Assembly: GCA_022457155.1 (NCBI GenBank)
Contig: JAJGOT010001142.1
Location: 1 to 64,000 of the forward strand
Direction: 5' to 3'
Origin: Cladopsammia gracilis
Taxonomy: Eukaryota; Cnidaria; Anthozoa; Scleractinia; Dendrophylliidae
Length of the DNA stretch: 64,000 nucleotides
A program made the translations under genes and the position numbers. The notes under the pieces were generated by a model. That model did not search any database. It saw only the letters and a list, made by a program, of their open reading frames with translations, and was not told the DNA's origin. Of the stretch, positions 1 to 64,000 are shown one piece after another. How positions within the stretch are numbered: position 1 is the first letter of the stretch; every line of letters starts with the position of its first letter.

Positions 1-254
1 TTATCCACGCGACGTCGAATTGCACTCATATCTCAGTTGTATGTTGTTTCCGAATGCCCTCTTTAAAGGGTTAACTCATTTAAAGGTTGAAAACAGTTCG
101 AATTATTTACGAATCAGGCCCACTTAGATAACATTTGAATATAATAGTTTCTCCCCAGCGATTCATCTTTGATATTGTTTAACTAAAAGCCATGGACACC
201 ATGTGATATTACGAGGACTAACTTTTCAAAAACAGGGTATATTTCTACACACTA
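1..254. other. no feature recognised
   Basis: AT-rich sequence with no convincing ORF or repeat. It is probably flanking or degraded Penelope sequence. Confidence 0.4.
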
Positions 255-680
255 TATCTCTTAGATCAATTCGGTGACCCCAATTTTTTTTTGCATTTCT
301 GACATCAGTAACTCATTATCAGACCGTAGCATAAGTTTGAAAAAAATCTGTCTTGTAGAAGATTTTCGCGCGAACGTCCTTAAGTTGAATGTTGCATTTT
401 TGACGTCAAGAAAAGGAATAGAAGAGGTAGAGCGACCACTGGTGAATTTAATAGTTGGATGGATATTGTTAAGATAGAATAGGAAGTCGTGAAGTTTTTG
501 TTCGTCCAATGTCCATATCATGAAAATGTCATCAAAATATTTCCACCTGATGTATGGCTTGTGTGGAGATCCTTTTTGTAATGCTTTTCTCTCGAGATCA
601 CCCATAAAGAGGTTCGCATACGCTGGTGCCATTTTCGTTCTAGTTCTACTAGTCGAAATATTGGCCATTAAACCTGCCAT
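255..680 (-). pseudogene. Penelope-like element reverse transcriptase fragment
   Basis: A 139-residue minus-strand reading frame with the C-terminal half of an RT palm. It has a TKMAPAYANLFM segment, then KYFDDIFMIW, which is the catalytic YxDD-type box, then NNIHPTIKFT and IPFLDV. This order is typical of Penelope-like retroelements of aquatic animals. The fingers domain upstream and the linker/endonuclease downstream are missing. After the FLDV block the reading stops resembling the family, which suggests a frameshift. It lies opposite in orientation to the larger Penelope relic beginning about 320 bp away and has a different active-site box (FDD, not IDD), so the two are separate lineages. 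Family assignment is from motifs only. Confidence 0.65.
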
Positions 681-851
681 TAATTTCCGTTGTACCAGCC
701 TTGCATTTTAAACGTTTACCTACACTTTGGGTGACGTCTAGTACTCGCATCCCTTTATAAAGGAGATACGGAAAGTAAAAAGGTACCACTATTTATCGTA
801 GTGTTGAGTGGTCCTCTGCATTTAAACGTTTTATACATTTTATTTTTCTCC

Positions 852-936
852 TGTGCCCGCCTCGAATAGTCCTTGCCAATTGCGGGCACAAGCTTTGTAA
901 ACTTATACTTAATTTGAAATAAAACTTGTTGTTGTT
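852..936 (+). repeat. LINE-type 3' tail: hairpin plus (GTT)n
   Basis: A 9 bp perfect stem (TGTGCCCGC at 852-860, GCGGGCACA at 882-890) is followed by an A/T-rich spacer and a short (GTT)n tail ending near 936. A diverged relative with a 6 bp stem and the same CCTCGAATAG loop start lies at 61381-61469. This looks like the 3' recognition hairpin of a LINE or a SINE derived from one. No coding remnant was found upstream. Confidence 0.5.
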
Positions 937-1002
937 AAAAAAACGTTCTCCACGACACCTATAATTTGATCATTTGACGTTGTTGAAGAAGACAAACATG
1001 TC

Positions 1003-2372
1003 ATGGCACACTTGAAAGAACTACAAGAAAAGTACGTACTAGTGCCTGCGGACAAAGCTGGCAATAACATCATTTTTGTTTGCAAGTATTACTACATACA
1101 TACCCTGATGGAAGAACTTGGCATTAACTCCGGCAGTACTATTAATTCTACATATGAAAAACAAGATGTTACAGCTGATGAGATTATACGGACCCACACC
1201 ACGACCTTAGAAAATGCATTCCACATCACCTTGCAACAGAAGGAGAAAAATTTGCCCAAAATATATTGGATACCAAAACTTCAAAAGACACCATACAAAG
1301 CACGTTTTATTGCAGGTTCAAGTTCCTGCACTACTACTAAGATCTCTAAATTGAAAACTGAGTGCCTTAAACTGGTCAAGAGTCACTGTACTTCATACTG
1401 CAATACTATTTTAGAACGAACAGGAGTTAATTGCATGTGGGTCATCAACAATTCGTTGGATGTTATTCACACATTGCAGGACCAACAAAACTTGTGCTTA
1501 ATCATGTGAGTACTTGGGACTTTTCCACTCTTTATACTAGCCTTCCACACGCCAAACTTAAACATCAACTCCATGATCTACTTGAAAGGGTTTTTAACAC
1601 CAGAGGAAAAAATTTCATAGCAACCAATAATTTCCACACATTCTGGGCTAATGATAGGAAATCTACGAAGTACACTTACTTCTCCTGTAGGGAACTGTGC
1701 CTCGCTATTGACTTTCTTATCGACAATATCTACGTCCGCTTCGGAAACACAGTTTTTCGGCAAATTATTGGCAAACCTATGGGCACTAATAGCGCACCTT
1801 TGTTGGCTGATCTGTTCCTCCACACCTTCGATTATGACTTCATGCTAAGAACAATGAAGGAAGATATGACCAAAGTTGTCCAATTTAACAACACCACTCG
1901 TTATATCGACGATTTATTGAGCGTTAACAATGAAAATTTTGGAAATTACATCAGCGACATTTATCCGTCGGACCCGGAACTAAAGAACACTACCTTAACA
2001 TCAAATGAGGTGTGTTATCTGGACACGAGAATCAAGAATGGTGACAGCAACACACCTTTCCATCTCAGTGTCTACGACAAGAGGGATGACTTCTCATTTC
2101 GGATTGTCAATTTCCCTCATATGGACAGCAACATTCCAGCCAATCCGGCTTATGGTGTTTATATATCTCAATTGGCAAGATATGCTAGAATTTGCACATC
2201 GAAGTTGGATTTTATGCATAGACTTCGCCGACTTTCATCACGTCTCCTTCACCAAGGGTTCAAATCTTCACTCCTTTGTAAATCATTTACTAAATTCTTC
2301 AAACGCCACAGTGCTATCATTGAGAAATATGGCACTACACTACGAGAAATTAAACTAGCAATCCAGAATTGA
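1003..2372 (+). pseudogene. Penelope-like element reverse transcriptase, frameshifted
   Basis: Two overlapping frames (1003-1509 and 1431-2372) form one RT of about 450 residues broken by a frameshift near 1490-1505. The first part carries VLVPADKAGNN and the KIYWIPKLQKTPYKARFIAG fingers block. The second has STWDFSTLYTSLPH, GKPMGTNSAPLLADLF, the catalytic YIDDLL and VCYLDTRI. It ends at a stop in 2370-2372 without a GIY-YIG endonuclease, so it belongs to an endonuclease-lacking lineage or has lost that domain. A related copy of the palm lies at 19749-20177. Family known, broken copy seen, activity excluded by inference. Confidence 0.75.
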
Positions 2373-2851
2373 GAAACACCGCCGTATCCTTTGTTATTTT
2401 AGATCCTTTATATTATTCTAGCGCCCCTATTTAATTTCTATATTGCTTCTATTCAGGTTAATGCAGGTGCGCGCGCGCGCAATTTTCCTTGAGTCGTGCG
2501 CGTGCTTAGCTTATTTAGTTGACGTGTGTGCTTAGTTCGTTATTTAACGTACTACATTTATTTTGCGTTGTTTTCCTTACTGATATGTCTTGTCAGTAAG
2601 TGTGCTCACACTGTGGGTGGCTCCTCCTAAAATGTTGTGCAATTGGTATAGGATTTAATGGAGCCGAAACCAATTGTGGAATTGCACGCATTTTGGACAT
2701 CCTACTGATGAACAGTTACGAAATTCAGATATATTTAGTAGCCACATTTATTTGCGGTCTGTCCCCTTTGAATTGTTTTGCAGAACGGCAAAGAAATATA
2801 CCAAAATGAAAAACGCACGTGCAGATACATTGTTTTCGCTCATTTATAAAC
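2373..2851 (+). other. 3' flank of Penelope element, non-coding
   Basis: Contains a (CG)n run near 2469-2480 and, at about 2685-2765, a stretch that recurs beside the related Penelope fragment at 20118-20210, so it is part of the Penelope element and not host DNA. A CTGATGA followed eight bases later by GAAA lies near 2705-2722 and weakly recalls a hammerhead ribozyme core. Confidence 0.45.
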
Positions 2852-3325
2852 CTATAGAGCGTTTTCACATGACGTCATAAAAATTAAAAAATCTAAAGTA
2901 TACAGGGAGTCTAAAGTATACAGGGAGTCTAACTTCGTTAAATTATATTTTTGAAAGACCTCTTTTTCTTCCTCAGAAATACCTTTATAGATATCAAAAT
3001 CAACGCGGAATGGCGATTTTGTTGAGCTGTAGGCGGCTGCTCCCTTTTCCCCTTCAGCATCCTGTATTTGGGCCAGCTCTCCAATGCCTTGAACCAAAGA
3101 AAGTTGATTTTGCCGGAGTTGTTCAATCACTGCATCTTGTTTCGCATCTGTCTTCGTCTGTTGCGCAAGCAAGGGTTCTCTCAATGTTTTGAAATAATCA
3201 CTCATAACGATATCACGCCCCTGTTCTCGGTCTTTCAGCTCATTCTTTACATCTGTGACGGCTTTCGTAATCTCATAGCCAGTTTTTTCAATGTTAATGT
3301 ACTTTCTCACTCTTTCAAGATCCAT
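2852..3325 (-). CDS. Polinton coiled-coil structural-type protein, possibly altered C-terminus
   Basis: A 157-residue protein starting MDLERVRKYIN, rich in charged helical segments (residues 1-90), consistent with a coiled coil. It is transcribed divergently from the packaging ATPase with 37 bp between the two ATGs, a pairing I remember from other cnidarian Polintons. Function is unknown; a virion or scaffold role is only inference from position. The C-terminus carries SLYTLD twice, caused by an 18 bp tandem duplication at about 2892-2930, and the last residues probably derive from sequence beyond the element break, so the natural C-terminus may be lost. Confidence 0.5.
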   Translation of the reverse strand: MDLERVRKYINIEKTGYEITKAVTDVKNELKDREQGRDIVMSDYFKTLREPLLAQQTKTDAKQDAVIEQLRQNQLSLVQGIGELAQIQDAEGEKGAAAYSSTKSPFRVDFDIYKGISEEEKEVFQKYNLTKLDSLYTLDSLYTLDFLIFMTSCENAL

Positions 3326-3362
3326 TTTAAGTGCCTCGATATCATTTATCTTACCACTTAAA
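3326..3362. promoter_or_regulatory. divergent promoter with mirrored start motif
   Basis: The 37 bp between two divergent ATGs are bordered by an inverted repeat: each gene begins with CACTTAAAATG. So the motif directly abuts both start codons. Other Polinton 1 genes start with related strings (TTTAAAATG at 4003 and at 8585 minus, ATTAAAAATG at 8616). The layout recalls the TAAATG late promoters of poxviruses. Confidence 0.5.
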
Positions 3363-4001
3363 ATGAAGATTCCAAATTATGATCGACACATAAATAATCG
3401 AACTGCGAACAGAAAGTACTGTGATTTCCTTGATGAGGATTTCAGAATGCTCATTGCGGGCCAAACTCGCTGCGGAAAAACCAACACGCTTATGCACATC
3501 TTACGAAAACCTCTCATCTTCTTCGACAAAATTTATTTCTACTCTCCCAATCAACATCAGGACAAAATCGTTGACCTCCAGAAGCTTATGGAAGGTGTCA
3601 GTCAAAAAGTTGGGTATCCAGTTCTCGAACTTCTGGGGCCAGATGACATCATGAATACCTCAGATTATCCAAGCAACAATCGGAAAGTCGTCGTGTTTGA
3701 TGACCTCATGAGCTCATCCGAACGCATTCAAAAACAAATTGCAAATCACTGGACAGATGGAAGGCACCATGGAATCAGTCCGATTTATCTTTCCCAATCC
3801 TATTACGATGTACCGCAAAAGTTACGTTTGAATTGTTCTCATATGCTGCTATATCCACCAGCCACCAAAACACACCTTGATCTCATCGCAAAGGAGAATT
3901 TGATTGACCCACAGCTTTTCAGCAGATTGGGACCGTTCGAATTCCTTTTCCTGGATAAAGAAAAGAAAAGCGTTACTAAAAACTTTGACGAACCTGTTTA
4001 A
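3363..4001 (+). CDS. A32-type (FtsK/HerA) DNA packaging ATPase
   Basis: About 212 residues from the ATG at 3363; this start is preferred over upstream in-frame codons because it carries the shared CACTTAAAATG motif. Walker A is AGQTRCGKTN (around residue 35), Walker B is VVVFDDL (around residue 110), followed by SQSYYDVP. This is the ATPase that pumps viral DNA into capsids in Polintons, virophages and nucleocytoplasmic large DNA viruses. No internal stop is present, unlike most neighbours. Next gene starts 1 bp after its stop codon. Confidence 0.85.
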   Translation: MKIPNYDRHINNRTANRKYCDFLDEDFRMLIAGQTRCGKTNTLMHILRKPLIFFDKIYFYSPNQHQDKIVDLQKLMEGVSQKVGYPVLELLGPDDIMNTSDYPSNNRKVVVFDDLMSSSERIQKQIANHWTDGRHHGISPIYLSQSYYDVPQKLRLNCSHMLLYPPATKTHLDLIAKENLIDPQLFSRLGPFEFLFLDKEKKSVTKNFDEPV

Positions 4002-4002
4002 A

Positions 4003-4977
4003 ATGGGAATATTTAACAATCATTCACGCCATAGGCAACCAGTCACCATTGTACAAGGTGGTTCAATCACTGGTGATTTGTACATGAATGCCAATAAAAT
4101 CACCAACGTCACATCCCCAGTTGATCAATCAGATGTTACAACCAAAAGTTAGGTTGACAAGGTTGTCGCAGAGTCCGGGCTGCTTTCTATTCTGTCAGCA
4201 GCAACATCAACCTATGTGGACGTTTTCATCAAAGAAAATGCAGAATGTTTCTATTCAATTGAGCGAGGGAATGAAGTCCGTCTTGAAAAAGGGACAAGAA
4301 AGATAAAGAAAATTTCAGATCAAACTCTTTCCGAATTGGATACTGAACAAAACAGCTCAATTGAAAGGCCACTGCTTTCCACAGGAAATAATGTAAAAAG
4401 GTTCTTCATGGAGTTTGATGGGCAAGATAACAAACTCATTTCGGCAATCAACTTGAACCCCCAAGGAGGTGCTGCTGACATTGTGAACATCTTTATTCTT
4501 TTTCGACTGAACTCATTCAACGGGCCGCATGTTTATCGAAATGGTTTGTTTGGACACGACAATGGAGGATGGGATAAGTTTGTAGCTTTCCAACAAAATG
4601 GAAACTTGGTCATCTCTGGAGTTGATGGAGTGTATTTCATTGAAGTGAGCAATTACTCACCCAAAGCGGATCTTTCCCAGTTGAACAAATGGCATTGCTT
4701 AAGCATTCACTGGGTCGTTGGTAACGCATCGTTACCCATTTCAAGCTGCTGGGTGAATGGACAGAAACTTGCATCATTCACCGCTTCAACTTCTCCAGGG
4801 GCCAACACCATGGTTTTTGGGGATATCAATCCAACGACTACTGTACCACTTCATGGGGATGTACAACTGTTTATTCTGTTCAAAGGAACAGAATTTTCTC
4901 ATACTCTAATCAAAGCGCATCATAAGATGATTTGTGAGAGATATGGAGTGGCGCATGAAGAAATAACATTTCCCTAG
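4003..4977 (+). pseudogene. fibre-like protein with phage-tail-fibre repeat and lectin-like head
   Basis: A 325-codon frame broken by one TAG at 4150-4152; both sides are in the same frame. Residues 1-50 contain GGSITGDLYMNANKITNV followed by a DVTTK unit, the repeat seen in trimeric tail-fibre proteins. The C-terminal 170 residues look like a concanavalin/laminin-G type jelly roll (NKWHCLSIHW, CWVNGQKL, GDVQLFILF). The stop falls inside the repeat. It begins MGIFNN like the next gene, 3' of the ATPase. A host-attachment fibre is a reasonable inference; no adhesive function can be shown from sequence. Confidence 0.6.
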
Positions 4978-4982
4978 GAAAA

Positions 4983-6615
4983 ATGGGGATATTCAACAAT
5001 GTTGGAAGATTTAATAAAGTTGATCTAGCCACATATCTCAAGCAGCTTAAAGGCTACGTTCAACGTGGCTTGAAATTGGACCCGAACAATAACTATGATA
5101 TAGAGAATAAAAAACTGGTCAATGTGGCTGAAGGTACCAAAGATTCGGATGCAGTCACAAAACATCAAGTTGATCAGTTGCGGGCAGATTCACTTCAGGT
5201 TGATGGTTCCTCGCATATGACTGGGGATCTTGATCTCAGGGGACAAAAACTTATCAACCCCGGGGAAATAACAATGAATCGCAAACTGATCACAAATCTG
5301 GACACTGATGAAGACAACGATTTGTCAGCGGTGAATATGATCACATTGAAAAAATTCCACCCTGATACTCCGGCTCACTCATGAAGTCACGAAGGATATT
5401 GATTTGAAGCATCTGTTCAATGCGATCAATTCAAAACAACAATCATTTGATTTTTATCGCACTCATTATGATCATCTTCCATGTTACGAAGATATCCGGA
5501 GAATATTTCTCAGCCGAAAAGAAGAATTTCCGATGGAAACGCAATTGAACATGAATCATCACTCCATCACAAACCTCAAAGACCCACAGTTCGGAGGAGA
5601 AGCTGCAACGAAGAGTTATGTTGACACGACCACGAGTGTCATTTCAACGAAGCTTCCCTTGACAGGAGGCACCATGACTGGGTCCAAGATCACAAATGTA
5701 GCCTATCCGGAAGCAAACGGTGACGCAGTTCCTAAACTGCTCTTGGATGCGCGGATCGCCAAGATGACAACTGATTTGAAAAAGTTAGTGAACGAGTCAC
5801 ATATCACTTCAACTTCCCACCCAAAGGATGAATTTCGTTATCTCATGGAAGATGTGGATGAATCCAGTTCTGAGCATGATATGACAGTGACGGCAATCAG
5901 TGATTTTTCAAGTTCGCCGCATCTTTTCAATAAGAAGGCTTATGATTTGCAAATAACAAAAGGTGACAGTAATCTATTCTCCGGGAGACTTGGTTTCAAT
6001 ATGTACAAATTACCAGAGGGAGAGTACACGATTTGTATCGAGTTTTTCCCCGCGTCAATGGATGGTGTTAGTGTCAATGTCGTGAGCACAAGTCTGAATA
6101 TCAATCAACAATCAACAAAGAAGTTTTCTAGTTATGCCAGATCCATCATCCACATGCATAAATGGAGGATTTCCCCACCTGAATATATCTATCTGGATCT
6201 GAAATGGCAAGGAACCCCTGAATCAGCTGAAAAAGGAGATGCAAATCTGATCATATATGGTGTTGCTGGCTCACAGTCGGATGTTCCAAGTGCAGTCTTT
6301 GACGCGCCTTTTGTTTTCGAAGCAGGGAAGATGGTTATGGAGACTGACTTGGATATGAATGGGACAAAGTTGCTTTGCTCCCATTCAACATCAATCATTA
6401 TTGGGGAATATGATGCCAGCAAAAACCCTAATAAATTTTTTTTCTCAACTAATCGTTCCTCGGCATATTATTTTGGGGTAGACTACACAATCAAAAAGAT
6501 AGTTTTGCAAGTAAAATCGAGTGACCCAAAAAGAGAATTGAATCATTCAAAAACATCTGTGAAAGTTTCTGCAGGGGACGAAATCTCACAAGTTAATGGT
6601 GTACGGATTGGTTAG
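4983..6615 (+). pseudogene. second fibre-like protein with MTGDL/ITNL repeats, frameshifted
   Basis: Two frames (4983-5384 and the frame running into 5404-6615) meet near 5365-5380, where a one-base shift breaks the gene; together about 540 residues. It starts MGIFNN like its upstream neighbour. At least three repeat units are seen: GSSHMTGDLDLRGQKLINP, LNMNHHSITNLKDP with AATKSYVD, and GGTMTGSKITNVAYP. Such units form triple beta-helical shafts in phage fibres. The C-terminal 250 residues show no domain I recognise. It is probably a partner or paralogue of the lectin-headed fibre. Confidence 0.55.
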
Positions 6616-6865
6616 ACAAATAATATATCTTATACTTTCAATTTCTTTGTGAGTGAACAACAGAATTTACATATTAGTTTTAAAGCAAATGCCATTCTAG
6701 CAGCAAGCATTGTGATGTTGATTGAAATTTGATCGAAGTGCATTTCTTCCGGCAATGGAAGCGGTTGATGGATCTGGAAAAAATATGATTTATCGTTTGA
6801 ATGATGCTGTGAAATAAGTTTTTCATTTTCAAAAAAAAATTCAAAATTTTGTATCCATCTAGAAA
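6616..6865. other. intergenic AT-rich spacer
   Basis: No conserved ORF seen. It ends with AT-rich sequence immediately before the ATG of the next gene. Confidence 0.4.
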
Positions 6866-7494
6866 ATGGAGAAGAGAATCAAAATAGAAGCTGGTGAGCC
6901 AGCCGAAATCACTCACGGTTGCATCATTCCCCTGACGGATTGCAAGGTGAGATTCAACAACATGAAATTCCGAATCTGGGATAAGGTCTTCAAAAAAGAA
7001 ACCACTTTCGCTTTGAGAATGAATTTGGTGGACTCGTAAACGGGAAAGAATGAAGTTGAGTTTGTGAGATATTTAGAAACCGAATTCAACAAGTTGGCAA
7101 TGAAATGCCAACCTAAAATCGAGTCCCTGAATAAGAAATGTGCGAGGTATTCTGAGGGAGATTTCAAACTGATCCGGAAGGATGATGAGAAAGCCGAACT
7201 CTGGGGAAAACTGTATTCGAAGAATGATAAAATCTCCACCCAGTTCTGGAAAGAAACAACCAAATCGAATGAAAAGAAAGGGAAACGAGACCTGGACCCA
7301 ATGAAACACCTGGATGACACTTAAATAGGAGATGTGTTCATGGTCTTCAAGCAAATATTTCTCGGCAAACACAAAGCCATCACATGCATTGCCCAAGAGG
7401 TTCTTGTGAGAAAAATCGAAGTGAAAGAGTCCCTGTTTGATGACTTGGAAGAGGATAATTCTGAAGTGGAAATGAGCGATGATGAAGACTGGTA
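6866..7494 (+). pseudogene. Polinton small protein A with two in-frame stops
   Basis: One frame from ATG 6866 to TAA 7494 (209 codons) interrupted by TAA at about 7037-7039 and 7322-7324, each one substitution away from sense. The product would be basic in the middle and acidic at the end (EDNSEVEMSDDEDW). It shares the block DFKLIRKD...ELWGKLY with the next gene and a weaker form with the minus-strand gene at 8123-8585, so the three look like duplicates. No known family recognised. An acidic tail is common in single-stranded DNA-binding proteins, but that is only a suggestion. Confidence 0.5.
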
Positions 7495-7592
7495 ATTTCT
7501 TTTCCAATGGAAAGGAAACTGTTCAAGCAATTAGATGAGCGATTTTACCTAACCGTCATTATTTTTTAATATTTTCATAAAAAAAGAATCAA

Positions 7593-8099
7593 ATGAATCC
7601 TGAAGCAATTCAAAGCAAAGAACTGGAAATGAAGAATGTGCAAGGGAACCTGTTCGTGAAAATCCCTCTCCATATGAATGGAAAAGCCGTTCTTGTGACC
7701 ATTTCAAAATGTGTCTTCAAGATCTGGAAAAGTCACTTCGGATTTTCATTGGGCATCAACCTGGACCAATCACCACCAGAAGTCAAGAAAAAGTTCAAGG
7801 CCATTGAAACTAAACTGAGAAAACTGGCAGTGATGAGCCAACAACGAATCGCGAGGATGAGTGGGAATCGTCTTGGGGACTTTTCCGCGACTGATTTTAA
7901 GTTGATTAAAACTGACCGAAGTGAAATGGAAAAAGTTTGGGGTAAGTTGGAGATGGATAAGCTACCATTTGGGGGATGTAAAGCACATGAACATATTGGG
8001 GAAAGATTGACGGGTAAAGTAATCCTTCAAATCAAATGGATCTTTTGCGGTGATCGTGAAGCTATCAGTTGCGTTATCCACCGAGTGACAGTTAATTGA
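7593..8099 (+). CDS. Polinton small protein B, paralogue of protein A
   Basis: 168 residues, open throughout. The N-terminal VKIPLHMNGKAVLVTISKCVFKIW and central DFKLIKTDRSEMEKVWGKLE match the layout of the preceding gene, and the end (GKVILQIKWIFCGDREAISC) parallels the region after the second stop of that gene. It lacks the acidic tail. Function unknown. Start chosen at the first ATG after an A-rich run. Confidence 0.5.
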   Translation: MNPEAIQSKELEMKNVQGNLFVKIPLHMNGKAVLVTISKCVFKIWKSHFGFSLGINLDQSPPEVKKKFKAIETKLRKLAVMSQQRIARMSGNRLGDFSATDFKLIKTDRSEMEKVWGKLEMDKLPFGGCKAHEHIGERLTGKVILQIKWIFCGDREAISCVIHRVTVN

Positions 8100-8122
8100 T
8101 TTCTATTTCAATGAAATGGAAA

Positions 8123-8585
8123 TCACTCCTTTATCTCCGTTTTTCGGATAAATGTAGGGAACTTCTTTCCCCGTTTTCCCATTTCATAAAGACGAGCCCA
8201 GATTTCAGCTTCTCTTTCCTCATCAATAGCTTTTTCAAGTGCAGGTGACTTCCATGTGATTTGATGCAATTCATGATTGTTGTCCAGAAAAAATTTTCCA
8301 CCTTGCTTAAGAAGGCGATTGTAAAAAAATAGACCGCCGCAGGCCAAATCGCTCAAAGATCTCATCTTCGGTTGAGAAATCTTCCCCATCAATCTGAATG
8401 AATGGTCCATCGATTTCTTTTCGGATGAAGATGATTTTCTTGTCAGATCTTCTCCGGAAATAATCTCGGTCGGACTTCAGAATTCTTAAAATCGTAAGTC
8501 CAGGGATTCCTGTTTGTTCAGTGGCATGTCTGAAAGTGAAAAAGAATTTCTTTTCACCTCCTTCTTCTTGGATCGAAAACTTCAT
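8123..8585 (-). pseudogene. Polinton small protein C, frameshifted, minus strand
   Basis: Starts at 8585 (MKFSIQEEGGEKKFFFTF) right behind a TTTAAAATG motif and shifts frame near 8310-8340; the second half (GGKFFLDNNHELHQITW...EAEIWARLYEMGKRGKKF) reaches the stop at 8123. The EIWARLY block resembles the WGKLY block of proteins A and B, suggesting a third, inverted copy of the family. Function unknown. Its start lies only 30 bp from the start of the plus-strand gene at 8616. Confidence 0.45.
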
Positions 8586-8615
8586 TTTAAATGATTTTTT
8601 TCTTTTTGATTAAAA

Positions 8616-9146
8616 ATGAAAACGCTTCGAGAATTAAGAAGATGGGCTCAGGAAGAGGGAATCCGTGGAGCCAGTCAGATGTCGAAAGAGGAATTGGAAG
8701 AAGAATGGCAAGAATCACAACCGGAAGGACCTAAGCGTAAAGGCTTTGCCCAGTCTCCACTTCGTTCGCGTCGTTCACTTCCTTCTGCAGCCTGGAAAAA
8801 TACCCGGCGCAATCCATTGAATCTTAAAGGGCCAAAAATTCGTGTTCCCGTGTTGGTGCCAGAAAGACGAAAGTTTCCTACCAGAGAAAAGCCAGCAGTC
8901 ATTGAAGAACAAAAAGAAACAATTTCCGATTGGTTGAATTGGTTGGAAACAGCTGAAATGCCGACAAGGCAGGTGGATCCCGAAAGAGAAGAATTTAAAA
9001 GACGATTGAGGGGAATGAGAGAAGTGATCAGGGCGTCCGCATTTAGAGGATTTGCAAGAGATATTGTAATACCAGGGCGACCGGGAGAACTTCCCAGAAA
9101 ATTCCTTAAAAGGATAAGGCCTCAGGTAGGAGCACTTATTCGTTAA
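8616..9146 (+). CDS. basic protein next to polymerase; candidate terminal protein
   Basis: 176 residues, no stops. Residues 1-32 (LRELRRWAQEEGIRGASQMSKEELEE) resemble a Rho-N/SAP-type helical DNA-binding fold; the rest is Arg/Lys/Pro-rich (RKGFAQSPLRSRRSLP). It ends 6 bp before the polymerase ATG, so the two are likely coexpressed. Protein-primed polymerases need a terminal protein whose gene usually lies beside or inside the polymerase gene. That makes this a candidate, but it has no tyrosine, so priming would have to use Ser or Thr. A core or DNA-condensing protein is an equally good alternative. Confidence 0.4.
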   Translation: MKTLRELRRWAQEEGIRGASQMSKEELEEEWQESQPEGPKRKGFAQSPLRSRRSLPSAAWKNTRRNPLNLKGPKIRVPVLVPERRKFPTREKPAVIEEQKETISDWLNWLETAEMPTRQVDPEREEFKRRLRGMREVIRASAFRGFARDIVIPGRPGELPRKFLKRIRPQVGALIR

Positions 9147-9152
9147 CACACG

Positions 9153-12100
9153 ATGACCAAAGTAAAACTAATTATGAGTTGCTTGATGTCTAGAACAGTT
9201 TTGGCAACTGGGGAAGTGGTTGAAGAAGAAGCCAACTTTCACTCACAAATACTGACAAATCTTGAAGGAACTGACAAATTGGAAGCTGTTGACACGATGA
9301 CTGACCGGGTAATCGAGAACATGGCGACTTTCCAAATGAGAGGCTCTAACTGGGTATTTGTGAGAGTGAGAGAGTTAGTCATTCCCTTCGCAACCTTTCA
9401 ACCTCTGCGGGGGAGTTCATGGATGAAACTTCCAGCGGGGTTAAAGAATAATAAAGCTGTGGTGAACATGAAGAATGAGGATGAGATGTGTTTCAAATGG
9501 TGTGTGATGCGAGCTCTCAACCCAGTTGAGAAAAATGCAGAAAGAATCTCAATCGAATTGAGGGAACAAAGCCGGAGGTTGGATTGGAACGGTTTGGCTT
9601 TCCCAACTCCTTTGAGTGACATTGGGAAGTTTGAAAGAAGGAACCTAGGATTGGCAGTGAATGTGTTTGGGTATGAAGGTGGAACTGTCTTTCCTTTGAG
9701 AATCTCTGAGAAAGAAGGGCAAAACATTGATTTGTTGTGGTTGAAGGAGCTTGATGAGGATGGAAAGGAGAAAACGCATTTCTGTTGGATAAAGAACCTT
9801 AACCGACTTCTCTCAAATCAAGTCACACGTCATAAGGAATCAGTTGTGTTTTGCTGAAGGTGTTTGAATCACTTTCCAGATGATGAGAAGTTGAAACGGC
9901 ATGAAGAGTCTTGCTCCCAGTTTGAAGCAGTAAAAATTGTCATGCCAAATGAAGGGAGTGTGGTGAAGTTCAAAAAATTTAACAGGAAGATGGAATTTCC
10001 ATTTGTTATCTTGGCGGATTTCGAAGCTAGACAACTTCCAATTTCGTCTGTTCAGCCACCAACGGAGAACTCCTTCACTGAAAAGTTCCAGAAACATATA
10101 GCGTGTTCGTTTGCGTTTCATTTAGTGTCAAAGTTTATGAAAAGAAAACCGGTCTTATTTCGGGCAAGAAGTGATGAAGAGGATGTGGGAAAGAAATTTC
10201 TAGAGGAATTAACCCAGTTTGTCGTGGATATCCAAGAAGAAGTAGCAGAGCCAGAAAAGATGATATTTGACCTAAAAGAACAAAAAAGGTTTGAGGAAGC
10301 GACGTGTTGTTGGATATGTGAAAAAGAATTTGAAGCAGATGATGAACGGGTTCGGGGTCACTGCCACTTCACTGGGAAGTTCCGAGGTGCGGCTCATGAA
10401 TCTTGCAACCTGAATTTCAGAAAACCTAAATTCACCCCAGTGATTTTCCACAACTTGAAAGGCTATGACGCGCATCTCATTGTGAAGAGTTTGGGATTGA
10501 GTGAAGGGGATATCAGTTGCCTCCCAAATAATGAAGAGAAGTTCATTTCCTTCTCAAAGAAGATAAAAATTGGGGAAACAGAACCATGGGGGTTTGATGA
10601 ACCTAAAACAATTTGGCATGAATTGAGGTTTCTAGATTCAGCTGCATTCATGGCAGCGCCTTTGGGAAACCTGGTGAAAAATCTAAGGGATGATGACTTC
10701 ATTGAAACGAAAAAGGTGTTTGGGAAAAAGTGGGAGTTGTTCAAACGGAAAGGAATCTTCCCCTATGAGTGGTTGGATTCAGTTGATAAATTCAACGTGA
10801 TGGAACTTCCTGAAAAAGATGCTTTCTATTCGACTTTGAATGATGAAGGGGTGAGTGATGAGGACTTGGAACATGCAAAGACAGTTTGGAATGAGATGAA
10901 GATGAAAAACATGGGAAATTTCCATGACGCCTATTTAATGGCGGATGTGACCTTGCTGGCGGATGTGTTTCAGGAATTCAGGAAGGTGTGCCGGACTCAT
11001 TATGACTTAGATCCTGCTTGGTTTTTCACTTCTCCTGGCTTGGCATGGGATGCTGCTTTGAAGGAAAGTGAAGTTAAACTGGAACTGTTGACCGACCCAG
11101 ATATGCTTTTGTTTTTCGAGAGAGGAATTCGAGGAGGTGTTTCAACTATCTTCCACAGGAGAGCAAAAGCAAACAACAAGTTCATGAGTGATGATTTTGA
11201 TGAAAATCAGCCGTCAAAGTTTCTCGCTTATTGGGATGCGAATGGTTTGTATGCATGGGCCATGTCAAATAAATTGCCAGTTGGGAGCTTCCAGTGGATG
11301 AATGAAGAAGAGTTGGAAAGATAGGAAAATAAAAGTTGCGTCTTGGAAGTGGATGTGGATATTCCCAAAGAGTTGCATGACCATTTCAATGACTTTCCAC
11401 CGCTTCCGGAACGACTGATGGTGGGAAAGACGGAGAAGCTGATTCCCAACCTGAGGAACAAGCGGAATATGGTTGTGCATCAAAGACTTCTGAAACAAGC
11501 TTTGGAGTTGGGATGTGTGTTGAAGAAAGTAAAGAGAGGAGTTCAGTTCAAGGAAGAGTGTTGGTTGAAGTCATTCATTGACAAGAATGTAATCCTGCGA
11601 CAACAGTCCAAGAATGCATTTGAGAAAGATTTCTTCAAACTGATGAACAATGCAGTCTTTGGGAAAACCATGGAGAACATCAGGAAAAGAAAAGATGTGC
11701 AGTTAGTGTGTCAGGGAAAGAAATTCTGCAAGTTAGTCGCCAAACCAAACTTTGAGCATTTCACCATATTCAGTAAAAATCTTGTGGGAGTTCATATGAA
11801 ACGGACTAAGATGACATTTGACAAGCCAGTATATGTAGGCCAAGCGATATTGGATGTCTCGAAGAGTTTGATGTATGACTTCCATTATGGATATGTGAAG
11901 AAAAAATGGGAAAAGGCTCAGTTGTGTTTCACCGAAACGGATTCGTTGTTATATGAAATTGAGACTGATGATTTGTTTGTGGATATTGCAAAGGATGTGT
12001 CAAAGCACTTTGACACGTCAGAGTTTGCAGAATCTCATCCTAGAGTTGTTGATGGAACGATAAAGCGAATGAACCAGAAAGTATTGGGTTTAATGAAGGA

Positions 12101-12656
12101 TGAAGCTTGTGGTGGAACAATTCAGGAATTTGTGGGACTAAGAGCAAAGTGTTATTCCTTCAAAGTGTATGGTGGGGGTGGGACAAAGAAATGTAAGGGT
12201 GTGAAGAAACGCATTGTAAAAAAACGAATCACGCATGAAGACTATGTTGACTGTTTGGAAACGAAGAATCCACAGATGAGGGCCATGAATTGCATTAGAA
12301 GTGAAAAGCATCAAATCTTCACCCAGAGAATTAACAAGACAGCTTTGAGTGCGGACGACGATAAGAGATAAGTGAAAGAAGATGGAATCAGTACATTGGC
12401 TTGGGGTCATTGGAGACTTGGAAAAGCTGAGCGGAGCAATATGAGTGAAGTGAGTGAAGTGAATGAAGTGAGTGAAGTGAATGAAGTGAGTGAAGAAAAT
12501 AAAGAAATGATTCAAAAAATGAATCAAAGAAGCGGAGCGAAGCGAAGCGGAGCGGAGCGAAGTAAGGAAGAGATAAAAGCAGAGATGCTTGAGAAGAAAC
12601 GAAAGAAAGTTGTCCGCTACTTAAAAGATAGAGAAGGAGTAGAACATGTTGAATGA
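9153..12656 (+). pseudogene. protein-primed family B DNA polymerase (Polinton 1)
   Basis: A single frame from ATG 9153, broken by TGA 9855-9857, TAG 11322-11324 and TAA 12369-12371. Visible parts: a C2H2-type finger at the first stop; exonuclease motif I DFEAR (about 10018); an HNH-like zinc insert (CWICEKEF...HCHFTGKFRGAAH...CN, 10300-10420); FHNLKGYDAHLI; exo III YLMADVTLLADVF; polymerase motif A DANGLYAWAMS (11237); motif B NNAVFGKTMEN (11645); motif C ETDSLLY (11935), where the usual first Asp is Glu. It replicates the element from its ends. The tail after 12434 is low-complexity SEV/NEV and RSGA repeats. Confidence 0.85.
12440..12570 (+). repeat. 9 bp minisatellite and AGCGG-type repeat in polymerase tail
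   Basis: Tandem copies of AGTGAAGTG/AATGAAGTG up to about 12490, then GAAGCGGAGC-type repeats to about 12560. In frame they encode SEVNEV and RSGA runs. Confidence 0.6.
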
Positions 12657-12779
12657 GGGACTCTGAAAAGAAAGTTTCATGTAGAAGAAGATGTTCTGAG
12701 AAATGAGATGAATGTGAAATTTTTTGTGAAAGGATGGACTAGATATGCAACCTTGTAATACCCCTACAACAAGTTCAAA

Positions 12780-13010
12780 TGTGTGGGAATGGGTGAGAAT
12801 GTGTTGAGTTGGTAGGGATTATTTTGGGTGTATTTCTGTTGGTGAATAATATGCATTGTTTGGGGAAGTGGGAGTGAATGGGAATGTGTTGAATGTGTAG
12901 GGATTTGTTTTGGCGTATTTGTGCTTGATGAAAATGTGCATTGATTGAGGGAAGTGGGAATGTGTTGAGTTAGTGGGGGATTTTTTTGGGCGTATTTCTG
13001 CTGTGAGCCA
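12780..13010. repeat. three degenerate copies of an approximately 85-95 bp repeat
   Basis: Three imperfect direct copies, each with GGGAATG(T)GTTGA, a GTAGGGATT or GGGGGATT stretch, TTTGGGTGTATTT and GTGCATTG-like parts. They lie just after the polymerase and may be a remnant of the terminal region of Polinton 1, or an unrelated satellite. Confidence 0.5.
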
Positions 13011-13019
13011 GAAACCCCA

Positions 13020-13810
13020 TTTCCTAACTACTAAAGTGGAACACCAAGATGGCCGCTCTATACATTTCTTACTAAAAATGTCAAACACTCGTTCGTCTAT
13101 AACTCTTGAACTAATGCTCTTGTGCTTCAAAATTTGGCCCAGATGTGTAGTTTTACACTCTCTACAATTCCATAAACATTTTGGAATCGAAAACGGCTTC
13201 TGAATTTTGATATGACGTCAGTGAAAATCGCTCTATTGTTTTGTGCCTTTCTCGCTGCCGTCACCGTCGCCCGTCGTGGTGCTTAAGCTCCCTTGTGCCT
13301 TTATATAAACCGGCGCCACAAATTTCCCTTTTGTAAACGGTCGCTGCCATTTTATATTTCAGCGACATAGTCCGGTTAAGGTTACTGTAAACCTTTTTTG
13401 GTCCCATTTTGCATAATTTTATTTTTTTAAATTTGTGTAAAGATATAACATTAATCTAGAAAATATTGAAAGAAGTTTTGCAAAATCATTAAAAGAACTC
13501 GAGATATTCTAAAAAAGAGTTTCAAGAGAATAGTTGATAAGTAGCTATGGGTGTGATACTCCGATAATCTCTTCCCGGAGTGCAGCGCCTTCTTGTACTT
13601 TTCCCGCTAAACTTTATCCGCGGGATCTCGAACTACATGTTATATGCATATTTTGTTTACATCGTAATGCGGAGCGCATTTCGCATCGTCATAGCGTATT
13701 CTCCCCGGCCATTTTCCATGTTTCACGCGCTTGTCTAAGCTTGTTCCAATTCCTGCAGATTTACAATTTGACCATTAAAGCCAAAGTGGAAATTTTTGGT
13801 TTTTAATAGC
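13020..13810. other. non-coding spacer between Polinton 1 and BEL element
   Basis: No supported gene. A TATATAAA box at about 13301-13308 followed by a GC-rich leader could be a host promoter remnant. The sequence up to 13800 shows no recognised repeat. Confidence 0.35.
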
Positions 13811-14059
13811 AGTTCGTTATTCAATTGATTCGTTTAATTCCTGTTATTCGTCCCTATATACACAATATTTCGTCTCGTAACTTCGTAACTCTTGGTCTCG
13901 CACGTATCGCTTCGAAAGATCTCGAAAGTCTATTGTACATACCACTTATCACAAGGTTCACGTGTCAATCACTTACAACTAAAACTGTACAAACAAAACA
14001 AGTATCTCGTTACACAGATTGCGAAACTGTCCACCATAGGTGTTTAGACGAATTTGACA
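13811..14059 (-). repeat. 3' LTR of BEL element (truncated outer end)
   Basis: 249 bp matching the right LTR (19164-19324 joined to 20223-20314), ending in ...AATTTGACA on the plus strand, i.e. TGTCAAATT on the element strand. The outermost 17 bp of the LTR are missing or diverged. Confidence 0.85.
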
Positions 14060-14074
14060 CTCCCCAAAGTTTAT
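14060..14074 (-). other. polypurine tract
   Basis: On the element strand AAACTTTGGGGAG lies directly before the LTR start TGTCA. This is the plus-strand primer site for reverse transcription. Confidence 0.6.
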
Positions 14075-14133
14075 TCCCTGCGGGAGAAACTTTCAAAATT
14101 CACGTGAAAGAAAACAAGTCAATGTTCAATTGT

Positions 14134-15490
14134 TCATGAGCGGTTCAATTGTCTATTGATTTCTTCAACAACTGCTGCAGTACGTAGGGGTCTCCCAGTG
14201 TTATCTTGAACAGATTGACTAACTGGTTGAACAAAAGCGGGTTGCGTTGAATGCGCCTTCACTTCAATGGGAATCAAATGTTGTACAACTCTTCGAAGAT
14301 AAACAGGACGTTTATCTCTACTAGTTGTCTTGACGATAGCGGCACGAACCCTTCCATCAGTTCCAGAAATAAGCTCTTCTACCTTCGCAAGTTTCCAATG
14401 ACATCTTGTCGTCGAATCGTTTTTCAGCAACACGATATCTCCGATTGATATCTCTCGAGCACAGTTTCCCTTGTTTCCAACAATCGACTGCTCTCGTAAA
14501 CTAGTAAGGTACTCTTTTCTCCATTGCTTAGTTGACTGCTGAAGTAAACTCTTGTGGTGGCGAGCTCTTCTCGTTAATGACTTGTAGGTGCTGATGACTT
14601 CGTAATGTGCGCTGTTTGGCGTTGAGCTGATCCGGCGACCATAAATAAGATCAGGAGGTGTCAAAGGATACGATATTGAATCTTCGTCGTCGTACATGTA
14701 TGTGATGGGTCTTGAATTGATTACTGATTCAATTTCCACAAGCACTGTTCGGAGCTCTTCGAAATTGAGGGTAGATCGGCCAAGGACTTTCTTGAGAGGT
14801 CTCTTGATACTACGAACCAATCTCTCCCAAAATCCTCCCCACCACGGGGCCTTTTCGATGATGAAATTCCAGGAAGTTCTTTGGTTGACTAGATAACGCC
14901 AGACTTCGTCTGATCGTGTTATCTTGCGTATTTCCTTGCATGAAGACTTGAATGTTTTCGCGTTATCCGATGTAAGAGTCGCGGGTAGTCCCCTTCGGCT
15001 AGCAAATCGTCTGAAGGAAAGCAGGAAATCTTTAACGTTAAGGCTTCTACATAGTTCTAGGTGTACAGCTCGCGTCGACGCACAGGTAAACAAACAAATG
15101 TAAACCTTCTTCGATTCGTTTCTTTCAACTTCAGGACTTTTGGTTTCGATGAAAAGTGGACCAACAAAGTCGAGACCAACATGCGTAAACGGAGGACCTT
15201 CGGATACTCTTTCGTCAGGCAGATCATTAGGCGGCACAGCACTATGACTTTCCCTCGTACTTGCGGCAAATTACACATTTTCGAATAAATTTCTTGACGG
15301 CTTCTCGTCCACGGAGCACCCAGAAACGTTCCCTTAGCGTTGTTAGAGTATCTCGTATTCCACTGTGTTGGATAGATTCGGGTGACTGCCTTATCAGTAG
15401 CTGAACAAATTCATGGCTTGCAGGTAATAGGACAGGTTTCCTCGAATTTTCGGGCAACGGTGAATTGTTCAATCGCCCCTTACATCTCAT
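14134..15490 (-). pseudogene. BEL/Pao integrase
   Basis: Two frames: 15490-15242 holds the H2C2 zinc-binding segment (HSGIRDTLTTLRERFWVLRG...CVICRK); 15237-14134 holds the catalytic core with LDFVGP (first Asp), TSDNAKTF (second Asp) and WWGGFWERLVRSIK (Glu), then INSRPITY and a C-terminal domain with IGDIVLLKND. A frameshift near 15238-15245 separates the two. It integrates the cDNA into host chromosomes. The reading runs up to the polypurine tract. Confidence 0.8.
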
Positions 15491-15560
15491 AACGCCTTCT
15501 TGTAGGCATAAACCGAACTGTGTGACAAACGTTCGCGGGTTCGACCTTTGATTTTTACGC

Positions 15561-15850
15561 TGGAGGATTTCAATTTACACTTCCCTGCGTTAAAAAGAAA
15601 TTGGGGGAAACAAAGAACTGCTTATCATGCTGTAAATTACTTTAATTCTCTTAGTCAGGTAATAAGACAATCTTCTAATGTAAATGTATTTAAGCGGAAT
15701 GTTTTTAACTTCTTAATCTAAGAGTTTTTACATAGTTTTTGATGTGTTTTTTGTTTTGTTTTTTAGTGTGAGTATTTTAGTTTTAATTCTTAGTTTTAAT
15801 CGAGGTCCTTTTTGAAAATCACTGAAGTGAAAGAGTTTTCCTCAATAAAG

Positions 15851-15892
<42 letters not shown>

Positions 15893-15893
15893 T
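15561..15893 (+). mobile_element. 5'-truncated LINE tail inside BEL pol
   Basis: On the plus strand, 15584-15721 encodes a retrotransposon ORF2 C-terminus (RTAYHAVNYFNSLSQVIRQ...FKRNVFNFLI, stop). A 3' UTR with AATAAAG and a (ATT)n tail at about 15850-15890 follow. The orientation is opposite to BEL. The 5' boundary is approximate. Confidence 0.7.
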
Positions 15894-15963
15894 TCCTTGG
15901 TGAACGATGATGCTTGCACTGACTTGATCCAGAGATGCTCGGCTTCCTTTAAATCGGTGACGT

Positions 15964-17069
15964 TTAAACTCGTTTCTTCTTTTTTGTACTCTCGTTCCGT
16001 ACTCGATTCTTGAACCTCTTTGAAAACTTGAGAACAAGGGCTGTTACACGGAGCAGATTTGTTAAGTTGTGAAAGCGCTTTATGTCGATTATCTGATCGA
16101 TTCTCTTCTCTGGGGTGTCGTCTGAATTATTCACAAGTGAATGCGTGAGAACTGGTGGATTCTTTACAGCTTCTTCAAGGACAATTTTATCTTCGGATTG
16201 TGTCGATTGGTTTACGGGCCATTCAGATTTTGGTTGGTAAAGGAATGCTGCGCCATTACACCAAGTCGTGTTAGTGGAAAGTTCTTTAGCAGACAAACCA
16301 CGAGAAGGATTCAATTCCCCGGGCAATGTCTCCAATCATCCTTGGAGGTCAAATTTCGAAGTTTTTCCACACGATGCTGAACGTACTGTTTCCACATTCG
16401 CTCATTTTTAATCCAACAGAGTGTGGTCATCGAGTCAGTCCAATTGATTGTTTTCAATTGTTTTCCGGCCGAATTGAATTATTGAACCAGTCGTGCGAGA
16501 AGAACCGCTCTCAATAACTCCAAGCGGGGAATTGACTGCTTCTTTAAAGGTGCGACTCTGGACTTAGAAGCAACCAAACGAACATCGACTCGGCCATCTT
16601 GATAGAGAGAACGCATGAAAATAACTGCGGCATACGCACGATTGGAGGCGTCGCTGAAACCATGAAGCTCGATTTCTATTGGACTTGACCGGAAATAACA
16701 GCGCGGGATTCGTACTTTGTAGAGGCATTTCAATTCTTCAAGTAAAGTGTTCCAAGTGAGAAGCAAGGTTCCTGCTAATTCGCTATCCCAGTCGATTTTT
16801 TCCAGGCAAAGTTCTTGAAATAAGATTTTCACTGTCAATTTGAGGAATGAACGCTTTGTCGACGGAAGTGAGCTGCCAAATTTGTACAGATCCTTAAGAT
16901 CGAAGAAAAATTCGTCAGAAACAGTGTCCCAGTTCAATCCTAGAATTTTGACAATCGTTTCGTTCTTGGCTTCGGAGCTTCCAGGAGTGGTTTGAAGATT
17001 TGGCGTATGATTCGTCATCTTCTGTTGTCGGTTCTTGGTTCGATTTGCTTTCACCGCGTGGATTTTCAC
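15964..17069 (-). pseudogene. BEL/Pao RNase H and connector region
   Basis: Frames 17069-16479 and 16335-15964, with the intervening sequence readable in another frame. Seen: LGLNWDTVSDEFFF, ELHGFSDASNRAYAAVIF (RNase H first Asp context), SIPRLELLRAVLLARL, then a WTDS...CWIKNERMW stretch across the gap and PGELNPSRGLSAKEL. This is the Pao-type region following the RT that removes the RNA strand. It is frameshifted against RT near 17050 and again between 16335 and 16480. Confidence 0.7.
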
Positions 17070-18345
17070 AACTGTCGATCGCTCTTAATAGGATACGTGA
17101 ATTAGAGTTCCATTTACGGAGATTAAAGCCGCCTTCGGCCATAAGTTGCTTGGTTTTCTTGTAAATGACCAGGCCCCAATCATCGTTGTCGTCTCCAGTG
17201 AGTAAATCGTCCACGTACAGAGATTTCTCGAGTGACTCAGCCATCTCGGGCTCGCTCTGCTTGTACAAATTCAAGTGGTGTGAAATTGTCGCAGCCAGAA
17301 TTGAAGGCGAAGGTCGCAAACCGAAAACAAGCCGGTTGAAACGATACTCAGCGATTTCTGGTTTAGCGGCGAACGGATCATCGTACCATAGGAAACGGAG
17401 CATGTCACGATCTTCTTGCTTGATGCCAACCATTAGAAATGCCTTTTCGATGTCTGCGGTGAGAGCGACGGCGTTCCAACGAAATTTGGCCAGCATATCG
17501 AAAATATGCGGAACGTAATTCTCACCAACTTCAAGGCAGTCATTAAGCGATCGTTCCTCCTTCGATGATTTAGCAGACCCATCATAAACAACGCGTACCT
17601 TTGTTGTTTCGCAATCTCGACGAACCACTGCATGGTGAGGTGAGTAATGAACGCTCGTTACGCTCAGCTCGTGTGCGCAATTAGATTTCGGCACCCTTTC
17701 GACAATTCCGGCTTCGCATTGCTGTTGAATAATCTTGTCGTAATTGCTCAGTAAATTCGGTTCGTTCCTTAGTTTATGATGCAGGGATCGCAGTCTCGAC
17801 ACACACATACCATAGTTGTTTGAGGTCGGCGCACAGTCTTCCTTCCAGGGCAATTTAGTCTCGTAGTGACGATTATTGAAGGAGATATCGGTACCGGGTA
17901 CCTGTCGTTCGATCTTGGAGTCGTCTCGAATTCCAGTAATGTCGGTTTCCCAGAAAGTTTTCAACATGTCTACAATTTCGTCGTTGTCGTTAGCTTCGGT
18001 AAAACATGGACCGCCAGAAATAATTAGATTTGAGACGGCATTGGACTCGTTTGGAGAGCAGGAAACGTTAGTTGGACCTAAGAGAAGCCAGCCAAACATG
18101 CTGTTTATCGCCGTCGGCCCAGAATGCCCACGAATTGTTTCACCGGTGACAATGTCCCAATAGTGATCCAAGCCGATGAGAATGTCAATACCGCATTGAC
18201 TTTCGGAGCTGTCCGCTAGCTCTAAACCTTGTAAATGAGGATAGTCGTTGATGTCTACATGTTTCAGTAGTGGCGAACAGATAACAGGGAAATTAAGCGC
18301 TGTGATCTCCAAGTATTCGTTCTGCTTGTTGCGAATGGGCAACAT
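16915..18345 (-). pseudogene. BEL/Pao protease C-terminus and reverse transcriptase
   Basis: 476 residues. The first 110 match the C-terminal part of the BEL aspartic protease region (IDILIGLDHYWDIVTGETIRG, FGWLLLGP). RT follows: RVVYDGSAKS, ALTADIEKAFLMVGI, YRFNRLVFGLRPSP and the catalytic SLYVDDLLTGD. The protease active-site half is absent because of a deletion joining gag to this frame around 18350-18400. The frame leaves the family after EGGFNLRKWNSNS. Confidence 0.8.
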
Positions 18346-19076
18346 CTCTGCTTTCCGTAGACGTTTTCTCCAAATGTATTTAAATGGAGAATTCCTGAAC
18401 AGTTAGGAATCTTTAGCAATTGGTCCATGTGCGCCGAGATAATCTGTTGAGGCCTTCCAAACCTTTCTTGTAAAATTTCGACAGCAGATTTGTAATTGGC
18501 GTCGGTCAATGATAATCCTTGGATTGCTCGAGATGCTGGGCCTTCGAGAAGGGAATTCAAATAATTGAACTTATCTACCGGTGAAATTGCTTTATTTTCG
18601 TGGACGGCCGATTTAAACGAGTCCCAGAAACTGATCCACTTTGTGATGTCCCCGTGGAATTTCGGCAAAATCAACTTTGGCAATTTAGCCTTTGCCAGAT
18701 TACTTGTAGCTCCAGATGTGGAATTGATCTGCAATTGATGGCCCTCAAGTCCGTTGTGTTTCGTTTGCAGTGCATCTTGTATTCGTTTTTGGTAGTCCAC
18801 AACTCGTTCCAACACCTTTTCGGCGTCTTCAATTTCCGCTTGAATGGCATCAACATTGCACAGCGATAAAACACTCTGGTCCAGTTCTTCGATGGTTTTA
18901 AGTTTGCCTGCAAGCAATCGATCCGAAACCTCCAAACTCTTTCTTTGATCGTCATTTAAGGTAATTCCACTGAGAATCGCGTCCACATCGCTTATTTTCT
19001 TTGTAATGACTCCCCGATTCGCTGCTCGTATCATCTTGACTCTCTCGAGCCTTTCTTTCGCTTCTTTTTCTGCCAT
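18264..19076 (-). pseudogene. BEL/Pao gag (N-terminal part)
   Basis: About 225 residues match a Pao-type gag: N-terminal coiled helix (AEKEAKERLERVKMIRAANRGVITKKISDVDAIL), then LPKLILPKFHGDITKWISFWDSFKSAVH, SPVDKFNYLNSLLEGPASRAIQGL and LQERFGRPQQIISAHMDQLL. The later gag, zinc knuckles and protease start are deleted; the last residues are read through the junction. It forms the particle shell in intact elements. Confidence 0.75.
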
Positions 19077-19128
19077 CGTCTTGATCGCCTTATTTCGAAC
19101 GTCCTTTACTTCGGGGCCGCTTGTCCTT

Positions 19129-19146
19129 GCCCCACGTTGGGCGCCA
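19129..19146 (-). other. primer-binding site
   Basis: On the element strand TGGCGCCCAACGTGGGGC directly follows the LTR end TATGACA. It is typical of tRNA primer sites of BEL elements. Confidence 0.7.
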
Positions 19147-19324
19147 TGTCATAAAACTGCGGCGTTTCGTTATTCAATTGATTCGTTTAATTCCTGTTAT
19201 TCGTCCCTATATACACAATATTTCCTCTCGTGACTTCGTAACTCTCGGTCTCGCACGTATCGCTTCGAAAAAGGACTGATCAAAGTCTATTGTACATACC
19301 ACTTATCACAAGGTTCACGTGTCA

Positions 19325-19400
19325 TTGGCCGTTTTTATACTAGAGACGCATTATCCGACTGGACGAACTTGGGCAAACATTTGTAGTTCGTCTGGTTATG

Positions 19401-19442
<42 letters not shown>

Positions 19443-19500
19443 AGACGAATTATCTTTCGTAATGCGTCGTTCAAGACGCATTTCGAAGGATAATTCGTCT

Positions 19501-19542
<42 letters not shown>

Positions 19543-20222
19543 CATAACCAGACGAACTACAAATGTTTGCCCAAGTTCGTTCAGACAGATAATGCGTCTC
19601 AAGTTGTTCGTCCCGTCTTTACACTAGACGCATAACATGACAGACGCATTATTCGTCTGGACGGATAATGCGTCTCTAGTATAACATCTTCGACAACATC
19701 TTCTTTCGTTTTGGAAGCTCTGTTTTCCGGCAGGTTATTGGTATACCAATGGGCACCAACAGTGCACCTTTATTGGCTGATCTCTTCCTTCATACCTTCG
19801 AGTACGATTTCATGGTCAAGGCAATGAAACAGGACATTACAAAAGCCGTCCAGTTCAGCAACACCTTTCGGTACATAGACGATTTATTCAGTATTAACAA
19901 TGTGGACTTTGGAAATTACATCAGCGCAATTTACCCGTCGGAATTAGAACTTAAGGACACTTCCACATCATCTACTGAAGTGTGTTATCTCGACACGAAT
20001 ATCAAGACTGGAGACATAAACACACCTTTCCATATCAGCATCTATGATAAGAGAGTTGACTTTGCATTCCGGATTGTCAACTTTCCTCATATGGACAGCA
20101 ACATTCCCGCCAATCCACGCATTTTGGGCATCCTACTGATGAACAGTTACGACACAGATATATATATATATATATAGCAACTACTGTGATTTGCAGTCTG
20201 TCCATTTGAATAAAAACGGCCA
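19325..20222. mobile_element. foldback/MITE-like element enclosing a Penelope RT fragment
   Basis: 898 bp bounded by TTGGCCGTTTTTAT and its inverse. A near-perfect palindrome of about 125 bp arms spans 19343-19601, built of units such as GACGCATTATCCGTCTAGAC; a further array of the same unit reaches 19685. The right half (19690-20210) is Penelope element sequence. It is inserted in the BEL LTR. Confidence 0.7.
19690..20210 (+). pseudogene. Penelope-like RT fragment inside foldback
   Basis: Frame 19749-20177 encodes MGTNSAPLLADLFLHTFEYDFM, the catalytic YIDDLFSINN, GNYISAIYPS and VCYLDTNIKTGD, closely similar to the element at 1003-2372. At about 20115 it jumps from the PANP block straight to the 3' flank sequence found near 2683-2765, so roughly 540 bp present in the first copy are deleted. 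No full RT is encoded. Confidence 0.7.
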
Positions 20223-20314
20223 ATCACTTACAACTAAAACTGTACAAACAAAACAAGTATCTCGTTACACAGATTGCGAAACTGTCCACCATGGGTGTTA
20301 AGACGAATTTGACA

Positions 20315-21339
20315 TTAGAGATCAAGAGTGAAAAGAACAGCGGCGAAGAGTAAAAGTATAATAAATGAATGAATAGCTTACTCGCTTGCATTTACTACTG
20401 ATACCAGCGCGTGTTTTCGGTCAATTTTCGCGGACACGTCTGTTGTGTTTTCGTTTCTTTGAAAACTCTCACTTTCCCTTTTCGCTCGTTTGTTTCCACG
20501 ACAATTTTGCTGCGTTTTCGTTACGTTCTTTCCGCTCATTTGGATTTGAAGTTGCGCGAAACTTCGCCGTTTTTTCTGTGGTTTTACCCTTCGAATAACT
20601 TGACTAATCGGTGGTTAATCGAATTCACATACACTGCTGTATGACGATACTCTTCAGGGGGTTCTTTGTTTCATTTCATTGGTTGGCGGCACGACCACGA
20701 TGAAAGCCGCTTTAACGAGGTGTGAAAATAATGAAAATCTTTCGAGGCCAAAAACTCGAGGTTTGTTTTTGCGACAATGGCCTCTGTTCAAATGAATTAA
20801 TAGGGTATGTAGATTTGTCAGACTTTCACGAAACTTGGCCTGTATGTTTGCTGGATATTTATGCACCAAAGTGTGTGGGGCTTTTACGAAATTCCAAATA
20901 CTTTTCTCGTGGCGACCCAAAGTGTGACGCGCATAGAATAATTTTCTATTGTCCAACTTCAAAGTAGATTTACTCGGGAACCAATGAAAATATCGAAAAA
21001 GCCTCACACACTTTGTTAGGCCATTAATTCTCGAGTGACACGGACCAGTTTATTTTGATTTTCGCGCTAACACGGAGGCTGGTAACTCAGTGAAGCAAAC
21101 ACCGTCGCTTTTGCGTTTAAGGCTCGCGCGAGCTTAACTAAAGGAAAACCAGGAAAAAATAATTGCTATTTTCGGAATTTATAATTTATTAGCTTTACAG
21201 TGATATATAGTTTTCCGAGGTTTCGTTAAAAATAGCGCGCGTACGAAAGATTTTCGGGAAGGCACCCTCGAAGGTTTACAGTAAGCTCAATCAAAACTAT
21301 AACAAAATTCTCGAATCTGATTGGTTATCAGCAGGCCCG
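20315..21339. other. non-coding spacer
   Basis: No gene supported. Short ORFs in several frames lack family features. It could hold 5' regulatory sequence of the next unit. Confidence 0.3.
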
Positions 21340-21478
21340 ATTAATAATGGTAATAGGACTGAGTGGAGTCCAATTCGGTCTGTAATCATACGAGTGACTT
21401 ACCCGTCCGTTTTGTTTAATCACGAGTATGATTACAGACAGAATTGGACGACACGAAGTCCTGTTGCCAATTAATTGC
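21340..21478. repeat. MITE-like inverted repeat
   Basis: Arms contain CAATTCGGTCTGTAATCATA and, inverted, TATGATTACAGACAGAATTG, plus outer GGACT/AGTCC, centred near 21405. Length is about 140 bp. It is typical of small hairpin MITEs. Confidence 0.6.
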
Positions 21479-21501
21479 GTTGGACGACAGGAGAACGCTA
21501 C

Positions 21502-21576
21502 CTATTTGTCAGCGGTCGCCCTCAGAGCGTATATAAGGATTGAGATCACTTTACTCGCCCTCTTTTCGCACCAGTC
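21502..21576 (+). promoter_or_regulatory. TATA promoter module, repeated at 58764-58838
   Basis: 75 bp containing GCGTATATAAGG, identical to a second copy 37 kb away except for two bases. A candidate start codon lies at 21613, about 80 bp downstream of the TATA box, as expected for a pol II promoter. Confidence 0.65.
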
Positions 21577-21612
21577 AGCTTCGCATTCTCCGCTCTCTGT
21601 CGTCAGTTTAAT

Positions 21613-22595
21613 ATGACGAAAGAAGCCGCTCAAGTTCCTTTTGCAAGTGTGGCGGCGACGCAAGCCACGTTGACCGCCTCTTCTGTTCTTGTTACCGCTC
21701 AGCCCATTCATCAGAACGCCGTTCCTGGTTCTTCTTCGGAACAAACAAATTTGGAGGCGAATATCTCGTCTTATTTACTGTCATGTTTAAAAGTGCTTCA
21801 AGTAAATCTCGACTCGAGTCGCTTGCATGCGTTCTCGATGAACTGTCGACATTTGGCTATTGCCATCTTCACGTTGCATTTGATCAGTATGCTTCGAAGA
21901 TACCCGCCGTTGCTGAAGCAGATAGCAAATATTCTCGTAAGCAGTTTAGGAACTTGGTTTTGTCGAAGGGTGGACTTCCAGTAGTAGTTATTGACTGCAC
22001 TGACGATCATTATGTGCTGCTCCTAGAACGACCATTAGATAATCTACCAGTATGCCGTTGTTTGGATGAAATCCTCGCTTCCACGATAAGCAAAATGCAT
22101 AAAAAAGCATTTCCGTCCACGGTTTTGTGCTCAGCAGCTTCTTATCTCTTAAAACTCCTATCTACAGCAAGAGACAGAGCCATTGTCATTTTGATTCTGA
22201 GCTCAATGTTTTCTGGTAGAACTCTAAGAAATGTTTTTGGCCTTAATGAGAAGGTAGTTGCCAGTGCTCAGGCAGACGTTCAGGATTTCGTAGCAGTGAT
22301 GGAAGATAAAGAAACGTGCTTTGACAAGGAAGCAGAGAGTCACTTGCAAGCAACAGTTTGTCAGCTTGAGAAGGATGTGGAGGCTGCAGAACAAGTCCTT
22401 GGAAGAAAACGGGTTAGATTGGATGAGACAGAAGTGGATATCAGAGAGTTTGAAATTGAAAACAAGAGAAAAAGAGTTCACTATCTCAAGAACAATGGAG
22501 GAAAAGCAAAGAAGAAGATTTCTAGAAGGCTGTTTCAAAAATGGAAATGGTCCCTGAGAACTCAAAAAGGTAAAGGTAGAGCATGCGTGGACTGA
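21613..22595 (+). CDS. unrecognised protein behind a repeated TATA promoter
   Basis: Frame 21613-21984 starts MTKEAAQVPFAS at the first ATG after the promoter. Frame 21783-22595 (270 residues) overlaps it and carries the more protein-like sequence (GYCHLHVAFDQYASKIPAV, LPVVVIDCTDDHYVLLLERPLDNLP), ending with a basic coiled-coil stretch (residues 170-250, rich in E/K/R). A frameshift or unseen intron around 21785-21800 may join them. The promoter is repeated elsewhere, so the unit is probably mobile or duplicated. No family recognised. Confidence 0.4.
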
Positions 22596-22703
22596 CCGAA
22601 GACGGTCACGTTTTTTGAGGGAGCCGAGTTCTCTTCCCTCAATTATCTTTAAACTTCCATAGATAATTTATATCAGCATGAGAGTTACCCTTTAAGTACA
22701 CTT

Positions 22704-23558
22704 ATGGTAAAGAAAGGTCGAAAGAGCAAGCGTAAAGACAGAGGTTCTACGGACGACGAAACAACAGTCTCTAAACGTCCCAATATGGCGGCCTCTGACT
22801 TCGAGTCTGAACAACTGGGTGAACTGCAGGATGATCATTCCACTCTCTCTGACATACATGAAATACTCAAAAATCTACAGAAGTCAATGAGGAGCATTTC
22901 AAACGAAGTTGCAGAACTAAAACTCTCCTTCAAGAACCAAGAAACTGAACTAAGAAATGCCAAAGATGCGTTGAAAGCTGCGCTCGCGAGCAACAATCAG
23001 CTTAGGACGGAACTGCAAGAGACCAAAAAGCGCGTAAAAGAGCAAGAAGAAGATATTGAGGAGCTATATGATAGTATCGACACGCTAGAACAATACTCGA
23101 GAAAGAATTCCATCGAAATAGTGGGTATACCAGAGAGTGTATGTGAGAACGAAGAAGCAGTGCTGAAAATCGTGGCTGCCCTAAACGTGCAGGTTAAAGC
23201 GGAGGACATAGACATCTGCCACCGTGTAAAAAGGAAAAAATCATCTCCTATTATAGCAAGATTTATTAGCCACAAAGTCAAGAGAGCGCTATATAAGAAC
23301 AGAGTGCAGCTAAAGAATGTTAAGATGTCGCAGCTATTTCCAAGTGCTTCAGCTGCAGCTAGAGTTGCGTCAGATCGCATTTTCATTAACGAGAACCTGA
23401 CCGTAAATCGCCGAAAACTGGTAAAACTTGCCAACGATAAGAAGGCTGATGGATTAGTACTGGGAGTGTGGACTGTGGATGGGAAGGTTTTTGTTAAAAC
23501 ATCGCCGGAGGGAAGACCGATCCGAATTTATGAAGAAGCGGACCTTGATAACCTCTGA
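22704..23558 (+). CDS. LINE ORF1 protein (coiled coil, RRM, C-terminal domain)
   Basis: 284 residues: a basic N-terminus, a long coiled coil at about residues 45-135 (NEVAELKLSFKNQETELRNA, EEDIEELYDSIDTLEQYSRK), then an RRM-like start NSIEIVGIPESV, CHRVKRKKSSPIIARF and a C-terminal domain with FINENLTVNRRKLVKLAND. This matches the trimeric RNA-binding ORF1 protein of L1-type elements, which packages its own RNA. Intact. ORF2 begins 173 bp further on. Confidence 0.85.
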   Translation: MVKKGRKSKRKDRGSTDDETTVSKRPNMAASDFESEQLGELQDDHSTLSDIHEILKNLQKSMRSISNEVAELKLSFKNQETELRNAKDALKAALASNNQLRTELQETKKRVKEQEEDIEELYDSIDTLEQYSRKNSIEIVGIPESVCENEEAVLKIVAALNVQVKAEDIDICHRVKRKKSSPIIARFISHKVKRALYKNRVQLKNVKMSQLFPSASAAARVASDRIFINENLTVNRRKLVKLANDKKADGLVLGVWTVDGKVFVKTSPEGRPIRIYEEADLDNL

Positions 23559-23731
23559 TATAAATACTCCTGCTGGTAGGTTGAAATAAACATGATAATT
23601 TCGCATATGAGGGAAGTCTTAAGAAGCAAAACGATCTTGTTAACAGCTATTCGTCTACGCACAGAGCCCTACAAAACAAATCCTTTAGAACCCTACTTGT
23701 ATTTTGTTTGTAATATTACTTTTTATATGTT

Positions 23732-26700
23732 ATGCCCGGGAAAAAATTATGTAAATTTGTTTCGTTAAATGTTCGGGGAATAAGGAATTACGAAAAAAGA
23801 AGCAGTATTTTCTCTTTTCTTAAAGATCAAGAAGCCTCTTTCTATTTTCTACAAGAAACTTTTTCAGATCCTAGTGATGAATCACTCTGGAAAAATGAAT
23901 GGGGTGGTGAAATAATCTTTTCGCATGGTACTCGACACAGCAGAGGAGTTTGTATATTAATTAACCCATCTGTTAAAAAATTCAAAGTTGTTTACTCCCA
24001 TTGCGATACCTCTGGTCGATTTATTCTAATCAACCTGACCGTTGATTGTCTAGAACTGTCACTCTGTAACATTTATGTTCCTAATAATCATACAGATCAA
24101 CTGCAATTCATTCAAAATCTAAATAACTTGCTAATAGACAAATCCGAATTATCATCCCTTATAATTGGTGGTGATTGGAATTGCACCTTAACAAAGAAAG
24201 ACAAAAAGGGTGGTTTATCATGGAAACCAACAATCTTTCGTAACTCTATTTTAATTACAATGGACATGTTGAACCTCATCGACATTCAAAGAATTAAACA
24301 CCCAAATGTTGACAAATATTCATATGAATCAAAGGCTTTAAAAATAAAATCGAGAATAGATTACTTTTTAATGGCAAAAAATCTGGCAAAATATGTTCAC
24401 AAAGTTGACATTCAATCATCAATAGCACCAGATCACAAGCTAGTCTGTTTATCTATTCAATGGGAAAAATTGTCTACTCGAGGACCGGGATTCTGGAAAT
24501 TAAATAACAATTTACTCAAGGATGAAGATTACATCGAACGGATTCGGAAATCCTATCCTGAGTTCCGAAGTAAATACAGTTATGTCCAGGATGAACAAAT
24601 ACTTTGGGAACTTCTTAAAATGGAAATTAGAACCATTACGATTTCTTTTGCCAAAGGAAAAGCAAAAATTAATAGGGAGCGCGAACTTTTTGTTAAGGAT
24701 CAATTGGATGAGCTCGATAGGAAAATTTGTTTAAGTACGGATCTACAAAATGTAGACCATGAATTGAAGCAGTGTGATAATCTCAAAAAGGAGCTACAAG
24801 AACTATATGAAGCTAAAGGTGAAGCAGCGAGATTCAGAGCTAAATGTCTTTGGATTGAAAGGGGGGAACGGCCTACAAAGTATTTCTTTAATCTTGAAAA
24901 AAGAAATTACAACAGAAAAGTTATATCCGAACTAGAGGATGAAGATGGTGAGATAATTGAGAATGAAAAGCAAATCTTGTTAGAAATTGAACGTTATTAC
25001 AGAAATCTTTATACGTCTAAAATAAATGTCACGGAAAATCAATTTCAACAATTCACTGAGGACGTGCAATTGCCGCAACTGTCCAATGAAGAACGCGAGA
25101 GTTTAGAAGGTCCTTTAACCTTTGAAGAATGCAAGAACATTTTAACAACATTCAAAAATGACAAATCCCCTGGAGAAGATGGATTCACCGCTGAATTCTA
25201 TTCGACATTCTTTGATCTTATAGGCGACGATTTAGTTCAGTCTCTTAATGCTGGATATGAAAAGGGAAAACTATCAATCTCGCAACGAAGAGGGATTATA
25301 AGCCTTATACCCAAGGAGGACTCAGAGTTAAATCAGCTTCAAAACTGGAGACCAGTAACTCTCTTAAACGTTGACTACAAGATTGCTTCAAAAGCCATTG
25401 CTAAACGAATTGAACCACTATTACCTCATCTTATCCACCCTGACCAAACGGGTTTTGTAAAAGATAGATACATAGGTGAAAATATTAGGCTTATAAGTGA
25501 TGTCATGGAGCAAACTAACAAAGACAACATCCCTGGTATTCTTGTGTCACTGGATTTTCGTAAAGCTTTTGATACATTGGAATGGTCCTGTATACAACAT
25601 TCTTTGAAAGTGTATAACTTTGGAGAAGGCCTAAGAAAATGGGTCAAGGTGTTCTATAGCGAGATCGAAAGTGCAGCAGTTAACAATGGATTCGCAACTA
25701 ACTGGATAAAACGTTCTACTGTAGTGAGGCAAGGCTGCCCACTCTCCCCATATTTGTTTATTCTCTCAGCAGAAATAATGTCTAACAAAATTCGCCAAAG
25801 TAATGAGGTCCATGGTATTTCTTTAATTAGAAATGAAATTAAACTGAGTCAGTTTGCGGATGATACAAACCTTTTGTGTTCTGATTTAATATCAGTGGAA
25901 AATGGGTTGCAGCTTATAAGATCCTTTGGTGAAATTTCAGGGCTACAACTAAACATTGGAAAGACTAAAGCAATGTGGCTAGGCAAATTAGCCAACCAGA
26001 AAGACAAACCATTAAGTCTAAAATGGGTTGATAACCCGACGAGAATATTAGGAATTTTCTTTTCTTACGATAGTAAAGGAAATAACAAACATAACTTTGA
26101 TCTTAAAGTCCAAAGACTTCAAACAAATTTAGATATGTGGAGATCTAGAGACTTAACGTTGTTTGGAAAAGTTTTGATCATTAAGGCCCTAGGTGTATCA
26201 CCGCTGATATTCTCTGCTTCAAACATCGATGTCCCAAAAGAGTTTATAGGAAATGTGTAAGGTCGTCTTTTTAAATTTTTATGGAAAAACAAACAAGACA
26301 AGATAAAAAGGACGAGTCTTTATCAAGATTATGAAAAAGGTGGACTACGTATGATTGATATGGAAAATATGATAAAAGCATTACGACTAGCATGGATTCC
26401 TAGACTCTTAAAGAAAGGACATTTCAATTGGAAGACAATCCCAGACTACTATTTTAAGAAATGTGGTGGCCTTGATTTTTTACTATCTTGCAACTATCGA
26501 GTGAAAGACTTTGAATACCTACCTCGCTTTTATAAGGATATTCTACTCTTTTTCGATGAACTGAAAACCCTATATGGTAATACAGACTCGCGTGATATGA
26601 TTCTCTATCATAATAAAGAGATATTAATTGGAGCAACGCCTTTCTTTTTTCATGAATGGTTTAGTAAGGGAGTTAAGACGGTTGTGGACCTTTTGGATAG

Positions 26701-27457
26701 TGATGGAAATATCCTGCCATTCAATGAATTTAAATCTAAATATTCTTTGGAAAAGACCAACTTTCTTCAGTACTATCAATTTGTCAGCGCTATTCCAAAC
26801 CATCTTTTACAAAAAGGTAGAGAACTGATAGCTTTTTCTGATGGAAATATAATGAATGATGACTTAACTTGCTTTCCTCTCGATGAAAATAATAATATAA
26901 ACTTGTTAAAAACAAAATCAAAGGACTTTTACTGGCTGCTTGTCAACAAATTACGCACAAATCCACAAACCGGACCTAAACGGTGGATTAAATCGATCAA
27001 TCCTGAAAACATATGCTGGAAAGAAATTTTCCAATCAGTTCATAGAATGTGTGTGGAAAACAAATTACGCGAGTTTCATTTTAAATTCATTCATAGAATT
27101 ATTGTGACCAAGAAGGAACTTTTCAGGTTCAAGATTAAGGAAGATAGTGATTGTATTTATTGTGGAGAAGAGGATTCTATTGATCACAGCTTTATAAGTT
27201 GTCAGTTCACTGTGTCGTTCGCTCAGAAGGTTTTGCAATGGTTTAATACAACTCACAATTCTGCATTCAATCTTAACACTGAGGAATTTTTATTTGGGCT
27301 ATCTACTGTATCTGATGTATTACAGAAAAAAATAAATTACACTCTACTGTTTTTGCGTTACTACATTTATAAAAGAAAACTCCAGAATGATTCATTACTG
27401 ATCTCTGATTTTATAAAAAAAGTAATGTACAAATATAGAATTGAACTCTATTCATAA
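23732..27457 (+). pseudogene. LINE ORF2: endonuclease and reverse transcriptase, single in-frame stop
   Basis: One frame of 1,242 codons broken only by TAA at 26258-26260. The AP endonuclease occupies about residues 1-235 (NVRG, LQETF, GGDWN, SRIDYF, APDHKLVCL). RT has SPGEDGFTAEFY, LIPKEDSELNQLQNWRPVTL, VSLDFRKAFDTLEW, RQGCPLSPYLFIL and the catalytic FADDTNLL. The C-terminal half after the stop has a CCHC-like CIYCGEEDSIDHSFISC. The enzyme nicks DNA and reverse transcribes at the nick. The single lesion suggests a young copy. Confidence 0.9.
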
Positions 27458-27660
27458 GTCAATAAATCTTGATCTGTAAACTAATTAAAATTCAATCTCT
27501 TATTTACCCCCTCTATATCTAGGTGTACTTCAATCCAAATGTTGTAACATTGTATTTCTCTTTTTTGTTGTTGTTGTTGTTGATTTTGTTTGTACTTGTA
27601 ATATATCTTGTTTGTAAGCTTGGTTTTGTAAAATGCAAAATAAAAATTAAAAAAAAATAG

Positions 27661-28217
27661 ACTTCACCAATGAAAAAAAAAAAGTAAATAAATAAATAAA
27701 GGAAAAACAAGATCGACCGTGGAGCAGAAAAGGCAATTTATGATGTACTTCATGAGCAAGCAAGAGCGCGTTGTCGAAGGTATTGTACTTTAAGTTCTTA
27801 ATTTGTTCTCCACATTCATCATAAAAAATGATAGCTTGAAATGCTTTATTCTTCTCCTGTTTTAAAATGTTTAAAAGCACAGAAGGGTTGATCATGGGTG
27901 TGGGTGTGGGGAGGAAATCCTACGCAAGGGCAGAACCTGTTCTTCCAGTAAGTCTTTTAATAGCCAGAACGGTGTTTTCTCAATCTCAGTTACTGTGACT
28001 GTAGATTTTGCAAGCTTTTATCATCTGGAAATTTGTAAATTTAAGGCTTTCCAAGGGATAATTTTCAAGCTACATATTTATAGATGATGAAAAGAACACA
28101 TCTTGTGAATAAATAAACAATCTACATGTAATAATGAGTACTGTATGCAAGAAAGCAAAAGCTGCTGATCTCACTTGTTATTGAACTTCATAAAATTCTA
28201 TACATTTAATTTTGTAG
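27661..28217. other. spacer or 5' intron before transposase-protease gene
   Basis: Holds (AAATA)n near the LINE tail. A minus-strand ORF of 82 residues (27647-27895, with LNILKQEKNKAFQAIIFYDE) reads like protein but has no start context or family match. The last bases, TTTAATTTTGTAG, form the splice acceptor of the next exon at 28218. Confidence 0.4.
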
Positions 28218-29291
28218 GTGGGGAAATGAAGGCACTGGTTATGTTGAGCATGAAGGAAGAATTCAAGGAAAAGAAATGCGGCAAATTGCAAACAAGCACC
28301 TTAAGAAGGCAGGAAAACCACTTATAAAGAGCAAGGAAACCTGTCGCTCTTGGGGTAAATGTAGGAACAGGAGGTATAGGCAAGCAAAGCAACATAGGGG
28401 AAGGAATCTGTGGAGTTTCATGAGGCCACAAAAAGATTTGCACACAAGGCACATCAATGTGCATTATAATAGAGCACACATTAAGAATTATACAAGGTTT
28501 GCGTTTGGAAATTCAAGCCATAAACCCTTTGTGTGCAGACGTGCAATGGATGACAAAGCCTATGTACGTTGTGGCACATCAGAAGGCTTTTCAAGGCCTC
28601 TTCATGCACCAGTTCAGCTCACAACAAAAGAAGGACAGCATAGTATGCTGCCATCATCAGACTACCCAGATCCAGTTGGTTACGTATCACCTGGTGTTAT
28701 CCTTATCGTTAATGACATGAAAGATGTAGAACACAACAACCGGCAATCATTTGTTCCTTCTGATGTGACTGTTTCTGTCACTTGCAAGCCAAAGAAAATA
28801 TACCCGAGCTCTGCAACTAACTGGGCAAATGATATGGTTGCTGTGAGGCTTCTGTTCCGAGAAGAACACGAAATTTGCAAAACTGAAGAGGATGATGTTG
28901 CCTCTGCTGATTTTCCAGACCATCTAGTTCCTTATGTCATTTGTCTACGAGATTCCCTGATGCAATATCAACTTATGACAATCCCGGCAGATTACCTGAG
29001 AGAGAGTGAAGGTGGTGACCACCTTGCTCGTGAACAGCTCAGGATTGGTGTGCTGATTCAGGGGATAGCTGATACCATTGAAACTCTTCAGCCTGCCAGG
29101 GAAAATGCAGATGTGGAAACAATTCTTGCTGGCATAAATGCAATTCAACCATTGCTTGCAACACTTGGTAAGAAACGTTATATAAAAATATTGTTACTTG
29201 TTAGTGTTTATAGTAGCACAGGTACATTGTTTGCAATTTTTGATAAAACAGTTTATGCTTTTATATATTAACATGTACATGTTTGGAGAAG

Positions 29292-29297
<6 letters not shown>

Positions 29298-29358
<61 letters not shown>
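29298..29358. repeat. (TA)n microsatellite
   Basis: About 30 TA units in the first intron of the transposase-protease gene. Confidence 0.95.
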
Positions 29359-29362
<4 letters not shown>

Positions 29363-32300
29363 GGGAAGACAAGCACCATCATTACAATGATACTCATTCA
29401 TAGCAACAGGACCCAAAAATGACTTTCCATTTTACTGGTTGTTCCAGGGTGGATATAAATGCTATCTTCTGGATAAATTGCTATCCATAGTGATTTATCC
29501 GGTGGAAAGCGCTATTCACTCTTTGAACAACCAGGCCAGATCATGTTACAGTTTACCCTGAGCATTATTTTGGCTTTAGAGGTCACATAATAAATATATA
29601 GGCATATTTTAAACAGAGTTTAATTTCAAAAAGGTTTCAAACGGGAAAGCACTGAGACTGAGTTTAAGGGTTTACAATGATGCCTGCGCTTAAACCTTGA
29701 TACACCTTTTTATGTATTTTTTTTAGCATCAAAACTTACAAACGGGGATTGGGATGTTCAAAATGACTTTCAGGAGGCCTGTTCAAAGGCACGCCATGTA
29801 CGGAAGTTTTTGGAGAGCAAAGGCATCTTAAATCACTGGTGAGGTCCTTCATAAAACTTTTAAAATACTGCAAACATAACAGGATCAAGATGAATCTATT
29901 TTATAGTATGTATTTAAACCATATTTTCCTTATCAAGAATACATGACAATGACGCTGGCAATACGATACATATATTTTCTTCAGAGGAGTACATTTCCTT
30001 GGAACTGGAGATATTTCGAGGCTTGTGACATTTGTTGTAAATTCTATATACAGTAAATAAAGTAAAGTAAAACAAGCTCCTTGTGTTGTACATGTATTTG
30101 ATTTCCTAGTCCTTTGTTTCTAGCTTTAATATAGTATTTTCAATATACAATTTTATGTCACCAGACCAATTGACATTCAGACGACAGATGCTGGCCCAGG
30201 GGTTTCTAGTCACGAAAGAATGACTCAGGTGAGGATGGCTGAATACTTCTTGATCAATGCCCTTGATTTGCAAGCCCGCTTTCATTATGCACCAAACGAT
30301 TCTTCCATGCACATAGCAGAGAAAGTCATGCGGTCACTGAACGAATGTTTGGGTTATGGAAGAGCCATACCCTTAAAGTATAGCAAGACAGTTTTTGAGC
30401 ACATGGACACACAGTGTCTTTCGGAATTGTCTAATGATCTGATTGAAAAAGTGCAGAGAGAGAATGAGGCAAGTGCAGCGAAACGTTGTGCAAATGCTGT
30501 AACGAAGAGATTTAATGGAAAGAGGTGTATGGGTAATTCAATTCATGCAAGGGAGCCATGGTATGAAACCAACCAACAATTTTTCTTTGATGAAGAGTTC
30601 ATGCTTAAATGTGCCCATGCCTCTTCTGCTGTCATTCTGGACAAATGTACTGGAAAAGAGTACTTTAAGTTTATCGTGGAGTTTTTTGAGAAACATTACT
30701 TCATGTACGATAATGGATTTGAGGGCATACGTAATGGTTGCACTACAACTGAAGGGGAACAGTGCATTTTCCATAGAGAAGTGGAAAACCAGGCTGTTCT
30801 TAAGAATGGTTGGCGTGGTATTCCTGTACAACGTGTTCCACCACCTGTTCCAGATTATTCAAGGAAAGATGGTTTTCATTATGCCACTCCTGAACAAATC
30901 CTAAGTGGTGAACTTGAGGAAGCTTATTGCCTGAAAAAAGAGAACGTGATGGATACCTGTTCACGAGAAAAAGATGACTTTAATCCGAGAAGGAAACTTG
31001 AAGAACTGCTTGTGTCTTGCGGTACTCCCAATCTGGAGGTAGAATTGGAACATGCATCAGACAGATCTGTTTCGGCTAAAGTTCAAGACAGTAATGACAC
31101 TCTAGGAAAAGTTATGGCTAAAGTTGATGACTTTGTTGCGACCTATACTGGCAAGGATTTGGAAAGGGTAGTTATTAGTGAAATCCATAGAAGGCATGGA
31201 ATGAAAGCAAAGTCAGAAGTTTCGAAGAAAATCAATGCAAATGCAAAAGCTGCAGAAAAAGCAAATTGACTGGGAAAAACATATACACGAAAACACCTTG
31301 CAAAAGCTTTATGTTTCTCAGTTGGACCTTTATTTGAAAAATGCTGGGTATAGTGAAGCCAACTTAGCCAAGAAGGGTCTCACCAAGCTGAAGAAGGTGG
31401 ATGCTATTAAAAAGCATTTCTATCAGACCCCTATAAAGTCTATTAACACTTCAACTACATGTACTAACACAGTGCAGCTGACCCTTCCACCTGTGTCAGC
31501 TGGAAGTCCTATAAATGTGAGTGGTTTACAAGTACCTCCTTGGGGTTGCACAGTATTCCTGCCACTGCTGGGCATGAGAACAACGATAAATACATGCCCA
31601 ATTGACAATTTCCTGGTCATCACATACTTATTCTGGAAGACAAATTCTGCTTTTAACCACGAGTTGACCCAATCTTCTGAGCCCTATGCCAACACAATGA
31701 TCCAAGTGTTTAATTTATTTGATCAGGGAAAATTTGGTGATGGTAAATTTTGCTGGCTTCAGCAGTTTCCCGGACAGTTTGACTTTGTCAACCAAACTAC
31801 AGTTGATGTTTGGGGAAATGAAGATGACCTCTTCGTGTCACGAGTCGGAGCTTCACTACATTCATCTTTCCAGAGTCATTGTTCATCTCCTCATTGCCCT
31901 ACACCACACTTGGATGTACACACAAAAAGAATTTCACTAAGGTGAATAATTATTTAATGGCATTTTATTAATAGCATATACTACACATACATCTGTTAAC
32001 AGATTTAACAGTGCAAAATGGTAAACACATGTTTGCTGACATCTTTACGAAAATGCACATGCCCAGATGGATGCTGATATCAAAATGTTAGAAATGATAC
32101 TTTAAGATCAAAATACTTCATTAAATACCAAAGCTGGTGGACGTCTTATATAAATGTTAAACATAAAAACATCACATCTTCCTTTCAGCGCAAATGGCAT
32201 TCCACCACCAGCATTTATTCAGTCAGCTTTGCAGGAGTGGATGAATCAGAGTCACCTCTTAACTACCTGTGCAAGAACATTACCTTCTCCGCTTGCTCCA

Positions 32301-32399
32301 GGAGCAGACTTCTACTGGGGATTCACAACATCTCAAGACCCATTCACTGGTCAATTTGTGTGAGAATAAAACATTCTTTTGTCTGATTTCTGTCAAGCA

Positions 32400-32401
<2 letters not shown>

Positions 32402-32453
<52 letters not shown>
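32402..32453. repeat. (TA)n microsatellite
   Basis: About 26 TA units in the fourth intron of the same gene. Confidence 0.95.
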
Positions 32454-32456
<3 letters not shown>

Positions 32457-33024
32457 ATGCAATATAAATAGTAATAATATTGTATTTTATAGGTTACATG
32501 TAGTATTGTTTTCTTTTTATGCTAGGCAAGTTCCACAAGCTTACTGCAATGGCAAAAGACTATGCTCAAACAGGAACTTCATAAATGGCGAGTCCCCTTT
32601 TCTGTTTATATCTCTGGATGTATTTGCAGGGCAAGGTATCATCAATGATGTTTCCCAGCTACCTGATCAGGTCCATCTTAGACAGCGAAGGTCAGGATAT
32701 AAACTACGACTCCTTTTGACTTGTAATATTGGTGTTGGAATTGTGTTAAAATTACATGCATATTTAACATGAAAATAAAATAATAAAATTAAACGGAAGA
32801 TGTGAATTTTTATTGCCCTCCACAGATATGCCTTGGGTGGTTTAACATTCTGGAAGCCGAGTGGCCATTATCGTGGAGCTGTCACTATAAACGGCGATTG
32901 GTTTTATTACGATGGGCTCTGGGAGAGGCGTCAGGTTGGCAAAGGCCTAGTAAAGTGTGCTGGAGGACGGCCTTCGACTCCTCAGGGATTTGTCTTGTCA
33001 CATTGTTTGTACTTTTTCCTTTGA

Positions 33025-33740
33025 AGAGGCACTCCAAGGTGGACTTTCATGTCGTGGTGTCGAGTAATGTAATTAATAGTCCTTTTGCTGTCACTGTCGT
33101 TTTTATTGTTAATTTTGTTATTGCCAAAACATTACCTTTTAACTACCTTTGGAACGTTTATGAACATATTAAATAAATACAAGTTGAAATGATAACTGTC
33201 TGGGTGTTCTTTCATTATGCGGTATAAATCTAAACTACAAACCTTGAAACAGTGTTCTACATTTGCATTTGGACCAAAACAGAATGCTCCCATGGGTGTT
33301 ATGTACAGAAGGTAGATACGCATATATTTATTTTAGTCAATACATCTACTGAGATTAACACATCACAAATTAGGAATCGAATGGCCCTCCTTAAACTTAT
33401 AACATGAAATCGATCAAAAAAACCCTTTTAAACCAATCACTTACTAGAGAAAATTAGAAAAGATTTATTAGGATGTCAAAGTTGTTGATAGAAGAGACAA
33501 TGAACCTACAACTTTTTAATGTACAGAAGAAAACATTAGAAGAAAGCAAACACGCATACAAAACTATCGTATTTATAACCATCACGTCATACTTTATTGA
33601 CTGGGCAAGCTTAAACAGGCCTTCTAACCCTATTGTTTACCACGATGTCATTTTCCCGCTTAAATTGCTTAATATATGCGGACCCGCTTGATCCACATGA
33701 TCCACATGATCCACATGATCTACCGGTTGCAGAAGCCTCA
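33025..33740. other. 3' flank, non-coding
   Basis: AATAAA-type strings near 33173 may be the polyadenylation signal of the upstream gene. Near 33690-33722 ATCCACATG is repeated in tandem about four times. Nothing else recognised. Confidence 0.4.
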
Positions 33741-33749
33741 TTCTGTATA

Positions 33750-34489
33750 CTACTTGCTTGTTGTGACAAGTTTGAGTTTGTTTAGCATGCTGCGTTTGCC
33801 ATCGGGGCTTTGCAGATGTTTGATTGTCACATGTTTTAATTGTTTGGCATGCTGTGTTTGCCATCGGGGCTTTGCAGATGTTTGTTGTGACAATTAAAGT
33901 TTTGAGTTTGTTTAGCATGCTGCGTGTGCCATCGGGGCTTTGCAGATGTTTTGTTTGTCACATGCTTTAACTGTTTGGCATGCTGTGTTTGCCATCGGGA
34001 CTTTGCAGATGCTTGTTGTGACAAGTTTGAGTTTGTTTAGCATGCTGCGTTTGCCATCCGGGCTTTGCAGATATTTGTTGTGACAAGTTTGAGTTTATTT
34101 GGCATACTGGTTTGCCTTCGGGGCTTTGCAGACGCTTGTTGTGACAAGTTTGAGCTTGTTTAGTATGCTGCCTTTGCCATCGGGGTTTTGCAGATGCTTT
34201 TTTGTCACATTTGTTATTATTTAGCATGCTGCGTTTGCCATTGGGGCTTTGCAGATGTTTGTTTGTCACATGTTTTCATTGTTTGACATGCTGTGTTTGC
34301 AATCGGGGCTTTGCAGATGCTTGTTGTGACAAGTTTGAGTTTGTTTAGTCTGCTGCGTTTGCCATCGGGGCTTTGCAGATGTTTGTTGTGACAATTAAAG
34401 TTTTGTGTTTGTTTAGCATGCTGCGTTTGCCATCGGGGCTTTGCAGATGTTTGTTTGTCACATGTTTTAATTGTTTGGCATGCTGTGTT
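33750..34489. repeat. 62-64 bp tandem repeat array, left part
   Basis: Eleven copies of a unit with core TTTGCCATCGGGGCTTTGCA, followed by either TGTTGTGACAAGTTTG or TTTGTCACATGTTTT variants. The array continues on the far side of Polinton 2, which is inserted in it. Confidence 0.9.
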
Positions 34490-34790
34490 AGTAGTTATAG
34501 GGGAGGCAGTCAAATACCGTTTTCAGACCCCTAAATAAGCCGCCAAACGCCCGAGTTACCGACCCCCAAGGACTCATTACATTCGTCCTTGGGGCCGGTA
34601 ACTCGGGCGTTTGGCGGCTTATTTAGGGGGTTGAAAAACAGTATTTGACGTGCCTCCCCTATAACTACTCTACGTGCCCCTCCCTCAAACCCTGTGAGGG
34701 GGGGGGGGGGGGCAAATGCGTTTTTACCGAGCCCGCCCGCAACGGCAAGCGAGATATAACCAATTGGAGAAATCTAAAACCATTGTATAA
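34490..34790. repeat. left terminal inverted repeat with 180 bp palindrome
   Basis: 34490-34669 is itself a near-perfect palindrome (AGTAGTTATAGGGG...CCCCTATAACTACT, centred near 34575). The inner part up to the first gene promoter (GAGGG, CCGAGCCCGCCCGC, CAATTGGAGAAATCTAAAAC) matches the right end inverted. A (G)n run of about 16 lies at 34697-34712. Confidence 0.9.
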
Positions 34791-34798
34791 ACGTGACC

Positions 34799-35242
34799 AT
34801 GGCATTCAACGAACCAATGACTGCCGTTGCGTTTTTGAAAATGAGGGGCATTGAGTTGAAAGAAAGCGATGACTTATATGCGAAGAACAAAGGGACGCTC
34901 GAATACAGCCCTTGCAGACATTGCGTCTTAAACTTCACACAAGGCCATTCGCTTGTTGAGCATCAAAAATACGCTTGTAAGAAGCTGCGAACAGAACCAC
35001 GGCCGAAAGAGATTTGTCTCGGCTGCAATCGAAGATTGTCTAGACGAACGGTTTCCATACACTTCAGAAATGGTTGCCCGTCTTTGAAACGGCGTTTTCC
35101 CTCACGTTATGTTCATGACGGGTGTAATTATCCAATATTTCTAATAGTTCATAGTGATGGCTGCGAATGGCTTGTACCTGAGAAAGATCTTTATTATTAT
35201 TTAGAAACTTATGACATAGTTTCTGTTAGCAAGGCAGTTTAA
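34799..35242 (+). CDS. zinc-finger protein at left end of Polinton 2
   Basis: 147 residues from ATG 34799 (an in-frame GTG at 34793 is less likely). Two zinc-binding segments are visible: CRHCVLNFTQGHSLVEHQKYAC and CLGCNRRLSRRTVSIHFRNGC. The promoter TTGTATAAAC, part of the terminal repeat, sits 8 bp before the ATG; the PolB gene at the opposite end uses the same repeat-borne promoter. No stops. It is likely a nucleic-acid-binding or regulatory protein expressed with replication genes; exact function unknown. Confidence 0.55.
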   Translation: MAFNEPMTAVAFLKMRGIELKESDDLYAKNKGTLEYSPCRHCVLNFTQGHSLVEHQKYACKKLRTEPRPKEICLGCNRRLSRRTVSIHFRNGCPSLKRRFPSRYVHDGCNYPIFLIVHSDGCEWLVPEKDLYYYLETYDIVSVSKAV

Positions 35243-35307
35243 CACCTCTTGTGTGAACTGAGGTCGGTGTTGTCAATTGAATAACTGTATACCCCTTTGT
35301 ATACACG

Positions 35308-35738
35308 ATGCCCATGCTATGCTTTGCAAGCCAACTGAAGGCAAGTAACTCAAAAATCCCCTGCCCTGGCTGCCAGCGAATGGTTTGCGTGTCAACGTTT
35401 TATAGACAAATGAATAAGGGTTGCCCGATTTTTAGAAGAAACCTTCGAGTTTTTCACGCGCCTGAGGTGGTTTTACCACCACCACCACCGCCGGTGGTTG
35501 TTCGAGACGTGTTTGCAAACTCAAATGTTTGTCAGCATGAGCTGAATGCATGACTTGACGAGCAAGAGCAAGAACAAAAACCATCTATAAGCCTGAATGA
35601 TCTTGATCCTTTACACAGGATCCGTAATGCAAGCTTTGTTGCGGCTTTCATCGAAGGCAAGACACCGCTCACAACGTTTCGAACAGAGTTGCTCGGGTTT
35701 TACCAATTGAAGAAACACTTACCCTTCGTATATCAATG
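35308..35738 (+). pseudogene. second zinc-finger protein, one in-frame stop
   Basis: 143 codons from ATG 35308 to TGA 35736-35738, with TGA at 35551-35553 inside. The N-terminal CPGCQRMVCVSTFYRQMNKGC resembles the second finger of the gene before it; a poly-proline stretch (LPPPPPP) and a glutamine/glutamate run follow. The C-terminal part after the stop has protein-like sequence (FVAAFIEGKTPLTTFRTELLGFYQ). TTTGTATACACG precedes the start. Its end overlaps the YqaJ start by a few bases. Function unknown. Confidence 0.5.
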
Positions 35739-36908
35739 ATGGCGACAACACAAATGTTCTTGACCTTTCTCAAATCGAGGAACACTGGTCTGAAACAAAA
35801 GAGCGCCGACTGGGTGAGAGCCAGACAAAACACCATTGGCGCGGCAGAGATCGCAGCCTTGACAGGAGTTTCACCATTTGAAACACCAAAGAGCTTGCTT
35901 ATGAAGAAAATACAACCGGCAGATATGCTCAACAATACAGCCTGTACCTGGGGCAATCTGTTCGAGCCGCTTGCACGTAAGTACTTTGAGCAGAAGCACT
36001 CTGTTAGAGTTTTTGCCCATAGCATATCTCTTAATCTAGCAAGCGAGCACCCACTTTATCGAAAGGTTACATGCAGTCCTGACGGATATTATCTAGATAA
36101 AGAAAACAATTTAATTCTTTTGGAGTTCAAGCGTCCTTTCAAGCGGAAAATAGCTGTGTCTTGAGTTCCTCGTTATTATGCAACCCAGATACAAACTGGT
36201 CTTGCTTTTAGCGGGGCTATGGTCAACAAAGGTCTTTTTGTTGATTCTTACTTCAGAATGTGCTCTTTACAACAGATAGAGCCAAGTTTGAATCATAATA
36301 ATCTTCTAAACGGCGGAAACATATACAATACAAAAGGTTACACAACGCTCGCATGGGGCATCTGTTATTTGTTTTCAAAACAAAAACTAACACGCAATCA
36401 AAAACAACTGATCGACATCGGTGCTCTTAATCAAACTCAGTCGTTTGAGGAAATAATGGCTTCCATAGCAGAGAAAGACCTATGGTGCTCTTACGGCGCG
36501 GTCAGAATATCGTTTAGCACAGAGTACGAAGACGAGGAGTTTTTGCGGTACATCAGAATGCAAAAGGCTTTCCTTGCTCCAGAAGAGGGCCCGAGGCCTG
36601 TGGCAGTATTTGTATGGAAGCTATTGGATGTTACAGAACGCCAAATTGTCAAGCAAGCTGGTTTCTTAGACAGCATTCAAATGAAGGTAGAGCGCTTTCA
36701 CGAGAACTTGGCAAGCCTTCGGAAAAAAATAGTCGATCACTCTGAAGGCCCTCGATCGATAGCCAAGTTCAGCCAGGCAAGATCAAGGAGTGACAAAACA
36801 AAGACCAGCGATGAAGATCAAGTGGAGGCATTTCTTATGAATAAGTTGGAGCAATCTCTGCAGTCTGAATTGCTGCCTGCCAATACGGTTCGTATTTTAG
36901 ACACATAG
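35736..36908 (+). pseudogene. YqaJ-type viral recombinase/exonuclease, one in-frame stop
   Basis: 391 codons with TGA at 36162-36164. YqaJ/lambda-exonuclease signatures: WVRARQNTIGAAEIAALTGVSPFETP, TWGNLFEPLARKYFE, CSPDGYY (Asp) and LLEFKRPFKR (Glu-x-Lys). Sequence after the stop continues the family with YYATQIQTGLAFSG. Such 5'-3' exonucleases process DNA ends for single-strand annealing recombination. Its place beside terminal repeats suggests a role in end processing. CGTATATCA precedes the ATG. Confidence 0.7.
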
Positions 36909-37591
36909 ATTGCCTTGGAAGCCCTTTGTAAGATAAAATTTTCTGTTTTCTTGGTCCATCCGGTAAAATTAGGGCCAAGATTTTATGAATTACGAAATTA
37001 TAAGAAGTGTTGTTCGGTTGATAAGCTTTCACGCTTGTGTAAACATGGTTAGTTTGTTTAATTTCGTCATCAGTTAATCTCGGATGGGGATGATTTATTT
37101 CCGAATAGCTGATTAAGCCGATATTTGAAATTATGATTTGTTGTGCCCAGACCTTTCACTTTCATATTTCCGCCGTTGTAAAGGTCTACACGAGAAAAGG
37201 CAGCGCCGTATATTAGTTCAATGCGGCCGCATTTACTGCAGACAAGTTCTGTGGATTCAAACATGAGTGTAAAAGATCCACCACAGCTTTGACACGATTT
37301 TATATTTTTGTTTGTGCTGTTTTGAATGAAAACAAACCTGTTTTCTCGGTACCGCCGGATTTGTTCTTGACTAGCGGTCAAAGAAAGAGATTCAAAGATT
37401 CTTTGGAGCTTCTCTTGTAGTTGTGAGCGGTGAAACTCAGGTATATAGTCACTGCCATAGAAGCCTCGCAGACAGATGTGTTTGTGTTTTAGATCCAAGA
37501 GAGCTAGTTGAGGGTTGTATTTATTCTTTTCATCCATATAGCTGACGATATACATTTGCTCGTTGAAGCGTTCATAAAGTTCAGCCATCAT
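36905..37591 (-). pseudogene. zinc-ribbon protein, possibly VLTF3-like late transcription factor
   Basis: Starts at 37591 behind GCTAATATAAGC. The N-terminal 100 residues are unassigned; a zinc ribbon follows (CQSCGGSF...CSKCGRI). The reading goes to TNHNFKYRLNQLFG and, after a one-base shift near 37075, continues LTDDEIKQTNHVYTSV...FVIHKILALILPDG. A zinc ribbon, then an NH-x-F block, then a helical C-terminus recalls poxvirus-type VLTF3, but the match is by eye. The 3' end converges on and slightly overlaps the YqaJ gene. Confidence 0.45.
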
Positions 37592-37689
37592 GCTTATATT
37601 AGCAAATCACAAATGTTCAATTGGTCAAGCATCATTTGCGCATGCGTAGTTCTTTATGAGTTACCACATGTGAAAGCACGACAGCTTTG

Positions 37690-37702
37690 ACGTATATAAA
37701 AG
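37690..37702 (+). promoter_or_regulatory. TATA box before GC-rich non-coding unit
   Basis: CGTATATAAAAGACC, pointing right, followed about 45 bp later by the GC-rich unit at 37741. The target transcript is unknown. Confidence 0.4.
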
Positions 37703-37740
37703 ACCTTTTCGCCCCATATATTATATTAAGTCTGTAATTC

Positions 37741-38020
37741 GGTATAGCTCAGGGGGGTATGGTTGGCCACCATTGAACCCCGTTTACGGCTAATGCGATG
37801 TCAGACCAGGGGTAGTGGGGTTGTCGCGTCAGTTGATGACCCCCTGGTGAACCAGCCCCGGCCCAACTGATAACAGGGGGGTGCTCAACCAGAGATCTCC
37901 TAGGAGAACTCGCCCTCGCTCCCAGAGGTGAAATGGGAAACAACTCCCTTGTCAGCAGTGAGGCGAAAGTCCTAGTCTAGGCTAGGCGAAACAGCCACGA
38001 GCACCCCCGACTAGGGTTTT
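37741..38020 (+). ncRNA. GC-rich structured non-coding unit, SINE-like
   Basis: A 280 bp stretch without ORFs, clearly richer in G+C than its neighbours. It begins GGTATAGCTCAGGGG, which fits a pol III A box (TRGCNNAGNGG). It contains many short self-complementary segments (for example GAGATCTCCTAGGAGA) and two GGCGAAA boxes near 37960 and 37985. It could be a tRNA-derived SINE inserted in Polinton 2, or an element-encoded structured RNA. No B box was clearly identified. Confidence 0.4.
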
Positions 38021-38034
38021 GTTCCTTTTCGTTG

Positions 38035-38125
38035 TGTCACGCAATGTCACCAGTGACAGTCACGCACAATGTCACGTCACGTGTCACGCCGTGTCACGCG
38101 ATTGCTTTCTTTTGTTATATAAAGC
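38035..38125 (+). promoter_or_regulatory. phased TGTCAC array and TATA box
   Basis: TGTCAC starts at 38035, 38045, 38070, 38082 and 38092, with GTGACA/GTCACG variants between, so sites recur about every 10-12 bp. A TATATAAAG box follows at about 38117. Rightward, GCAGCG/GTAAGA near 38165-38172 looks like a splice donor, so a spliced leader transcript is possible. Confidence 0.5.
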
Positions 38126-38231
38126 GAGAAACCCGAGTTTACTCTTTCAAATCTGACTTGGACGCAGCGGTAAGACGATTGATCTTTTTTTGAAACTTTT
38201 CTTTGACTTCTTTGCGAAGCTCGCCTCTGAG

Positions 38232-38798
38232 TTATTCAAGATCTGGCGTTTGAGTTTGCTTGTTTACTTTGGTGGCCTTTGTTTCACCAGAGCGGTTTGC
38301 GTTCTTTAGTTCGTGATACTTTTCAACCTCACGGAGGACGATTGTAAACTCTGAATCGCTGACCCTCTTGTCAGTTAGAGCCTTTAAAACCAGCTCACTG
38401 ACAGAGTTTCGCTTTGCAAGGGCGAGTGTGTATATTTTCTCATGTTTCGTGATCTTTTTCTCGAGCCGCTTGCTGAACACAGTGAGGCTGGCCGATTAAA
38501 ATACCTGTAACAGCAGCAACACTGGCAAGAGCAGGGCTGGCGATGAGCCCAACTCCAGTCAAGGCTGTGGCGATGGTGGCTGAAGACAAGCCTTTAGAAA
38601 TTAAACCAAGACTTACTACTGTTCCGTGAATAATGGTGTGTGTTCGCTTGCCTATAGTGGTCAGCCTCTGATTCAAGCTCTTTCTGTAAGTCAGAGATTT
38701 TCTTGAGTCTGAAGTCTTCACCATTTTGCAAGACTGGATAAAGCGATTGAGTTTCCGCTGTTTTCAGGAGCCGATAGCAACACGTTAGCCGAGCTCAT
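38232..38798 (-). pseudogene. Polinton 2 membrane-segment protein, multiple frameshifts
   Basis: The start is placed at 38798 because TATATATATA lies 8 bp upstream, as in other genes of the element. Pieces: MSSANVLLSAPENSG; a segment with KKISDLQKELESEADHYR in another frame; the hydrophobic TVVSLGLISKGLSSATIATA...LIASPALASVAAVTGILIG; then FSKRLEKKITKHEKIYTLAL...SDSEFTIVLREVEKYHELK ending at 38232. Frameshifts fall near 38720, 38645 and 38475. The end resembles a conserved cnidarian Polinton protein as remembered; function unknown, virion membrane role inferred. Confidence 0.5.
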
Positions 38799-38816
38799 GG
38801 TTTGTATATATATATT

Positions 38817-39490
38817 TTAATTTATTTCTACTTCAAACTCTAGAGGCATGTTATTGAAGTCAAAAAGGTCATTGTTCTTATCCCTCACAGACAGAGTTAT
38901 GCTGTTCACATAATCGCCAGAGGAGGTGTCACGCAAGATGTTCTGCTGTGTTGATTCATAACAAACCTTTTGAAAAGGCTTTCCGCTAAGATCAAATCTA
39001 GCCAAGACTGTCGAAGGCTTACCGTTGAACGGGTTCTGTTCTTTATCAACCAGATCGCAGTGGATAAAGTAAGTGCTTGGTGAGTCGAACTTTTTACTGG
39101 TTATATGTGGAGGCGTTTGTGGGTCCTTGCCAAACAATAATCTGATATTATTGGAAAGACCTATTACATATTCGCCCCCTGGGTTCAAAATCGCCATAGC
39201 ACCAAGAGGTGAATACGATTCCGTTTTAAGGTCTATAACCCGCTCTTCGTATTTGTCAACTATCGTTTTTGCTAAACTACTAGGAGTGTAAAAAGTAGGC
39301 TCGATGTTGATTATAGTTGGTTGGGCCTCCGAGCCTGATATTTAACAGAGATTTGTCCTCTTTGTTTCAAATTATGCCACGAATTGTAAAGTGAACAAGA
39401 GACGAGCCGGATGTAACTCGGTTTCGTAAGCGGGTGATCGAAGTAGATGGTGTGAGGCTTCGCAGGTGCGACGATTGTTAACACAACCAT
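38817..39490 (-). pseudogene. Polinton 2 structural-type protein, possibly minor capsid
   Basis: Starts at 39490 (MVVLTIVAPAKPHT) behind TATATATACACA, shares its promoter with the plus-strand gene at 39522. SYIRLVSCSLYNSWHNLKQRG and, after a shift near 39320-39340, SSLAKTIVDKYEERVIDL, then NPGGEYVIGLSNNIRLLFG, YFIHCDLVDKEQNPFNGKPS and a beta-rich end. The layout (short beta strands, LLxG block, C-terminal sandwich) recalls penton-like minor capsid proteins linked to Polintons, from memory. Its stop is 18 bp from the next gene's start. Confidence 0.45.
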
Positions 39491-39521
39491 TGTGTATATA
39501 TATAAATATATTTATATAATC
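39491..39521. promoter_or_regulatory. 31 bp divergent TA-rich promoter
   Basis: The whole interval between two divergent ATGs is TGTGTATATATATAAATA and similar. Both genes must share it, one TATA box each way, leaving leaders of fewer than 15 nt if transcription starts downstream of the box. Confidence 0.6.
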
Positions 39522-41802
39522 ATGTTTGGCAGACGCCCTGGTGGATTTAATCCTGGTTCAAATCTTGGTCTGGACATTGGCGGTCACGATTACGGGCCCC
39601 CGCCCCCGTTTTATAGCCCCCCTAATATCTACCAGCACCCAACAACACAACCCGCAGTAGATCCGCAACTGGCTTGGATGAGAACGCCAGAAGCCGCAAA
39701 ACTCTCTACAGCGGCCAAGGCTAAAGCAATCTCAGACTTCAAAAGGCGTTTTCTGCACGCTGATATGTCAAGATTCAAAACAGAAGTTTCTTTCGACGAA
39801 AAGCACAAAGCCACAGCAGTAGTGCTTTTCCCAGAGGGGCAAGGCTCATGGGCTATGCCCTCAGACATACCACACAAGAATTGGACTCAAGCCCTGAAAG
39901 ACGCCCTTGGCTTAGAGTATATTGGCGGTTTTCCCTATCAGTTGACGTTAAACCGAAACGCACAAAAGCCAATCCCTGCTGTTGATTTCTCCACCTCAAT
40001 CGACAAAGACATGATGATTGGATCAGTCTTGAACGTCGAAGAGCAAAAGATCTTGTCACGCCAACTGATTATTTCACAACGAAATACAGAAACATTTTCA
40101 GAGACACACAGATTACGTTCACAACCGCGAAATATGGGAGAAAGTGGCTCGGCGGTCCGCATATGAGCTTTTGGCCACAACAACCCTCCTTCTCAACTTC
40201 TTCAACTCTCCAACTGTGGTGTGCAACAACCGGCTGCGGGATCTCGCATGACCTTCTGTTTGATAAGAACTCTACTCTCTCCCTAACCCCGCAGCTCCGG
40301 TCATTTTACAGGTTTCACGTTTTTTTCACAACAAGACGAATCCTGTTCAAGCTGGATGGGGAACAGAGCGTGAGTGCTTTGCCAGACGACCCTACATTCA
40401 GCCAGAAAGACAACAAGTACAACATTGACGCATACAAGAGGATTTGCCAAGAATGGAGGCACTCCAAATTACCTGACAAATTTGTTTAAAAATACAAACA
40501 TTATCCATTCTTACAACCTGAGAAATTCATCAGAAAATTTGTTTGTGCCTAGATCAAACAGCGAAGCTGGCAAAAACAGCTATCAGTATAGAGGCTCTGT
40601 ACTTTGGAATAGCCTCTCCAGTAATGCTAAAACTCAGCCGAACGTTACAGCTTTTAAAAACATAATTAAATGATACATTTTGAGAATAAATTTTTAGTAC
40701 AAATAAAATTAACTTCGTGACCTTGTTTTTACATTATTACCTTAGTTAACTTATCAATTTTATTTCGTATTTTCTAATAAATTAGTAATTTATAGGCACG
40801 GCTCTCAGGAAGAGCATGTATGTATGAAAGGAGAAACCGTGGATAAATAAAGATTATGTATGTATGTAAGAGTTCGGTGTAGACCCCAGTTCTGACTTCC
40901 GTTTCACATAAGGCAAGAATCACGGTCTTGGCAATGTGTACATTTGGGTTACTGGCGATGGTCCCCTTTCTACTGATTATGACTATCCTGATCCCGATCT
41001 AGCCCTGTTTGATGATGAGCGTGTGACAAACAGAAAATACCCAAATTATCTCGCCAATGGCATATACTTCGTTCGCAACGACCAAGGCGCGGTTAGTCAG
41101 TTCGAGTACTTTGTACCAAATTACGCACAAGGGCTAACACAGCCAGGGCTCGCGCGTTTGAACCAATCAATCGAGGCCTTTGTGTACTGCATTCTGGGTG
41201 CACAAGCAAACACTCGCAGCAGCATTCTTGGGAGTGGAGGCCGGGCATTCGAAACGCAACGAGTATTCCTCGCACTCTTAGAGGACGCTATAAGACTAAA
41301 CGACATATCTAAGAGCGTACAGCATTATCAGCAGGCCATCGAAGAAACAAAAGTGTGGCTAAACTTTGAAGTTGCCCCTGGGAGCTGGCTGACGCCGTCA
41401 CGCATGGTTATCAAACAGAGAGCGTGGTGGGTACAATAACAATCTTATGCAGGCAACGCAAGGGATGAAGCTGGGCGTGAACAATGATGTCAATCTGGGC
41501 ACAAAAAAGCATCCTTGCGCTCCATGGCCGGTGGGCCGAGCAAGATAAATCCACCAAACAGCCACCCATCGAACCCGGTTCACAAACAGGCGACACAGGC
41601 ACAGGGCATCGGGGACAAGACTGCAAAACCAGCCACCAGTGCGCCAGCCCAAACCGCAACACCAGAACCAACGTCAAGCGTGCCTGCCCCAACACCATTG
41701 ACTCCTGCACAGCCAAAAGAGATTGAGCCGCACCACGTAAACAAGGCGCTCATTGCTGTGGGCGCGCTTGTTTTAGCAGGCTTAGTTGTCTGGGCGCGTT
41801 AA
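39522..41802 (+). pseudogene. large Polinton 2 protein with C-terminal membrane anchor, interrupted
   Basis: ATG 39522 chosen over an earlier in-frame codon because it follows the TATA box. The N-terminus is Gly/Pro-rich (MFGRRPGGFNPGSN, PPPPFYSPP). Blocks: ADMSRFKTEVSFDEKH, KNWTQALKDALGLEYIGGFPY, FSTSIDKDMM, LSRQLIISQRN; frameshift near 40085-40095; LWCATTGCGISHDLLF, FYRFHVFFTTRRILF; LINE tail 40441-40867; a stop near 40909; NHGLGNVYIWVTGDG; two more frameshifts near 41412 and 41505; a Pro/Thr/Ala-rich linker and a single membrane helix (ALIAVGALVLAGLVVW). Probably a membrane or virion protein; function unknown. Its stop overlaps the convergent gene's stop in GTTAAC. Confidence 0.5.
40441..40867 (+). 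mobile_element. 5'-truncated LINE tail with AAGAG target duplication
   Basis: Encodes a retrotransposon C-terminus (HSYNLRNSSENLFVPRSNS, YQYRGSVLWNSLSS, stop near 40672), a 3' UTR and a (TATG)n tail. AAGAG flanks both sides (40436-40440, 40868-40872). Confidence 0.8.
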
Positions 41803-43177
41803 CGCTTCTTAATGGTCTTTTCAACCAAGAAGGCCACCACGGCAAGGATTAGCAGCCAGGCGTGCTCGCCAAAAAATGAGATAACCTGACCGGCCGCTTT
41901 GAATATAAAGCTCACGATCGAACCGATGAGGCCTGGCAGGATGGAGGCTACCTTCTTTCCTATTTCTTTGAGCCCATTGCCAATAGCCTTGGTGCCGGCC
42001 TTTAAGCCATTCATTGCAGCAAGCGTCACGGCGCCTATGACTATACCTGCAGCCAGAACAACCGCCTACAGGGTCCAGCCATATTTCTTGAAGATATTTT
42101 TGACCCTTTCTCTCAAAGGAAGAGCTTCTTCTCTTTCTTGAACTTGTGTTCTTAGCCTTGCCAGTTCTTCTTCTCGTTCAGCAACCCGGGCTTCTGCAGC
42201 TTCTCTGTCAGAGGGAGAAGTGTTCTCATCCTCTATCACGCGCCTGTCTTCCTCGATTGGGCATACAAGATCGGCCTCTTGTTCGTTTAACTCATCCAGC
42301 GGCTTGGTGGAGTTCAGTCTTGCTTCGCCAGCATTTCTTTCTCTTGTTTTCTCGGAAAGTTGTGTTCTGAGTTTGTCAACATTTGCCTGCTCTTTTTCTT
42401 TTCGTTTTTGTATTTTTTGAAGGGCGCCTAATTCTTTTTTCTGGTTTTCAAGATCGCCTTGAAGATTTTTCTTTAGTTGTTTTAACCGATCTAGCTTGGT
42501 TTGACTCTCAACGTTTGAACCGTGTTCCTGCTCCAGAACTTCAATCCTCGCTTGAGTTTCTTCGATTCTCCCCCTGAGATTTTGAACCTCACTTGCTGCT
42601 TTTTGTTTTTCAACAGCAATTCTTTCCGCCTCCTTCAGTTCTTTTTCTGCCTCCTTCAATCTTTGTCTTTCTTCTCTTATAGCTGTATTGCCTTCAGAGA
42701 CAATCTCTTCAGCGCTTGGTCCAAGAGACCCTTTGAACTTATCTGTGAACGATTTAAGAAAGCCTGACCCATCCTGCTTGAAAACGGGAGTTTCACCGCC
42801 TCTTGCCCCAAAGACGACTATTTTGCCTTCGTTTCCGCTTTTTTGCCGAAATTAATTGGGCCTAATCTACCGAAATCCGCTCTTGGATATCGGCTTTTGA
42901 TGAATTCCTTAGCTATATCAACCATTTCTTCTTTGTCGTCAGGATGTGTGAAGTCAGTAAGCAGAGGGATGTCTTCAGTATCAAATCTGCTCTGTTCGTG
43001 AGGCATTGTGTGCATTTCATGTTGTTCACCGCCATGATATGGGGTGGATGTGCCGCCCGGTTGAAAGGGGGTTGTTGTGTCAACTTCTTCTTCGTCGTCG
43101 TCATCATCGTGGTCTATGTCCCAGTCAAGCCACGGGTTCTCGTTCTCGCCAGGCATATCATATCCACCTTCGGCCAT
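41799..43177 (-). pseudogene. Polinton 2 coiled-coil membrane protein, one frameshift and one stop
   Basis: Starts at 43177 (MAEGGYDMPGENEN) behind TTTATATACATC. Order: acidic segment (DHDDDDDEEEVD); ADFGRLGPINFGKK; frameshift in an A-run near 42840; GKIVVFGARGGETPVF and KGSLGPSAEEIV; about 150 residues of coiled coil (LKEAEKELKEAERIAVEKQK and onward); a TAG at 42066-42068; then hydrophobic VVLAAGIVIGAVTLAA, ILPGLIGSIVSFIFKAAGQV and WLLILAVVAFLVE. A virion core-to-membrane connector is plausible. It ends on the palindromic overlapping stop with the convergent large gene. Confidence 0.55.
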
Positions 43178-43683
43178 GATGTATATAAACAAGAGGCTGC
43201 AAGCAGCCTATACTCATGCGCATGCGTACGAAAATTTTATGATATATTTTAAACATGATAAGAAGATGTCCGATATGAAGAAGAGTTACTCCTTTCATTC
43301 AGTCATCGTTCCTGCAAACTGCGTTCTTTACTATTGAATGTTTTGTAAATGAAGGCTGTACCACAATGAAGCCAGTGATTGTTCTAAGTCTTATATATAC
43401 CTAACGTGAACATTAGTAATGTAACTAGGGTTGTAGGAGATGCTGTCGTGACACTTCAGTAACGCTGTTTTACCGGAAGTGGGAGTTGCCGGAAGTCACT
43501 TAACAGGAAGTCTATGAACCGGAAGTACCAATTTAAAATATGCGTGCATAAATTTGCATGCAAAATCGTGACACCAAAAAAAATAATAATAAAAAAAGAA
43601 AAACAGAGCCCATTTTATAACTCATGCCGCTACGCGCATGAGTAATAATTGTAAAAACATATATATATATATATACTCTGGCT
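43178..43683. promoter_or_regulatory. divergent control region before major capsid gene
   Basis: 506 bp between the coiled-coil gene and the major capsid gene. It holds four GGAAGT motifs at regular spacing (43472-43526), T/A-rich sequence, and (TA)8 or so at 43661-43676 directly before CTCTGGCTATG of the capsid gene. Confidence 0.6.
43472..43526 (+). promoter_or_regulatory. four phased ETS-type motifs
   Basis: ACCGGAAGT at 43472, GCCGGAAGT at 43488, ACAGGAAGT at 43503, ACCGGAAGT at 43518: same strand, 15-16 bp apart. CCGGAAGT is the core bound by ETS-family factors in animals. It lies about 160 bp upstream of the capsid ATG. Confidence 0.55.
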
Positions 43684-44923
43684 ATGGCCGTGCAACCAAA
43701 CCTCCTTCCAACGAACGCAGAGAAGACTCTTGGTGCAATGAAAGCAGAGCGCACCGTAAAGCGCATCACATTTGATCGCTCTACAGCCAAGCCTGGCGAG
43801 ACCCTGTACGTTTCGGTGCCCAGCTCAACGAACATGAGGTTATCGTGTCGGGCTCGCTTGCCTTGCTCTTTAACATCGACCTTGCCGGCGGCCACGCAAA
43901 CAACTATCTTGTACAAAATGTACTAGTTGACAGGCTCGTTGTCAAGTTTGCCGCCACCACTCTACAGGACACCGTTGGGTACGATATTTACAAAATCTTT
44001 GAGGACCTTTTCCTTTCTGTTGACAAGAGAGACAACATGCTCCCTGAGGGCATCCAGAGTGTAGACTTGAGCAAGATTCGCTCTAATGCCGGAGACAAGA
44101 AGACCTCTAGCGTGGATGCGGAAAACAAGCTGGAGACCATTTACAAAAACAAATACCGCATCAATCTTGACCACCAGATTCTAACAGACCACGGCGTCAT
44201 GTACCCACAGACACTCTACAACGATCTCATATTCGAGATTACGCTCGCCCCTCCTTCTCAAGTTGTCAAGGGTTCGGATGCAAGCAAGCTTGTGTACAAG
44301 TTGACAAATATCCAGCTTGAGTACGAGACAATCCGAAGTAAGCAGCTGGCTGACGAGGCAGCAAGTGTATATTCTAGCGGAAAGGCGTTTGCCTACGACC
44401 ATATCATGCGAGAGGAAGTGGTCCCCTTCTCGAAGGGTTCAGACGCTAGGCTGAATCTCAGGGTGAACCCTCAGCGCAGGTCACTAAAAGCCATCCTTCT
44501 ACTATTCATCGAGCCCTACACGGCAGGAGCTAGGGACTCAGAAAAATACTTCAATCCAGACATAACCAAGGTGAATGTCACCATCAACGGCTCCCCCAAC
44601 AGGATTTACAACGAAGGCATCAACGGGACCGACATGTGGAGTGAGGTCAGCCGACTTTTCAACGTAAAGGGTGGCGGCAGGCCCAACATGAATCTGGCCA
44701 AATATCTCACGGGCAACAGTTCGGCCTCCTTATCGACCTTCGGTCCATGGCTGATACAACCCTACATGGCAACGGTCAACGCCTCGTCAACACAAAGGAC
44801 GGCGTACAAATTGAGATCGAAAGGACAACCTCCGGCTCGGGAAACGTGCACTGCCACATCTACACCATCAGCGACTCACAGATGAACATCATGGACAGGC
44901 AGCTGCAGGCGGTTCAGTATTAA
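43684..44923 (+). pseudogene. double-jelly-roll major capsid protein, two frameshifts
   Basis: About 412 codons from MAVQPNLLPTNAEKTLG. A shift near 43810-43825 leads to SGSLALLFNIDLAGGHANNYLVQN, VDRLVVKFAATTLQDTVGYDIYK, KNKYRINLDHQILTDHGVMYP and LLFIEPYTAGARDSEKYFNP, with NGSPNRIYNEGINGTDMWSE. A second shift near 44715-44740 leads to the family C-terminus (DGVQIEIERT, DSQMNIMDRQLQAVQY) ending at 44923. The arrangement matches Polinton hexon-like capsid proteins that build the virion shell. A (TA)n box lies 8 bp before the ATG. Confidence 0.75.
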
Positions 44924-44942
44924 GAAAACACACATATAGAGA

Positions 44943-45542
44943 ATGGATCCAAGAAAGCTGCCATTCAATGCACTAATTATCGGGCCAGCTAACTCTGGCA
45001 AAACACAATATCTTCTGAATCAGCTACGCGGGCCCTTCAGGGGCAAGTTTGACTATATCGTTCTATTGTGCCCCACCTTTGTTCACAACAAGACCTACGA
45101 CGGCTTCGTGGACAAGGAGTCACGCATTTTCGTGATAGACTGTCAGCAGCATGAGATTGAAACATGGTTAACTTTAGCCAGTTATCACTTCAACGGGACA
45201 AACACGCTCTTTGTGCTCGATGACTGTGCTGCGTCGAAGGATGTGAAAGGCCGCACGAGTCAACTTGTGAAACTAGGCTTCAGTGCTCGCCACAGCGGCC
45301 TTTCCGCGTGGGTGCTAACCCAACAGTTAACCAGCATTGCGAAACCCTTTAGGGAAAACGTCGCAGCGATCGTGCGTTTTTACACCCCATCAGGAAAAAC
45401 AACGATGGCTATCTTCGATGACTATGCCGGTGAGCTCTCACATGAGGAGTACAAAGAGCTTATTGCAAAATTAAAGGAGCACAAGTTTTCTCACCTGGTT
45501 TTCTCTCTGCGACACCCATATGGGGTTGAAGTGAAAATGTGA
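44943..45542 (+). CDS. A32-type DNA packaging ATPase (Polinton 2)
   Basis: 199 residues, intact. Walker A GPANSGKTQYLL (residues 13-24), Walker B TLFVLDDCAAS (about residue 90), then the sensor-like AWVLTQQLTS and YAGELSHEEYKELI. The same role as the ATPase at 3363 but quite diverged from it, so the two Polintons are separate lineages. It lies 20 bp after the capsid gene; a weak CACATATAG box precedes the ATG. Confidence 0.85.
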   Translation: MDPRKLPFNALIIGPANSGKTQYLLNQLRGPFRGKFDYIVLLCPTFVHNKTYDGFVDKESRIFVIDCQQHEIETWLTLASYHFNGTNTLFVLDDCAASKDVKGRTSQLVKLGFSARHSGLSAWVLTQQLTSIAKPFRENVAAIVRFYTPSGKTTMAIFDDYAGELSHEEYKELIAKLKEHKFSHLVFSLRHPYGVEVKM

Positions 45543-45564
45543 AAACATATATATACTCTGAACC

Positions 45565-45804
45565 ATGAATACCTCAACCAGTATCCACAAGCTCACGGTC
45601 TTTTCACAGCTTCTGGGTGAATTGCAGAGTCAGGCGGAGGAGATGCAAATCCAGATAATCAAAGACGCTGGCGTGGACGATCTGCGCCTCATGCTTCTTA
45701 GCCGCTATCCTTTGAAACTCACTGTGATGCCAGACACCATGACAGCGCTTATATGGGAGATTGAAAGTCTTTTGCCTGAGATCAAGAGAATAATTGAAAA
45801 ATAA
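45565..45804 (+). CDS. small Polinton 2 protein, unknown
   Basis: 79 residues, intact, starting MNTSTSIHKLTVFSQLLGEL, mostly helical. ACATATATATACTCTGAACC precedes the ATG, almost identical to the capsid gene leader (ATATATACTCTGGCT). Lies between ATPase and the next structural-type gene. No family recognised. Confidence 0.6.
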   Translation: MNTSTSIHKLTVFSQLLGELQSQAEEMQIQIIKDAGVDDLRLMLLSRYPLKLTVMPDTMTALIWEIESLLPEIKRIIEK

Positions 45805-45819
45805 ATATATATATACACA

Positions 45820-46416
45820 ATGGCAACAAGCCCAGAAGACGTGGCCACATTTGAGAATGAAATAATGCAGATGCTAGCATCAGAGCCTGATAGCTCCTTG
45901 CCATCAGCGATTCCTGAAGTCTTAACAGGTAATGACATTCCGGCTCAACGCGAGAAGCTGGCAGTCCTTGTTTCAACCGGCAAATCAAAAGAGGCCATTG
46001 GTGCCCAGCTCACACACGAGCAGGTGAAGCGCCTGACAGATAAAGAGGTTGAAAAGTTTTACAAACGGTATGAAGCCTATGTCGGCAACAAGACAACCGA
46101 GTCTCTGATTGACAGCGTTATAATGCTCGTAACCAAAGGCGCCGGCATGGTTGTTAAGATTGACGATGTGGAGGCGTTTCAGAAAGAACTCAAAAATGAC
46201 TACATGATTAACCATGAACTGTCATCTCTTGCTGGAAACCTTGCACTGCGATGTGGGCGATTCTTGGCCTTGGCCAATGCTGTTTTGATCACTACAAAAC
46301 ACATCGACTTCAAAAAGGAGCTAGAAGAGCTGCCCCCTCAACCTTCTCCACCTGTACACCCAAGCAGAGACGGTGAAGGTTATCCACTCGAGGGTTTTGA
46401 TGAAGTTGACACATAA
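45820..46416 (+). CDS. Polinton 2 conserved protein, probably virion
   Basis: 198 residues, intact. Contains LTHEQVKRLTDKEVEKFYKRYEAYVGNKTTESLIDSVIML, a hydrophobic KGAGMVVKIDDVEAF segment, and ELSSLAGNLALRCGRFLALANAVLITTKHIDF, then a proline-rich tail. I recall this protein from other cnidarian Polintons but not its function. ATATATATACACA directly precedes the start. Confidence 0.6.
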   Translation: MATSPEDVATFENEIMQMLASEPDSSLPSAIPEVLTGNDIPAQREKLAVLVSTGKSKEAIGAQLTHEQVKRLTDKEVEKFYKRYEAYVGNKTTESLIDSVIMLVTKGAGMVVKIDDVEAFQKELKNDYMINHELSSLAGNLALRCGRFLALANAVLITTKHIDFKKELEELPPQPSPPVHPSRDGEGYPLEGFDEVDT

Positions 46417-46486
46417 TCTGAAAGGAACCACGAAGGAACCATGAAGGAACCACGAAAGTTTTAAAATAAAAATATATAATATATAC

Positions 46487-46919
46487 ATGATGGCGCAACC
46501 ACTCGAGACGGTACCTGAAGAAACAGTCGCGCCAGCACCCACAACCAACACGCACGTTACCTCTGATACCCCAAAGACTGCTCCAGCCAAAAACCCGGGT
46601 CGTGTTGCTTCTGGCAAAGCACTAGCAGAGCGCAACCGTCTGGCAAGAGAGGCAAAAAACAAGCACAAGGTTCTAAAGCAACAAACGAGCCTGCCCCAAG
46701 CCAGGCGAATACAACCACCAGCAGTGACAACAACTCTGGTTTCTGGATTCTAACGGTTGTCGGGGTGATTATATCCGCTTGGGGCGTCTATTACCAACGC
46801 GAGGCCATTATGAATACACTTGGGCGCAACCAGGCCCCGACCCGTGCGCCGGCAGCAGAGGTGAATGAAGTTCAAACTCCCCCACCCACACATAGACGAA
46901 GAATTCGCGAGATGGATTA
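46487..46919 (+). pseudogene. Polinton 2 single-pass membrane protein, one frameshift
   Basis: Starts MMAQPLETVPEETVAP behind ATATATAATATATAC. A basic helix (KALAERNRLAREAKNKHK) precedes a shift near 46680. The continuing frame gives a Ser/Thr-rich linker, a membrane helix (GFWILTVVGVIISAWGVYY) and a Pro/Arg-rich tail ending REMD at 46919. Likely a virion membrane protein; function unknown. Confidence 0.55.
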
Positions 46920-46940
46920 AAAAAATCTTATATATACACC

Positions 46941-47162
46941 ATGGCTGACAACAAGCTCGTGAAAGCTGTTCTCGATGCGGCCACAATCACTGGCCTTGTC
47001 GCAGGTATTGGCTGGATTGGCGAAAAGATCATCAAAGAAAATCTCAAGGCCGATCCCAGGTCGAATCTCATGAACTACGTGAAGTTCACTGCCGCCGTGG
47101 CTGGGAGCATTGCGCTCAAGAAATATCTCGAGGACCAGAAAATCCTGCCGACCCCAACATAA
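46941..47162 (+). CDS. small Polinton 2 membrane protein
   Basis: 73 residues, intact: MADNKLVKAVLDAATITGLVAGIGWIGEKI with one hydrophobic helix, then a second weaker one (FTAAVAGSIALKKYL). CTTATATATACACC precedes the ATG. It belongs to a run of small membrane proteins between ATPase and integrase. Confidence 0.65.
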   Translation: MADNKLVKAVLDAATITGLVAGIGWIGEKIIKENLKADPRSNLMNYVKFTAAVAGSIALKKYLEDQKILPTPT

Positions 47163-47177
47163 ATCATATATATAGCA

Positions 47178-47606
47178 ATGGCCTCAATCGCTATTATGGT
47201 TGGTGGAGCAATTTTGAATGCTGCCGCTTTTACTGGTGGCAATTATCTCGCAAAATATCTTTCCGGCGACAGCGGACAAGCCGCTCTGGATGAGAAGACC
47301 AGACACGACAAGGCGTTAGAGGCCTATCAAGCGGCCTACGCTAAATATCAGAAAGACCGCACAAAGCTCCTCGACTGGATTGCAACCAATGATCGGCTCA
47401 AAGATCAAGGGAAACACAACTTACAAGACACTGACCAAGCTCTGGTGCTCTACAACCAAATACATCGAGATCAGCAAATAACCCTCCCCAAAGAGCCCAA
47501 GTTCTCTGACTTCCATAAACCAGGCCCACAGCAGAAACAAGGCGAACTCTTGTTTATCGGCACTGGCGCACTCGCCCTTGGCTATGCAGCGTTTCGCTTT
47601 CTGTAA
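47178..47606 (+). CDS. Polinton 2 protein with terminal hydrophobic helices
   Basis: 142 residues, intact. A hydrophobic N-terminus (IAIMVGGAILNAAAFTGGNYLAKYL), a charged helical middle (KALEAYQAAYAKYQKDRTKL) and a hydrophobic C-terminus (LLFIGTGALALGYAAFRFL). CATATATATAGCA precedes the ATG; 15 bp separate it from the gene before. Function unknown. Confidence 0.65.
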   Translation: MASIAIMVGGAILNAAAFTGGNYLAKYLSGDSGQAALDEKTRHDKALEAYQAAYAKYQKDRTKLLDWIATNDRLKDQGKHNLQDTDQALVLYNQIHRDQQITLPKEPKFSDFHKPGPQQKQGELLFIGTGALALGYAAFRFL

Positions 47607-47613
47607 AACACAT

Positions 47614-48608
47614 ATGTATATGGATACGAAACTATCAAAGATCTATTACAGTCCCAAAGGCTACTGGAAAGGCCTTGCCGCTGTCAAAAAGCTAGCTGCA
47701 GCAGCCAAGGTCTCTGATGATGTCGCAAAGAAATGGCTGGTCAAACAAGCCCTTTGGCAAGTTTACCTCCCTGCGCCAGGCCATATCCCTCGACCCAAGT
47801 TTGATGTCTCATCACCCAATGCAGTGCATCAAGCGGACCTTCTGTTTTTGCCCCACGATAAACTGCCTCATGGACGAAAGATTTACAAATATGCTTTGAC
47901 AGTTGTTAATGTAGCAAGCCGTTACAAAGCAGCAGAGCCCTTGACTTCGAAAGAGTCTGATGAAGTTTCGAAGGCGTTTACACGGGTTTACAGGCGCGGG
48001 CCTTTAAAATGGCCACAACTGTTGCAAGTAGACCCTGGGACAGAGTTTATGGGAGCTGTGACTAAAGAGATGGGGGCTCATAAAACAGCCATTCGCCGTG
48101 GGCGCGTTGATATCCACGGAGACCAAGCGATTGTTGAAAGATTCAACAGAACCCTGGTTGAACGACTGTTTGGTTACCAGTATGCCGTTGAAATGAATAT
48201 GCCTTCTGGCCGGTCGACTGCTTGGGTTAAAAGATTGCCAGATGTTGTCTCGGCCTTGAACAATGAAGTGACCCGGCTGACTGGCAAGAAGCCCGCTCAA
48301 GCAATCAAAGAGAAAGCCGTTTCATCCAAGCCCGCGACTCCATATGCTAGGCCTGTGGGGGTGAATGAAAAGAAGCTACCTCAAGGGGTGAGTGTGAGAT
48401 ACCTGTATCAGCCTGGGGAGCTTGAGGGTGGTGGTCGACGAGCGACGGACCCCATCTGGTGTTTAAGGTCCACAACATCGAGAAGGTTGTCACCAAGCCA
48501 GATGCGCCTGTCGTGTATTACCTTTACGACGGGCCCAAGCGCGGGTTTGTGCGTGAGGAGTTGATGATTGTGCCGCCGGCCACTCAGTTGCCACCAGCTG
48601 GGTTGTGA
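47614..48608 (+). pseudogene. Polinton retroviral-type integrase, one frameshift
   Basis: Start at 47614 or 47620, both ATG next to CACATATGTATATGG. The core has HQADLLFLPHD (Asp 1), LQVDPGTEFMGAV (Asp 2) and HGDQAIVERFNRTLVERLF (Glu, about 35 residues after Asp 2). The HHCC domain is reduced. A shift near 48425-48435 leads to a chromodomain-like C-terminus (VFKVHNIEKVVTK, VVYYLYDGPKRGFVREEL) ending at 48608. It inserts the element and creates the 6 bp target duplication. Its end overlaps the PolB 3' end by 25 bp. Confidence 0.8.
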
Positions 48609-51600
48609 CACTCGATTGGGTCTGTGTGGATGCCGTCTGGCAGCACCCAACGCTTGTCGTAATAAGCGGAAAGGCCCAGCTTGTGCTGCTTGTACGTGAA
48701 CATGTCCCCGTTGTACATTCGAAAGCCCCTGTTGGTGGCCATGTCCCTGCCCCCCTGCAGGGCACTTTCGTACCTTTCCCAGCGAAGCTCGTTCTGCTTC
48801 TTGTTGACGCCCTTGGAGGACATCTTGGCCCCTCCGCTAGCCCCGTTTTCTACGTAATAACACTTGCTGCACAGGGCGATGGCCCGTGTACCTTCTTTCT
48901 CAAGCTTGAAAAAGCCCGGCTCTCTGCCGCTCCACTTATTCCACGCCGACCAATTCTTCTTCTCCGCCTCGAACTGGTCGCGAAGTTCCGGGCGAACGGC
49001 CTCTTCCAGAGTGTCGTGAGCAAGACCGAAGTACATGCTGTCCGTGTCCATCTGGATGAGCTCGAAGTCGCGCCTGTCGATGAAGTAATCTAAGAAGTCG
49101 TAATAGAACTCCAGCATGCGGAGCTTGGCAAGTTGATATACTACGATGCCGACTTGAAAAGGGCGATCGATTGTGATCTTTTGCTTGCGCAGCTCGATCT
49201 TGTAGGCCTCTCCGATCTCTTCGAGGTCTTCGAACAAGGGTGAGCGGAGATTCTTGTCGACCTCGTCCTCGTCAATTGTGTACAACGTTCTTGTCTGGCG
49301 CTCCACGGCTTCGATGAACTTGCCGTAAGCGCTGTTGCCAAGGAACTTGAACACTTCGGCAAGCAGTGCCTTATCCTTGTCAGCGTCGCCTTTCCTTCGG
49401 TTGTCGGCGATCTCGCGAACGAACCAGTCGAAGAGCTTTTTGGGTCTATAATCGATCCTGCGGTAGACTGCCGTGATCTTGAGTCCGCTGTTGAGATACC
49501 ATTTCAAGAGGGGTGCGTAGAGCAGCATCTTTTTCGCTGACAACACACCCAGAAGCTTTTTCTGGTCGGGAAAACGGGTTCGGCCACTTTCTTGGAGGTA
49601 AGCGTGCATATGCTGTGGCACGCATTCGTTAGGCACTGGTTGGTTGATGAAGAGCGGTGGAAACTCTTCGAACTTCTCCCACAACTCTCGAGGGACTTCG
49701 ATGTCCACCTCCGCAAACCCGAACCACCTGCCTGTATTCAGATTCATTTCAAAAGCTGTCGCCGCCTGCACCGGTTGATTGTAATGCACAACCTTCTCTT
49801 TGCCGCATGGCATCTCCTGCGGCATCGTGCTTGGGTAAAGGGAGTTAGCATCGAACCCCACAATTCGTTTCGTGAGGGGGGCTAAGTCGTATTTGTGAGA
49901 ACGGATGCTGGTTTCGCCGCGCACGTGTTTGCGGGTGAAGACCATGCTTGGTCCGCCAACCACAGCCCCCTTCAGCATGGCGTACGCTTCTGGGCCGGGG
50001 GCGTATAGTTCTGGAGCCTTCCGTGCCCCTCTCAATGAGCCTCGCAAGACGTATTGCATTGATACTCCTGGCAAAGAGACCGCGTCTTTAAAGATGTCAC
50101 CCCCGAGGCTCGTGTAAAAGCCCTTCATCGTTTGGAGAGCTTCGAGGAAGGGAGACACGTCTAGATTGTTGTAATACTCCAGCCAGTCTCCGAATGTCTT
50201 CATACCTTTCTCGTGAAAGATGCGATTGCATTCTTCGTGCTCCTTGGGAGAAAGAACGAAGGCGTTTTTAAGTTGTGATTACCAGCACTCGTATGAAGGG
50301 ATACCAGGGTAATCCAGCTTGTCAGCGCTGTCAAACCACTCGTATGGGAGCCAGGACTTGGTCTGTGTCGCTCCATACGTCTTGACCCACTTGTCGTACG
50401 TAATGCCTGGGGCCAAATAATTCATGATGTCCAAGAACTTGTAGCTGGGCGTGTTGATGAACATGATGCGACCCTCTTTCTCCGCGTCGAAGACCCCGTT
50501 CTCTTGAGTGAAATGAGAAACAAAGTACTTGCGGATAAGCTTGAGATCGTAATGGCCTAAGTTGAAGCCGACCACAGGCACTTGGTTGCACCATTTGTCG
50601 ATGAGCTTGAGTTGCTTCTCAGGAAGATTCTCAAGGCCTGGAAGCATATATTGGTCAGCCACAGCCTCTTGGATGGCTGCGCTTCGCCACTCCAGGGAGG
50701 CATAAAACAGCCTGATAAGCTCGTCAGGATCTTTGGAGCAAATGTACTCAGGCTCAGGGTTCAACGTGTCGGCAATGGAGACTGAGATGGGCACATGTTC
50801 GCTTTCATAAGAGAGATCGCGTGTCGGGCGAGCTGCCTTGGTCTTATCTTGGTACGCTTCGAAGTCGTACACGATCGCGTGGGGGTAAGTTTTGTTTCTT
50901 TTCTGTGGGCAACGGTCATTCCACCAGGGAGAAGGCTTTTCGTGCTCCCACCTTTCCACAACGTTGTATCCAGCGTCTCGAAGCAACTGAGTTGGTTGCA
51001 GAGTCCTTTGGTAAGCAACCATCCTTCCACCCCAGAACACTACTTGCTTGGAACCAGCTCCCTTGGGATATTGCATTAAGCAAATCTCTGTTACTTTTCA
51101 AGGAAGCAATTTCCAATTTTTATTAATTTATATTTAAGTACTTAGTTAGACAGTCTAAATGCTCATCATTGAGTGAAGACTTACGTGGTAAATAAATAAA
51201 TAAATAAATACAATTGTGTTGCCCCTTCGGTCAACATATACACCTTCGTCCCTCGTGCCCTCGGGGTAACACTCCTCGCAACCGTGCCAGAAACAGCCGT
51301 GAAACTGTCTTGCTTTCTGGGTGATAGCCGTCGACTGGAGCCCAACAAATATAGCTCTCACCGCCATGGCCGCATCTGTGATGGTGGATGTGAATGTCAC
51401 GCTGCTTCGCCTCCCACTCAAGCCAGCACACTGCCTTGACACCGAAACCGCCTTCTGGGTAAAAGGCTTTCTCAAAAGCTGACTCCGGAGGGAGGACACG
51501 TTTTCCGGGGCAGTCGATTTTGGTTTGGCCTCGAGTACACATCTTGACGTGGCGCTTCAAGTTATCAGCCCGTGTGAACCTCCCGCCGCACTCGCCACAA

Positions 51601-52541
51601 GTGTAATTGTTTTTGACTTTATTGATATTGGTGATCAAGAAAGCGTGACCTTCATAGATACCGACAGTCATGGTTGAAACGCCCACCTTGTCGTAATTCG
51701 AAGGGGTGTGAGATAAAATGAAGTCACCATTGGGGTAAACAAGGTAAGCGGCAATTCCTTGCTTGAAATGCCTTTCGATTTTAGAGAAGTGCCGCAAAGT
51801 TAGTTGGTCTCGAAGCCCCGGATAAACTGCGAAGAAGCTTTCCGCGAGTTCCCTGGTTCTGCGAGTGTTGCGATCTCTACGAGCTCCTCGATGGACAGCC
51901 AAGCAACGAAAGAGACAAAGATTGTCGTTGAAATTGTCAAGGGCAATGACTTCTCTTTTGTTGCGAAGCCAATCAGGAAGCCACCCGAGGCCTATTTGCT
52001 GGGGTTGTCGGTCCAACACGACTTTAAGATCAAGCAGGACAGTGCGTTCGTAAACCCATTTGGTGTCAGGCCTGTTGAGTCTTGCGTTTTGAAGACGAAG
52101 CTCTTCCTGGGCTTGCAGCCACTGTCGTGTCTCGGGGAGAGTGGACAACCAACGGCTATAATGGTTGTTTTGATAAAATTGCCGCAACTCTTCGGTTTCA
52201 GTGTTTCGTAACTCGAATGTGAAGCGTAAATTGATTGCATGCCGTGTGTGAACATTTTGCTTGATTTTGTTCAAAACTCTGGCGACAAGAGGGTTTTCGA
52301 GATCGTTTACAAAGCGGAACCGGATTATTCGTCTGCCGTGTTCAACCCATCGGTCAACCCGATCATAGATTTGAACAAGTTGTTCAAAATCTAGCTCCGG
52401 CGGATTGTTTTGAGGTTCGACCTTAGCATTATTGTCGTCGGCAGGCTCGATCCGCTAGAGATTTCGTGTCTGTTTGTCCAGCCAGGCAATCAGCTCGCGT
52501 TGATTGTCATCACGGCGTCTTCGTTGCCGGGGTTGCGCCAT
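48584..52541 (-). pseudogene. protein-primed family B DNA polymerase (Polinton 2)
   Basis: Starts at 52541 (MAQPRQRRRRDDNQ) behind TTGTATATACGCA. Lesions: TAG near codon 29, a frameshift near 51310-51335, a LINE tail at about 51030-51211, TAA at 50279-50281. Domains: C2H2 finger CGECGGRFTRADNLKRHVKMC (51530-51600); FHGCFWHGCEEC; exo I YDFEAYQD; exo II GFNLGHYD; exo III YYNNLDVSPF; motif A FDANSLYPSTMP; motif B FLGNSAYGKF; motif C MDTDSMYF with the intact Asp pair. The C-terminus DKRWVLPDGIHTDPIECHN is complete. Replicates the element; diverged from the Polinton 1 enzyme. Confidence 0.85.
51030..51211 (+). mobile_element. 5'-truncated LINE tail inside PolB
   Basis: Plus-strand coding remnant (RTLLAWNQLPWDIALSKSLL...stop near 51126), short 3' UTR and an (AAAT)n tail at 51188-51211. 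The 5' end is approximate and no clear target duplication was found. Confidence 0.7.
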
Positions 52542-52545
52542 TGCG

Positions 52546-52827
52546 TATATACAAGGGTTTTAGATTTCTCCAATTGGTTATGTATCGCTTGCCGTTGCGG
52601 GCGGGCTCGGCCCCCCTCTTACGGGGTTTGAGGGAGGGGTATCCAGAGTAGTTATAGGGGAGGCACGTCAAATACTGTTTTTCAACCCCCTAAAGAAGCC
52701 GCCAAACACCCGAGTTACCGGCCCTAAGGACGAATGTAATGAGTCCGCAGGGGCCGGTAACTCGGGCGTTTGAAGGCTTATTTAGGGGGTTGAAAAACGG
52801 TATTTGACTGCCTCCCCTATAACTACT
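52546..52827. repeat. right terminal inverted repeat with 181 bp palindrome
   Basis: Palindrome 52647-52827 starts and ends with the AGTAGTTATAGGGG motif. The inner part includes the promoter of the PolB gene, the inverse of the promoter of the zinc-finger gene at the left end. Confidence 0.9.
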
Positions 52828-53800
52828 GTGTTTACCATAGGGGCTTTGCAGATGCTTGTTGTGACAAGTTTGAGTTTGTTTAGCATGCTGCGTTAGCCAT
52901 CGGGGCTTTGCAGATGTTTGTTGTGACAATTAAAGTTTTGTGTTTGTTTAGCATTCTGCGTTTGCCATCCGGGCTTTGCAGATATTTGTTGTGACAAGTT
53001 TGAGTTTATTTAGCAATCTGCGTTTGCCATCGGGGTTTTGCAGATGCTTTTTTGTCACATTTTCTTATTATTTGGCATGCTGCGTTTGCTATCGGGGCTT
53101 TCAGTGGAGATGCTTGTTTGTCACATTTTTAATTGTTAAGCATGCTGTGTTTGCCTTCGGGGCTTTGCAAATGCTTGTCGTGTCAGGTTGGAGTTTGTTT
53201 AGCATGCTGCGTTTGCCATCGGGATTTTGCAGATGTTTGTTGTGACAATTAAAGTTTTGTGTTTGTTTAGCATTCTGCGTTTGCCATCGGGGCTTTGCAG
53301 ATGTTTGTTGTGACAAGTTTGAATTTGTTTAGCACGCTGTGCTTTGCCATCATGGCTTTGCAGATGTCTTTTGTCACATTTTCCAATTATTTAGCCTGCT
53401 TTGTTTGCCATCGGGCTTTTCAGAAGCTTCTTGCGACAAGTTTGAGTTTGTCTACCATGCTGCGCTTTGCCATCGCGGTTTGTCACATTTTTTAATTACT
53501 TGGGATGTTGTGTTTCCCATCGGCCTTTGCAGATGCTTCTTGTGACAAGTGTGAGTTTGTTTAGCTTGCTGTGCTTCGCCATCGGGTTCACAGTTGCTAC
53601 TTTGCCACATCTTGAATTGGTATCCTCTGTTTGCCATCCGGGCTTTAAAGATGTTTGAGTTTGTTTGGCATGCTGCGCTTTGCCATCGGGGCCTTACTTA
53701 TACTTGTTCTGACATGCTGGAGTTTGTTTGCAGTATGCTACGCGTTGCCATGTACTGCCATCGGCTTCTTGTTGTGAACGTTTGCTTAGCATGATGCCTT
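52828..53800. repeat. 62-64 bp tandem repeat array, right part
   Basis: The same unit as 33750-34489 in the same orientation, about 14-15 copies, becoming more diverged rightward and fading near 53800. Confidence 0.85.
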
Positions 53801-54440
53801 TTGCCATTGAGTTTTGCAATGCTTCTTTGTCACTTGTTCAAGTTTTGTTTAGCTTCCTGTGCTTCACTTTCGGCGCTTTACATATTCTCCTTTGTTCGCT
53901 TTTAGTAATACCTTTATTCTCTTTCTCTTCTCTCCTTCCGATGACGTTCTTGAAGGGAGTCTAATTCCCTACTCGGATTACCGGGGCCAAGGCTGTCATC
54001 TCTGGTCGACACTCGTTAACATCCGTCGAAAGGCCCTCTTATCTTCGGCCAGCTTTCGTAATCTAATGACGTCACGCTTATGCTGCCCTCGGTGGCCACT
54101 AATGGCTGCTTCCATCATCGACTCAGGTGTTTGTTTTGAGCAAATTCCCCCGTTTTTCGATTCTACTTCGATTGATCCAGATCAATTTAATCAAGAAGAT
54201 GCCACTGTTTCCGTTTGTAAAGGATGTTGTGATGCCTTCAACCTCTTTTTGCTCCGTAACTGAGAGGGACCTTCAGCGTATGTTATTGAATGAAACTCGA
54301 CACTGAAAATACTCAGTAACATCCCTTGAATGGCCCCGGGATCGGATTGCATTCATGAAGAATGACACGAATGAGAAAATAAAATATAGATAAACCGCTG
54401 CCCCTTTTCACAACTTTTTTAAAATATTGGCGGGAATTAG
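53801..54440. other. non-coding spacer
   Basis: No gene or repeat family recognised. It may include decayed array units and the 5' region of the CaRF-like gene. Confidence 0.35.
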
Positions 54441-54879
54441 GGAAATTGTGTGGTGTAGTTAGGTCTGTTTATCGAATAATAATAAATGCTTGCACTAAGC
54501 TGTCTGATAATTTCTTCTCCGTTTCTACGGCCGATGAAGCCTACAAGGTAATCCAAGATTTCGAGACTCGAAATAAAGTAAAATTTTCCTGCTACAAGGC
54601 AAGCAAAGGCTTTGGAAGCTCAGGTAAGCGTTAGCTGTAAAGAGAAAGTGAGCAGTCCGGGATATCTGTAAAAGAAGAAGCGCTCTACGATTCACCGATA
54701 TTTCATTAGCATAACAGCTTGAAAGAAGAGAGGAGCAATAGAATTTTCGCACGCTGTAATAGTTTACATACATAGTTTCTTATTAAGTTGTAGTTTATAT
54801 TAAATTGTTAATGCCTGATGTATTTACCGTGTTTTTTAAATAAAGATGATGTGATATTCCGGATTTGGGGGGTGGTGTG

Positions 54880-54937
54880 GGGGGGGGGGGGGGGGTGGTG
54901 TGTGTGTGTGTGTGTGTGTGTGTGGGGGGGGGGGGGG
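54880..54937. repeat. (G)n / (TG)n simple repeat
   Basis: Runs of G around a (TG)n tract in the first intron of the CaRF-like gene. Confidence 0.95.
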
Positions 54938-55136
54938 CATATGTTTAACATGTGAAGGTATTCGTCCATCTGACCTTGGGATATTTTTTCTGTCAAATAC
55001 GACAAATGTGTACTCAAAAACATCCAGGGGATTTGGCTACATATTTTTGAGGCGGAGGTAGGGGGTAGGAAACATTCTTGTGAAGTCCCCGCCCCAACCT
55101 CCGCACCCGGCTCAAACTAAGGTGGTTGGGTCGTTA

Positions 55137-55157
55137 CATCATCATCATCATCATCAT
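55137..55157. repeat. (ATC)n microsatellite
   Basis: Six or seven ATC units in the first intron. Confidence 0.9.
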
Positions 55158-56242
55158 TACCGAGGAATCAGCAGACTTCACGATGCATGTCGGGGTCAAG
55201 TTCTCTTTCGAGGGTGGGGTCGTTTCCTTCGGAGGGTTACAAGTTCATGAAACGAAACTTTAAATAATTCTCGTGAAAGATCTAGCCTAATCCCCCATGC
55301 AGGGTTAAGGCGCTATATAACATACATTACTGCAATACACTGTACTTTAGACTATAATTTACCTTGCTGAGCAATATCATGTAATCATCTGCAGACCCTG
55401 CCAGTGGTAATCACAGAGTCGTTTGGGAGGACACCCCAGAAGCTGAAACTCAAGACGACAGACTTAAATTCACTGACGTACCATATATGCTGGTTAACAG
55501 CAAAATATATGACTGTCAGCATGGTGTCGATCGAAACAAAGCTTTAAAACGAAAGCTAGCAGCCAAAGAAGAGGTAACTAAAGCATCTGAGTGACAAATC
55601 CCTTTTTGTGGTCACCAAAAATAACGCCCGCTAGGGGTATAAAAATATTTGAAAATATTTTTACTCCGTCCCCCCTCTCGTTCTACATCACCCCTATAAC
55701 AAAGTCTGGATTAGCCACTGCATCTTTTAAACCATTTTAATTAATTTTTTTTTCATTAAAAAGGAGATTACACGTTAAAATACTAAACTTAGCATATTAA
55801 CAGGACTTTTTATTCATTCCCTCAAGGACTGTGATTTTCTGTTCAAAAAACGGCGTTTCCTGGTTCAAAATACAAAGAAAGTGAATCGTACAGCTTAAAT
55901 CAAGCTGAGAGAGGTTATAATGTTTCCAGATTACAAGGTAAAACAAAAGTCGTCCAACACTTGTCATGGAGCTACTTTATACCTAGAGGCTTCCAATTAA
56001 GCATGACGATTGACAATTACTTTACAGATCGAAATAGACTCACAGAAAAGAAGAAACGAAATAGACTCACAGAAAAGAAGAAACGGCATCCTCGAAACTG
56101 AGAAAAGACCTGGCGAATGGAACAGCAACCTGGAACCGCAGGATATTGTACAGGTGCCCACCGAAAATGCCCATCAAAACCATCTTATTGGCCATGTAAG
56201 TGAACACATGACTTAACAAAGTTTAAGCTCGTAATTAAGGGT

Positions 56243-56389
56243 TAGTTTCCATATGATCGCGAACGATCGCGCGATCGCCGTAAAAAGTGTTCAGCCATCC
56301 GATAAAATAGACATTTTGTATAGCCAGGCTTCCATATGAAGGCTGCGGATGACTCAATCGCAGTGTTCGTTAGCGATCATTTGGAAACC
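56243..56389. repeat. MITE in CaRF-like intron
   Basis: Termini AGTTTCCATATGATCGCGAA and the inverse of GGTTTCCAAATGATCGCTAA, about 147 bp, with internal GATCGC palindromes. A related end begins at 63972. Confidence 0.6.
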
Positions 56390-57297
56390 ATCCTTCAGGA
56401 TCCGGGAAACAAGAAGAAATGATTTATCCAAACTAGTGGCCGTGAAAAAAATCATAGTAGCTGAGCAATAGTGTCATAAAGCCACTGATGAATACTGGTG
56501 ACACAGGTAAATGCAATAAAATTGGTTTTAATGTATTTCCAACATACCCTTCTATTTTTAGGCTGGGGGAATTTCACAGCCTGTGGATTCCCGGATACTG
56601 AGATGAATGGAAGAGCTGGTGGCCGAGGGTGTAAATGACGTATATGAAATGCGACGACACATAAAGGTCTACGTTAAAACTACATTATTTAATGGCAACA
56701 CTCCACCAAACACCAACCGACGATTTGCACCTAAGCTCTCCGATATACGGAACCAAATGTACAGAGCTACTATAAAGTACCGTCACAGTCGAATTGACCA
56801 AGAGAATGTTACATCAAAAGTTAATGAATGGAGCTCTCGACATGATGAGGATAAGCTTTTCTTCAGACCGCATCTCAATGAGGACACCGACGAAGACGAC
56901 ATCCAAGAAAATGTCGAGATGGATGACAAAGTAAACGATGAAGGGAAAGAGGAAACCGTTTACCTCACTAGGCACAGAACTAGCCAGGATGGAAGGACTT
57001 TACTCTTTGTCCATCAGACTGCATGGCAGAGGCGACTCCTAGAACGTTACGGTGACGTTTGCTTGTTGGATGCAACATATAAAACAACCAAGTACGCCCT
57101 CCCTCTGTTCTTTGTTGCGGTGAAGACCAATGTAGACTATCAGATAGTGGCATCTTTTGTCACTCAAGATGAAACAACGGAGTCCATAATGGAAGCACTT
57201 GGTGTTCTTCGTGAAGGGAACCCTGGTTGGAGTCCCGGCTATTTTTTCACAGATCTCTGTGAACAAGAGATCAATGCAATTGAGAGTACCTTTAGTG

Positions 57298-58360
57298 GTA
57301 TGTTTAATTTACCGTTTCTTGCTTTTAAGTAATGCTAAAATCACTTCTCCCTTCAATTAGAACGAGCTGCAGTTAGCAAAACGCAACAGTACATAGCACA
57401 GGAAACCCAAGCGTAATGTTTGCATATTAATGATATTTGAAAATATAAGACATTGTATGGAATTTCGAATTCAACGTTTTAAGCAATATATAAAATCAAA
57501 ATTGCTGAATAAAATCGTTGAAACATTTACTGGTGTCGTATTCTATCTTTATACAGTGTTTCTACGCTATTTGAACGATTTTTAGTCCATTTATCTTACC
57601 TTGTATAATATAATGGAAAGGAAGGAGAGTTCGGAGCTTTCGGCGTTCGACACGTGTCCACAAATGGCTCATTTTTCGGAAAAAATAGGTGCTGCTCCCA
57701 TTCTGACTGGTCGTCCTCACAGTAGAATAACGTTAAATTGCATTTCTTCGAACAACTTGAACATCCTTTGTTGATTATGACGAACAAGCCGCTCCACAAA
57801 ATCACATAGCACTGCAAAATAGGCGCCAGAGAGCGTGAAGAACAGGAGAGACCACGGTGCGCGGTCAACACTGGGTACCAGAGTAAAATCAAACCCCACA
57901 GGGAAGGGAACGTTCAATTTTGTCAACCTGTCATTTTTGTTGCGCCTACCACTCGGTAAGGACCAAGTTGTCATTCTGCTGGTTTCCTGTGTACATAGCT
58001 GCTTGCCAAATATACATATGACAGCTCATATAACAGTACAGCTGTCATACGTTCTGTAAGTTTTATATGGAAGGTCGGTTTGCAGAAGATTCAGACACAA
58101 TTTGAAAATCGGCATAAAACTCTGAGTCGGTCGGTCGGTCAGTGCGTTCACTCTGGTGAGGCATAATAGACCTTTTTACCGATAATACGCCATAAAAATT
58201 TTCAAGGTTTTTCATCAACATTTCATCATTCCGAATTTAGTAAACGTGACTTTCACAAAAATCCGTTGCAACTTCAAGGAAATGTAGGTCCTCAAATGTA
58301 CAAAGGAATTGTATACCGGAGGGTGGTGGGGGGGGGGGGGGGGGGGGGGGCATAGAATTG
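57298..58360. other. non-coding, no gene supported
   Basis: AT-rich spacer. A minus-strand ORF of 85 residues (57717-57974) has no family features. (GGTC)n-like units near 58123-58140 and a G run at 58328-58350. Confidence 0.35.
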
Positions 58361-58362
58361 GC

Positions 58363-58587
58363 CAACTGAAGGTCCTACATCGCCATGAATTGGCAAAGGT
58401 TTTTTATGAAACTACACATGTTTACTAAATTCTGAGTGGTGAATTGTTCTGTGGAGATATTTTTTGTCTGTTTCAACTGAAGGTCCTACATCGCCATGAA
58501 TTGGCAAAGGTTTTTTATGAAACTACACATGTTTACTAAATTCTGAGTGGTGAATTGTTCTGTGGAGATATTTTTTGTGTGTTTCAA
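58363..58587. repeat. tandem duplication, 112 bp unit, two copies
   Basis: CAACTGAAGGTCCTACATCG starts near 58363 and again near 58475; the copies are almost identical to about 58587. Confidence 0.85.
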
Positions 58588-58616
58588 ATGAAAAGCCTTA
58601 CAAATTGCAATTTTGC

Positions 58617-58651
<35 letters not shown>

Positions 58652-58652
58652 T
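58617..58652. repeat. (AAT)n microsatellite
   Basis: About twelve AAT units. Confidence 0.95.
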
Positions 58653-58702
58653 TGGGGGTGTTTTCGGAGGTGTATATCTGCGGGATTGCTTGTTGGCTTG
58701 TT

Positions 58703-59041
58703 GCGACAGCTGACCCCAATCTAAATCCGCATAAGCATGAGGGAGAGCGCTGCAAACAGAATACTATTTGTCAGCGGTCGCCCTCAGAGCGTATATAAGG
58801 ATTGAGATCACTTGACTCGCCCTCTTTTCGCGCCAGTCTGGCGGCTCAGTCCGCCGCGATTTGCTCGTCTTTTATGTCTTCATCCGGCTCTCTCTCTCTG
58901 CTTTCCTCGCTGTCGACTTTCGGTACTAGTTTTTCCCACCCTCCCAACCCATTTGCTACTTACTTGTCTACCTTAAGCGACAGCAGACCCCAATCTAAAT
59001 CCGCATAAGCATGAGGGAGAGCGCTGCAAATAGAATATTAT
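58703..59041 (+). repeat. promoter module flanked by 64 bp direct repeats
   Basis: GCGACAGC-type 64 bp sequences at 58703-58766 and 58978-59041 flank the TATA module at 58764-58838 and a short open frame (58881-59008, MSSSGSLSLLSSLSTF) that ends inside the second repeat. Probably the broken 5' end of the unit whose promoter is at 21502. Confidence 0.5.
58764..58838 (+). promoter_or_regulatory. second copy of the TATA promoter module
   Basis: 75 bp with two differences from 21502-21576; includes GCGTATATAAGG. Confidence 0.65.
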
Positions 59042-59046
59042 ACCTA

Positions 59047-60458
59047 AGGGACGGACCATTAGAAAAGTGATGTGGGGGGGGGGGGGGGGATTTTCAGCTT
59101 GCACGAATTTTTTTTTCGCCCATTGCTTTTGCAGAATTTTTTTTGCAGGTGAAACCCTCTGCATGAATTTTTTTCAGACAAATATTGCTTTGTATGTCAT
59201 TTAGGTCTATCTCTTTTCTATTCATGCCAACAAGTTGAAATTTTGTGGTTGATTATACAGCAGCAATCTATATCAAAAGATGGAATTTTGAGGCTTGATA
59301 AAAATAATTTGTGAGATCACACTTTTAATACCACTCTATTATATTTATGTCAAATACATTATGTCAAATATTTATATTTATGTCAAATACATTAGTATCC
59401 TTGATCGACCTCCTCTCACATTTTTTTCAATCACATTATGATGTTTCTGACCAACTTGTATTATGACTATCTAGTTTTATAATAGTCTGGTTCCCATATT
59501 CTTGGATGACATTACTGATAGTAATGCAGTATACATTGATGTTGTGGGTACACTGGCTGCCAATGAAAACCAGACTTTGTGCTATTACTGGATTTTTTTT
59601 AAAAGTAGCAGTGTTGCTGTTGATGTTGTTGATCAGTTCATGTTGGTAAAAGTTAAAGTTTTAACAATCACTATAGCTTTGTATCAATGAACGTTTTCAT
59701 TGTGTTTTAGAATTTTTTATCAAGGGGACCCCTCTAATTTTATTGTGGGCACAAATAATTTTTTAAATTAAACAAATATTAATATGTTAAAAAGTTATTT
59801 AATATTGAAACTGTTTATGGATAATTAGTTTACATGTATTTATCATATTTATTATAGATAGATAGATAGTTTATTGAAGTTAAAACTTACAGCGCCAGAG
59901 CCAGCTGAATTTAATATGCCAACTTTCACAAAATATTTTAAAAAATAATTAAAAATGTTTATACTACAATTATAAGAATACCTAAAATACTATGGATGGA
60001 CTATAATACAGCTAAAAAAATCTATCATTTGTAACAATTATGTGGAATAAAACTTTTTTTGAATCTACTGGTTTTGCACGTTGGCAACTGAAATTTGCGC
60101 TTTCCGGCTATTGCATTGAAAATATGAATTCATTATATCACCTTATAGTTGTCATTTCATGCAGTGTGAGGTAACACTTCAATGAACACTATCAAATGTC
60201 TTTATTTATAAATAATCATATATAGGAAGGCCCCAAGAATGTTTTGAATTTTTGAAACGCCAAGAGCGCTATTTTCAATAGGCACTTAGGCAGCTTTTAT
60301 ATATTAAATAACAACCACAATAGGACTTCTCCTTCTGCATGAATTTTTTTCTTTGCCTTGAACTTTGCACAAATTTTTTTTCTGGCATTTTCCCTTGCAC
60401 GATTTTTTTTTTGTTTTTTTCCCCACCCCCTCCATCACTTTTCTAATGGTCCGTCCCT
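59047..60458. mobile_element. non-autonomous DNA transposon, 1.4 kb
   Basis: Terminal inverted repeats AGGGACGGACCATTAGAAAA with its inverse at 60439-60458, followed inward by G runs (C runs) and T-rich TGCATGAATTTTTT segments on both sides. No transposase; the interior is AT-rich with a GATA repeat near 59857. Target duplication not clear. Confidence 0.75.
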
Positions 60459-60594
60459 AATCTCGTCGGGTATCGGTCTGGGCGCAGGGGATTGTGGGAG
60501 GAATTGGGCTGGATGCTATGCCATTTCATGGTTTGGGTGCCATCTTGGACTGGCTGACCACTGGCCTCGATTTCATGTGGGGGCTTTGGTACGC

Positions 60595-60783
60595 AATAGG
60601 CCATTTGCACGATGACGTCATTTGACTACTACTACCAGAATTCATTTCGTTTTTCCTTTCTTATCTAAATTTTGTAATCCTAGTGCGGTTTAAATAACAA
60701 TAGCCCTAATTTGCACTACAAAACAAAAACTGAAGGATTCTGGTAGTAGTAGTCAAATGATGTCATCGTGCAAATGGCCTATT
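60595..60783. mobile_element. 189 bp MITE
   Basis: Long terminal inverted repeats of about 45-49 bp starting AATAGGCCATTTGCACGATG, one mismatch in the GACGTCA/GATGTCA part. Non-coding. Confidence 0.8.
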
Positions 60784-61050
60784 GATGATGCGCAATAATT
60801 GCACTTTGATGATGCGCAAACGGTTGGCTTTGGTTACTTTTAGGGGTGCCGCGCTATACAGCGAAAGCAACTGTATTAGCGCGCGCTAAAATAGCGAATT
60901 AATGTCGCGATCATGTGGTGAATAAAATTTAACAAATTGACGTCAATTTTTTATGCGTCTGTCCTCTTAATAAAATTCGTCATAACATTGTCAAAGTGCT
61001 GTGGATCCACGAGCCGCCACAGTTGTTTTTCACAATATACAGTTTTTCTT

Positions 61051-61246
61051 TAGCCTGCGAGCAGGCTCTACTATTTGGGTTCGCGCGCGAGTGCTATGCG
61101 AGCGATGATCATGAAGCTGCGAATTTAATACGAGCGAGAAAAGTAGTTTTCCTCGCCCCATTCTTCTCGCCGGCTTGGCCGGCTCACAGCTCCGCCGCCA
61201 AGATACTCGCGCGATACCCCAAACAAGTGAGCCTGCTCGCAGGCTA
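61051..61246. mobile_element. 196 bp hairpin-ended MITE with 9 bp duplication
   Basis: Ends TAGCCTGCGAGCAGGCTC and its inverse; each end alone folds as a hairpin (AGCCTGC/GCAGGCT). Flanked by GTTTTTCTT at 61042-61050 and 61247-61255. 9 bp duplications suggest a MULE-type transposase. Confidence 0.85.
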
Positions 61247-61380
61247 GTTTTTCTTTAAAAGGTTTTACTCAGCTCTACTCTTTATTAGCTTTCTTTCTTT
61301 AAAAAAATCTGTAACTCTACAGATCAGCTTCTGTATTGTTATATTGTCTAACCTTTATTATTTTCAATTACATTACTTTT

Positions 61381-61469
61381 CCCTGCCTCGAATAGCGTTT
61401 TTGCTAATTTGCAGGGTAACTGTATTTAAGTTTATATGTCTAATAAAGTTTTGTTTGTTGTTGTTTGTT
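61381..61469 (+). repeat. LINE-type 3' tail: hairpin plus TTG-rich tail
   Basis: Stem CCCTGC/GCAGGG with loop start CTCGAATAG, then AATAAAG and a TTG-rich tail. Relative of 852-936. Confidence 0.5.
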
Positions 61470-61790
61470 AGCTCGCTGCTAATGACAGTTGTTTTTCGCT
61501 ATATACGGTTTTTAATTGGGCTGGCTTGTTGCCAAGTTAGCGCAATTTATAAAATGGGCTGTGTTTCGTAGTCACTTTGAATATTCGTCACTTTTTGACA
61601 CCCCGGAGCGGACTCACTTATATAAATGACGAGGGTGCCCGTCGGAAATTTTCGAAAAACACCCCAAAAGGTACACTTGAATCTCGACGAGTACGAGCAT
61701 TGCCGTCATTTTTATATGGGAGTCCTCCTCCGGGATTTTCAAGTGTTTTGGAGATTTGAGAGTAGATAAATTAATAGGTGGCGTTGCTGT
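61470..61790. other. non-coding spacer
   Basis: No ORF or repeat recognised. Confidence 0.35.
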
Positions 61791-61795
61791 CGTTG

Positions 61796-61887
61796 TTCGC
61801 CCACAAGCAAACTCGCCCACAACAAACTCGCCCACACAGAAGATGATTCGCCCACACGATAACAGTTAACTCGCCCACACAAAAAAG
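61796..61887. repeat. degenerate CTCGCCCACA minisatellite
   Basis: Five copies or near copies of CTCGCCCACA with variable spacers of 5-17 bp (e.g. AACTCGCCCACAC), at the edge of a LINE fragment. Confidence 0.6.
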
Positions 61888-61889
61888 CT

Positions 61890-62215
61890 ACCAGTGAATG
61901 CTTGCTTGCTGTAGTGGTCTTCAAAGAGGTAAGCTGCTGAAGTACAAATGATTCCTCTGATTCAGTCAACTGGAGCTGAGAACACGGTTGTTCTGCATCC
62001 AAGTTGCGATTCGACCAGGTAGACCTTATTTTGTCAGCCAGGTGCTTGCCTATAGACGCAAAGAAGCTATTCAAAGCAAAAGCAATGGATTTGGGGGTGG
62101 TGTACTGAATGCCATCGGAAATGATGCATTGAACATTTTCTGAGGCTGAATTACGATTGCATGCTTCGTTTACAGCTTTCCACATTTTGCCGCAATCCCC
62201 TTTGGCTTCCTCAAT
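61890..62215 (-). pseudogene. LINE ORF2 linker fragment
   Basis: Minus-strand frame with KGDCGKMWKAVNEACNRNSA, IISDGIQYTTPKSIAFALNS and FFASIGKHLADKI, the segment between endonuclease and reverse transcriptase in CR1/jockey-type elements. Both ends are missing. The frame then runs into the adjacent minisatellite. Confidence 0.6.
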
Positions 62216-62280
62216 AAATAAATAAAATAAAATTTTTCGAAAGAAGATTGTGTTGTCCATTTTTATGTGTTTGTTCATTC

Positions 62281-62671
62281 ATTACATAGATTGAAAAGCG
62301 ATTTTATGTAAACAAAACAAGACTTAGATTTTATACTCGCGTCGCCTTATGCAAATATGTTTGTGTATTTTGGCAAATCAGTTTCTCGGGCATTTTTTGA
62401 CAAGCAACAACTCTATTTTATTCGGAAAATAGTCGTAATAGTTATTCTAGACGGAGAAAAAGTTGTTTTTGTGAACTTTTGTACGGTCTAAATGTACTGT
62501 GCAGACGGTCGGGTAATACTGCTTTTCAGAATTGCTAAACTTGAAAAATAACCCAGTCGTCAATCTTAATTCTTGTGCTTCCGACCTTTCACCTAAGTTA
62601 AGTTTCATCTTAGTTAAGCTTGTTCAGAGGGTCTTCAGAGGGCGCCACTGTTAGGCTAAGGCTAACTACAT
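62281..62671. other. non-coding spacer
   Basis: No feature recognised. Confidence 0.35.
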
Positions 62672-62680
62672 ATATTACAC

Positions 62681-63875
62681 TAGCCTGTTCCAGGCTCTCA
62701 GATGGTGGGGGCGAGCGAAAAATGTCGGAGCGAGCGAAGAAAAAACGAAGGAGGGGGGGAGGGGGGGGGGGGGGTGGGGGAAGGGGCGGAAGGAGAGCCT
62801 GTAAGACTTTCTTTAACGGACCGCTTCTGGTATACCAGCTCCTGGTATACCCTCTGATTGGTCAATTTTGACATATAGCGTCAACACCCGCAAAAATCGT
62901 AATCTGAATTACTCATGTCAATCAGCATTATGGTGAACACGGTTCACGCGCGCGATTTCGCGGAATCCGAGTTATGTGCTATTTTGAAAGAATGTCTCCT
63001 AGATTTCCCAGAAGTAAGGTCGCTGAGGAAGGAGCAAAAAACGTGTCTTGTAAGCCTGGCTCGTGGAAAAGATGTGCGGTTCTGCCGACCCGTTTTGGGA
63101 AGAGTTTAATATTTCAGCTCTTTCCGCGACCGACTGGAGATTCAAATATTTCAAACCGGACGTATAAATGACGACATACTTCTGACAATGGAGATACTGC
63201 CTAGCTCCGAGAAACACATCAACTTAAACGCAGAATAAACTCTGAGGAGCTAAAAAAAGTTGCAAGATGCCACTATTCCAATATTGACCGTGACTATCGC
63301 ATAACACTTCGATCTTATACTCTTTTAGCCGTGATCAGAAGAAACACTATCTCGCAAGTTATGCTAACCGCAGAGGTGCCAACCGCAGACTTGCGCTCAC
63401 ATTAAATCACGGAATGAGAAATGAACTTATCTTAAGCAACGAATAATTCCTACTTATTCGGCTACAACTGATCTTGCAATTCTTTCAAAGTGAGCCAAAA
63501 AACTCCACTGTTATGCCAAGAGCCAGCAAAGAAACGATGCATAACTAAATAATTCTAAACGGCTCTGGAAAGCGTAAATTCTTCCTGTCAGTATCACAGC
63601 TAGAGATTTTTTTTCCTAAGATCAAAGAAACGACAACATTTAGCGATCTACTTGCGCGAGAAATCTGAGAATGATTTCGGTAAATCGACAGATGGACATC
63701 TTGACAGCAGAAATCCAATTATCCAACTAAGTGACAAAAGTGGGCGGAAGAGGCTCGGTAAAGAAAGTCTCACAGGCTCTCCTTCCTTCTCCTTCTCCCC
63801 AGTTCCCACTCGTTTTTTTCTTCGCTATCAACATTTTTCGCTCGCCTCCACTATCTGAGAGCCTGGAACAGGCTA
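62681..63875. mobile_element. 1.2 kb non-autonomous DNA element with 9 bp duplication
   Basis: Terminal inverted repeats of about 130 bp starting TAGCCTGTTCCAGGCTCTCA; each tip is a hairpin (AGCCTG/CAGGCT). Flanked by ATATTACAC at 62672-62680 and 63876-63884. Same terminal style and duplication length as the MITE at 61051. Carries a RecQ-like fragment. Confidence 0.85.
62915..63171 (+). pseudogene. RecQ-helicase-like N-terminal fragment
   Basis: Frame 62915-63109 reads FPEVRSLRKEQKTCLVSLARGKDV, and a shifted frame continues through PTRFGKSLIFQLFPR, the Walker A (GFGKS-like) region of a RecQ-type helicase. The rest of the helicase is absent. A frameshift lies near 63085. Probably captured or left over from a larger parent transposon. 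Confidence 0.55.
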
Positions 63876-63971
63876 ATATTACACAGGTTTGACTGTAATC
63901 GCTACGATCGACGATTGCAACGATCGACGATCGCTGCGATTCTTGCGATCCTGGTGATCGCTGAGACCTCA

Positions 63972-64000
63972 GGTTTCCATATGATCGCAGCGATCGCAAG
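63972..64000 (+). repeat. MITE end running out of the window
   Basis: GGTTTCCATATGATCGCAGC matches the terminus of the MITE at 56243. The preceding 80 bp are GATCG-rich and may be part of a sister copy. Confidence 0.45.

What the first reader, a model, noticed from the sequence alone, without database searches (positions are those of the whole stretch)
28218..33024. Spliced gene fusing a DDE transposase, a SAP-like segment and a USP-like cysteine protease
Six exons join in frame by GT-AG sites, and all three catalytic residues of a DDE core and Cys and His boxes of a ubiquitin-protease-like domain are visible. A transposase carrying a deubiquitinase-like domain is unusual; it may protect its own complex from degradation, or be a domesticated host gene. 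Only one frameshift, in an A-run, is present.
Basis: partly seen in the sequence, partly recalled or inferred. Interest (0 to 1): 0.75.

Follow-up and report, generated by a model that had tools for sequence, protein, structure and literature searches.

The report
Dead jumping gene with ubiquitin-protease tail
This looks like a broken copy of an animal jumping gene whose DNA-cutting enzyme carries a C-terminal protease of the kind that removes ubiquitin or SUMO tags; other families of jumping genes have picked up such proteases too, so it is a new variant of a known theme rather than something wholly new.

Summary
The gene is real but larger and more damaged than described. Exons at 28218-33024 use GT-AG sites. 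The e2-e3 join gives a split stop at the acceptor relatives support and is open only with an acceptor 30 bases upstream. One frameshift lies in exon 3.

All candidate catalytic codons survive (Asp 28549, Asp 30187, Glu 30319; Cys 31595, His 32866, Asp 32911), with USP-type zinc Cys.

In those five the active-site flank resembles the SUMO protease USPL1 (Tyr at His-5, Phe at His+1); the window's branch differs.

Precedents exist (Ginger1 with OTU/Ulp1; a Trichomonas transposase with peptidase C19). No terminal repeats were found above chance, and copy number could not be measured.

The parts
21783..22580 (+). N-terminal part of exon 1 (helical N-terminal region; ends ...LRTQKGKGR)
   Evidence: tblastn of 9 relatives, 27-38% identity, E 4e-26 to 6e-48; ATG in this frame at 21783; true start uncertain because of a probable frameshift just upstream
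22581..27705 (+). LINE retrotransposon inserted into exon 1 (ORF1 22653-23558, EN+RT 23714-26260, zf-RVT 26261-27457); ends inferred from where homology stops and resumes
   Evidence: Pfam RVT_1 2.6e-35 and Exo_endo_phos 3.6e-8, zf-RVT 2e-7; 7 of 9 relatives continue across this point within one protein; no shared flank word of 8 or more bases, so no target duplication seen
27706..27779 (+). continuation of exon 1 (NKIDRGAEKAIYDVLHEQARARCR plus two bases of the next codon)
   Evidence: tblastn 48-70% identity over 23-33 residues in 7 of 9 relatives; frame read
28218..29167 (+). exon e1: end of the putative DNA-binding region, first catalytic Asp (DD, codons 28549-28554), strands 2-3 of the core, start of the helical insert
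29727..29838 (+). exon e2: helical insert
   Evidence: donor TG|GTGAGG gives a split TGA with acceptor 30165
30135..30164 (+). 10-codon extension of e3 if the upstream acceptor is used (an open route across e2-e3)
   Evidence: 13 of 23 relatives' tails listed show the same ...LR border (6 end exactly there)
32189..32359 (+). exon e4: USP fingers region
   Evidence: in frame; matches P0012 residues 522-589 at 40% identity
32526..32690 (+). exon e5: second Cys pair (32545, 32563) and palm strand
32826..33024 (+). exon e6: USP His box (His 32866) and Asp (32911), stop codon 33022-33024
   Evidence: same box in relative P0033

Best explanation
It is a dead, intron-bearing copy of a gene of a cut-and-paste-type DNA transposon. 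The encoded protein, about 1300 aa when whole, had a helical N-terminal part and putative DNA-binding region, a DDE/RNase-H-like transposase core probably related to bacterial ISAzo13 transposases, and a C-terminal USP-fold cysteine protease. Proposed action (inferred): the transposase binds and moves the element, and the tethered protease strips a ubiquitin-family modifier from proteins at the element, either the transposase itself or silencing proteins on its chromatin. Shown: exon structure, homologues, conserved candidate catalytic residues, predicted folds, and the lesions in this copy. Inferred: transposition, protease activity, and the identity of the modifier and substrate.
Confidence: 0.78

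Rival explanations
1. The protease acts on SUMO rather than ubiquitin: the transposon carries a USPL1-like deSUMOylase that counters SUMO-dependent silencing or modification of the transposase.
For: In 5 of 5 full-length relatives the residue five before the catalytic His is Tyr and the one after it is Phe. The USPL1 structure paper (PMC8983731, sections 8, 9 and 12 read) says Tyr451 (His456-5) and Phe457 are conserved in all USPL1 orthologues and are His and Tyr in all ubiquitin USPs. Only four residues separate that Tyr from the His, as in USPL1, and the strand before blocking loop 1 lies only 34-36 residues from the His, which suggests that both blocking loops are short or absent; lengths in ubiquitin USPs were not measured here. 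USPL1 chains rank 1, 3 and 6 in the VIA comparison, tied with ubiquitin USPs. SUMO promotes silent chromatin (start of the abstract of PMC8131101, listing). Ginger1 and Mutator elements carry the SUMO protease domain Ulp1 (PMC2836005 passages).
Against: The window copy and relative P0033 have Phe/Trp and Tyr at these places (GLTFWKPSGHYRG), so the signature is not family-wide. Z differences under 1 are ties, and no USPL1 chain is among the 50 Foldseek rows shown. Other USPL1 contacts with SUMO (Arg324, Phe335, Asn398) were not compared.
Confidence: 0.35
2. The protease removes ubiquitin, protecting the transposition complex from the proteasome or acting on DNA-repair factors.
For: USP fold with intact Cys-His-Asp and zinc-type Cys; the window and P0033 have Tyr after the His as ubiquitin USPs do. 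Similar roles are proposed for transposon VTD proteases (PMC9741609 passages) and for Ginger1 proteases.
Against: The conserved His that ubiquitin USPs have shortly before the catalytic His is missing in the 7 members where this box was seen (Tyr in 5, Phe/Trp in window and P0033). No substrate evidence.
Confidence: 0.4
3. A domesticated, multi-copy host gene family derived from a transposon.
For: Introns, an exon border shared with relatives, no TIRs found, presence in corals and Mytilus.
Against: This copy is broken in several places including a LINE in coding sequence; two different proteins within one species (P0012, P0048).
Confidence: 0.12
4. Two neighbouring genes (transposase; protease) joined only by the reader.
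For: The frameshift and stop at 31267-31269 split the window ORFs.
Against: 20 of 67 relatives have the core Glu motif and the Cys box in one predicted protein, 5 have all six residues.
Confidence: 0.03

Closest known systems
Ginger1 DNA transposons (OTU or Ulp1 C-terminal domains)
   Same: DDE transposase with a C-terminal ubiquitin- or SUMO-type cysteine protease, in Hydra and Aplysia among others (PMC2836005, passages)
   Different: Ginger1 core is Gypsy-integrase-like and its proteases are OTU or Ulp1; here no Pfam integrase match in window pieces or 20 relatives scanned, and the protease has the USP fold
Trichomonas vaginalis XP_001314237.1 (transposase_11 plus peptidase C19)
   Same: transposase joined to a USP-class protease, the nearest reported architecture (PMC2836005)
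   Different: transposase_11 core; sequence not available here, so no direct comparison
Bacterial ISAzo13 family and eukaryotic Zator
   Same: profile similarity over the second Asp to Glu region and, more weakly, with a cyanobacterial pair over the first Asp region; Zator-ISAzo13 link from PMC10045372 and PMC5718144 passages
   Different: a helical insert of about 130 residues before the second Asp, a large N-terminal region and a protease tail; the 7 ISAzo13 proteins are 206-697 aa and were not scanned for other domains; no Zator sequence was available
Helentron VTD and OTU deubiquitinases
   Same: transposon-borne deubiquitinase, also in cnidarians and molluscs; cnidarian VTD genes are fused to various regions, some transposon-associated (PMC9741609, passages)
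   Different: rolling-circle transposons; VTD has an Asp-x-His active site, here Asp follows His by 15-17 residues
USPL1 SUMO isopeptidase
   Different: host protein without a transposase; the window copy and P0033 lack the Tyr/Phe pair

Membership tests
USP (peptidase C19) family | hand-shaped papain-like USP fold | tested here: met
USP (peptidase C19) family | Cys at helix 1 start, His and Asp on late strands, in that order | tested here: met
   C751, H953, D968 on the model's secondary structure; present in window; invariant in 6 of 6 aligned sequences
USP (peptidase C19) family | four zinc-binding Cys in the fingers | tested here: met
   two Cys pairs in window and relatives; three of the four align as invariant, the fourth sits at a different spacing in the window; zinc binding itself not testable
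USP (peptidase C19) family | match to a family sequence profile (PF00443) | tested here: not met
   no such hit for window pieces or 20 relatives, several of which lack the whole domain; the claim is therefore 'USP-fold domain', distant from Pfam's family
USPL1-type SUMO isopeptidase | Tyr five before and Phe one after the catalytic His | tested here: inconclusive
   met in 5 of 5 full-length relatives, not met in the window copy or P0033
USPL1-type SUMO isopeptidase | cleaves SUMO | not testable with these tools
   needs an enzyme assay
DDE/RNase-H transposases | D, D and E on strand 1, strand 4 and the helix after strand 5 | tested here: met
   model of P0019 shows the same order of elements (pTM 0.85)
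DDE/RNase-H transposases | structural match to a solved transposase | tested here: inconclusive
ISAzo13/Zator | profile similarity of the catalytic core | tested here: inconclusive
   hhalign 33.1 vs shuffle maximum 27.2 (n=100), but probability only 11% and no Pfam DDE hit; 7 of 9 fetched bacterial loci used
ISAzo13/Zator | 3-bp target duplication with TIRs | tested here: inconclusive
   scan gave 2 candidates, 10 shuffles gave 0-2 each: chance level
Ginger1 | Gypsy-integrase-like core | tested here: not met
   no Pfam rve match in window pieces or in 20 relatives scanned
SAP domain | match to a Pfam SAP profile | tested here: not met
   0 of 6 linker segments at E up to 10

The most novel reading that the evidence does not exclude
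An undescribed superfamily of animal DDE transposons, ISAzo13-like at root, captured a USPL1-like SUMO protease, making a second, fold-unrelated case (after Ulp1 in Ginger1 and Mutator elements) of a transposase tethered to a deSUMOylase, plausibly to undo SUMO-dependent silencing at its own copies; the branch in this window then changed the active-site flank and perhaps the modifier.
Probability: 0.28. Interest if true: 0.75.

Novelty: new variant of a known kind. Interest (0 to 1): 0.52.

Why it matters
Several unrelated transposons carry proteases that remove ubiquitin or SUMO. A further capture, with a USP fold and in a transposase family that Pfam and NCBIfam do not recognise, strengthens the idea that such tags are a general battleground between hosts and mobile DNA. 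The USPL1-like residues give a concrete enzyme test of which tag matters. My ten literature searches (listings seen, five papers opened in part) did not show this family described; Repbase was not available, so it may be listed there under some name.

Tried and rejected
Genome copy number: the genome search (own genome, PF00443) was asked 15 times and never answered, so copy number and copies with ends are unknown.

Terminal repeats: blastn-short between flanks gave four short matches at E 0.78, nothing better. A TIR+TSD scan gave 2 candidates, including 20939/33456 with TSD GAA, against 0-2 in each of 10 shuffles; rejected as chance. The long 'inverted repeats' are mostly AT-dinucleotide runs.

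Viral or prokaryotic origin: no relative in viral contigs, prokaryote genomes or phages. Searches used one short pattern each, so the absence is weak. The named viral structures at the top are mostly ubiquitin hydrolases.

Sequence search against PDB: coiled-coil-type noise and one unrelated hit at E 0.69. NCBIfam: nothing near a cutoff in 5 relatives. SAP: rejected. VTD-type protease was considered because cnidarian transposons carry it; rejected because its active site is Asp-x-His. A bacterial-type promoter scan does not apply to a eukaryote.

Failed scripts: one search stopped after printing the bacterial proteins, crashed, timed out; redone. Some matches's first list are false; one search lists 19, of which P0024 and P0064 are false, leaving 17. 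The first two attempts to file this report were returned (a check; then a format error).

Full report
WHAT IS THERE. The window is eukaryotic, animal-like DNA rich in mobile elements. The e1-e2 join is in frame, and the last four exons read through to a stop at 33022-33024. Exon 3 is broken once by a frameshift. The e2-e3 join is not in frame at the acceptor that relatives support: the two leftover bases TG meet A and give TGA. An acceptor at 30133-30134 gives an open join but adds ten residues that full-length relatives lack. The splice pattern has comparative support: of 23 relatives' tails listed, 13 show the same ...LR border at the end of exon 3 and 6 end exactly there, and the named coral proteins P0012 and P0048 continue into sequence like exon 4.

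THE GENE IS LONGER. Full-length relatives match about 21792-22628 and 27715-27783 on the same strand. Between them lies a LINE with ORF1, endonuclease and reverse transcriptase. The coding sequence runs KGKGR up to 22580 and NKIDRGAE from 27706, against KGLGRYKIDRGAE in P0058, so the LINE sits in coding sequence unless an intron lay exactly there. No target duplication of 8 or more bases was found. A gap at 27780-28216 looks like a GT-AG intron; 17 predicted proteins read straight across that point (two false matches dropped), though whether annotators removed introns is not recorded. A further frameshift near 21.8 kb is likely (inference). The copy is therefore dead as a coding unit, although every candidate catalytic codon remains: Asp 28549 or 28552, Asp 30187, Glu 30319, Cys 31595, His 32866, Asp 32911.

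THE FAMILY. Three protein searches gave 47, 20 and 3 hits, 67 different proteins. Many are single-exon fragments. Named sources are Porites evermanni, Paramuricea clavata (twice) and Mytilus edulis; most carry no name, and P0048 bears the name of an ion channel that its sequence here does not bear out. The database lists no Pfam domain for any of them; scanning window pieces and 20 relatives gave nothing above a Pfam cutoff (the lowest E was 0.0015, Not3, in P0034). Five relatives, P0050, P0051, P0055, P0066 and P0067 (1005-1320 aa), carry the first Asp, second Asp, Glu, Cys, His and Asp motifs in one predicted protein (5 of 67); 20 of 67 have at least the Glu motif and the Cys box together. 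P0050 (1274 aa) comes from a contig whose listed length is 4485 bases, which leaves little room for introns. The fusion is thus real and shared.

HOW IT MIGHT WORK. Inferred: a cut-and-paste transposase that brings a ubiquitin- or SUMO-removing enzyme to its own DNA. Either it protects the transposase from tag-driven removal or it removes tags from silencing or repair proteins. SUMO promotes silent chromatin (start of the abstract of PMC8131101, listing). Which modifier and which substrate cannot be decided here.

KNOWN OR NEW. The combination is not unprecedented: Ginger1 transposases carry OTU or Ulp1 domains, Mutator elements carry Ulp1, Helitrons OTU, and one Trichomonas protein joins transposase_11 to peptidase C19 (PMC2836005 passages). 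New here, as far as the ten searches show, is a Pfam-less transposase family in corals and a mussel with a USP-fold domain having, in one branch, USPL1-like residues. Element ends, copy number and activity are unshown.

Noticed in passing
27780-28216: Intron-like GT-AG stretch (AGGT at both borders) inside the coding sequence; 17 predicted proteins read across this point without it, so it may be an intron gain or insertion.
   Followed up: partly
22653-27457: LINE with ORF1, endonuclease-RT and zf-RVT parts and one in-frame stop at 26258-26260, inserted into the transposase coding sequence.
   Followed up: partly
3279-4001 and 9858-11324: A32-type ATPase (E 1.5e-9) and DNA polymerase B (E 3.9e-11), a set that suggests a Maverick/Polinton (the label is recalled knowledge).
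   Followed up: no
43776-50278: A second such set: integrase (rve, 47482-48564, below Pfam cutoff), polymerase B (48584-50278) and an unmatched 369-aa ORF at 43776-44885.
   Followed up: no
14134-18402: Minus-strand retrotransposon-like remains (DUF5641, RVT_1 just below cutoff).
   Followed up: no
56607-57332: MULE/ZSWIM-type transposase fragment with an ALS2CR8-like N-terminus.
   Followed up: no
33757-34637: Repeats spaced about 62 bp followed by a 47-bp, 94% inverted repeat with 24 bp between the arms, downstream of the gene.
   Followed up: no
relatives P0001, P0004, P0012, P0049, P0053 versus P0050, P0051, P0055, P0066, P0067: Two branches: one with an extra linker before the protease (the window's), and one without it and with Tyr/Phe around the catalytic His. 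The His box of the first branch was seen only in the window and P0033.
   Followed up: partly
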